35,051 nt of DNA from a bacterium (lineage in GTDB: Bacteria; CAYTYR01; UBA6262). Where the stretch lies: NCBI GenBank assembly GCA_028712895.1, contig JAQTPL010000022.1, forward strand, positions 1 through 35,051, read 5' to 3'. The notes under the pieces were generated by a model that searched no databases, was not told where the DNA came from, and saw only the letters and a program-made list of their open reading frames with translations. Shown here one piece after another: positions 1 through 35,051 of the stretch; within the stretch, counting starts at the first letter, position 1, and every line of letters begins with the position of its first letter. Made by a program: the position numbers and the translations under genes.

Positions 1-245
1 CGGTCTATCTTATAAACCAGGATCAACTCGAATCTTTTTGCCTTTGCGCCAGCAAACATTTCCTTCAGCGCAGGCCGCTCAGCCGAATAACCGCTTATCC
101 CATCATCAGAATAAACCTTGTAAATCTCATACCCCTCACGCTGGCAAAAAGATTCAAGGTATTCTCTCTGTACTTCGAGAGAATACCCCTCTTTGGCTTG
201 ATCCTCGGTTGATACACGGGTATATAGGGCAACACTTTTACTCAA
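1..245 (-). CDS. Serine site-specific recombinase, N-terminal part (runs off window)
   Basis: Only the first ~81 residues are inside the window. The frame reads SKSVALYTRVSTEDQAKEGY near its start, then SDDGISGYSAERPAL and LILVYKID. This is the resolvase/invertase catalytic domain, with YTRVS holding the nucleophilic serine. The spacing and the EGYSLEVQRE segment resemble large serine recombinases rather than small resolvases (inference; the C-terminal half is not visible). The start is a TTG at 245: the frame is closed by a stop a few codons upstream, and an AGGAGG lies at 256-261, 10 nt before the TTG. Upstream are two short palindromes and one arm of a 215-bp inverted repeat that frames the defence island. 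The enzyme is therefore a candidate for moving or inverting that island, but whether the gene is intact cannot be seen. Confidence 0.9.
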   Translation of the reverse strand, partial: MSKSVALYTRVSTEDQAKEGYSLEVQREYLESFCQREGYEIYKVYSDDGISGYSAERPALKEMFAGAKAKRFELILVYKID

Positions 246-269
246 GCTTGATCCACCTCCTGCTTTTTA

Positions 270-292
270 GCCACAATGTTCTCTATTGTGGC
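270..292. repeat. 8-bp inverted repeat upstream of recombinase
   Basis: GCCACAAT and ATTGTGGC form perfect 8-bp arms around a 7-nt spacer, 9 nt upstream of the recombinase Shine-Dalgarno. In the mRNA this would be a hairpin next to the ribosome site. As DNA it could be an operator or recombinase half-sites. No function is proven. Confidence 0.6.
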
Positions 293-293
293 A

Positions 294-312
294 GTCCCGA
301 CCACGTCGGGAC
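294..312. repeat. 8-bp inverted repeat (GTCCCGAC hairpin)
   Basis: GTCCCGAC and GTCGGGAC are perfect 8-bp arms with a 3-nt loop, immediately next to the previous palindrome. No T-run follows on the minus strand, so it is not a typical intrinsic terminator for either direction. It may be a structured 5' leader element of the recombinase gene or a small dispersed hairpin repeat. Confidence 0.55.
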
Positions 313-434
313 AAAAAACATCAAAATCGCCCGAAAAGACATTTTTTCTTTTGAATTATTCTCCCCCTTCAAGCAATTCGGTTTTGAAACCCCTAATTTT
401 CAAAATTTTCAAATAAATCAAAAGGATTCGCCCA

Positions 435-649
435 ATTCATGCTTAAATTCTTTATTACAACTTTCGGCTGACCTTATAATTCGTCTTTACAAAATCAAAT
501 AACCGCTGTGGATTGCCTGTGTGGAGGCAAGATGGCGAATAGCCGTTTCGGCGTAGCCCTGCGGGCTTGCGGCCTTACCCTCGCCAGTCTGCCGACAGGC
601 AGGCAACTATTCTTTTTTCTTTTTGGCGGCGGCAAAATCTTTAAAAGGT
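435..649 (+). repeat. Left arm of 215-bp inverted repeat (IRL)
   Basis: This stretch is the reverse complement of 15124-15338. Reading both by eye I see 2 mismatches in 215 positions (at 619 and 637 on this copy). Identity stops sharply at both ends, and the outer end is ATTCATGCTTAAATTC. It contains several GC-rich hairpins (for example CTGCCGACAGGCAG). Open frames through it are artefacts of the hairpin sequence. The two arms bracket all three defence operons. I see no clear target-site duplication just outside the arms. Confidence 0.93.
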
Positions 650-670
650 TATGCTCTTATCAAAAAACCA

Positions 671-741
671 ATTCGGCAAGCGCATAAAGGCCGTCGCGGA
701 ATACCGGTTTGATGGGATGAAGCCGGACGACTGCGATTGCC
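671..741 (+). repeat. Possible decayed copy (R0) of the cassette repeat
   Basis: The segment has scattered matches to the 3' half of the direct repeat seen at 9021, 11988 and 14913 and to what follows the 14913 copy: ATTCGGCAAGCGCA, then GCGGAATAC, then GATGAAGCC. Order and orientation are the same as in the other copies. It sits 15 nt beyond the stop of the last gene of operon A, comparable to the other copies. The alignment needs gaps and was made by eye. Confidence 0.4.
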
Positions 742-756
742 GCGAAATATTAAGAT

Positions 757-1398
757 TTATTCGTAATTTACAAAATAATTTCTCAAATTCTTAATCTTAT
801 CATTTCTTTTTATCAATGAATTATTTATTTCCAATAGCTTTTCCATCTGACCAATATTTTCATCGGCGGTTTGATAGTTTAGGTCTATATAATATTGAGG
901 ATTATTTATCTTATCTTTAGCTTTTAACTGATCTTTTCGCCATCCATCATGTTCTATGATGAAGCTAGTTTGTAAAAATACTTCTTTTTGTTCTTTTATT
1001 ATTATTGGCAACCATTTATTCTTGGCAATAGTATTCCCAAGACCTGTTAATATAGGAACAACAGCACACATTAATAAAATACCTATAGCAAGAATAAAGT
1101 AATAATGATGAGTCTTATATAGTCTATTTGGAATAGAATTAACATGAATTTCTTTTAGTACTTGAAGAAATAATCCAAATATTGCAAGTGAAGAAAATGT
1201 CAGGGTCATTGTGTTTTCGATAATACTTTGCTTGATAGCGAAAGGATTTTTACCCCAAAAGGCCGTATTTAACTCAGGTATATTAAATTTTGTAATAGCT
1301 GTGAAAATACCAACTCCACTAATTATAATTGTAAATAGATTTACAGTTATAGAATCAATCATTTTTAAGGTTTTATTGATTATTAATGCAACTTTCAT
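757..1398 (-). CDS. Membrane protein of unknown function, last gene of operon A
   Basis: The product is 213 residues. I place the start at the ATG at 1398 (MKVALIINK) because it forms an ATGA overlap with the TGA of the upstream helicase gene; a TTG at 1416 is less likely. Three hydrophobic stretches are visible: near the N-terminus (SITVNLFTIIISGVGIFTAI), around MTLTFSSLAIFGLFLQVL, and at YYFILAIGILLMCAVVPILT. The C-terminal ~80 residues are charged and probably cytoplasmic. I do not recognise a family. Its translational coupling to the Res subunit suggests it belongs to the restriction operon, perhaps as a membrane-acting accessory, but that is only context. Confidence 0.75.
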   Translation of the reverse strand: MKVALIINKTLKMIDSITVNLFTIIISGVGIFTAITKFNIPELNTAFWGKNPFAIKQSIIENTMTLTFSSLAIFGLFLQVLKEIHVNSIPNRLYKTHHYYFILAIGILLMCAVVPILTGLGNTIAKNKWLPIIIKEQKEVFLQTSFIIEHDGWRKDQLKAKDKINNPQYYIDLNYQTADENIGQMEKLLEINNSLIKRNDKIKNLRNYFVNYE

Positions 1399-3611
1399 AA
1401 AGATAATGTGTCCCAATTGTCCATATTATTTGTTAATTCATTGCTCTTTTTTGTAAAGTATATCCACCGACCATTGTAGTTACGAGAATCAGTATTAGTT
1501 ACAATACCGCCAAATATCTTTATGCCTTTCCTTCTCTGATCTTGAATATAGGAATAAAGTCCATCTACCTTCGGACCTGCAACTTGTCGAGTTAGCCCTG
1601 ACTTTGTATCGAAAAGTCCAATGGTCCCATCTTTCATACGGACAATAAAATCAACGTAAAATGGCTTAATATCGCCATTTTCTTTATAAGGCACTGCGAA
1701 GAAGACTGAATCTCTGTCGCCATTTTTAAACCACCAAGCGATTTTATTAGGTTTTTCTAGATAATTTATGAAAGCTGTTTCAAGTGCTGATCGACCATTA
1801 TTGTAAAACGGTTGCATAATCGCTTTTTTCTGATTTTCAGCTACGCTTTGCGAACCGAAGTTAATGCTCTCTGGTATATCCCATTTCTCATCATAATCAA
1901 GCTCTTTCTCCCTATCCGAAACGGTTTGTTGGTATTTTGTTTTAGCTTGATCAATAACATTAATAAAATGTTGCATATTCTGTTCGTGTAATACTAGTGC
2001 GATAATATCTTCCTGCACTTCTTCATATTTAATCTTTAAAGCACGATCAAAGAAATAATAAATTGCTTCTTTAAGTCTGCCAATTGATCTGTCTTCAGGG
2101 TGATATGGCGTAAGATTCTTTCTTACAAAATAGTCGAAATACTTCTGCAGATCAAACCCACTTAATGTAACCGCCTTGTCGCCAACTATTGTTGCTCCTA
2201 CTAATTCATCGATGCTCTCAGCTGTATAGTTGGAAATTAGTTTTAGACTAACACCTTTTGATTTCCTGTCAATTTTATGTATAAGGTCATATGAATCTGC
2301 TTCTTGCAAGAAATATTTAATAAATAAAGGTGACAACCTTGTTTTTTCACGATGCCTTTTTGAATGGCATGAAGATATATCCAAAGGTGAATAATCGCTC
2401 CGTCGTCTTGATGTATGAATCGTGATATAATCTCTGGCGATGTCTTCTTGGATTTCTATATCATCCAAATTCGTAAAAATATATCCGTAATTCAAAATTT
2501 CGTTCGTATAATGGCCGTAATCGGGATCAGGCATCCGCATAATCCTACCGATTGTCTGGATAGAAAAGACAATGCTATGCCAATCACGAAAAAGCACTAG
2601 TATATGAGCTCGGGGACAATCCCACCCTAAAGCTAAGGCCTGTTTGAAGATTAAAACATCCGCTTCATTATCAAATTTTGAAATATTTTCTAGATTTTCA
2701 TGGTGGCCGGAAAGATGTATAGCCAATTTGCCATTCTCTGTTGTGATCTTATGCTTATTTTTAAGGAGTGCTATTACTTTATCTTTAATCACATCTTCAA
2801 GAGATGTGTGGCGATCAGGCAGCTGCACAAGTACTAAAGGATTTATATATAGCTTTTCCTTTTCGTATGCATCTTTGAGAGCTTTCCTTTTTTTTAGTGC
2901 TAATTCAATTACTAATTCTTCGGACTGCTTACTTAATTGGCTCTTTATTTTTGTATCTTTAAGGATATTTTCAAGCTCAGGATTAAGGATAACGGCCTTC
3001 TTGATCATTCCCTCTGTTTTGACGTCTTCTAGTTGAACAGAAACAATCTCATCCGGGCTTTCAAGTACCGGAGTGGCGGAAACCTCAATTGTCAGTTTAG
3101 GCCCAATATCCCGGATTAGGTTTTGCGATATATCGCTTGTGGCGTGATGGTGGCTTTCATCTATGATAAGGATTATTGTTCGGCCTTCCTCCCTGGTATT
3201 AGCTATTATGTTTGATAAATTATTGTCATGCTCATTATCCCTTATATAAATATTGTTTTCTCTATTAATGCTCTCCCAATTAAAAAAAAGAATCTCATTT
3301 TGATCAATTCGCTTATCATCTAAGTCCTCAAAGAAGGAACAGCTAAGTGCCCTGTTCGGCTCATAATAGTGATCCAATTTATTCTTGCTCTGTTCGTGCA
3401 ACTGCCGTGGAGCAGTCCAAATAAAGGAAAGCTGAGATTTAACCTCTTTATCCTCACATAACTGCTTTAGAAACTCGGCCATCATTATAGTCTTGCCTGA
3501 GCCAGTGGGAGCTTTGAATATCAGTCTTTTATTATCTGCATAGCTAAAAAGCTTTTTTGCTTTTTTTAACAACTCATCGATAGCGTTTGTTTGATAGTTT
3601 TTAAGTCGCAT
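1395..3611 (-). CDS. res: Type III-like restriction subunit: SF2 helicase with C-terminal PD-(D/E)XK nuclease
   Basis: A 738-residue protein. Helicase motif I (APTGSGKT) is at residues 34-41, motif II is DESH at 151-154, and motif VI is QTIGRIMR near 355. The C-terminus carries D654 (YVDF) and D668-T-K670, the spacing of a PD-(D/E)XK nuclease, as in Res subunits of Type III restriction enzymes. In that family the Mod-Res complex recognises unmethylated sites, moves along DNA using ATP and cuts it. At 738 residues it is shorter than many Res proteins (often near 900-1000). The ATG at 3611 overlaps the TAA of the upstream mod gene (TAATG), so the two are translationally coupled. Confidence 0.88.
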   Translation of the reverse strand: MRLKNYQTNAIDELLKKAKKLFSYADNKRLIFKAPTGSGKTIMMAEFLKQLCEDKEVKSQLSFIWTAPRQLHEQSKNKLDHYYEPNRALSCSFFEDLDDKRIDQNEILFFNWESINRENNIYIRDNEHDNNLSNIIANTREEGRTIILIIDESHHHATSDISQNLIRDIGPKLTIEVSATPVLESPDEIVSVQLEDVKTEGMIKKAVILNPELENILKDTKIKSQLSKQSEELVIELALKKRKALKDAYEKEKLYINPLVLVQLPDRHTSLEDVIKDKVIALLKNKHKITTENGKLAIHLSGHHENLENISKFDNEADVLIFKQALALGWDCPRAHILVLFRDWHSIVFSIQTIGRIMRMPDPDYGHYTNEILNYGYIFTNLDDIEIQEDIARDYITIHTSRRRSDYSPLDISSCHSKRHREKTRLSPLFIKYFLQEADSYDLIHKIDRKSKGVSLKLISNYTAESIDELVGATIVGDKAVTLSGFDLQKYFDYFVRKNLTPYHPEDRSIGRLKEAIYYFFDRALKIKYEEVQEDIIALVLHEQNMQHFINVIDQAKTKYQQTVSDREKELDYDEKWDIPESINFGSQSVAENQKKAIMQPFYNNGRSALETAFINYLEKPNKIAWWFKNGDRDSVFFAVPYKENGDIKPFYVDFIVRMKDGTIGLFDTKSGLTRQVAGPKVDGLYSYIQDQRRKGIKIFGGIVTNTDSRNYNGRWIYFTKKSNELTNNMDNWDTLSL

Positions 3612-5287
3612 TATTTAAATATTCTCCTGTAAACTCGCAAAATAACTTCAGGGATAGGTGATATTTTAACTTTCTGCTTAACGTCTTCAAATTCATCCTC
3701 AAAGGAATCATCGCTAAGTGAGAAGATATAGATGCTGAATTTGCCCTTTAATTTTGCAATGGCTTCCTTAAAAGCTGGGATAGCCATCTGATCAAAGATT
3801 ATTCCAGTGTAGTGGTTGTTATTCTTGTAAATTTTAAACACTTTCTTATTCATCATCTTTTCAAAAGTGCCTTCTTTGATGCAGAGCATTGCCGTGGCTT
3901 TCTCAGTTAAGTTCTTTTTGTTTTTGTCGGTGGGATCGGCATTCACAAAGTCGGTGCGGAAATATTTTAGATTAGCAGGAATCCCTGTGATATAAGAATA
4001 ATCTTTATTTCCCTTTATAACTTGTTTAATTCGTGGATAACATACATCCTCGGCTATTTTGTTTTCATTATTAGTGCAAAGTATAAACCTTCGCTCTCCT
4101 TTATCTTCTTTATTAAGGAGTAAAACAGCATGCCCAGTTGTCCCAGAACCCGCAAAAAAGTCCAATACTATGCTATCTTTATATGATGCTATTTTGAGTG
4201 TGTCCAATACAGCATAAAGAGATTTTGGATAAGGGAAAATACCTCGCCGTTTAAATAACCTATCAAGCAATACAACTCCGTGACTTGAGGCATCATATCT
4301 TGGGTCGTACCAAAGGGTTTTTGGTTTTGTTCCTCCCACGATTTCTGGCCTTCTTTTTTTGAAAAGACGAATCTTTTCTTTCACACTTTTTACTAAAATA
4401 TCTGTTTTAATCCGTTCTAAAAAAGTTTCCTGTGACCATCTCCAAGTTTTTTCTTCACCCTTCTCATTTATTGGTAATATTTTAACAGCATCATCGGTTC
4501 TTTTAAGAGAGAGTGTTTTGCCATTCCAATAGATAGGATAAAATAAATTAGGTCTTGTATGCCGATCAGAATTATTTCCAGTTCTCATAAAAGATACAAT
4601 ACCATATCTCGAAATAGAATCTTTGTGCGGGAATTGTTCTAGCAATGATTCATCGTTAAATTCAAACTTCTTAATTTCTGCGAATTGTGCATTTTTTGCA
4701 TAAAACAGTGCATATTCGTGCATTGTTGCAAAATATCGATCGTCGTTCCTTCCTCTAGGGTTGTGAACGATCACAACTGTACCTAAACGATTATTTTCAC
4801 CAAAGATTTCATCCAGCAGCAAGCGACATGTGTGTATTTCATAATCATCAATTGTTAATACTAATATACCCTTAGGAGATAATAGTGATTTTGCTAGCTT
4901 TAGGCGGCGTTCAAGAAATGAAATAAATTTACTATGTTTAAAACTATCCTCTGCATCTACAATCTTATTATTATATCGCCAGCTTGCATTACCAGTATTA
5001 TAAGGAGGATCAATGTAAATAACATCAATTTTATCCTTATGGGTATAATTCAAAACCGATAAAGCATGATAATTGTCGCCTTCTATCAAAATGTTAGTCG
5101 GGCCGTGTGGATTTTCAGAAATCTCTTTTTTTTCGATATCCACCAATACTGGCAGTTTTGTTTTGCAAAGCTCCGCTACGTCTTCGGGTTTATCTTCCCA
5201 GACTAAGCCAAATTTCTTCCGCTTTTTCATGCGCTTCATTTCAGCTATCAGTTCTTCTTTGCTCCATTTTCCGTATTGCTCAGTCAT
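3611..5287 (-). CDS. mod: Type III-like DNA methyltransferase (Mod), beta-class amino-MTase
   Basis: The 558-residue product has the catalytic motif DPPYN at residues 93-97, within VIYIDPPYNTGN, and the later AdoMet-binding motif FAGSG at about 378-382, within VLDFFAGSGTTGHA. Catalytic before AdoMet motif is the order of beta-class N6-adenine/N4-cytosine methyltransferases, including Type III Mod. The central region would hold the target recognition domain. I chose ATG 5287 (MTEQYGKWSKEEL) because AGAGG lies just upstream; the open frame extends 13 codons further without a good ribosome site. The stop overlaps the start of res. In the family it methylates one strand of an asymmetric site and gives specificity to Res. 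Confidence 0.9.
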   Translation of the reverse strand: MTEQYGKWSKEELIAEMKRMKKRKKFGLVWEDKPEDVAELCKTKLPVLVDIEKKEISENPHGPTNILIEGDNYHALSVLNYTHKDKIDVIYIDPPYNTGNASWRYNNKIVDAEDSFKHSKFISFLERRLKLAKSLLSPKGILVLTIDDYEIHTCRLLLDEIFGENNRLGTVVIVHNPRGRNDDRYFATMHEYALFYAKNAQFAEIKKFEFNDESLLEQFPHKDSISRYGIVSFMRTGNNSDRHTRPNLFYPIYWNGKTLSLKRTDDAVKILPINEKGEEKTWRWSQETFLERIKTDILVKSVKEKIRLFKKRRPEIVGGTKPKTLWYDPRYDASSHGVVLLDRLFKRRGIFPYPKSLYAVLDTLKIASYKDSIVLDFFAGSGTTGHAVLLLNKEDKGERRFILCTNNENKIAEDVCYPRIKQVIKGNKDYSYITGIPANLKYFRTDFVNADPTDKNKKNLTEKATAMLCIKEGTFEKMMNKKVFKIYKNNNHYTGIIFDQMAIPAFKEAIAKLKGKFSIYIFSLSDDSFEDEFEDVKQKVKISPIPEVILRVYRRIFK

Positions 5288-5306
5288 TATAAACCTCTTT
5301 TTATTA

Positions 5307-6089
5307 TTACTTATTAAAATATTCAATTAAATCATATACTTTCTTACAATACGTAGAGAACAAAATTAAGTTAGCATATGCAACTTCTCTTGAAACTATT
5401 CTCCCAGTAGGATGCCCCACATCATTCCTATAATTTCTTATTAAAGTGAATATGCCATTTAAAATTGTTTCAAGGTCTTCCCTTATAGTATCAGGGAAAT
5501 TTGCTTTAATAGAATTTAGCTCATGATTTAATTTGTCAAAACGAGTTTTAATGAAATTAGTCTCCATTTTCTTCCTAAACGCTTCTTGAGCTCTTGTATC
5601 TATTATAGTATTTTGATAGGCTTCAGATAATAATATTAATGCTTTTTCAGAAGCACACCCTAACATTACCGTAGAAGCCATATAACATCCGCGCAAAAAT
5701 GTCTCCAGACTTTCAGTTACATAGGATATTATTGCCTCGTCTATATTAGGAATATTCATTCTTAATTTAGATAAATATTCCTCTGGGTCATATGGGATAA
5801 TTTCACTAGATGCAAGGCATTTACTACCATAATCAGTTATCTTGAACCATGGCCAGTTGGGATTCGAGGCATTCATTCCAAATACAATTATACCCTGAAC
5901 ATATAAGCCATGCATTATTTCTCTTATATTTTCTTCATCTCTATTATTAAAATCAGAAGTATTTTTAATATAACTATTTTGCATTGCTAGAGAAGCAACA
6001 CTGTTTCTTAGTGTAGCCCACTGATTCATTGTATTGTCTTTTAACGCTTCTAAAACCAAATGTCTTAGTATTTCATATTCTATAGTCAT
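5307..6089 (-). CDS. HEPN-type protein (RX4H motif), function unknown
   Basis: The product is 260 residues. The C-terminal half is helical and holds RNDVGH (in NYRNDVGHPTG), matching the R-X4-6-H motif of HEPN domains. HEPN proteins are often RNases in abortive-infection and toxin systems, or non-catalytic partners. The segment CASEKALILLSEA resembles the first helix region of DUF4145-like HEPN proteins. The N-terminal ~100 residues, with WPWFKITDYG, look like a winged-helix-type region (inference). It lies between the PHP-ATPase gene (37-nt gap) and mod (19-nt gap), all in one direction, so it is probably co-transcribed as an accessory effector or regulator. Family assignment rests on the motif and general look only. 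Confidence 0.7.
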   Translation of the reverse strand: MTIEYEILRHLVLEALKDNTMNQWATLRNSVASLAMQNSYIKNTSDFNNRDEENIREIMHGLYVQGIIVFGMNASNPNWPWFKITDYGSKCLASSEIIPYDPEEYLSKLRMNIPNIDEAIISYVTESLETFLRGCYMASTVMLGCASEKALILLSEAYQNTIIDTRAQEAFRKKMETNFIKTRFDKLNHELNSIKANFPDTIREDLETILNGIFTLIRNYRNDVGHPTGRIVSREVAYANLILFSTYCKKVYDLIEYFNK

Positions 6090-6126
6090 TTAGAATCCTT
6101 TATAGAAGGTTATGAATACTCTATTT

Positions 6127-8820
6127 TCAACTAATTGTCATGCCATACATTTTAGCACGAAGTAAAAAAGCTTCTCGAGCACCTTCTAAAATTGCACAAG
6201 TGGCTTCTCTAGTACTGGAATCATCTATCGAACCACGCGCAACGATCTTGCCATGGTCATTCATTGCCTTCATCACTATAATAAGTTCAGCATCACCAAG
6301 AACTGCTACATTAGGATTATGAGTTACAATGATAACCTGTCGGCGCTCCTTTACGCGGCGAAGCACAGGTACGAGCGTTTTATATATAAATTCTCCATCA
6401 AGGTTGTCTTCTGGTTGATCAATGATTAACGGATGATTACTATTGCACGAAAGCATAAGAGCGAGTAATACAGATTGCTGTTGTCCGAGTGATAGCTTGG
6501 CGAAGTCTCGTTGTAAATATTGGGTGCCACCCTTCCCATCTGGTATTTCTCGAGTTACCTGCAAACGTGGAAGATCAAATAATTCGGCTCGCTCAAGAGC
6601 AAACTTAATTGCTTGCTCACCGAGACGCTCGATAATAGAGAGCGCATCTTCACGTCTAAAAACGGCTACGTTTTCTGGTGTTTGTAGTGCGAGAATGGGA
6701 GTTGTGTCTTTGCGTTCAATTGCATCAATCAGAACAGGTATAGTTAAATGTTCAACCATCCGATTTGAGCGGACTTGTTGATTGGTCTTCCCACCCATAG
6801 GTTGGATAATCTGAGCTTCTGCGTCGGGTGAATATGCATTCCTCGTATATTTAAGGCTAACCAGAAGGTCCGAGAGTGCTTCTCGTAATGTAGTAGTTGC
6901 TAAGCGGGCGAAAGCATCACGTAGAGTGGCAACGCGCTCTCGTGCAGCCCATCTTTCCTTAAGAACGGCAGAGCGTTTCTTTCTCAATTCCTGCAAATGC
7001 GGTTTCCAGGTCATAAGGTTTTTAATATTTTGAGAGTGACTAGCTTCATCAGCAGCAAGCTTCGTAATATAGGACATATCAAAAGAGATCTTAAGTGCTT
7101 CAAGCTCACGTCTTTTTGCCTCAATTTTCTTTTGTGCTTCAGATTCTTTTATTTTCCAACTTGTTATTTGTTCAGAAACCACGTGTTCAAATGTGCTCAA
7201 TCCAGTCTTAATCTGAGTTTCAGCTTCAGAAACGCTCTTTTCAAAAGCAGCGGCACTATTTTGGATTGCTTGGAATTCGACTGCCCCAACTGTAAGATTA
7301 GCTGGCTCGGCAAGTGTGCGAATTGTTTCGGCAGCAGTTTTTGGGGTTAACCTGCCAATATTTCTTTTTGCGTCTTGTAAAGTAGTCATAATTTGTGTGC
7401 GTATTTCACGTTCAGTAGCAAGTTTGCGTTGTAGCTCAATCATTTCCTTAACGTCTGGTTTTTGCAATGCTGTAAGTTGCTGCTTAGTTGTAGCTAAAAG
7501 CCGTTCAAATTGAGGTATTTGTTGCACATTTTGCTCAGCCTTCTCAATCTCTGTTTGCAGTGTTAGAAGTTGTTCGCGTGTATTATTTTCGGCTATTATA
7601 GCTTCATTGAGATTAACGAATCGATCTAAATAATGCAGCAACGCAAGTGGATCTGTCTGAGCTTGGAAACTTATCTTTGCAGCCTCCCCTTGTCCAAAAC
7701 AATCTATCTCGAATAAACAAGGCCCCCCAACTGGGTTACTGATATTTTGCAATTCTCCATCTTTCGGACGGAATAGCGAATGCTTTTGCCCGGATTGATC
7801 TTGAAAAAATAAATAAAGTTCCTCAGGCCATGCTTCAGAGTCGACAACCTTGTTCATTTCGCTCGTGTTCCCTATAAGACAGCGCACAGCCTCAAAAGCA
7901 GTGGATTTACCAGTACCCCTTCCACCGATAATGCAGTTTAGATTAGGGCTAAAGTGAATTACTTGCTCATGTAAAAAACCACCGTCTATATGTAAACCTA
8001 TAACCCTTGGCACAGATTGAGGAATTAAATCCTCTAAACGCACGCGAGCATCAGCATCTGTTAGTGCTATGTATAGTGCTTCAAATGTTGGTGTATCCAT
8101 TTTATAACGCGTTACCTTACTAGCGCTCTGTGCATTATGTCCCAAAAATTCTAGTTCATGGGCATCTGAGTTAAGGATTCTTGCTATATTTTGTCTCAGA
8201 CCCAATTTTAATCGGGTAATGCGCTCTCTTCCAATCTTGGCTCTCTCTGGATCAGGATCGCCTTTAGAGTAGGAGATTTCCGAGGTTGCTTCCTTAAGTT
8301 CAATACCAAGCAAAGCCCCATGGCATAGCACATCATATTTATGCTGTGATGCTCCTGGGACTATGTGATCATACCCAGTAGGGGTGTCGATATGAGCTAA
8401 CACGCAAAAACCACCAAGCGTTTCGGTTATGTTCAAGCACTCCAAGATTGATTGCTGACATCGCGAAGTAGCTTGGCCTCGATCAACAATGGTAAGTTTA
8501 CCATAAAAGGTATTTAATATCTGAATCGAGGGAAAATAGCATAGTAAATGACCTTGAGAAGTAGAAAGTTCAATTCCAGGCACAACATAGAGCCCAGTAT
8601 TCGTTGCAGCTTTTTGGGCTACCTCAACATTACTAATTTCATTGTGATCGGTTATGGCTATAATTGTAAGATTTTCATGCAAAGCAGTTTTAACTATCTT
8701 CTCTGCTGTCATGGACTTATCATGTACATCGTGTGATGCTCCAAAGGAATGAATATGAAGATCGGCACGATAAAAACGAGCGCCCGTTGGTTGAGATAAT
8801 ACTTGATCGATAATTTCCAT
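6127..8820 (-). CDS. TrlF-like protein: PHP phosphoesterase domain fused to SMC/ABC-type ATPase
   Basis: An 897-residue protein. The N-terminal PHP domain shows its metal-binding motifs in order: HIHS (22-25), DHNE (58-61), PGIE (81-84), a histidine in LAHIDTP (143) and NSDAH (217-221). Then comes an SMC/RecN-like ATPase: Walker A GGRGTGKST (299-307), a long coiled-coil-rich middle (about 400-620), the ABC signature LSLGQQQ, and Walker B LIIDQPEDNLD near the C-terminus. This matches what databases call TrlF family AAA-like ATPases. PHP domains hydrolyse phosphoesters, so an ATP-gated nuclease acting on DNA or RNA is likely (inference). AAGGGG lies 8 nt before the ATG. It is the first gene of operon A, behind a promoter and a leader hairpin. 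Confidence 0.87.
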   Translation of the reverse strand: MEIIDQVLSQPTGARFYRADLHIHSFGASHDVHDKSMTAEKIVKTALHENLTIIAITDHNEISNVEVAQKAATNTGLYVVPGIELSTSQGHLLCYFPSIQILNTFYGKLTIVDRGQATSRCQQSILECLNITETLGGFCVLAHIDTPTGYDHIVPGASQHKYDVLCHGALLGIELKEATSEISYSKGDPDPERAKIGRERITRLKLGLRQNIARILNSDAHELEFLGHNAQSASKVTRYKMDTPTFEALYIALTDADARVRLEDLIPQSVPRVIGLHIDGGFLHEQVIHFSPNLNCIIGGRGTGKSTAFEAVRCLIGNTSEMNKVVDSEAWPEELYLFFQDQSGQKHSLFRPKDGELQNISNPVGGPCLFEIDCFGQGEAAKISFQAQTDPLALLHYLDRFVNLNEAIIAENNTREQLLTLQTEIEKAEQNVQQIPQFERLLATTKQQLTALQKPDVKEMIELQRKLATEREIRTQIMTTLQDAKRNIGRLTPKTAAETIRTLAEPANLTVGAVEFQAIQNSAAAFEKSVSEAETQIKTGLSTFEHVVSEQITSWKIKESEAQKKIEAKRRELEALKISFDMSYITKLAADEASHSQNIKNLMTWKPHLQELRKKRSAVLKERWAARERVATLRDAFARLATTTLREALSDLLVSLKYTRNAYSPDAEAQIIQPMGGKTNQQVRSNRMVEHLTIPVLIDAIERKDTTPILALQTPENVAVFRREDALSIIERLGEQAIKFALERAELFDLPRLQVTREIPDGKGGTQYLQRDFAKLSLGQQQSVLLALMLSCNSNHPLIIDQPEDNLDGEFIYKTLVPVLRRVKERRQVIIVTHNPNVAVLGDAELIIVMKAMNDHGKIVARGSIDDSSTREATCAILEGAREAFLLRAKMYGMTIS

Positions 8821-8851
8821 AAATGTAACCCCTTATTAACTCTTGTGACTA

Positions 8852-8880
8852 AAACAAAAAACTAGGGACCAAATCCCTAG
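8852..8880 (-). terminator. Terminator-like hairpin in the leader of operon A
   Basis: On the minus strand CTAGGGA and TCCCTAG pair perfectly (7 bp, loop of 5) and are followed at once by TTTTTTGTTTT. This is an intrinsic-terminator shape, yet it lies downstream of the operon A promoter and only about 30 nt before the first ATG (8820). It could stop leakage from the previous cassette or attenuate operon A itself. Confidence 0.7.
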
Positions 8881-8957
8881 CTCACTCTAAACACATTAAA
8901 TTACAAATGACTATGGATATCCAACATTAGTGGTAGCCTCCATAAAACCTTAATTGG

Positions 8958-8986
8958 CTTATAGCACTTTTTAAGTTAATAATCAA
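8958..8986 (-). promoter_or_regulatory. Sigma-70-type promoter of operon A
   Basis: Minus strand: TTGATT (8981-8986), a 17-nt spacer, then TATAAG (8958-8963). The same hexamers and spacing, plus flanking CCC before the -35 and CCAATT after the -10, occur upstream of operon B at 11925-11953, which strongly supports it. The transcript would begin near 8951, about 130 nt before the ATG of the PHP-ATPase. Confidence 0.78.
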
Positions 8987-9020
8987 GGGAAAACCCAATA
9001 GATGTAAATAATCCGCTATT

Positions 9021-9096
9021 TCGGGCATTTCCGGGGATTGTATCATAAAATGATACCATATAGGGGGAAGCTGGTTCGGAGCGCAGGTAGCGGAAT
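9021..9096 (+). repeat. Cassette direct repeat R1 (~75 bp)
   Basis: First clear copy of a repeat also found at 11988-12060 and 14913-14989, all in the same orientation. Conserved blocks are GGGCATTTCCGGGG, then TTGTATCATAAAAT, then GATACCATATAGGGGGAAGC and TGGTTCGGAGCGC. In this copy GTATCAT-AAA-ATGATAC is a palindrome. It starts 27 nt beyond the stop of the ATPase gene of operon B and lies upstream of the operon A promoter, so it sits exactly at the junction between two operons. It holds no gene. Confidence 0.92.
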
Positions 9097-9123
9097 ATTG
9101 AAAGTGAGGGCCATTTTAAATGA

Positions 9124-10827
9124 CTATATGATTTTAAACAATTTATCCGATTGAGATAGAGTTAATATTTCGTATTGCTTAACATCTATATCATTTGGCA
9201 ATTTATCTTTTAAAACTGGCAAAACAAATTGGCAATTAATTTCACTTACTATCTCCGTTAAAAGGTTGCTTATTTGATTATCATGAATATTTTCTATCTG
9301 GTCTTGTAAAATGAAATGCAAACATTCAATACCCAATGAGTCTGCAAATTGAATATATGCTAAATCGAAAGCAGCGATTTGCCCTTTCTTTTTGCCTGTC
9401 CCCAAATTCCCGGCAAGACTACTAATATTTAATTCGTATCCCTTATCGTTTTTATCGGTGCTTAATACAAATTGTTCACCATACAATCTTAGTGATATTG
9501 TTGAAAAATACTTATTAAACTCAGCTACTCGCTCCTGAATCAAGGTGTCTTTAGAAAAAATGCCTTTATTAATCTCTTCTAGCTCCGCTTCAATTGATTT
9601 AACCTTATCTATGGAGCTCTCCCAGAGTCTTTTAAGCTCTTCTAAATTGCCCTTCTTTTCATATGCTCTATTAAGCTCGGAAATAATCTGTTGGAGCTCT
9701 TCTGCTACTTTAGTTTTAACCAGCCGAGCAGTGATGTTTTTCTCAGTGATTAACAGTTCACTTATTTTTCGTTTAATACCGTTTAAGGCTATCTCTAGTT
9801 CTGGCAATTCCTGAGTTATATATCTAATCTTTTCTTTAACCATTTGATTATGGAACGCCAGAGTTTCTTCGTAGGATTTTTGGATATCAGGCACTAACGA
9901 TTTTGCTTCTTTATATAGCCTGCTAATTTGCTGCGTATCAATCTTCGCTAAATCCTTTTCAAGATCATCCTTACTTTCAAGAATCAATTCCTTCCTCATT
10001 TCCAGCCGACTGAGTTCGGTGGAATGTTTATTTATATCAGATTTAGTTTGGTTCAATACAGATAGCTCTTGATTAAAGTTTTCATTTAGATTAAATTTAT
10101 TTTTCCTTTCTTCAAATTCTTCTATGCTCCGGTTAATAACCAATAACGATTGGTTAATTTGTGACAAGTTACTTTCTTTTCTTAGCCTTTTCTGTAAACC
10201 CTCTTCAATCTTTTTCAGAGAGATTAATTCTTGTTTCCTGTCTGATGAGTCCAAACTTATGCCAAGCCAAAACAAATACAAAGCTTCGTATTCTTCGGGT
10301 TTTGTTGTTGCATGAAGAACCTTAATGGTATGTAATAGCCTGTTTTTTTCATCCCTAATGTTTTTAGAAATAATTTGCCTAAATGAAGGCTTTTCATGCT
10401 CTGAATGAAAGATAAGCTCTTTCAATTTTCCTGTAAAATCCGCATCTTTTTTTAAGTTCTCACCATCAATTTCCTGTATCTTATGTTTCCTTTTAAGGAA
10501 ATTCCTCCTAATTACTATCTCAGTTGAATTTAAGTCTTCTAAAGATTCTTTAAGGATTAAAGTGATTAGAATATTTTTGTTTTTTAGAAATTGCTCTATT
10601 TGAGAATTGCTTTTGCTTTTAAACTCAGGGTCTTGATATATGTTCTTGCCATCGCCGCCAAGACAATAGTCAACCAGTCTGAGCACCGTTGTCTTGCCGA
10701 CATTATTCCCAGATTCTTTCTTATCAGCTGTTTTTGTTTCATCAATAATGAGATTTATTCCTTTATGAAAAGTAATTTTCCTGATTAATGTGCCATTATT
10801 TTCCATAATAAGGTCTTTTAAAAACAT
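9124..10827 (-). CDS. ABC-3C system ATPase component (DUF2326-like)
   Basis: A 567-residue SMC/RecF-like ATPase. Walker A is GNNVGKTT (residues 40-47) in a strand-loop-helix context, with LVDYCLGG after it, typical of DUF2326 proteins. The middle (about 190-420) is coiled coil rich in E, K, L and S. The C-terminal part contains NISSLAGNLGTGKKKGQIAAF and HFILQDQIENIHDNQ in the positions of the ABC signature and Walker B regions; the signature is unconventional, as in this family. The ATG at 10827 overlaps the end of the small upstream gene by 10 nt. In ABC-3C systems this ATPase is thought to sense foreign nucleic acid and license the effector. Confidence 0.86.
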   Translation of the reverse strand: MFLKDLIMENNGTLIRKITFHKGINLIIDETKTADKKESGNNVGKTTVLRLVDYCLGGDGKNIYQDPEFKSKSNSQIEQFLKNKNILITLILKESLEDLNSTEIVIRRNFLKRKHKIQEIDGENLKKDADFTGKLKELIFHSEHEKPSFRQIISKNIRDEKNRLLHTIKVLHATTKPEEYEALYLFWLGISLDSSDRKQELISLKKIEEGLQKRLRKESNLSQINQSLLVINRSIEEFEERKNKFNLNENFNQELSVLNQTKSDINKHSTELSRLEMRKELILESKDDLEKDLAKIDTQQISRLYKEAKSLVPDIQKSYEETLAFHNQMVKEKIRYITQELPELEIALNGIKRKISELLITEKNITARLVKTKVAEELQQIISELNRAYEKKGNLEELKRLWESSIDKVKSIEAELEEINKGIFSKDTLIQERVAEFNKYFSTISLRLYGEQFVLSTDKNDKGYELNISSLAGNLGTGKKKGQIAAFDLAYIQFADSLGIECLHFILQDQIENIHDNQISNLLTEIVSEINCQFVLPVLKDKLPNDIDVKQYEILTLSQSDKLFKII

Positions 10828-11051
10828 TTTACGATATCACCTTCTGCCGTATTGATAATTCCCAGCAAATAAAGCCAGTCTAATGTTAAAACAAATAAAT
10901 TCATCGAAACTCTTTTCTTCTCGTTCAATGATTGAAAAGCGTCAAATAATTCCACTTTGTCTTTAGGGGAATTTCTCAGTATTTCAATGACTTGAGCTCC
11001 TAAATAATAAATTTCTCGTTCCGGATTAATATCTTTGTTAATAATCATCAT
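10818..11051 (-). CDS. ABC-3C middle component
   Basis: A 77-residue, mostly helical protein with YYLGAQVIEILRNSPKDKVE followed by LTLDWLYLLGIIN. In three-component ABC systems a small protein of this size and shape sits between effector and ATPase genes, and this middle component is predicted to bridge the two. Its ATG overlaps the TGA of the effector gene (ATGA at 11051-11048) and its end overlaps the ATPase start, so all three are translationally coupled. The assignment relies on position, size and general sequence look; I cannot name the exact middle-component subtype. Confidence 0.78.
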   Translation of the reverse strand: MMIINKDINPEREIYYLGAQVIEILRNSPKDKVELFDAFQSLNEKKRVSMNLFVLTLDWLYLLGIINTAEGDIVKCF

Positions 11052-11860
11052 TTTGGCTCTTCCAATATTTTACATCTCATAAAAGCATCAACTAGGATTA
11101 TCGAAATCCCAAAATTTATGTCTTCTTCATAACTTTGGGAGCCCGCCCCAATTAATACTAGCAATTCATCTTCAACATCTTCAATGATATTGTCAGCATT
11201 TTGCCTGACAATATCCATCGGGCTTGCGGAATCTCCGACGTATTTACCCTTAATTTTAAGATACACTGTCCTAATATTCCTTAAAAGTTTATCCTTCTTG
11301 AATGACCCTTGTATTTCCAGCTCGTTATATAGTTCATTTATTTTCGAGTGAAATATTTTTTGTTCTTCAATCAAGACCTTATTTCTTTTAACTAAATTAT
11401 AAGTAATTTTATCATCAATATTAAATGCTGTGAAAGAGCCGCAACTTGGTTCAACACCTTCAAAGTCAATATTAGAAATAGCATCAATTGCAACCTTTAA
11501 TAATGAATGTTTTGTTATTAACTTATTATGCAATAATTTGCTTTCGTGATCTCTTTTCCACTCTTTAAGCATCGCGACTGGATATTTACTTTCATTTGCA
11601 ATGTTGTCAATGATGCTATGATGCTCATCACAAAGTAAAATTAAGTTATTAAAATGTCTTCTATCATCATCGGTCATGTTTGGATTATATCTAGGGCCTT
11701 TCTCACTAGCGGCCTCTATATGACATATTTTGCTGATTATTGTTTCGCCGTCTTTTGCAATAAGCGGTCGCGTACAATCCGGCTCAGCGCACTGATTACC
11801 ATGTAACGTATCAAGCCTTCGTAAAGTTCTTCGAGTATATTCTCTAGCTTTTTTGCCCAT
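11048..11860 (-). CDS. ABC-3C effector with N-terminal HNH nuclease domain
   Basis: A 270-residue protein. The N-terminus is an HNH/treble-clef nuclease: C24-x4-C29 (CAEPDC), the HIEA histidine at 47, NNLILL at 71-76 and C77-x2-H80-H81 (CDEHH). This gives zinc ligands plus catalytic histidine and asparagine. After about residue 100 comes a helical C-terminal half with no known catalytic motif; in this class it is the domain that couples the effector to the other two components. The expected role is DNA cleavage when the ATPase is triggered. It is the first gene of operon B. The ribosome site before its ATG is weak. Confidence 0.85.
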   Translation of the reverse strand: MGKKAREYTRRTLRRLDTLHGNQCAEPDCTRPLIAKDGETIISKICHIEAASEKGPRYNPNMTDDDRRHFNNLILLCDEHHSIIDNIANESKYPVAMLKEWKRDHESKLLHNKLITKHSLLKVAIDAISNIDFEGVEPSCGSFTAFNIDDKITYNLVKRNKVLIEEQKIFHSKINELYNELEIQGSFKKDKLLRNIRTVYLKIKGKYVGDSASPMDIVRQNADNIIEDVEDELLVLIGAGSQSYEEDINFGISIILVDAFMRCKILEEPK

Positions 11861-11903
11861 AAGGTAATTATCATCCGATACTAAATATTTAAATCATTTA
11901 ATT

Positions 11904-11937
11904 AAAGTGATACCCATAAATTGGCTTATATCACTTT
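11904..11937. promoter_or_regulatory. Possible operator: 9-bp inverted repeat over the operon B start site
   Basis: AAAGTGATA (11904-11912) and TATCACTTT (11929-11937) are perfect 9-bp arms 16 nt apart. Together they cover most of the -10 box and the predicted transcription start of operon B. A dimeric repressor bound here would block transcription. No regulator gene is visible in the cassette, so the protein involved is unknown. Confidence 0.5.
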
Positions 11938-11953
11938 TTTTGATATGAATCAA
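11925..11953 (-). promoter_or_regulatory. Sigma-70-type promoter of operon B
   Basis: Minus strand: TTGATT (11948-11953), 17-nt spacer, TATAAG (11925-11930). Hexamers and spacing are identical to the operon A promoter, while the spacers differ in sequence, which argues for selection on the promoter elements. Transcription would start near 11918, about 58 nt before the HNH effector ATG. Confidence 0.78.
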
Positions 11954-11987
11954 GGGATTTATCTATCAAAGGGGAATATGCATAATT

Positions 11988-12060
11988 TCGGGCATTTCCG
12001 GGGCTTGTATCATAAAATAGATACCATATAGGGGGAAGCTGGTTCGGAGCGCCGATAGCG
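11988..12060 (+). repeat. Cassette direct repeat R2 (~73 bp)
   Basis: Same blocks as R1, with GATACCATATAGGGGGAAGC and TGGTTCGGAGCGC identical. Differences are small (GCTTGT for GATTGT, one inserted A before GATACC, CCGATAGCG at the end). It lies 37 nt beyond the stop of the last gene of operon C and upstream of the operon B promoter. This copy has lost the perfect palindrome of R1. Confidence 0.92.
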
Positions 12061-12097
12061 AAAGCGGACTCTAACTATTTTTGCTGAGGAATAGATA

Positions 12098-12331
12098 TTA
12101 CTTCTTTTCAGAAGGTTTGTTTCCAGGAGGAGCAATTGGTGTCGTAATTACCGCTGGTGTCGGTATACCTTTCCTGATATCAGTTTTTGGCTCAATCGCG
12201 GCACTCGAAACAATAATATTTGAAGCTTTGGGCATTACGATGCCATTTTTAAGTTCCACCTGTTTATTATTTAAGATTGGATTTGTTGTTACTTTGGGGG
12301 TCACTATACCCGCAGTTTTCTTGATCGCCAT
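12098..12331 (-). CDS. Small proline-rich protein, last gene of the ubiquitin-like operon
   Basis: A 77-residue protein rich in P, T, I and K, with a loosely repeated pattern (GIVTPKV, GIVMPKA, GIPTPAV). No hydrophobic segment or known domain. It is supported as a real gene by a strong ribosome site: AAGGAG at 12339-12344, 7 nt before the ATG. Its first 65 nt overlap the 3' end of the upstream membrane-protein gene in another frame. The low-complexity sequence suggests a disordered partner or adaptor. An open frame on the opposite strand covers the same stretch and I take it as the shadow. Function unknown. Confidence 0.62.
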   Translation of the reverse strand: MAIKKTAGIVTPKVTTNPILNNKQVELKNGIVMPKASNIIVSSAAIEPKTDIRKGIPTPAVITTPIAPPGNKPSEKK

Positions 12332-12785
12332 TTGAGTGCTCCTTTATAGAAGAATAGTTAAAAGCCGAAAACCAAATAATAAAACCTAGCCCAACAGCAA
12401 AAATAATATAAGATGCCATGTTCAAATGAAGCGTAAGAGTATCAACTTTATTTGGATGATTAGAGGACTCATTATTATTAAATGCTTTATCAATTATTTC
12501 AATTTTCTTTAAGCAATTATGTTGGCTCGATAAGAACGAAGCAAGTGTTATAAGAATGCTTAGGCCGAACATAGCCCATGCTGTGAATAACAGCCATTTA
12601 GCGTTTCCTGTCGTTGGAACAATATCCTTTATGAATGTTATTGAAATAGCAAATGCTCCAGCTGAAAGAGTTAATATAGTTTTATCGAATGATAGAGATC
12701 CCTGAGTAAGCGAATTGGTAAAAAGTTCTCTCTCTTTTAAATATAACTCTTGACGATTACCATTATTTTTTATTGGTTGATTCAT
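12267..12785 (-). CDS. Three-TM membrane protein of the ubiquitin-like operon, putative effector
   Basis: A 172-residue protein starting at ATG 12785 (MNQPIKNNGN), 5 nt after the E1 stop, with AGGAG inside the end of the E1 gene. A longer frame starting at 12845 lies inside the E1 gene and is unlikely. A charged N-terminus is followed by SLSFDKTILTLSAGAFAIS leading into TM1 (about 34-52), TM2 (64-87, WLLFTAWAMFGLSILITL) and TM3 (122-141, YIIFAVGLGFIIWFSAF), with a polar, Asn/Ser-rich tail. The layout recalls SLATT-like small-TM effectors that accompany bacterial immune systems, but I cannot confirm the family. Co-directional tight packing ties it to the conjugation genes. Confidence 0.75.
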   Translation of the reverse strand: MNQPIKNNGNRQELYLKERELFTNSLTQGSLSFDKTILTLSAGAFAISITFIKDIVPTTGNAKWLLFTAWAMFGLSILITLASFLSSQHNCLKKIEIIDKAFNNNESSNHPNKVDTLTLHLNMASYIIFAVGLGFIIWFSAFNYSSIKEHSNGDQENCGYSDPQSNNKSNLK

Positions 12786-12790
12786 ATTAT

Positions 12791-13612
12791 CTATAATCTC
12801 CTGTAACCCGGATCCCCTGTTTGTTCTAAGGGGAAATGCGTACATTTACGAACTTTTAAATGTTCAAGGCGCACATGAGGGATTATGGTTCCATCATTTC
12901 CCCTATATGACATATATGCTATAACCGGTGAGGTTTTTGTCCACCCCGTCAAAATGTCTATTGCAAAACCAACGGCGGTAGAAGCTAATACACCGTTAGC
13001 CCATACTACCTGGGGTCGCCCACCTGCTGCACCATAATTAGAAGCTTCACGTGCAAGATTAGCCTCACTTAAAAAATTAATACATCTCATACATGGTCCA
13101 CCAGGCATGGATACAATAACTTGGCCTGCCATCCCAAAACAGTTATCCCTATCTTTTGATTCATGGACATCCATGCCGATGTCAATATAAGGTATAAGAT
13201 ATCGCCTTGCAAAATCTTCAATTTCTCTCCGTTGCGCAAATGTGTCAACACACCCAAATATAATATCACACGCTCTTAGTGGTGCAGATCTAGTCTGCCA
13301 TTTGGCCTTGTAAGACTCTATATGAGCGCTATGTTCCAAACCCAGAATCACTCTTCTAGCGACATTTATCTTTGGCATTCTTTTCTTAGCATCGTTTTCG
13401 GTCGCTCCAACTAAACGGTTGAGATTTACGTGTTTTACAATATCGGGATCGAAAAGGATGTAGTTTTCAAATCCAATATGGGATAATTGCTGGACTGTAT
13501 GAGAGCCACCTCCGCCCAGTCCTAATACCCCAACTGTGCATTTCTCTATTATGCTCTGAGCTTCCTTGCCTAGGAATGATTGCCTTGAATAACGGCCAAC
13601 GCTCATAATCAT
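12791..13612 (-). CDS. E1/ThiF-like adenylyltransferase (BilD-like)
   Basis: A 273-residue product. The ATP-binding loop is GLGGGGS at residues 31-37 of the Rossmann fold; further on is DPDIVKHVNLNRLVG, the usual acidic-strand plus N-x-N-R motif of ThiF/MoeB/E1 enzymes. A CMRC motif gives one zinc-type cysteine pair. E1-like enzymes adenylate the C-terminus of a ubiquitin-like protein and pass it on as a thioester. Cysteines outside the pair (for example in DNCFG) could be the acceptor, but this cannot be decided here. The start is ATG 13612, in an ATGA overlap with the JAB gene stop; a TTG at 13618 is the alternative. Confidence 0.88.
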   Translation of the reverse strand: MIMSVGRYSRQSFLGKEAQSIIEKCTVGVLGLGGGGSHTVQQLSHIGFENYILFDPDIVKHVNLNRLVGATENDAKKRMPKINVARRVILGLEHSAHIESYKAKWQTRSAPLRACDIIFGCVDTFAQRREIEDFARRYLIPYIDIGMDVHESKDRDNCFGMAGQVIVSMPGGPCMRCINFLSEANLAREASNYGAAGGRPQVVWANGVLASTAVGFAIDILTGWTKTSPVIAYMSYRGNDGTIIPHVRLEHLKVRKCTHFPLEQTGDPGYRRL

Positions 13613-14109
13613 CGCCAACTAAAAAATTGCATTGGCCAACCTACAATTGAAATTCTAGCTGCAGAAGTTGGAACTCTTTTTTTAGGTAGCCAAATCTTTG
13701 CGGCGCAATTATTTTTATTAAATACCAATGCGCCGTGAGCAAGCCCAGGTGCGACTGCTTGGAGGCTTGGTATAAGGCGAGCAATTTCCCTTAGGTCTAT
13801 ACTGCTAAACGCTGGTATTGCCCCATATTCATGTAAATGTACATGGAACACCCCGAGAGAATCGGTTAATGATATCTGCATTACTTGCCTTATTGCGTCG
13901 GAATTTATGCACGCTCCAACCCGAGGATTATTGATATAGTTATTATCAGCCACAGACTGATATTTTGATATTAAGATTAGTGCCGTTTTGGTAATAGTCA
14001 ACTTCCCTAATATAAAACCAATTCTTTCTGCAGCATAGGCATGCGGCCGCATCAAGTCCTTAATGATAGTATTTAAAATAACTTTTGGTATTCTAATATT
14101 AATATTCAT
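13609..14109 (-). CDS. JAB/JAMM-family peptidase (BilC-like)
   Basis: A 166-residue protein with the JAMM metalloprotease pattern: E29 in AERIGFILGK, the histidine cluster HVHLH at 89-93, and S102-x2-D105 (SSID). The histidine-to-aspartate spacing is one or more residues longer than the usual HxHx10D. JAB peptidases in bacterial ubiquitin-like operons remove the Ubl from targets or trim its C-terminus. I use ATG 14109 (MNINIRIPKV) because it forms an ATGA overlap with the E2 stop; the open frame reaches 14190 inside the E2 gene. Order in the operon is Ubl, E2, JAB, E1, the same as bilABCD. Confidence 0.85.
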   Translation of the reverse strand: MNINIRIPKVILNTIIKDLMRPHAYAAERIGFILGKLTITKTALILISKYQSVADNNYINNPRVGACINSDAIRQVMQISLTDSLGVFHVHLHEYGAIPAFSSIDLREIARLIPSLQAVAPGLAHGALVFNKNNCAAKIWLPKKRVPTSAARISIVGWPMQFFSWR

Positions 14110-14444
14110 CGAAGAGCCGCCAAATGAGCTGAGACCATCTGTGCCAGGCGCAATCCTGGTCTTATAACTTTCCATGAATAAGCATGCCATGTTTTGTCAA
14201 GAATACGCACATCCTGACCGTTCCAGTTAAGAGTTTTAGGCGATTTCACCTTTTGTGCGAAAAAGAGGCGTGATGGATATCCATCACGTTGAACCGGACA
14301 AAGAATTACATCAACAATTGCTGGATCGCAATTTGGTGGCATTGCTAACTTAGGGATTAACAGATATTCAATTCCCCCTTCTTCGGCAAGCATTACATCT
14401 GGGGATAGTTTTTTCAACTCTGAAATCTGATCTTCCGGAAACAT
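14106..14444 (-). CDS. E2-like protein of the prokaryotic E2 family E type (BilB-like)
   Basis: A 112-residue protein. The central stretch AMPPNCDPAIVDVILCPV and the GYPSRLFFA motif, followed by the C-terminal WHAYSWKVIRPGLR and a closing helix, follow the layout of prokaryotic E2 family E (the fold has a YP turn and an RPG/WRP-like C-terminal motif). Two cysteines are candidates for the thioester site, C39 (NCD) and C49 (ILC); which is used cannot be told. AGGAG lies 5-6 nt before the ATG, inside the end of the Ubl gene, and the stop overlaps the JAB start. Its likely job is to take the Ubl from E1 and transfer it to target lysines. Confidence 0.8.
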   Translation of the reverse strand: MFPEDQISELKKLSPDVMLAEEGGIEYLLIPKLAMPPNCDPAIVDVILCPVQRDGYPSRLFFAQKVKSPKTLNWNGQDVRILDKTWHAYSWKVIRPGLRLAQMVSAHLAALR

Positions 14445-14452
14445 CTCTACTC

Positions 14453-14698
14453 CTATGAAGCACTGCTGTCTTTCGGATGGCTGACAAATATTTCCCCACC
14501 TTTAATAGTCACGGCTCCGTTGTCAGCTATGGGTGTTAGAACCCCATTAATAACTTGTTCCAGGTCATCAGTAGGTGAAACTCCACCCACAGTTTTTATT
14601 TCCGAAACAGTTTGGTGGCCACGATGTATTTGCTTAGGAACTCCGTTAACAGTTATGCTTACAAACTCGCCAGTCTGAGGGTGCTCTTTTTTTTCCAT
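14453..14698 (-). CDS. Ubiquitin-like modifier, single multiubiquitin-type domain (BilA-like)
   Basis: An 81-residue protein. VSITVNGVPKQIHRGHQTV is the first beta-hairpin and helix start of the multiubiquitin-type domain, and AVTIKGGEIFVSHP is its last strand. It therefore has one beta-grasp domain, whereas described BilA proteins have two in tandem. The C-terminus is SHPKDSSAS and lacks a terminal Gly-Gly, so conjugation would need trimming, another C-terminal residue, or a non-covalent role. I chose ATG 14698 because AGGAGG sits 6 nt upstream (14705-14710); an in-frame ATG at 14734 is less well placed. First gene of operon C. Confidence 0.83.
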   Translation of the reverse strand: MEKKEHPQTGEFVSITVNGVPKQIHRGHQTVSEIKTVGGVSPTDDLEQVINGVLTPIADNGAVTIKGGEIFVSHPKDSSAS

Positions 14699-14736
14699 TA
14701 AATGCCTCCTAGGTCTAGATTGAATATCTTCCATAT

Positions 14737-14765
14737 AAACGAAACCCAAGCTCAGAGGCTTGGGC
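14737..14765 (-). terminator. Terminator-like hairpin in the leader of operon C
   Basis: On the minus strand CCCAAGC and GCTTGGG pair over 7 bp with a 6-nt loop, followed by TTTCGTTT. It lies after the operon C promoter and about 40 nt before the Ubl ATG, the same placement as the hairpin of operon A. It may attenuate the operon or insulate it from read-through. The T-run is interrupted, so strength is uncertain. Confidence 0.58.
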
Positions 14766-14841
14766 TAGTCAAACAATATCAATTGCTGCAACAATTTTAA
14801 CTGCTCATTATATTACGAATTAAGACCTCTTCCTATTTTAT

Positions 14842-14870
14842 CTTGTACTCTTTTTGCTGTAAAAAGTCAA
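14842..14870 (-). promoter_or_regulatory. Sigma-70-type promoter of operon C
   Basis: Minus strand: TTGACT (14865-14870), 17-nt spacer, TACAAG (14842-14847). The layout matches the promoters of operons A and B (TTGAyT-N17-TAyAAG). The leader from the predicted start (near 14835) to the Ubl ATG is about 135 nt. The -10 box is weaker than in A and B; an overlapping ATAAAAT just downstream is an alternative. Confidence 0.62.
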
Positions 14871-14912
14871 GCAAATAATGAGAAGGCTAAAAGGGTGGAA
14901 TATAGTCTGTTT

Positions 14913-14989
14913 TTGGGCATTTCCGGGGCTTGTATAATAAAATAGATACCATATAGGGGGAAGCTGGTTCGGAGCGCAGGTAGCGGAAT
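14913..14989 (+). repeat. Cassette direct repeat R3 (~77 bp)
   Basis: Same repeat as R1 and R2, with the ATACCATATAGGGGGAAGCT block and GGTTCGGAGCGCAGGTAGCG shared with R1. It differs by TATAATAA for TATCATAA. It lies about 43 nt upstream of the operon C promoter. Beyond it there is no fourth operon but a hairpin-rich stretch and then the right inverted repeat, so R3 may mark the edge of the cassette array. Confidence 0.92.
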
Positions 14990-15123
14990 ACGCCGAAGTG
15001 TAACGTAGGCGGATGAAGCCCGAGCACCGAAACGGCTTGGGTGGGCGGGGCGTGAGGCGTACCACGCTGAAAGCGTGGCGCGGACGAATCCCGAGCTGTC
15101 TGCCGGGGAAAGGCAGGCAATCC
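14990..15123. repeat. Hairpin-rich non-coding stretch between R3 and the right inverted repeat
   Basis: A GC-rich segment with several short palindromes. The clearest is CCACGCT-GAA-AGCGTGG at 15062-15078; a CTGCCGGGGAAAGGCAG-type hairpin follows near 15098. Overlapping open frames in three registers on the minus strand cover it and the neighbouring repeats but have no ribosome sites or protein-like composition, so I see no gene here. The left end of the island lacks an equivalent full-length segment. Confidence 0.6.
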
Positions 15124-15338
15124 ACCTTTTAAAGAATTTGCCGCCGCCAAAAATAAAAAAGAATAGTTGCCTGCCTGTCGGCAGACTGGCGAGGGTAAGG
15201 CCGCAAGCCCGCAGGGCTACGCCGAAACGGCTATTCGCCATCTTGCCTCCACACAGGCAATCCACAGCGGTTATTTGATTTTGTAAAGACGAATTATAAG
15301 GTCAGCCGAAAGTTGTAATAAAGAATTTAAGCATGAAT
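15124..15338 (-). repeat. Right arm of 215-bp inverted repeat (IRR)
   Basis: Reverse complement of 435-649. Its outer end, at 15338, matches the outer end of the left arm, so the two arms face each other across the island. It contains GGCCGCAAGCCCGC at 15199 onwards, a block also seen alone at 20312-20339. From here to the end of the pump gene the sequence returns to backbone type. Confidence 0.93.
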
Positions 15339-15371
15339 AGAATTATACCATAATTAGACACCAGGAGAAAT

Positions 15372-15407
15372 AAAAATGACTACGATATATTTGTCGTGGT
15401 CATTTTT
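15372..15407 (-). terminator. Bidirectional intrinsic terminator after the RND operon
   Basis: AAAAATGACTACGA pairs with TCGTGGTCATTTTT (14-bp stem with one G-T pair, loop of 8). The A and T tracts on both sides make it work in either direction. It lies 41 nt beyond the stop of the RND pump and ends that operon, and may also shield the backbone from transcription out of the island. Confidence 0.8.
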
Positions 15408-15447
15408 GATATATCTGCCATATTTCTGATGGCTTAAAGCTAAAAGG

Positions 15448-18400
15448 TCACTCTCCCGACCTAAGAACTATCTCTTTATGAGAAAGAATGTAAACGCATG
15501 GAATTATAAACAACGTCAGAAACATCGAAACCGACATTCCTCCAACTACAGTAATAGCCAATGGTTTAAGCATCTCCAGCCCCTCTCCCCAGCCGAAAAC
15601 AAGCGGCGAAAGTCCAATTATGGTAGTCAGGCTGGTCATGAGAATTGGCCTGAGCCTTAGCGCCGCGCCTTCTATGACCGCATCATAAACAGAAAGTCTC
15701 TTTTCCTGGCGTAGATTATTTATATATTCAACCAGCACGATGGCGTTATTAACAACTATCCCAACCAGCAAGATAAGCCCGAGAAAAACCGTTGCTCCAA
15801 TAGGGGTATTAGTAATAAACAGTAAGAGAAACGCGCCGATCAACGCTAATGGCAGCGTAACCATGATTATTAATGGATCTAGCAATGAATCGTACTGGAC
15901 AGCCATAACTACGAATAAAAGAAAAACAGCCAGCGCGATGATTATAATTAATTGAACATTTGATTCTTTTGCCGCTTCTTCTTCCCCGCCATATTCCAAA
16001 AAGTATCCGGCAGGCAGGGGAACCGCACTTAATCGTTTTTTTATTTCATCGGTAATTTTCCCTACGTTTCTGCCTACTGCGTCACCGGTAACACTGATTA
16101 AACGTACCTGATCCTCCCGGTCGATCTGTACAGGTCCTTCAGACACTTCTATATTTGCTACTTCCTTTAGCTTTACTGCAACGCCATTCGGAGGATAGAT
16201 CAAGGTGTTTCCAATTGCCTCTTTAGTACTTAAGATATGAGGGTCAGCCATCACTCTGATAGCATAGTCAATATTACGTTCTTTATCTGTAAACTGTGTG
16301 CTTACCAGCCCGTCCACTGAAGTTCTTATGACATCCGACACATCTCTGGCCGTAAGACTAAAGTCGCTTAATTTTTCCCGGTCTAAAAGGATGTGTATCT
16401 CCGGTCTTGAATAATCTACGGAAATATCAAGGTTGCTTAATCCTTCAATGTCTTTTATTTTGCCTTGAATATCCTTGGCGATCCCGAAAAGCGTAGCCAA
16501 ATTGTACCCTCTTATGCGAATATCTATATCAGATGTAGAAGTTGTTTTAATTCCCCGTAAGGGCATGCGCATAACTTTAATTTGCGCGCCCGGAATTGGA
16601 TTTTCCTTCAACTGTTTCTGCAGTTTCTTAATAACCGTTGCTGTAGCAAGCGGCCGGTGAGATTTATCAGCAAGCTCAACAGTTATATCCGACTCATTTG
16701 CTTTCTCATAAACATTTCGTTTTTGCCAATAACCTCCTACCATTGATGAGATCTTTTTTACTCCGGGCATGGTAGTGATAATGCCTTCAAGCTTTTTTAC
16801 CACGGCATCAGTCTTTTCCACCGCCGAACCCACCGGGAGTTTAACTTTTATAGTGATCTTACCGTCATCGATAGGCGGCAGGAATTCCCGTCCTAGAGTA
16901 CGGGCCAGGAAAAGGCTCAGCATGAATAGTATAACAACGCCTGTTACGACCATGCCTTTGTGCCTTAAGGCCCCTTTAAGCAGGATTTTATAGGCTGTCG
17001 TGCCTTTCTTTATAATTTTCTTTGCAAAGTTGTCATCGTCAGCCTCTTTTGTATTTTTGAATAAATGTGCTGAAAGAGACGGCACAATAGTCAAACTCAC
17101 AAAAAGCGAAATGATGAACGCCGCCGTTACTGTCACAACCATATCGCGGAAGAGCAAAGAAGCTATCCCCTTTATAAAAAAGAAAGGAACGATCGCCGCC
17201 AAATTGGTTAGCGTAGAAGCGATAAGTGCGCTGGTTACTTCCTTGCTCCCGATATGAGCCGCTGCCAATGGATTCACCGCGTCGCTCTGATGCCGCGTAA
17301 TATTCTCCAGCATAACGATGGAGTTATCCACCAGCATACCTACTGCCAGCACCAGTCCGCCAAGCGAGAAAATATTCAAGGTGACATTCGAAAGCCCCAT
17401 CAGGATAAATGTTCCCAGGATACTTACCGGTATAGCTATGGCGATAACCAGAGTTCTTTTTATGTTGTGCAGAAAGAACCAGATGGTTAATATCGCCAGG
17501 ATACCGCCGATAACTGCGGATGATCCGACATTGGCAATGGAATTCTCTATATAATAGGACTGGTTGGAGGCAACTGCGAAACTGACGTTAGCGGGAATGA
17601 TTTTATTCTTTATTAGTTCTTGAGAGCGCTTGTTTATCTGTGAAACGACCTTGACGGTATTGGCATTAGGTTGTTTTAAAAAGCTCAAGGTAACGCACGG
17701 TTTGCCGTTGAAACGCGTAATGATCCTCTGTTCTTCGTAAGAATCAGCTACCTGCGCGACATCTTTGATCTTAATAAACCGGCCTTCACGATTGGCGATA
17801 ATAATATCTCCCACTTCAGCGGAGTTTTTGAATTTTGCCAAAAGACGGACGCTGTATTCCTTTTTGGTATCGGAAATCCTTCCTGCCGGAAGATCAATAT
17901 TTTCTGACCGTAAAAGATTTAATATTTTCCCTGTCGAAAGCTCATACTTCTGGACTTTCTCCTGATCAAACAAAACCTGGATTTCGCGCACCCTGCCACC
18001 TGAAGTAACAACCGCGCCCAAGCCGGGAATGCCAAGAAAATAATTAGTCAGGTCATTTTCAGCCCAATCGCGCAAGACACGTTCATCCGTTGTTTCTGAA
18101 GATACCGCAATTTCCAGAATAGGAAGGGCCGCCGGGTCAGCCTTATATATTTTCGGTTCGTCAGCGTCCGGCGGCAGACTGTTTCTTACCAGGTCAAGCT
18201 TTGCCCTTGTATCGGCCAGCGCGACATCCATGTCCTTGCCGTATTCAAAATATACTTCTATGGAGCCGCTGCCCTCGATGGCCGAAGAGATAACCTGAAC
18301 GGCATCCTCAGTCGTAGCGACACTGGCCTCAACCTTTTTCAAAATGTTTTCTTCTATTTCCTCGGGACTGGATCCCCGCCAATCGATGATAATACGCACC

Positions 18401-18531
18401 ATAGGATAATTGATCTGCGGCAGAAGATCAACCGCTAGCCCGCGCAGGAAGAAACTACCCAGAATAACGACCATTAATGTAAGGACAAAAACACCGATGG
18501 GTCTTTTTATGGAAAGATCACTTAAGGTCAT
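15448..18531 (-). CDS. RND efflux pump inner-membrane protein (AcrB/HAE-1-like)
   Basis: A 1027-residue protein of full family length. It begins with SIKRPIGVFVLTLMVVILGS (TM1), followed by the porter region (LLPQINYPMVRIIIDWRGSS), TM2-6, a second periplasmic half starting near LGREFLPPIDDGKITI, and TM8-12. The TM4 proton-relay motif reads GMLVDNSIVMLEN, so the first of the two aspartates usual in AcrB is kept and the second is Asn, as in many HAE-1 relatives. The role is proton-driven export of drugs, lipids or other amphiphiles through a TolC channel. The ATG at 18531 overlaps the end of the TolC gene by 14 nt. No membrane-fusion adaptor gene is next to it. Confidence 0.92.
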   Translation of the reverse strand: MTLSDLSIKRPIGVFVLTLMVVILGSFFLRGLAVDLLPQINYPMVRIIIDWRGSSPEEIEENILKKVEASVATTEDAVQVISSAIEGSGSIEVYFEYGKDMDVALADTRAKLDLVRNSLPPDADEPKIYKADPAALPILEIAVSSETTDERVLRDWAENDLTNYFLGIPGLGAVVTSGGRVREIQVLFDQEKVQKYELSTGKILNLLRSENIDLPAGRISDTKKEYSVRLLAKFKNSAEVGDIIIANREGRFIKIKDVAQVADSYEEQRIITRFNGKPCVTLSFLKQPNANTVKVVSQINKRSQELIKNKIIPANVSFAVASNQSYYIENSIANVGSSAVIGGILAILTIWFFLHNIKRTLVIAIAIPVSILGTFILMGLSNVTLNIFSLGGLVLAVGMLVDNSIVMLENITRHQSDAVNPLAAAHIGSKEVTSALIASTLTNLAAIVPFFFIKGIASLLFRDMVVTVTAAFIISLFVSLTIVPSLSAHLFKNTKEADDDNFAKKIIKKGTTAYKILLKGALRHKGMVVTGVVILFMLSLFLARTLGREFLPPIDDGKITIKVKLPVGSAVEKTDAVVKKLEGIITTMPGVKKISSMVGGYWQKRNVYEKANESDITVELADKSHRPLATATVIKKLQKQLKENPIPGAQIKVMRMPLRGIKTTSTSDIDIRIRGYNLATLFGIAKDIQGKIKDIEGLSNLDISVDYSRPEIHILLDREKLSDFSLTARDVSDVIRTSVDGLVSTQFTDKERNIDYAIRVMADPHILSTKEAIGNTLIYPPNGVAVKLKEVANIEVSEGPVQIDREDQVRLISVTGDAVGRNVGKITDEIKKRLSAVPLPAGYFLEYGGEEEAAKESNVQLIIIIALAVFLLFVVMAVQYDSLLDPLIIMVTLPLALIGAFLLLFITNTPIGATVFLGLILLVGIVVNNAIVLVEYINNLRQEKRLSVYDAVIEGAALRLRPILMTSLTTIIGLSPLVFGWGEGLEMLKPLAITVVGGMSVSMFLTLFIIPCVYILSHKEIVLRSGE

Positions 18532-20191
18532 AACCCCTCCCTGCTATTTTCTCTATCTCGGCTTTGGCCAGGCGAATATCAAGCATCGCTGAGGCATAGT
18601 TTACCTGTGATTGCGCAAATGCCTTTTGCGCGTCAAGAAGCTCAAAGCTTGTTACCAGTGCGTCGCGATAACGGCTCTCAAATAGATCCAAGCTCCTTTT
18701 GGCTTGCTCAAAACTGGTTTTAGCCAGCTCCAGCCTTTTAGAAGCTGATCCATACTTTAATCGCGCGGATTCCAATTCTAAGCCTATCTGCTGGCGTAGC
18801 AAGTTCGCGTATGATTGCAGTTCTTCTTTATAGGCTTTTGCCTGATTGACATTAGCCCTGGTATTGCCCCAATCCCAGAGATTAAAATCAGCTGAAACTC
18901 CGGCTATCCAGTCGGTAGCTCCTTCATTTAAACGTGCCCATTCATAGCCATAACTGTATCGGGCCCTTAACTGAGGGTAGAAATCACTCCTGGCTATCTT
19001 CATCAATTCATCAGCTTGCTTTAATTCCTTTGATAATTTTAAGAGCTCATTGTTATTGGCGATCTCGATTAACATATTGTCGTTGAAGACAAGATCGTCT
19101 TTCAAATCTTCAATATCCAGTGAACCGTTTATATCCAATCCCATAGCATTAAGAAGAGCTTTTTGCGCGATCTTCAGGCTGTCTTGCGCAGTGATCAGCT
19201 CCTGTCTTACCTCGTTCAATTGCACCGCTAAGCGTAAGAGAGTTTCTTCTCGCGGAGTCTTTGTCCGCTTATTTAAATCCAGAGCCGTGCTATAGGAGTT
19301 TTGCGCGTATTTTAGGAGAGCTTCTTTATTTTTCAATATATCGCGAAAATAAATAAGCTTATAATATGCTGTTTTTACGCTGAAAATAACATCTTCCCTT
19401 ACCGCCAGATACCCTTGTTCCGCGGCATCAATGGCGTACCGCGCATGTTTCTTTTGAGAAGTAATTTTACCGCCGGTATATAGAGGTTGAGTAACTACAA
19501 TATCCGCCTGATAATCATTGTTGGAATTACCCAGATAGCGTTGTTTCATCTGCGGAGCATAAGACAACCGGTCATAACTTGCCACAGCATTAATCTGAGG
19601 GAGGTTTTCTGCGGTAATAGCGCGCAGTCTACTCTCTTTCTGGTAAGTCTTCCGTTCATATATGCTCAATTTGGGGTGGGTCTCCAGGGCTTGCGATATA
19701 CATTCATCTAAAGAAAGCGTTTTTACGCTGTTACTACTTACTTGCGCGAGTCCCGCAGGGCCGGATAACAGAAGAAAAGCAAAAATAAGAAAATAGGCTC
19801 TGTTCTTAAAAGCAGCATGATATAGCTTAAGGAATTTCTCCAGCGCTTTTTTGCGAAGGGTAATCCCTCCTGCCCACGCGTGGAGCAAAGACAGTCCTTT
19901 AGGTGTCAATTCATAATTTCTTTTTGCCGGCCCAATGCTATTCGTATCCCATTTTGAAACAACATAGTTTTCCTTCTCTAAGTGGCGCAGCGTGCGGTAG
20001 ACCATGGCGGGATCAGGCTTGGCCTTCTGAAAACCGTAGTTATTTAACTGCTCCATTAATTCATAGCCATAGGATGGTTTTTGGGACAAGAAAAATAAAA
20101 GACAGGGCTCAATAAAGCGGGTCATTTTACCGCTAGGACATTCGCATTGCTTAATTTTATATTTCCTGGCTAATGGGCTACCTTCAAACAT
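18518..20191 (-). CDS. PadR-type regulator domain fused to TolC-family outer-membrane efflux protein
   Basis: One continuous 557-codon frame with two unlike parts. Residues about 15-127 are a full PadR-family winged helix: ECPSGKMTRFIEPC, YGYELMEQLNNYG, then MVYRTLRHLEKENYV and a C-terminal helix. Residues 129-150 look like a signal peptide (KNRAYFLIFAFLLLSGPAGL, then AQ). Residues 155-557 are a TolC-like protein (LSLDECISQALETHPKLS, PLYTGGKI, FNLWDWG, VTSFELLDAQKAF) with the usual two repeats. No good ATG, GTG or TTG start precedes the signal segment; a TTG at the LLHAW codons with AAAGGA 6 nt upstream is the best internal candidate. GGAGGG precedes the ATG at 20191. Confidence 0.85.
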   Translation of the reverse strand: MFEGSPLARKYKIKQCECPSGKMTRFIEPCLLFFLSQKPSYGYELMEQLNNYGFQKAKPDPAMVYRTLRHLEKENYVVSKWDTNSIGPAKRNYELTPKGLSLLHAWAGGITLRKKALEKFLKLYHAAFKNRAYFLIFAFLLLSGPAGLAQVSSNSVKTLSLDECISQALETHPKLSIYERKTYQKESRLRAITAENLPQINAVASYDRLSYAPQMKQRYLGNSNNDYQADIVVTQPLYTGGKITSQKKHARYAIDAAEQGYLAVREDVIFSVKTAYYKLIYFRDILKNKEALLKYAQNSYSTALDLNKRTKTPREETLLRLAVQLNEVRQELITAQDSLKIAQKALLNAMGLDINGSLDIEDLKDDLVFNDNMLIEIANNNELLKLSKELKQADELMKIARSDFYPQLRARYSYGYEWARLNEGATDWIAGVSADFNLWDWGNTRANVNQAKAYKEELQSYANLLRQQIGLELESARLKYGSASKRLELAKTSFEQAKRSLDLFESRYRDALVTSFELLDAQKAFAQSQVNYASAMLDIRLAKAEIEKIAGRGYDLK

Positions 20192-20225
20192 AAAATGATC
20201 CCTCCAGTATAACAGTATAATAGCT

Positions 20226-20242
20226 ATATGTAATTAACATAT
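20226..20242. promoter_or_regulatory. Possible PadR operator palindrome
   Basis: ATATGT-AATTA-ACATAT is a perfect palindrome overlapping the -10 box of the efflux operon promoter. Known PadR sites contain ATGT and ACAT half-sites, usually with a longer spacer (8-10 nt) than the 5 nt here. The encoded PadR domain is the natural candidate to bind it and repress its own operon (inference). Confidence 0.55.
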
Positions 20243-20268
20243 ATATACTATTAACATAATGCTGTCAA
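20240..20268 (-). promoter_or_regulatory. Sigma-70 promoter of the efflux operon
   Basis: Minus strand: consensus TTGACA (20263-20268), 17-nt spacer, TATATA (20240-20245). Transcription would start about 40 nt before the ATG at 20191. The -10 overlaps the palindrome at 20226-20242. Confidence 0.78.
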
Positions 20269-20311
20269 GCATTAAACATTATCTAAGGGAAATATAAGAT
20301 AGTTCGGGCAG

Positions 20312-20339
20312 GGCCGCAAGCCCGCTGGGCTACGACGAA
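20312..20339 (+). repeat. Solitary 28-nt copy of a block from the island inverted repeats
   Basis: GGCCGCAAGCCCGC and GGGCTACG, 26 of 28 positions identical to 15199-15226 inside the right inverted repeat. It lies in the non-coding gap between the efflux promoter and the RNase R terminator. Presence outside the island suggests a dispersed small hairpin repeat (REP-like) of this genome rather than something specific to the island. Confidence 0.6.
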
Positions 20340-20377
20340 CGGGGGAAGCGGCATAATTACACTATATAAACAACAAA

Positions 20378-20400
20378 AACCACCAGAGATTGTGGTGGTT
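20378..20400 (-). terminator. Intrinsic terminator after RNase R
   Basis: Minus strand AACCACCA and TGGTGGTT form a perfect 8-bp stem with a 7-nt loop, followed by TTTGTTGTTT. It lies 22 nt beyond the RNase R stop codon at 20423. Confidence 0.82.
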
Positions 20401-20422
20401 GTAGATATTCTTCCATATCTTT

Positions 20423-22384
20423 TTAATGTCTTTTCTTATTCCGCCCCGGGTGGCGGGATTTGAGCTTGGACATACGCCAATGTGTCGGCAGTTGCAGCCT
20501 GTTCCCTAAGGACAGATCAATCTTTCCTTCTATGGGATCCACTTTGTCTATCATCACTTTTAGTTTATCGCCGAGTTTGAGATTGGTTTCGCGCAGGAAT
20601 CCTTCGGCGCCGGTATCTCCGCAGCGAATAAAAGAACCTCTTTCCATTACCGAGACCACGATTCCGTCCATCACTTTTCCTACCTGGTCCTTAAATAATT
20701 CAGCGCGCAGCAGGTCCACTGCTTTGTTCTCCACCTCTGCCGCAGCTCGTTCTCGCTCTGAGCAATGCACTCCAGCTTCAGCCAGTGAAAGCGCGCCATG
20801 ATTTTCTTTCTTACCCTGCAGGAGGGCTTTGATCGCCCGGTGCGCCATGAGATCAGGGTATCTCCTGATAGGCGATGTAAAATGAGCATAAGCCCTGGCA
20901 GCAATGCCAAAATGCCCCAGAGATTCCGGCGAATAGACAGCCTGCTGCATACTGCGGACCATGAGTGAATTAATAATATCTTCCAGCGGATGACCTTGCG
21001 CCTGGCGCAAAATATCCTGTAACGCTTTGTGCGTGTTCCGTCCCTGGAGATGTCCGGCAGAGAGGCCCAGTTCGCCGAGTTCCGTGGCTAGTTTTTGTAT
21101 CTTTGCGGGGTCTGGTACGTCATGTCGGCGGTGCAGGAAAGGAGCATGCGCGGCCATTAGTTCAGTGGCTATCGCTTCATTAGCCAGCAGCATGAATTCT
21201 TCGATCAGCCGGTGGCTCGCGAGTCTTGGGCGCTGTACCACTCTTATTGGTTTGCCGTTAGCATCAACGTCCACCTTATATTCCGGCAGGTTAAAATCCA
21301 GCGCGCCCCTCTCCACTCTTTGCCGGTACAAGACCTCTGCCAATTTGCCCATGCGCAGGACTGCGTCTTTTGCCGCTTTAGGCACTTCAGCTACATATCC
21401 TCCGTCCAGCAATTTCTGGACTTCGTCATACGTGAATCTCCGGCAGGAACGTATCACTGAATTTGACATGCGCCGTTTGATCACTTTACCCTCTGCGGAG
21501 ATGTCCATAAGAACCGACATTGTCAGACGTTCCTGGAAAGGCACCAGGCTGCATAAATTGTTGGAAAGCGTAGGCGGCAGCATTGGCACCACCCGGTCAG
21601 GCAGGTAAACGCTGGTCCCGCGCTTATAGGCTTCTTTATCCAGGGCTGACCCGGTTTTCACATAATGCCCTACATCAGCTATATGCACGCCCAGACGTAT
21701 CACATCCCTGTCCAGCGGTTCCAGGGAGACTGCGTCATCGAAATCTTTCGCGTCAGCGCCGTCAATGGTGACGATCGGCAGATGGAACAGCTCCTCCCGC
21801 CCGCGCCAGTCCGGCGGCTCAAGCTTGCCAGGCAAGGCGTTGCTTTGGTTAAGGACTTCTTTGGGAAATGTTTCACTGATGCCATGCGCCCGCAGGAGCA
21901 TGGTGATCCGTGTTTTTACATCACCTGTCTGCCCCAGGATCTCGGTTACCCTCCCCGCTGCTCCGAGTCTCTCCGTAGGCCACCGGGTTATTTGCAGGAC
22001 TGCTATTGCCCCGGGTGTGGGAGTGAGTTTTTGCCCGAATCCAGCCACTTCTGTTGCCGGCACATCCCCTTTTTCAGAAACTACGATCCAGCCATGCGGG
22101 AGTTTTTTCAAGACTCCGATAATATTCTTGCGCGCGTGCTCGAGCACGTTAATGATCTCGCCGGAGAAACGGCCGTCTGCCTCGCGGTGTACCTTCGCGG
22201 ATACTTTATCGCCGTCCATAGCCAGGTCCAGACCGCGGCCGTGCAGGAACACATCGGCGCCATTTTCCTTCTCCGCCAGTAAAAAAGCGAATCGTCCGTG
22301 GTGTTGGATGACACCCGTCACAATGGTGCCTTTGACCTTATCCGAGCGTTGCCGTCCTTGATGGCCTCTAAAATATCTTTTCAT
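20423..22384 (-). CDS. rnr: Ribonuclease R (RNB-family 3'-5' exoribonuclease)
   Basis: A 653-residue protein. The N-terminal part holds OB/cold-shock-type domains (GVIQHHGRFAFLL, ADVFLHGRGL). The RNB catalytic domain has the aspartate motif IDGADAKDFDDAVSLE and later HFTSPIRRYPDLMAHRAI. A C-terminal S1 domain (GIVVSVMERGSFIRCGDTGA) and a basic tail (MSKLKSRHPGRNKKRH) follow. It degrades structured RNA processively. It is shorter than E. coli RNase R (about 813 residues), mainly at the N-terminus. GAGG lies about 9 nt before the ATG. The gene is noticeably more GC-rich than its neighbours. It appears to be its own transcription unit. Confidence 0.92.
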   Translation of the reverse strand: MKRYFRGHQGRQRSDKVKGTIVTGVIQHHGRFAFLLAEKENGADVFLHGRGLDLAMDGDKVSAKVHREADGRFSGEIINVLEHARKNIIGVLKKLPHGWIVVSEKGDVPATEVAGFGQKLTPTPGAIAVLQITRWPTERLGAAGRVTEILGQTGDVKTRITMLLRAHGISETFPKEVLNQSNALPGKLEPPDWRGREELFHLPIVTIDGADAKDFDDAVSLEPLDRDVIRLGVHIADVGHYVKTGSALDKEAYKRGTSVYLPDRVVPMLPPTLSNNLCSLVPFQERLTMSVLMDISAEGKVIKRRMSNSVIRSCRRFTYDEVQKLLDGGYVAEVPKAAKDAVLRMGKLAEVLYRQRVERGALDFNLPEYKVDVDANGKPIRVVQRPRLASHRLIEEFMLLANEAIATELMAAHAPFLHRRHDVPDPAKIQKLATELGELGLSAGHLQGRNTHKALQDILRQAQGHPLEDIINSLMVRSMQQAVYSPESLGHFGIAARAYAHFTSPIRRYPDLMAHRAIKALLQGKKENHGALSLAEAGVHCSERERAAAEVENKAVDLLRAELFKDQVGKVMDGIVVSVMERGSFIRCGDTGAEGFLRETNLKLGDKLKVMIDKVDPIEGKIDLSLGNRLQLPTHWRMSKLKSRHPGRNKKRH

Positions 22385-22479
22385 ATAAACATCGCCTCGA
22401 TAACTTCTGTCGTAAGCAAGGAAATATTCCCGGTATATTTAATGGCGTTAGTGGCTGCGGTTAGGACTTCTTGATGTGA

Positions 22480-24174
22480 TTATCCCTGTTCCAGGTTGGC
22501 TATTCTCTTTTCTATTTCCAGGTATTTAGTGGAGATCGCTTTCTGTAGATGAGAACGCTCAATCATACCGGCTAAGCTGCCATCGGCACATAACACCGGC
22601 AAATACTCCAGGTCATTGTTATCCATGATTTCTTTGGCTTCGTAAAGGGTCGCCTGTTCAGAAACCTTATCTTTAATTGGTTCCATAAGATCACAGGCGA
22701 GCAGTAGATTATGAACATCTGAATCCAGAAAAAATTGCTGAATATTATGGATACTGATCACTCCTACCAGTTTGTTTTCCTTGTCTGTGACCGGATAATA
22801 TAAATTGTTGCCTTTAGTAAAGATCTTAAGTACTTCCGCTAACTGCATATCTTTCTTGATGAAAAAATATTGATTTTCCATTACTTCCTTGAGCTGGATC
22901 CGCCTGATCATATCCTCTTCGCTGATATTTAATCCTATTTCTCCTGCTTTAGTGATGGCTTTTTTAATATAGGGCGGCCCTATTATTTGTACTACGAAAG
23001 TTATAACCGTAACAATGATCACAATACCGTTGCCTATTTCGCCGGGGAAATACTGGGCTGCCAGGATCGATAAGCCAATAGCTACACCAGCCTGGTCAAA
23101 AAGGCATAAAGGGAGGTATTTCTGTACTGCGATAGGCGCTTTAGCCAGGCGGGCACCCCAAGCTGCGCCGAACATTTTACCGGCAGTGCGGCCGATCAGG
23201 TAGGCTATAGCCAGAGCTGACAAGGTCAAAGTCATATGGGTGATATCAAGTTTAGCTCCTACCATGACAAAGAACAGGACATACAAGGGATTAGAAAAAC
23301 CACCGATCAGATGGAACACTTCTTTACTGCGGCGGGAGGTTGTATTAGCTATAACTGCTCCCAAGGTCATGGCGGCTAAAAGCATGTCAGCGCGTAAAGT
23401 CAGGGAGATACCTAATACTAAAAGTACGGTAGCGATAGTAAAGGCCAATATTTTTTCTTTCTCGATAGTTCTCTTGAGAATATAATACAGCCCCCAGCCG
23501 GCGGCTGCACCGATGATGATGGATAAGGTGATCTCGTGCAATGGCTGAGTGAGGGTTGCCAGTAAGTTGCCGTTTGACGATCCCAACATTCGTGAAGCAA
23601 TACTGGAAGCGATCGCGAAAAGCAATAAAGCTAATCCGTCATCCAGGGCTACGATCCCCATAATAGTGGTGGTTAAGGGTCCTTTAGTCTTATATTCCCT
23701 GAGAACGTCAGTCGTGGCTGCCGGCGCTGTAGCTGAGGCAATAGCTCCCAGCAACAGGCCCAAGGCCCAGGGCAATTTACCAGGCCCGATTAACAGTGTG
23801 CCTGTTATCCCCACTAGCAGGAATACCAGGATCGAGGCAGTTATACCTTCAAAAAGTAAAATATAAATGAATTGGCGGCCATACTTTTTGAAGACCTCTA
23901 TCTTTAATTCTCCGCCGATCACAAAACCGATCAAACCCAAAGCAAAGTAACTAAAAGGCTGTAGGGTTTCAATCATCCGGCTATCCACCAATCTCAAACC
24001 TGATTGGCCGATCAGGATACCAATAGTAATATAGCCGACGACCTGGGGGATGCGCTGTTTCTGGAAGAAACGGCCGCTGATGCTTCCGGCTAAGAGGAAA
24101 GCTCCTAAGAAAAAAAGAATATCCATTTTATATAAGGAGATACTGGTTAATAGTTCGTACATTGAACTGAGCAT
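22480..24174 (-). CDS. Kef/CPA2-type cation:proton antiporter with C-terminal CBS pair
   Basis: A 564-residue protein. About 12 hydrophobic segments form a CPA2-type transporter: IPQVVGYITIGILIGQSGLR near the N-terminus, the GAIASATAPAATTDVL motif, VALDDGLALLLFA with its conserved Asp pair, and FDQAGVAIGLSILAAQYFPG. The last ~130 residues hold two CBS motifs (MQLAEVLKIFTKGNNLYYPV and SEQATLYEAKEIMDNNDLEY), which usually bind adenine nucleotides and gate transport. There is no TrkA-N domain. I prefer ATG 24174 because TAAGGA is 8 nt upstream; the frame also has an ATG at 24183. It follows the TPR gene by 24 nt and may be co-transcribed. Confidence 0.86.
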   Translation of the reverse strand: MLSSMYELLTSISLYKMDILFFLGAFLLAGSISGRFFQKQRIPQVVGYITIGILIGQSGLRLVDSRMIETLQPFSYFALGLIGFVIGGELKIEVFKKYGRQFIYILLFEGITASILVFLLVGITGTLLIGPGKLPWALGLLLGAIASATAPAATTDVLREYKTKGPLTTTIMGIVALDDGLALLLFAIASSIASRMLGSSNGNLLATLTQPLHEITLSIIIGAAAGWGLYYILKRTIEKEKILAFTIATVLLVLGISLTLRADMLLAAMTLGAVIANTTSRRSKEVFHLIGGFSNPLYVLFFVMVGAKLDITHMTLTLSALAIAYLIGRTAGKMFGAAWGARLAKAPIAVQKYLPLCLFDQAGVAIGLSILAAQYFPGEIGNGIVIIVTVITFVVQIIGPPYIKKAITKAGEIGLNISEEDMIRRIQLKEVMENQYFFIKKDMQLAEVLKIFTKGNNLYYPVTDKENKLVGVISIHNIQQFFLDSDVHNLLLACDLMEPIKDKVSEQATLYEAKEIMDNNDLEYLPVLCADGSLAGMIERSHLQKAISTKYLEIEKRIANLEQG

Positions 24175-24198
24175 TTTGATCATCCTTACGGTATTTAG

Positions 24199-24696
24199 CT
24201 AATTGGTCTTGACCGGGCAATATTCACATTTGATCAACTGTTCATAGGTAGTGATAAAATATCTGCCTAGATTCTGCAATTGATCCTGTCCTTTGTCACC
24301 ATAGCTGTTTAATATATCCATTTCCTGCACCGCTGCCCGGATATATGCTTCGCCTAAATATTGCCTGGCTTTCGCCGAATTAGGCTGGCTTTTTAATACT
24401 GCTTTCAGATTAATTATGGCGTCATTGGGATTGCCTAGCCGGGTTTGGGTATATCCTATCATCATTAATGCGTCGGCGCTATTCTTATCCTGTTCCAAAG
24501 CCTGCTTAAAATAGGCCAGCGCCTTGGAATAATCATTATTGCTTAACGCACTAATGCCCAGATTATACAATGATTGGTATCGGGTATCAGGAGAAACCGG
24601 ATTTATTATCCTCTTCTCATTTTCCGCCTGGGCCATCTTAACTACTACTAACAGTACAGAGATTATAAATATCAGGACCACTGTTTTCTTGTTCAC
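24199..24696 (-). CDS. Secreted or membrane-anchored TPR protein
   Basis: A 165-residue protein starting with GTG at 24696; AAGGAGGG lies just upstream. The N-terminus is a signal peptide or anchor (MNKKTVVLIFIISVLLVVVK, then MAQAE). Two to three TPR units follow (YNLGISALSNNDYSKALAYF, DALMMIGYTQTRLGNPNDAI and a third near KARQYLGEAYIRA). The C-terminus has two cysteines (CEYC). It is probably a periplasmic scaffold. It lies 32 nt after the barrel gene, so it may serve the fibre system, but no specific partner can be named. Confidence 0.8.
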   Translation of the reverse strand: MNKKTVVLIFIISVLLVVVKMAQAENEKRIINPVSPDTRYQSLYNLGISALSNNDYSKALAYFKQALEQDKNSADALMMIGYTQTRLGNPNDAIINLKAVLKSQPNSAKARQYLGEAYIRAAVQEMDILNSYGDKGQDQLQNLGRYFITTYEQLIKCEYCPVKTN

Positions 24697-24728
24697 TTTT
24701 CCCTCCTTATTGCATCCAGGTATTAGTT

Positions 24729-27700
24729 CTACTTAAATTTTAGCAGGGGTACTGTATAACTAAGACTTTGCCCTTCGGCCAGGTCAAAATCAGCGAAAAT
24801 CGGGACCATCGGCATGTAATCTTCCGGAATGCTGGCCAGGTCAAGCTTTATTCTGTACTTGCCTGGATTCACTCTCTTGCTGAAGGTGCCATAGGAATCT
24901 GTGAACATTCTTGAGCCGTCTTCAAAAACTAAAGCCACTCCCGCCACGCCTTTATCATGCAGCCCGAACTTGTAATCGCCATCCGTGTCTTCAAAAACAA
25001 CGCCTTGTATTTCGGTGCGGCTGGATACGCCGAAATTCAGTATGGTTTTATCTTTGTTAAATATGACTGCTTCCCGGATTGCCGGGCCGATCAAAATAAA
25101 ACCCGTGGGGATAGTGGTAGGATTGATACTGATATATACTTTTTTGGCCTTAACATTCAAAAATCTATAAGCGCCGGATCTATTGGTGGATTGGATCCGT
25201 TTCCCGACGATCCGCAATTCTACTCCCGGGATGGCTGGCTCATTAGGCTGTTTTATGCCGTCTAAATTCTCATCCTGGAAGACATACCCTTCAATAGTGC
25301 CGACCGGATCGATCCTGAGATGAGTATTAAACAGGTAATTCAGGCTAGCCAATATCTCTGCCTCAAACCGCTTTTCCACAGGAGCGGCTTCGGTGCGGAT
25401 ATTCCTGGCCCTGGCAGTCAGGCCGAAATTGACATTAGGCGTCGGGGTATACACTGTTTCTCCATATCCTTCAATGTAATCTTCCCCGACCATGAAGCTG
25501 AACGGTGAAGCAGTATCTTCCTCGTCCCGGTACGTAAAACGCAAAAGCTGGTATATGCCGGTATCATAGATCTGGGTGCTCCACTCCAAGCCTGTTTGCA
25601 GGGCCTTTGGTACAGCGGTTTCGGAATTTGATAATTGGGTTATCCGGTTTATTTCTTTTTCCGCGAAAGCATATATCGTCGGGATCAGTCCAATGATCGA
25701 GCCTGCTGTTATTTTATTGCTGAGATAATCAAGAACAGGAGTCCTGATATAACGGTTCCGGTTGCGGTTATAATTCAGGTACAGGTTGATCCGGCGCTCA
25801 GTGGGCAGTTTATAGCGCATTCCCAATCCAGTGCCCTGGGAAATAGTAGGGAAATTCTTGCCCATGTAATTCCGGTAATTGTAATCTCCCTGGATCTCGA
25901 TCAGGCGCATAGGCGACCAGAGAGAACCCAGGCTGACTTCCTTGTTCCAGCGGTCAGGCAAGTCAGGATTCGGGTAAAGATCATCGCTGAAATAATCAAT
26001 TTTATTGGCAAATATTATTTTATCAGAAGGCCGGTAAGCAGCATCCAGCAGCACCCCTTTTTGCCCGGCCCGGTAATCCTTACCGCTGACGGCCTGGAAA
26101 TCCTTCGAAATATTCCTTAATTCAGTTGTCACCTTCAATATGGACAGGTTATAATCTATCCGTAAGTTGGAAGCATAGTTTTCAGTATCGAAAGCTATCT
26201 CTGGTATCAATTTAAATTTATCAAAATTGTAGAGAGCCTTGAGGTCATAGGCATAATCATTTTGCTCCGGCGCCCGGTCTTTACCCCACCCTTTGTAGGC
26301 TGACAGGCTGTAAAGATGATCTTGTTCCAATAGGTAATCCAGGTTGAGCCCGCTGTAATATATTTGCTGCTTTTTAAATTCTATGCCTGGCGGCACGAAT
26401 CCGCCAAACCTGAGTCCCAGTTCCTCACCCCAGAAGAAGTTGGTATGCAGTTTATCATCTGCCAGCGGAGCCGATACCTGTACGCCGCGCAGGTCCGCCT
26501 TGCTAAAAGCCAGGTCAGTTCTCTCCGGCCGAAAATCGATCGCCTGCAGGTTGATTTTATCAAAGGTCCCGATTTTCCCGTTCAGCCAGCGCAAGGAGGC
26601 ATAATTCATTTCAGTTTTTTCAGGCAGGGAATTCACCGAGACGGAAAATCCAAAGTCCCCATTGGGTGTTTCCAGGGGGGTGGCTGATTCCAATATATGC
26701 TGGAACGAACGATAGCGGTAACGGGGCAAGGTGGTTGAGGAATGGTTTACGGTCTTATTATAATTCGTGATCATGGCATAGCGGATCTTTAATTCCTTGG
26801 CTCGCTCTTCCGCATACTTATCTTCGTCTTCAGCCCCGAAGCCTTTCTGTTTTTTAGGGATCGTTTTAAATTCTACCGTCCACCGCTGCTGGGAATCCCA
26901 GATATGCAGGTAGGTCTTGCCGATATTCTTGCCGGTGATAAAGAGCACATCTGTATTTTTCTCAATACTAATTGTATCAGGCTGGGTCAGCAGGAACCGG
27001 GTGATCTTCTTGCCTTTGATGGTAATGATCTCGTTTTGTTCGACTTCCAGGGTGAAAGCTGGTTTTTTGGTTTTTGGATTTAGGATCAATATCTTGGGGA
27101 TGTTAGGCGGTGGAGCACTTTTGCCTTTAGCCGGTTTTTTTGCTTTAGCTGTTATAGTCTTAGTTTTAGGTTTAGGTTTAGTTTCAGGTTTGGGCTTGGG
27201 CTTGGGCTTCGCTTTGACTTCAGGCTCTTCTGTGTCTTCAGTCTCGTCTGGCTCTGGCCGCTTGGTTTTGACTGCTGGTTTGGCGGGTTTATCGTACAGC
27301 ATCATCGAGTCGATCTGCTTGCTGATAAATTCTTCTTTATATAATCCGGCTTCATCTGAGCTTAGCGGTAATTCTTTTTGCGCTGGTTCTTCTTCCGGTA
27401 CCGCATCTTTCTCTTCCCTCTCTACACTCTCCGTAATTAACATTTTCTCTTGTTCGGCGATTGCCTCTTCTTCTGTTTTACCTAATCTTTTATTTATTAA
27501 TTTAACGTATTTTAAGGCTGTCTTGTCACCCGGGTGTAGCGCCAAAACTATATTGAATTGCCGCAGAGCCTGTTCCAACCGCTCGCTTTTATAGAGTGAT
27601 ATGGCCAGGTCCAGGATAATTGGGCTTAGTCCCTCAGAATCAGATTTCTCAAAATAACCGTCATTTTCCGGCTTGTAAAAACGGGTATCATTGCCACCGG

Positions 27701-27761
27701 CATAAGCCGGAAACAATAAGAAAATGAACATTAGGCAGAATAAATACCGGAGCAGACGCAT
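24729..27761 (-). CDS. Large outer-membrane barrel with CpaC-like N domain and SdrD-like repeats; putative usher-like protein
   Basis: A 1010-residue secreted protein. Signal peptide at 1-21, a TPR-like helical region (about 45-95), an acidic stretch, then a Lys-Pro-rich linker (about 160-220, AKPKPKPKPETKPKPKTK). A beta domain at 222-300 (LEVEQNEIITIKGKKITRFL, ISIEKNTDVLFITGKNIGKT) resembles the pilus N-terminal domain of CpaC-type secretins. Residues about 340-830 alternate short beta strands with many aromatic residues, as in an outer-membrane barrel. Two SdrD/carboxypeptidase-regulatory-like domains end it (GYVFQDENLDGIKQPNEPAI and VFEDTDGDYKFGLHDKGV, with calcium-loop aspartates). Gene order next to a chaperone and pilins suggests an usher-like role (inference). 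It starts 10 nt after the chaperone gene. Confidence 0.78.
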   Translation of the reverse strand: MRLLRYLFCLMFIFLLFPAYAGGNDTRFYKPENDGYFEKSDSEGLSPIILDLAISLYKSERLEQALRQFNIVLALHPGDKTALKYVKLINKRLGKTEEEAIAEQEKMLITESVEREEKDAVPEEEPAQKELPLSSDEAGLYKEEFISKQIDSMMLYDKPAKPAVKTKRPEPDETEDTEEPEVKAKPKPKPKPETKPKPKTKTITAKAKKPAKGKSAPPPNIPKILILNPKTKKPAFTLEVEQNEIITIKGKKITRFLLTQPDTISIEKNTDVLFITGKNIGKTYLHIWDSQQRWTVEFKTIPKKQKGFGAEDEDKYAEERAKELKIRYAMITNYNKTVNHSSTTLPRYRYRSFQHILESATPLETPNGDFGFSVSVNSLPEKTEMNYASLRWLNGKIGTFDKINLQAIDFRPERTDLAFSKADLRGVQVSAPLADDKLHTNFFWGEELGLRFGGFVPPGIEFKKQQIYYSGLNLDYLLEQDHLYSLSAYKGWGKDRAPEQNDYAYDLKALYNFDKFKLIPEIAFDTENYASNLRIDYNLSILKVTTELRNISKDFQAVSGKDYRAGQKGVLLDAAYRPSDKIIFANKIDYFSDDLYPNPDLPDRWNKEVSLGSLWSPMRLIEIQGDYNYRNYMGKNFPTISQGTGLGMRYKLPTERRINLYLNYNRNRNRYIRTPVLDYLSNKITAGSIIGLIPTIYAFAEKEINRITQLSNSETAVPKALQTGLEWSTQIYDTGIYQLLRFTYRDEEDTASPFSFMVGEDYIEGYGETVYTPTPNVNFGLTARARNIRTEAAPVEKRFEAEILASLNYLFNTHLRIDPVGTIEGYVFQDENLDGIKQPNEPAIPGVELRIVGKRIQSTNRSGAYRFLNVKAKKVYISINPTTIPTGFILIGPAIREAVIFNKDKTILNFGVSSRTEIQGVVFEDTDGDYKFGLHDKGVAGVALVFEDGSRMFTDSYGTFSKRVNPGKYRIKLDLASIPEDYMPMVPIFADFDLAEGQSLSYTVPLLKFK

Positions 27762-27771
27762 CCTCAGGTTA

Positions 27772-28641
27772 TTACCTCAATTCGCCTACTTTTAGCACTT
27801 CACCGGAGGAGCCTATTTCTACCTCTGTTTCCTTGGTAATTACGAAATCAGCATTCCATTGTTCTTCTTGACTGGCTTTCCCTATGTCAATGGTCAGGAT
27901 ACCATCGTAAATACCTTTTGGCAGCGGCTCCTTCCATGACGCGGTCAATTTGCAAGTTTCTGCAGGAAGAGTATAACCTTTATTGAAAGAGGAGCGCACA
28001 AAGATCACCCCTTTTTTGTTGATCAGGTGTAATGTACCTTTAGCTATGATATCAGTATTGCCTGTATTTTTTACATCCAGGCTTATTTCCAGCGGTTTTT
28101 TGCTTGACTGTCTCTTTAGGGAAAAATTACTGATCTCTGCTGTGCGTACTGAGTTGCCGGCAGTCTCGACATGAAATATTGCGCCCAGCCGTACGATGAG
28201 CCCCAATGAAACATTTTGCCCCGAAGATATGGGCTTGGCTACCATACTTTCAAAAAATAATACCGCATAATGTCCTCCCACCGAATCTTCAGGTACTTTT
28301 ACCGTATAATAAATATCCTGCTGTCCTTCAGCAGGTATATCTATTTCTGAAAGGGAGAAAGTGATCCAGTTAGCGCAGGACAACGGCAGCGTGCCTATTG
28401 GAAAAAATAATTTTGTCCCATCATGAGCATCCCCATATTTCCAATCCTGGGCATAGACTTTGATCTTAATTGGTTCATCTGCCGGGTTCCTGACTGTTAG
28501 TTTGCCGCTTCCTGACCTGCCGGCCGGGATATTAAGGAATACTTTGGGGGGATCTATCTGTATCATTGACGCTGCGCCGTACTGCGCTGTTAATGCAAAA
28601 AAAACAAACAAAAAACCCAACAAACAACATATTTTTTTCAC
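27772..28641 (-). CDS. PapD-like periplasmic chaperone-type protein
   Basis: A 289-residue protein. I use GTG 28641, which gives a clean signal peptide (MKKICCLLGFLFVFFALTAQ); the frame extends to 28809 inside the upstream gene. The mature protein has an Ig-like domain beginning IQIDPPKVFLNIPAG, with KLTVRNPADEPIKIKVYAQD and VPEDSVGGHYAVLFFE, much like the first domain of pilus chaperones and of secreted COG1470-like proteins. A second beta domain contains LDVKNTGNTDIIAKGTLHLI. Length is a little above PapD (~230). It likely holds pilin subunits in the periplasm and hands them to the outer-membrane barrel encoded next. The gap to the preceding gene is 31 nt. Confidence 0.78.
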   Translation of the reverse strand: MKKICCLLGFLFVFFALTAQYGAASMIQIDPPKVFLNIPAGRSGSGKLTVRNPADEPIKIKVYAQDWKYGDAHDGTKLFFPIGTLPLSCANWITFSLSEIDIPAEGQQDIYYTVKVPEDSVGGHYAVLFFESMVAKPISSGQNVSLGLIVRLGAIFHVETAGNSVRTAEISNFSLKRQSSKKPLEISLDVKNTGNTDIIAKGTLHLINKKGVIFVRSSFNKGYTLPAETCKLTASWKEPLPKGIYDGILTIDIGKASQEEQWNADFVITKETEVEIGSSGEVLKVGELR

Positions 28642-28672
28642 TATTTCACCGCCATTTATTTTAATGTATTGG

Positions 28673-30049
28673 TTAAAGTTCCGAGATCGTATACATAATA
28701 CTGCCTGCGTAATTGCCTGCTGGGACATTGGTATCGGCAGTAAACTCATAAATGATCTTAAATTTATCAGCTGAACCAGTTTGATCAGACAGGAATAGGA
28801 CCATTTCACCGGTTTTAACCTCGGTTGGCCGGGTGAACCGTAAGGTTCCCTTGGTATTAATGCCTTCCAGGCGCAAGGTAAAATAGTTAGGCGGGATGCT
28901 GGCTCCCTCGCTGTTCATTAACTTTACCGGTAATTGCTGGCTTACCTGGTATTGCCTGCCCACATTACTCTGTATTTCTATTAATATTTCTGAATGCTGC
29001 GGCCTCTTATCCAGTGGCACATTATTAAATCGTATGCCGCTGCCCTCACCCGTGGTTACGATCAGGTCGAATATCCGGCCAATGCTGATGGCTACAGGAA
29101 AGGTACCCAACAGCTTTTTCCCGCTCCTGGTTTTCAAGTAATATTGTATCGCCGTCTTATAATTTCCCGCTTTTTGCTTTTCCGTGTCAGTCAGGCTATA
29201 CTTAACGACAAAACGATCAGCTTCTCCCCTGGGGCCGGAAACATATAATGTCTGTTCGCCATTGGCCAGCGGAATATCCCCCGCAGTTCCACTGCCGTTT
29301 TTGAAACCCTGTGACTTGACGATCAGGGATTCAGCCGCTAATTGTTTACCTTCTAGGGATTCCGGCAAGCTGGTGACATATTGCGAAATTTCATATTGTT
29401 CCTTTAAAGATTCCTGTATCTCGAAGATCAGGTCAAATGAAGAGGTTTCTGCTTTGTTCGAATTCAAGAGGATTGATTTTGCGCCGGAAGCCGTAGTTAT
29501 ATTGATCAGCTTGCCGGGGGACTCAATGTCTGCGGTAATAGGCAGTACCGACCTGGTCGCTGATTGTGCCGAGGCCAGGGATTCTACGGTGAAAACCAGG
29601 GTGCCCTGGTAGGAGCCTGGCAGGATTATATCTGAATTTTTTAAAACATATACTAAAGTGAATGATGCGGACGTACCGGATTGGTCTGAGGTATAAATAA
29701 CCACCCGGTCAGTAGTGACAGAAAATTCATGTTCAGCGTTTAGCGTGCCTGGTACATTCCCATCTCTTATCGCGTAAGCGCTCAGGCTGCGTTCTGCTAA
29801 CGCCACTCCCTGGCTGTTAGTTAATGGCCTGGTCATTGTTTGTACCAGCTGGTATTGCTGTTTAACATCAGAGGTAATAGATATAGATACTGCTTTGCTC
29901 GTATAAGGCGTATAAGCGCCTACTTTGCCAAAGCGAACCTCATTACCGCCCTCCACCGGCTGGATCCGCACGCTAATTCCAGCTAATGCTATGGCCGGGG
30001 CCAACATGAGGCAGATCAATAATAGAACAAAACTTGACTTTATCTTCAT
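28673..30049 (-). CDS. Secreted three-repeat beta protein, putative fibre tip or adhesin
   Basis: A 458-residue protein with a signal peptide (MKIKSSFVLLLICLMLAPAI, then ALA). The mature part is three tandem units of ~140 residues. Each has a QYQ/QYE-[LIV]-Q motif, a long middle ending in a GTL or similar strand, a segment like YTSDQSG, VSGPRGEAD or LSDQTGSAD, and a closing GSYQGTL, GNYKTAI or GNYAGSI strand. The units recall pilin-type or SCPU-like beta domains. Position between the pilins and the chaperone fits a minor pilin or adhesin. The promoter's -10 ends only 6 nt before the ATG, so the mRNA may be leaderless. I do not recognise a named family. Confidence 0.72.
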   Translation of the reverse strand: MKIKSSFVLLLICLMLAPAIALAGISVRIQPVEGGNEVRFGKVGAYTPYTSKAVSISITSDVKQQYQLVQTMTRPLTNSQGVALAERSLSAYAIRDGNVPGTLNAEHEFSVTTDRVVIYTSDQSGTSASFTLVYVLKNSDIILPGSYQGTLVFTVESLASAQSATRSVLPITADIESPGKLINITTASGAKSILLNSNKAETSSFDLIFEIQESLKEQYEISQYVTSLPESLEGKQLAAESLIVKSQGFKNGSGTAGDIPLANGEQTLYVSGPRGEADRFVVKYSLTDTEKQKAGNYKTAIQYYLKTRSGKKLLGTFPVAISIGRIFDLIVTTGEGSGIRFNNVPLDKRPQHSEILIEIQSNVGRQYQVSQQLPVKLMNSEGASIPPNYFTLRLEGINTKGTLRFTRPTEVKTGEMVLFLSDQTGSADKFKIIYEFTADTNVPAGNYAGSIMYTISEL

Positions 30050-30055
30050 ACTATA

Positions 30056-30084
30056 ATATTACCCGTTCCGCACACTATTGTCAA
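30056..30084 (-). promoter_or_regulatory. Sigma-70 promoter of the tip/chaperone/usher genes
   Basis: Minus strand: TTGACA (30079-30084), 17-nt spacer, TAATAT (30056-30061). It begins directly after the T-run of the preceding terminator. The predicted start coincides with the A of the ATG at 30049. Confidence 0.78.
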
Positions 30085-30092
30085 TCAAAAAA

Positions 30093-30119
30093 AGGCAGCC
30101 TGTTATTCACAGGCTGCCT
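30093..30119 (-). terminator. Intrinsic terminator after the second pilin gene
   Basis: Minus strand AGGCAGCCTG and CAGGCTGCCT form a perfect 10-bp stem with a 7-nt loop, followed by a run of seven T. It is a near copy of the terminator at 30820-30846. Confidence 0.9.
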
Positions 30120-30149
30120 GGAACTACTTGCAGTTAGTGTTTCAGTTAA

Positions 30150-30728
30150 TTACGGAGCCAAGGTTAGGGTTATCGTGCCGCCATAGACACCCTTCGCCTG
30201 GGTGACTGGGATTACTGATGTTCCTGCCCCATCTCCTGAGCCAGTAGCTAAGCCGTAATATATCCTTAACCAACCACTGTTACTGATCTGGGATTTATTG
30301 ATAGCTATGCCATTACTGGCTGAATAAGACACTTTAGCGATCTGGCTTGCTGTGGTTGATGTTTGCTGGTTCATGAAGGTGACGTTTATTTTGTTATCTA
30401 AGTTGGCGTTTCCATTAGTCATTGAAGTGACTGCGTGTATCAGGGTCCAGGATAAAGCATTGGAATTTACATCCACATCGATGCAATAGGAACTGCCATT
30501 GGCACTCTTAAACATATTATGAGTGTTATCCATGACCAGGGAATCAAAGTCTACGGCTGACGTTGAGGTTAGATTTGCACCGACCACTTTGCTGATGGAG
30601 ACGTCCATGGAAGTTTGAGGAGGTATGGTAGCCTGCAATTGGTAGATTTCTGTAGTCGCCCAACCTGCAGAAGTAAGTGCTATTACCGTTATTAGTACTG
30701 CCAGGAACGACATTATGATCTTTTTCAC
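30150..30728 (-). CDS. Secreted pilin-like protein 2 (SCPU-like), paralogue of the next gene
   Basis: A 192-residue protein with a signal peptide ending near SAGWA. The mature part is beta-rich, with TTEIYQLQATIPPQTSMDVS at its start, VDFDSLVMD, TFMNQQTS and a closing GVYGGTITLTLAP strand. The final strand resembles the donor-strand-accepting end of spore-coat-U/archaic chaperone-usher pilins. About half the residues match the adjacent paralogue at 30887. The start is a GTG with AAGGAGAG about 11 nt upstream; an ATG five codons later is an alternative. The gene has its own promoter and terminator. It probably encodes a major or alternative fibre subunit. Confidence 0.8.
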   Translation of the reverse strand: MKKIIMSFLAVLITVIALTSAGWATTEIYQLQATIPPQTSMDVSISKVVGANLTSTSAVDFDSLVMDNTHNMFKSANGSSYCIDVDVNSNALSWTLIHAVTSMTNGNANLDNKINVTFMNQQTSTTASQIAKVSYSASNGIAINKSQISNSGWLRIYYGLATGSGDGAGTSVIPVTQAKGVYGGTITLTLAP

Positions 30729-30764
30729 AAAAAATATCTCTCCTTTTGCAGTGTTCCTATAGCA

Positions 30765-30792
30765 TTAATAGCATGAAATCATATTTTGTCAA
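30765..30792 (-). promoter_or_regulatory. Sigma-70 promoter of pilin gene 2
   Basis: Minus strand: TTGACA (30787-30792), 16-nt spacer, TATTAA (30765-30770). The sequence TTGACAAAAT and the ATGCTAT before the -10 are shared with the promoter of pilin gene 1 at 31616-31644, so promoter and gene were duplicated together. Confidence 0.72.
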
Positions 30793-30819
30793 GCAATTTC
30801 ACTATAAAAAGGATAAAAA

Positions 30820-30846
30820 AGGCAGCCTATTATTCATAGGCTGCCT
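30820..30846 (-). terminator. Intrinsic terminator after the first pilin gene
   Basis: Minus strand AGGCAGCCTA and TAGGCTGCCT form a 10-bp stem with a 7-nt loop and a T-run. Compared with the copy at 30093-30119, one base pair is changed on both sides (C-G to T-A), a compensatory change that keeps the stem. Confidence 0.9.
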
Positions 30847-30886
30847 TAAATTACTTTTTGATCTTAAATTTTAGATTTTCAATTAA

Positions 30887-31462
30887 TTACGGAGCCAGGG
30901 TCAATGTTACTGTGCCGGCATATGAACCGCTAGCTTGTGTAGCTGGAATTACGACTACGCCAGTGGCATCGCCTGAACCAGTAGCTAAACCGTAATAGAT
31001 CCTTATCCAACCGCCGCTGGTGATCTGGGACTTGCTGATAACTACGCCGTTACTGGCTGAATAGGCAACTTTTGAAAGCTGAGTTCCTGAAGAAGCAGAG
31101 GCCTGATTCATGAAAGTGACGTTGATCATGTTGTTCAAGGTAGCTGAGCCGTTAGTCATTGAAGATACTGCGTGAGTTACGGTCCACGCTGAAGCATTGG
31201 AGTTAACACCAATGTCTACTGCATAGTAACTGGCATCTGAGGTCTTAAAGATGTTAAAAGTGGGATCCAAGACCAATGAACCGAAGGCTACTGATGTCGC
31301 GGTTGTAAAGACAGTGCCTACAACCTTGCTGATCGCTACGTTCATTGAGCTTGAAGACGGGATGGTAGCTGTTAAGTTGATGGTTTTTGTATCAGCTGCC
31401 ATAGCTACTGAAGCGGCTAACATTACTACTACTGCTACGAACATTGCTAAGAACTTTTTCAT
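30887..31462 (-). CDS. Secreted pilin-like protein 1 (SCPU-like)
   Basis: A 191-residue protein with a clear signal peptide (MKKFLAMFVAVVVMLAASVA, then MAA). The mature part starts DTKTINLTATIPSSSSMNVA and ends GSYAGTVTLTLAP, with VAFGSLVLDPTFNIF and TFMNQASASSG in between. There are no cysteines. The overall pattern is that of small secreted pilins with a beta-sandwich fold, most like SCPU-domain subunits of archaic chaperone-usher fibres (inference). AAGGAGAG sits close upstream of the ATG. It has a strong promoter, a long structured leader and a strong terminator, as expected for an abundant major subunit. Confidence 0.82.
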   Translation of the reverse strand: MKKFLAMFVAVVVMLAASVAMAADTKTINLTATIPSSSSMNVAISKVVGTVFTTATSVAFGSLVLDPTFNIFKTSDASYYAVDIGVNSNASAWTVTHAVSSMTNGSATLNNMINVTFMNQASASSGTQLSKVAYSASNGVVISKSQITSGGWIRIYYGLATGSGDATGVVVIPATQASGSYAGTVTLTLAP

Positions 31463-31609
31463 GGTTTATCTCTCCTTTTTTTTAAGTTAGGTACTTATAA
31501 TTTTATACACTTGCCGAAAGGTGCTCTCTTCACCTCCTGCCTATTATGTTTTAGTGTATTGCCCAAAAACGATATTTAGGGCTTTGCTTACTGAACTTTA
31601 TTGCTGTGT
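31463..31609 (-). promoter_or_regulatory. Long structured 5' leader of pilin gene 1
   Basis: About 147 nt separate the predicted start from the ATG. On the minus strand ATACACT and AGTGTAT (plus 31553-31559 and 31505-31511) can close a domain holding a smaller AGGTG/CACCT hairpin. Just upstream GCCC-AAA and TTT-GGGC (31561-31582) form another. The layout suggests a regulatory RNA element. I looked for c-di-GMP (GEMM) and other common riboswitch motifs and did not recognise one. Confidence 0.4.
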
Positions 31610-31615
31610 GATATA

Positions 31616-31644
31616 GATATAGCATACGAAATGAATTTTGTCAA
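31616..31644 (-). promoter_or_regulatory. Sigma-70 promoter of pilin gene 1
   Basis: Minus strand: TTGACA (31639-31644), 17-nt spacer, TATATC (31616-31621). The -35 overlaps the stop codon of the upstream GIY-YIG gene. The promoter is similar in sequence to that of pilin gene 2. Confidence 0.75.
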
Positions 31645-31940
31645 GTACTTTTCTTATTTCCCGTCCTGAAACAAGTTTTTTTACCGGCTATTATCAATGC
31701 TTTTTTCTCTTTTCGGCTTAATGACTTTATGGCCCACTCTGCTTTTAAAGCCAGGCCATAGCTCCTGAACCTTCTTTTGTACACCAGCTTGACCGGGCTC
31801 CTGCCCCGGGTATATTTAGCCCCCTGTCCGGCATTGTGCCGTTGCAGCCGTTGTCCCAGGTCATTGGTATATCCAGTATACAATGTCCCATCTTTACACC
31901 TCACCATATATACATAATGAGGGCTTGATCTTGTAACCAT
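31641..31940 (-). CDS. GIY-YIG domain protein (UPF0213/YhbQ-like)
   Basis: A 99-residue protein. VYMVRCKDGTLYTGYTNDL gives the GIY-YIG core (YMV then YTG), followed by LGQRLQRHNAGQGAKYTRGR with its conserved Arg, and the usual single-domain length. These small proteins have a nuclease fold; the role of the UPF0213 group in bacteria is unsettled. The ATG at 31940 is 11 nt after the MscS stop, with AGGA upstream, so it is probably co-transcribed with the channel gene. Confidence 0.88.
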   Translation of the reverse strand: MVTRSSPHYVYMVRCKDGTLYTGYTNDLGQRLQRHNAGQGAKYTRGRSPVKLVYKRRFRSYGLALKAEWAIKSLSRKEKKALIIAGKKTCFRTGNKKST

Positions 31941-31951
31941 GCAGGTATCCT

Positions 31952-33019
31952 CTAAGAAGCTATCGGCGCATGATAAACGGTCTGGGTCGGGTAAGCAAAC
32001 TCGATCTTGCGTTTTTCAAATTCTTCCATGATTCTAAAATTTATTTGCTGCTGGATGTCCATGTATTTATTATAATCACCGCCGACAACGTAATACACGA
32101 TCTCAAAAACCAGGCTGAAATCGCCAAAAGAAAGAAAATGTGCCCGGTCAAAATCGGCGTCTTTGATAGTGGTAACAATGTTTTTGACAATTTGTGGTAT
32201 TTCCTGCAATTGAGCCAGTGGGGTCTGGTATACTACGCCGATCTTGAATACGACGCGCCGCTTCTCCATCAGCTTATAATTACGCAGGCGCGAATCAGTA
32301 AGATCAGAATTGGAGAGGATCAACATCTCCCCGCCTAAACTGCGGATGCGCGTGGTCTTTATCCCGATGTGCTCAATAGTGCCCATAAAATCGCCAACGA
32401 TAATAAAGTCGCCGACTTTAAAGGGATGATCAAAAAGAATGCAAAAATAACTAAAAAGATCCTTCAGGACAGCTTGCGCAGCCAGGGCTACGGCTATACC
32501 CCCTATGCCTAAGCCGGCGATCACTGCCGAGATCTTAAAGCCCAGGTTGTCCAGGAAAAAAATGATAGCGCCGGCCCAGACCACCAGTTTTACCAGCAAC
32601 ATTGTCCCCTGCAGGCTTTTTTCCAATGAAGCGTCATTAGTTTTCTTGACCAGGTAAGTCCTAAAACCATAATTAATAGCAGCCAGGATAGCTTGCACGA
32701 CAAAAAATACGAGCACTCCGAGGATACAGTAATTCAGGGCTTTTTCATACGCTGCAGGGAAAACCAGGCTTTTGAGCGCCAGGTAGACTACGACAAAATA
32801 AAGCAAAGGCAGAACAATGGTCTCTAGTATGCTGGCGAGAAAATCGTCAATCGTAGTAACAGTTTTTTCGGAAAACAGCTTAATTTGCTTGATGATCCGG
32901 CGGATGACCAGTTTGATCACCAGAAGGCCGGTGATCAATATAATGGCCGTGAGCAAATACCGGAATAAGGTGTTGCCAAAAATAACAAAATCCAGGTAGT
33001 AATTGATTTGCGCGCTCAT
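31952..33019 (-). CDS. MscS-family mechanosensitive channel
   Basis: A 355-residue protein with several TM helices: LFRYLLTAIILITGLLVIKL, then LPLLYFVVVYLALKSLVF, then YCILGVLVFFVVQAILAA, and the pore helix region AVIAGLGIGGIAVALAAQAV with its Gly/Ala packing. The beta domain follows (FKVGDFIIVGDFMGTIEHIG, IRSLGGEMLILSNS), then the alpha/beta C-terminal domain. It opens under membrane tension and releases solutes during hypo-osmotic shock. The topology has extra N-terminal helices relative to E. coli MscS. It starts 24 nt after the SpoIID gene stop. Confidence 0.93.
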   Translation of the reverse strand: MSAQINYYLDFVIFGNTLFRYLLTAIILITGLLVIKLVIRRIIKQIKLFSEKTVTTIDDFLASILETIVLPLLYFVVVYLALKSLVFPAAYEKALNYCILGVLVFFVVQAILAAINYGFRTYLVKKTNDASLEKSLQGTMLLVKLVVWAGAIIFFLDNLGFKISAVIAGLGIGGIAVALAAQAVLKDLFSYFCILFDHPFKVGDFIIVGDFMGTIEHIGIKTTRIRSLGGEMLILSNSDLTDSRLRNYKLMEKRRVVFKIGVVYQTPLAQLQEIPQIVKNIVTTIKDADFDRAHFLSFGDFSLVFEIVYYVVGGDYNKYMDIQQQINFRIMEEFEKRKIEFAYPTQTVYHAPIAS

Positions 33020-33043
33020 CCCTTATCCCCTTCCTGTTTCTGG

Positions 33044-34999
33044 TTAGTATTTTTTCTTTTCTATTTCTAGACCTTTATAATAATGTTTTAAGATCGCTTG
33101 ATAATCATTTCCCTGTTCTGCCATGCCGGCAGCGCCGGTCTGGCACATCCCTACCCCATGGCCCCACCCGCCGCCATAGAAAGTAAAACTTTCAGGCAAA
33201 CTGCTTGACCCCATTTTAGCTTCCACGAGGAACAGGGTACTGCGCAGGAATCCCAATCCGATGGCCTGCCGTATCAGATGTTCTTTTTCGATCAGCAGGT
33301 CCTTTTTTGTGCCTTTGATCAAGAGGGCATTAATATGCCCTGATTTGCTCCTGATTTTGGGGATAATGGCTTTTATCTTGCCGCAGGCATAATCTTTATT
33401 TAGGCGTGTTTCCAGGTCCTCCCGCTTGAATATCCTGGCCCAGCGGAACTCCGCAGGATAGCAGTATTTAGGCAAGTGGCAATAGACATCCGGTTCGTGC
33501 TTGAGCCAGTTATCCAGTTCCATATTTGTTTCAGGGAACCTTCCCTGAGCGCTGTCTGGAACGCGTTTTAGGTAAGGTTCATCCCCCCAGCCTTTTAGTT
33601 CGCTGGATGATTGGGTATGGCCGCCGCAGTTTGAAGAATACAAAGTGTGCGCTATCTTGCCGCGGTACACCGGCAATTCGCCCCTGGTGCTCTCTACTGC
33701 CTCCCTGGCCCGCTTATTTTCGCTTTTAACCCCGCTGTAGACCTGGCAATGCTGGCTGTCACAAACGTCATAACCTGAGGCCTTGTGCGGCTGGTAGTAA
33801 TTTTTCTTGTACCAGGCTTCTCCCCTGGCTATCACTGCCTGGGCCTTTAACGCTTCCATGGGCCAGGAAGAGATCATTTCGCTGGGTAATACGCTGTATA
33901 GGTACTCTTCCAGGTTAACCACATTGACTAGGTTCAGTCCCTTGGATTCATGAACGGAGATTTCCAGCTCTCCCCGGTATTCCCGGTCCTCTTTCCCGCC
34001 CCAGGAGAATCCCCCGGCAAATTCAATCTGCGAGATGATGAGGGAATTATAGCTGGTGTTTTCCGGCTTGATCACTATCGTATCCCGCGATTCTAATATC
34101 ACCTTTTCCTGCGGATCAGAGAAGATCATAATCTTACTATCTCTAATGGTGATTCGATAAGGCTGTTCTTTTATGCCGCGCCCAATGACCACATTATCGA
34201 TACTGCTATATACCGTGAATGGCGCGGAACAGCGTAACTCTACGCTGTTTTTGGCGACTGGCAGTCCCTTGCCTGCTGTCCCGATACCTATCCTGATCTT
34301 TGGGATAGCCACAGCAGAGGCAATGGGTTGTATCAATGTGGCTTTGGCTATTCTCTTTGGAGGAATTATCTCCTCAGGTTTCTTGGTCAGCAGGGATAAT
34401 AATGCTGTCTTTTTGGCTGCTGCCAGCGGCTGGGTCGGGCTTAAAATATTGATCCGGGCATACTGTTCCCAGGCTTCATTATAGTGTTTTGATTTTTCAT
34501 ATAATCTGGCCAGGTCCAGGCGTATCTCGGCAAAGTTGGTATCTTTTTTCCAGGCTTGCAGGTAATAGGATAAAGCAGCTTTGTCGTCATTTTTCTTTTC
34601 CAGGGTTTGCGCCAGGCAGTAATACGCCAGGTTAAAATTCCCGTTCAGCTCGATGCTTTTCCGGAAGTTTGTTTCCGCCTGGTTCAGGTCCCCTGCTGCC
34701 AGGTAGGCCCGCCCAAGCGCAAAGAAAATCTCATAATCCTGCTCGTTACTGTGGCTGGCCAAGGCCAGGTATTTCAGTGCTTCCGGTAACTTATTACTGT
34801 TATAATAACAAAGCCCCAATAAGCGCAGGCCATCCTGGTTAGCTGGATCGAGTGCCAACAGGCGCTTATACCTGCCTATGGCCTCCTTATATTTCGCCTG
34901 CCATTGAAAAGATAATCCTTCTTCCAGCAGAGTGTCTTTGAGGGCAGTCTTTTCCTGTGAGCACAGGGAATTAGTCCCTAAGCTCAAAAATATTACCAT
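33044..34999 (-). CDS. TPR-SpoIID/LytB-domain protein, putative peptidoglycan lytic transglycosylase
   Basis: 651 residues from ATG 34999. The N-terminal third holds about five TPR units (for example YKEAIGRYKRLLALDPANQD, YEIFFALGRAYLAAGDLNQA). The C-terminal half is a SpoIID/LytB domain: VVNLEEYLYSVLPSEMISSW with the Glu of PSEM as the likely catalytic acid, KAQAVIARGEAW, TLYSSNCGGHTQ and WGHGVGMCQTGAAGMA. SpoIID enzymes cleave glycan strands of denuded peptidoglycan. The visible ATG is in the middle of what looks like a signal peptide. Reading 7 codons further upstream gives IKIKILFMVIFLSLGTNSLC, with GGAG 8 nt before an ATA at 35020, so translation may begin at that ATA. Confidence 0.88.
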   Translation of the reverse strand: MVIFLSLGTNSLCSQEKTALKDTLLEEGLSFQWQAKYKEAIGRYKRLLALDPANQDGLRLLGLCYYNSNKLPEALKYLALASHSNEQDYEIFFALGRAYLAAGDLNQAETNFRKSIELNGNFNLAYYCLAQTLEKKNDDKAALSYYLQAWKKDTNFAEIRLDLARLYEKSKHYNEAWEQYARINILSPTQPLAAAKKTALLSLLTKKPEEIIPPKRIAKATLIQPIASAVAIPKIRIGIGTAGKGLPVAKNSVELRCSAPFTVYSSIDNVVIGRGIKEQPYRITIRDSKIMIFSDPQEKVILESRDTIVIKPENTSYNSLIISQIEFAGGFSWGGKEDREYRGELEISVHESKGLNLVNVVNLEEYLYSVLPSEMISSWPMEALKAQAVIARGEAWYKKNYYQPHKASGYDVCDSQHCQVYSGVKSENKRAREAVESTRGELPVYRGKIAHTLYSSNCGGHTQSSSELKGWGDEPYLKRVPDSAQGRFPETNMELDNWLKHEPDVYCHLPKYCYPAEFRWARIFKREDLETRLNKDYACGKIKAIIPKIRSKSGHINALLIKGTKKDLLIEKEHLIRQAIGLGFLRSTLFLVEAKMGSSSLPESFTFYGGGWGHGVGMCQTGAAGMAEQGNDYQAILKHYYKGLEIEKKKY

Positions 35000-35051
35000 G
35001 AATAATATTTTTATTTTTATAGCTGGCTCTCCTGTATTGATGGTATTACTT

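Follow-up and report, generated by a model that had tools for sequence, protein, structure and literature searches.

The stretch of DNA analysed here (the window, 35,051 nucleotides) raises the question of what brought three unrelated defence operons together between copies of one direct repeat, and what moves them. As an explanation of the whole, we consider it probable that the operons are the swappable cargo of a mobile island at miaB that encodes a large serine recombinase (LSR).

Three defence operons and a direct repeat

The operons and the repeats (R1 to R3) are arranged in the window as follows.

757..8820, minus strand: operon A, with a 219-aa protein, a ResIII helicase, a type III-like Mod methyltransferase, a weak HEPN_Apea match and a TrlF/Ppl-type PHP-SMC ATPase
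8952..9096, plus strand: R1 block, the 78-bp repeat (9018-9096) and a left extension common to R2, with the palindrome GTATCATAAAATGATAC
9124..11860, minus strand: operon B, ABC-3C type, with a DUF2326 protein (PDC-M68B) and a CTD10 protein (PDC-M68A)
11919..12063, plus strand: R2 block, the 78-bp repeat (11986-12063) and its left extension
12095..14749, minus strand: operon C, Bil-like, with the four genes named below and two further ORFs
12791-13618, minus strand: operon C, ThiF-family E1, by profile
13609-14190, minus strand: operon C, JAB-like protein, by reading
14106-14444, minus strand: operon C, E2-like protein, by reading
14453-14749, minus strand: operon C, ubiquitin-like protein, by reading
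14911..14988, plus strand: R3, right cargo boundary, whose right part runs into the conserved right end of the island

PADLOC and Pfam matches place several unrelated anti-phage systems next to one another, as in a defence island. The operon identities given in the initial annotation (Mod/Res-TrlF-HEPN, ABC-3C and Bil-like) are essentially right, those within operon C partly by reading. The cargo is AT-rich, with a GC content of 33-40% against 45-48% in the flanks.

R1 to R3 had been described as near-identical repeats in the same orientation, and comparison bears this out. Pairwise, 73-74 of 78-79 positions are identical (92-94% identity, same strand), and a 24-bp core of R occurs exactly three times where shuffled sequences predict 0.00 occurrences. 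The homology between R1 and R2 reaches left to 8952 and 11919, over about 145 bp with small gaps, which is about 66 bp beyond R itself. A genome search found no R beyond these three copies; since R is restricted to the island, it is not the ordinary dispersed repeat for which it might have been taken. Neither R nor the right end of the island had a match in plasmids, phages or IMG/VR, and Rfam returned nothing meaningful, either for the whole window at gathering scores or around R3 at a permissive threshold.

The repeats were also said to lie 15-40 nt past the stop codons of the operons. R1 and R2 do lie 28-35 bp beyond the stop codon of a neighbouring operon, but since the three operons are read from the minus strand, every R precedes one of them on its promoter side, 126-198 bp upstream of the first start codon.

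A decayed fourth copy of R (R0) had been proposed at 671-741. Its local score of 21, against a shuffle maximum of 25, is within chance, and the signal is weak (p ~0.01) at a lenient gapped score; R0 is not supported as a copy of R. The region is instead a separate repeat, which we call L.

693..751, plus strand: L repeat (the former R0), left cargo boundary, not a clear copy of R

L is found at the same place in the sister genome G003, where it is duplicated around an AIPR gene (25202-25267 and 27341-27405).

The array lies in an LSR island at miaB

Absent from the initial annotation were an LSR at the left edge of the window, a 99% inverted repeat (435-649 and 15124-15338) and an attachment site in miaB. 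The corresponding features are listed below, G000 being the genome of the window.

1..245, minus strand: N-terminal part of the LSR, at least 81 residues (Resolvase/Recombinase/Zn-ribbon), the remaining 481 aa being on contig G000:C34
G000:C34:29512-29547: site A, attL core, in the order LSR arm P' - core - rest of miaB
314..470, minus strand: site B, P' arm and core, an inverted 157-bp copy of the LSR 3' end and the miaB 5' codons, 100% identical to the attL copy G000:C34:29512-29668
314-434, minus strand: site B, P' arm, part of the inverted attP
435..470, minus strand: site B, core, the miaB 5' codons ATGCTTAAATTCTTTATTACAACTTTCGGCTG
471..649, minus strand: site B, Q arm, which with the core forms one arm of a 215-bp inverted repeat
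15124..15302, plus strand: Q arm adjoining attR, 99% identical (inverted) to the site B Q arm
15303..15338, plus strand: site C, attR core, the displaced original miaB 5' end and right edge of the island, in the order arm Q - core - host miaB start

The LSR gene is split over two contigs, and the window and the end of G000:C34 overlap by about 59 bp with one mismatch. The part in the window is 94% identical to the orthologue in G003, on which the Pfam domains PF00239, PF07508 and PF13408 were found. At its 3' end the LSR gene overlaps the start of miaB, recognised by its MiaB domains. The 36-bp core codes for the first residues of miaB and is a direct repeat at attL and attR, and attR retains a truncated miaB start. 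The locus therefore has what marks an LSR island: an LSR with Resolvase, Recombinase and zinc-ribbon domains at one end, and direct-repeat att sites at both ends with a rebuilt target gene and a displaced fragment. The island measures about 16.7 kb.

Two relatives, G050 and G002, have a miaB 5' end at attL that differs from the host version at attR, with the switch at GG(C/T)TG, as recombination between attP and attB predicts. In G004, a third species of the genus, the contig (L042, G004:C10) ends at 13746, exactly at the miaB attachment core, which suggests an island or mixed strains there too. Neither an island circle nor an empty site was observed; the search for an uninterrupted miaB in relatives of G020 matched only dispersed repeats. 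The LSR had no match in IMG/VR, and a 19-bp P' motif matched 10 unrelated contigs there, all lacking the LSR.

Several observations concern the surroundings of the island. RNase R lies to its right in both G000 (window 20423-22384) and G002 (L041 723-2711); in G000, acrB and outer-membrane efflux genes (15448-20191) stand between the two, and these are missing there in G002. In the ORF at 18518-20191, an outer membrane efflux protein is fused with a regulator domain of the PadR type. Farther along the window, 30088-31462 is a tandem duplication of two genes of about 192 aa (30150-30728 and 30887-31462; DNA 71-74% identical), each preceded by the same hairpin (30088-30129 and 30815-30856). A second, unrelated LSR is encoded elsewhere in G000 (L105 12500-15374, G000:C55); its operon also encodes an HTH protein and a protein of 319 aa, and the motif TATCATAA lies just upstream (12462, minus strand). 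G020 and G021 (L080-L094) have a dispersed repeat of about 60 bp that is common, often forms inverted pairs and also occurs to the right of the G020 island.

The island contains an inverted attP

The core and Q arm of site B are 99% identical to site C over 215 bp. Together with the identity of its P' arm and core to site A, this gives the island the order miaB - core - P' - LSR - (P' core Q, inverted) - cargo - Q - core - flank. As judged from its two arms, the segment P'-core-Q at 314-649 is an intact attP in inverted orientation.

An inverted copy of the LSR 3' end and the miaB 5' codons was found upstream of the LSR in all testable islands with an intact LSR (7/7), from several phyla, and at none of nine other LSR loci, whose LSRs are 25-34% identical. 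Wherever the contig runs past this copy it joins a Q-type arm (G000, G003, G050, L049 and L074), which identifies it as attP in these five islands; the contigs of L048 and L050 end within it. Its inner boundary falls at the same LSR codon (AAAAACATCAAAATCGCC), even in islands with an LSR protein as little as 55% identical. The P' arms are 93-100% identical within one island and 54-72% identical between islands, a pattern that points to concerted evolution.

That the internal site is merely an old duplication or an assembly artefact is very unlikely. The idea draws on the several relatives in which the site is found only at the end of a contig or not far from it (L048, L049, L050 and L074). However, the site is internal in G000, G003 and G020, is followed by 125 bp of Q in G050 and has diverged (93%) in G003, and the constancy of its inner boundary between distant LSRs also speaks against such an origin.

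Site B splits the islands into a recombinase compartment and a cargo compartment. The LSR faces miaB in every island that shows both, which argues against free inversion around site B. The site may provide homology through which islands exchange parts, or equip the circle with a second site for integration. It is also possible that the second, inverted attP plays a functional role by keeping the arms of the two compartments identical, so that the recombinase and cargo halves could invert, or be swapped between islands, independently, as a two-slot system for exchanging defence genes. We put this forward tentatively and well short of an even chance. To our knowledge, from general background and a literature search, no known architecture of serine integrases includes a spare attP that is conserved and inverted.

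Related islands carry different cargo

The sister genome G003 (same genus; Elusimicrobia UBA6262) has the same island in miaB. The left end is 93% identical to window 1-751, the right end 97% identical to 14937-15264 and the chromosomal flank 83-87% identical. Its cargo consists of an AIPR/AbiU-type gene between the two L repeats, followed by an operon of methyltransferase, HEAT, PIN, BrxD-like ATPase and methyltransferase genes. Only the right half of R is present, with homology beginning at TCATAAAATAGATACC, so that the junction breaks inside R. The same island ends at the same site, with wholly different defence cargo between L and R, support a modular cargo. L and R are the innermost conserved sequences, and the exchanged cargo therefore lies between them. 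The island boundaries, the conserved architecture and the turnover of cargo between species are, at the level of sequence, apparent in these comparisons.

Islands were also found beyond the genus. In G002, from another genus (fen_1175), the LSR is 90% identical and miaB 71%, which indicates horizontal transfer. Scanning a genome collection, and also 44 genomes from a single phylum, yielded further islands in L048, L049 and L050 (Auribacterota), G050 (L073), G025 (L074) and G020 (L075), with LSRs 55-71% identical. L048 is the only one of them in which miaB does not follow the LSR: its contig, of 3.6 kb, stops within the LSR. G020 has both compartments and the whole frame on one 61-kb contig, with Q arms 96-97% identical around a SoFic-like gene, although the LSR gene there is interrupted and attL has lost its P' arm.

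Relatives have one extra gene between site B and the LSR, and G000 and G003 have none. This gene is of the TrlF/Ppl type in L049 and L074, is HerA-like in G050, has a weak match to a TIR effector in L048 and is of no named type in L050 and G020. The L050 gene (548-2857) encodes 769 aa without a Pfam or PADLOC match; several relatives have defence-type genes in this position, and it is a candidate new defence gene.

The cores at sites A, B and C are of two kinds, carrying the miaB 5' end of the element or that of the host. In G050, A and B are from the element and C from the host, and in G002 A is element-type and C host-type. B is element-type in both G003 and G020, together with a host-type A in G003 and with host-type A and C in G020. 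All three are alike in G000. On the simplest reading, the island would have arrived with element-type ends, and conversion among A, B and C would have followed.

Origin of the R repeats

The copies of R may stem from exchange between related islands, or between tandem copies, through homology or microhomology, accompanied by partial deletion; no enzyme specific to R would be involved. The islands move between species and have long identical arms in common, R1 and R2 end at almost the same point (GCGGAA/GCGAAA), and L ends in a similar string, all consistent with such events. On the other side, 78 bp is little sequence for homologous recombination to act on, and it is at the palindrome that the G003 homology breaks off. 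We give this origin close to an even chance. Homologous recombination between islands had been named at the outset as the alternative to exchange by an enzyme; this, or illegitimate recombination, accounts for the R copies equally well.

A more doubtful proposal is that R is a site-specific recombination site in its own right, comparable to the direct repeats by which composite SCC regions are divided, at which operons would enter singly by means of an LSR acting in trans. R is present at each junction, and the homology between G003 and G000 breaks inside its core TCATAA (the TATCATAA core). R1 also has TATCATAA with an inverted ATGATA, the structure described for SCC/ECC attR and attECC (PMC6222049), and this combination is rare: 144 kb, in which 0.6 would be expected, contain 2, and both of these are in R. 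However, the motif comparison was post hoc, and R does not match the published SCC repeat GAA[AG][CG][TA]TATCATAA[GA] (PMC4723332), as R1 and R2 have TATCATAA without the 5' part and R3 has an A in place of the essential C (TATAATAA). With the CcrB profile the LSR reaches 222 bits, far below the cut-off of 900, and no recombinase is linked to R. Four copies of R are known, the three here and the half-copy in G003; the L-to-R compartment with this R occurs in only two genomes, and repeated insertion at R thus rests on three copies. Of the modular cassette array in the initial annotation, the modularity is supported; a dedicated enzyme that exchanges cassettes at R would be conjecture.

R could also be a shared promoter or operator block, repeated through common regulation. 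Its distance from the first genes of operons A, B and C and its palindrome would suit this role, but no promoter-like pair stands out (counts equal those in shuffles), the identity extends farther than an operator needs, and the G003 operon next to R does without its left half. We consider this role unlikely. Overall, homologous or microhomology recombination is slightly favoured over both site-specific insertion at R and a promoter or operator block, and the visible engine of mobility would be the island LSR acting at miaB, not at R.

Comparison with known systems

The SCCmec and ECC cassette chromosomes (ccr LSRs, rlmH; PMC6222049, PMC4723332) are likewise LSR-driven islands at an RNA-modification gene, with direct-repeat partitions and very variable cargo, and their att motif TATCATAA resembles the core of R. 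The island described here lies in the 5' end of miaB, whereas theirs lie at the 3' end of rlmH, which was not found among the loci retrieved. It also differs in its inverted internal attP and two compartments, and no ccrA, ccrB or ccrC was found above the curated cut-off.

The ssrA genomic islands of Dehalococcoides (DsiB serine recombinase; PMC3146451) similarly combine a conserved integration module by attL with an interchangeable cargo module, direct-repeat arrays and an att repeat embedded in the recombinase gene. They differ in their ssrA target and their six-gene module, and the main text of that paper does not contain the word 'inverted'. Islands in the 5' end of dusA (PMC4482086) are also inserted in the 5' end of a tRNA-modification gene, but use another integrase family and another target; that paper mentions mobile elements in rimO (MiaB-like) and does not mention miaB.

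Integron gene cassettes resemble the array in having modular genes with direct repeats between them, but here the units are whole operons and the repeat is unrelated. No integron integrase (tyrosine recombinase) was found among the island proteins scanned with Pfam. Phage serine integrases (e.g. that of Anoxybacillus phage A403, 33% identity) are of the same enzyme class and follow the same attP/attB logic; the island differs from them in its inverted second attP, and no phage genes were seen.

A model for defence gene turnover at miaB

We propose that the island-encoded LSR would insert the island at a conserved TFG-C motif in the miaB 5' end. The island would supply a replacement miaB 5' end within its attP arm, and the original 5' end of the host would stay at attR. 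Compartment 1, bounded by inverted P' arms, would comprise the LSR and, in relatives, one further gene (defence-type in several). Compartment 2, bounded by inverted Q arms and parted from the first by site B, would comprise the defence array. Within it, operons would be replaced as units between L and R, and R1 and R2 would be extra copies of the right boundary, left by the addition of operons at that end. Site B and the arms would serve recombination between or within islands.

The repeats and operons do form an array, its cargo is modular, and it is framed by an LSR island in miaB rather than by a system resembling an integron. What is unusual in this frame is the inverted internal attP, which from the islands compared is both conserved and homogenised.

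Defence genes form clusters and are mobile, but sequences rarely reveal how one set of them replaces another at a fixed locus. In this case, a single site, a single recombinase family and a conserved frame with different defence systems in different hosts make this turnover directly readable, and the conserved inverted spare attP leads to a specific, testable prediction on inversion or cargo exchange.
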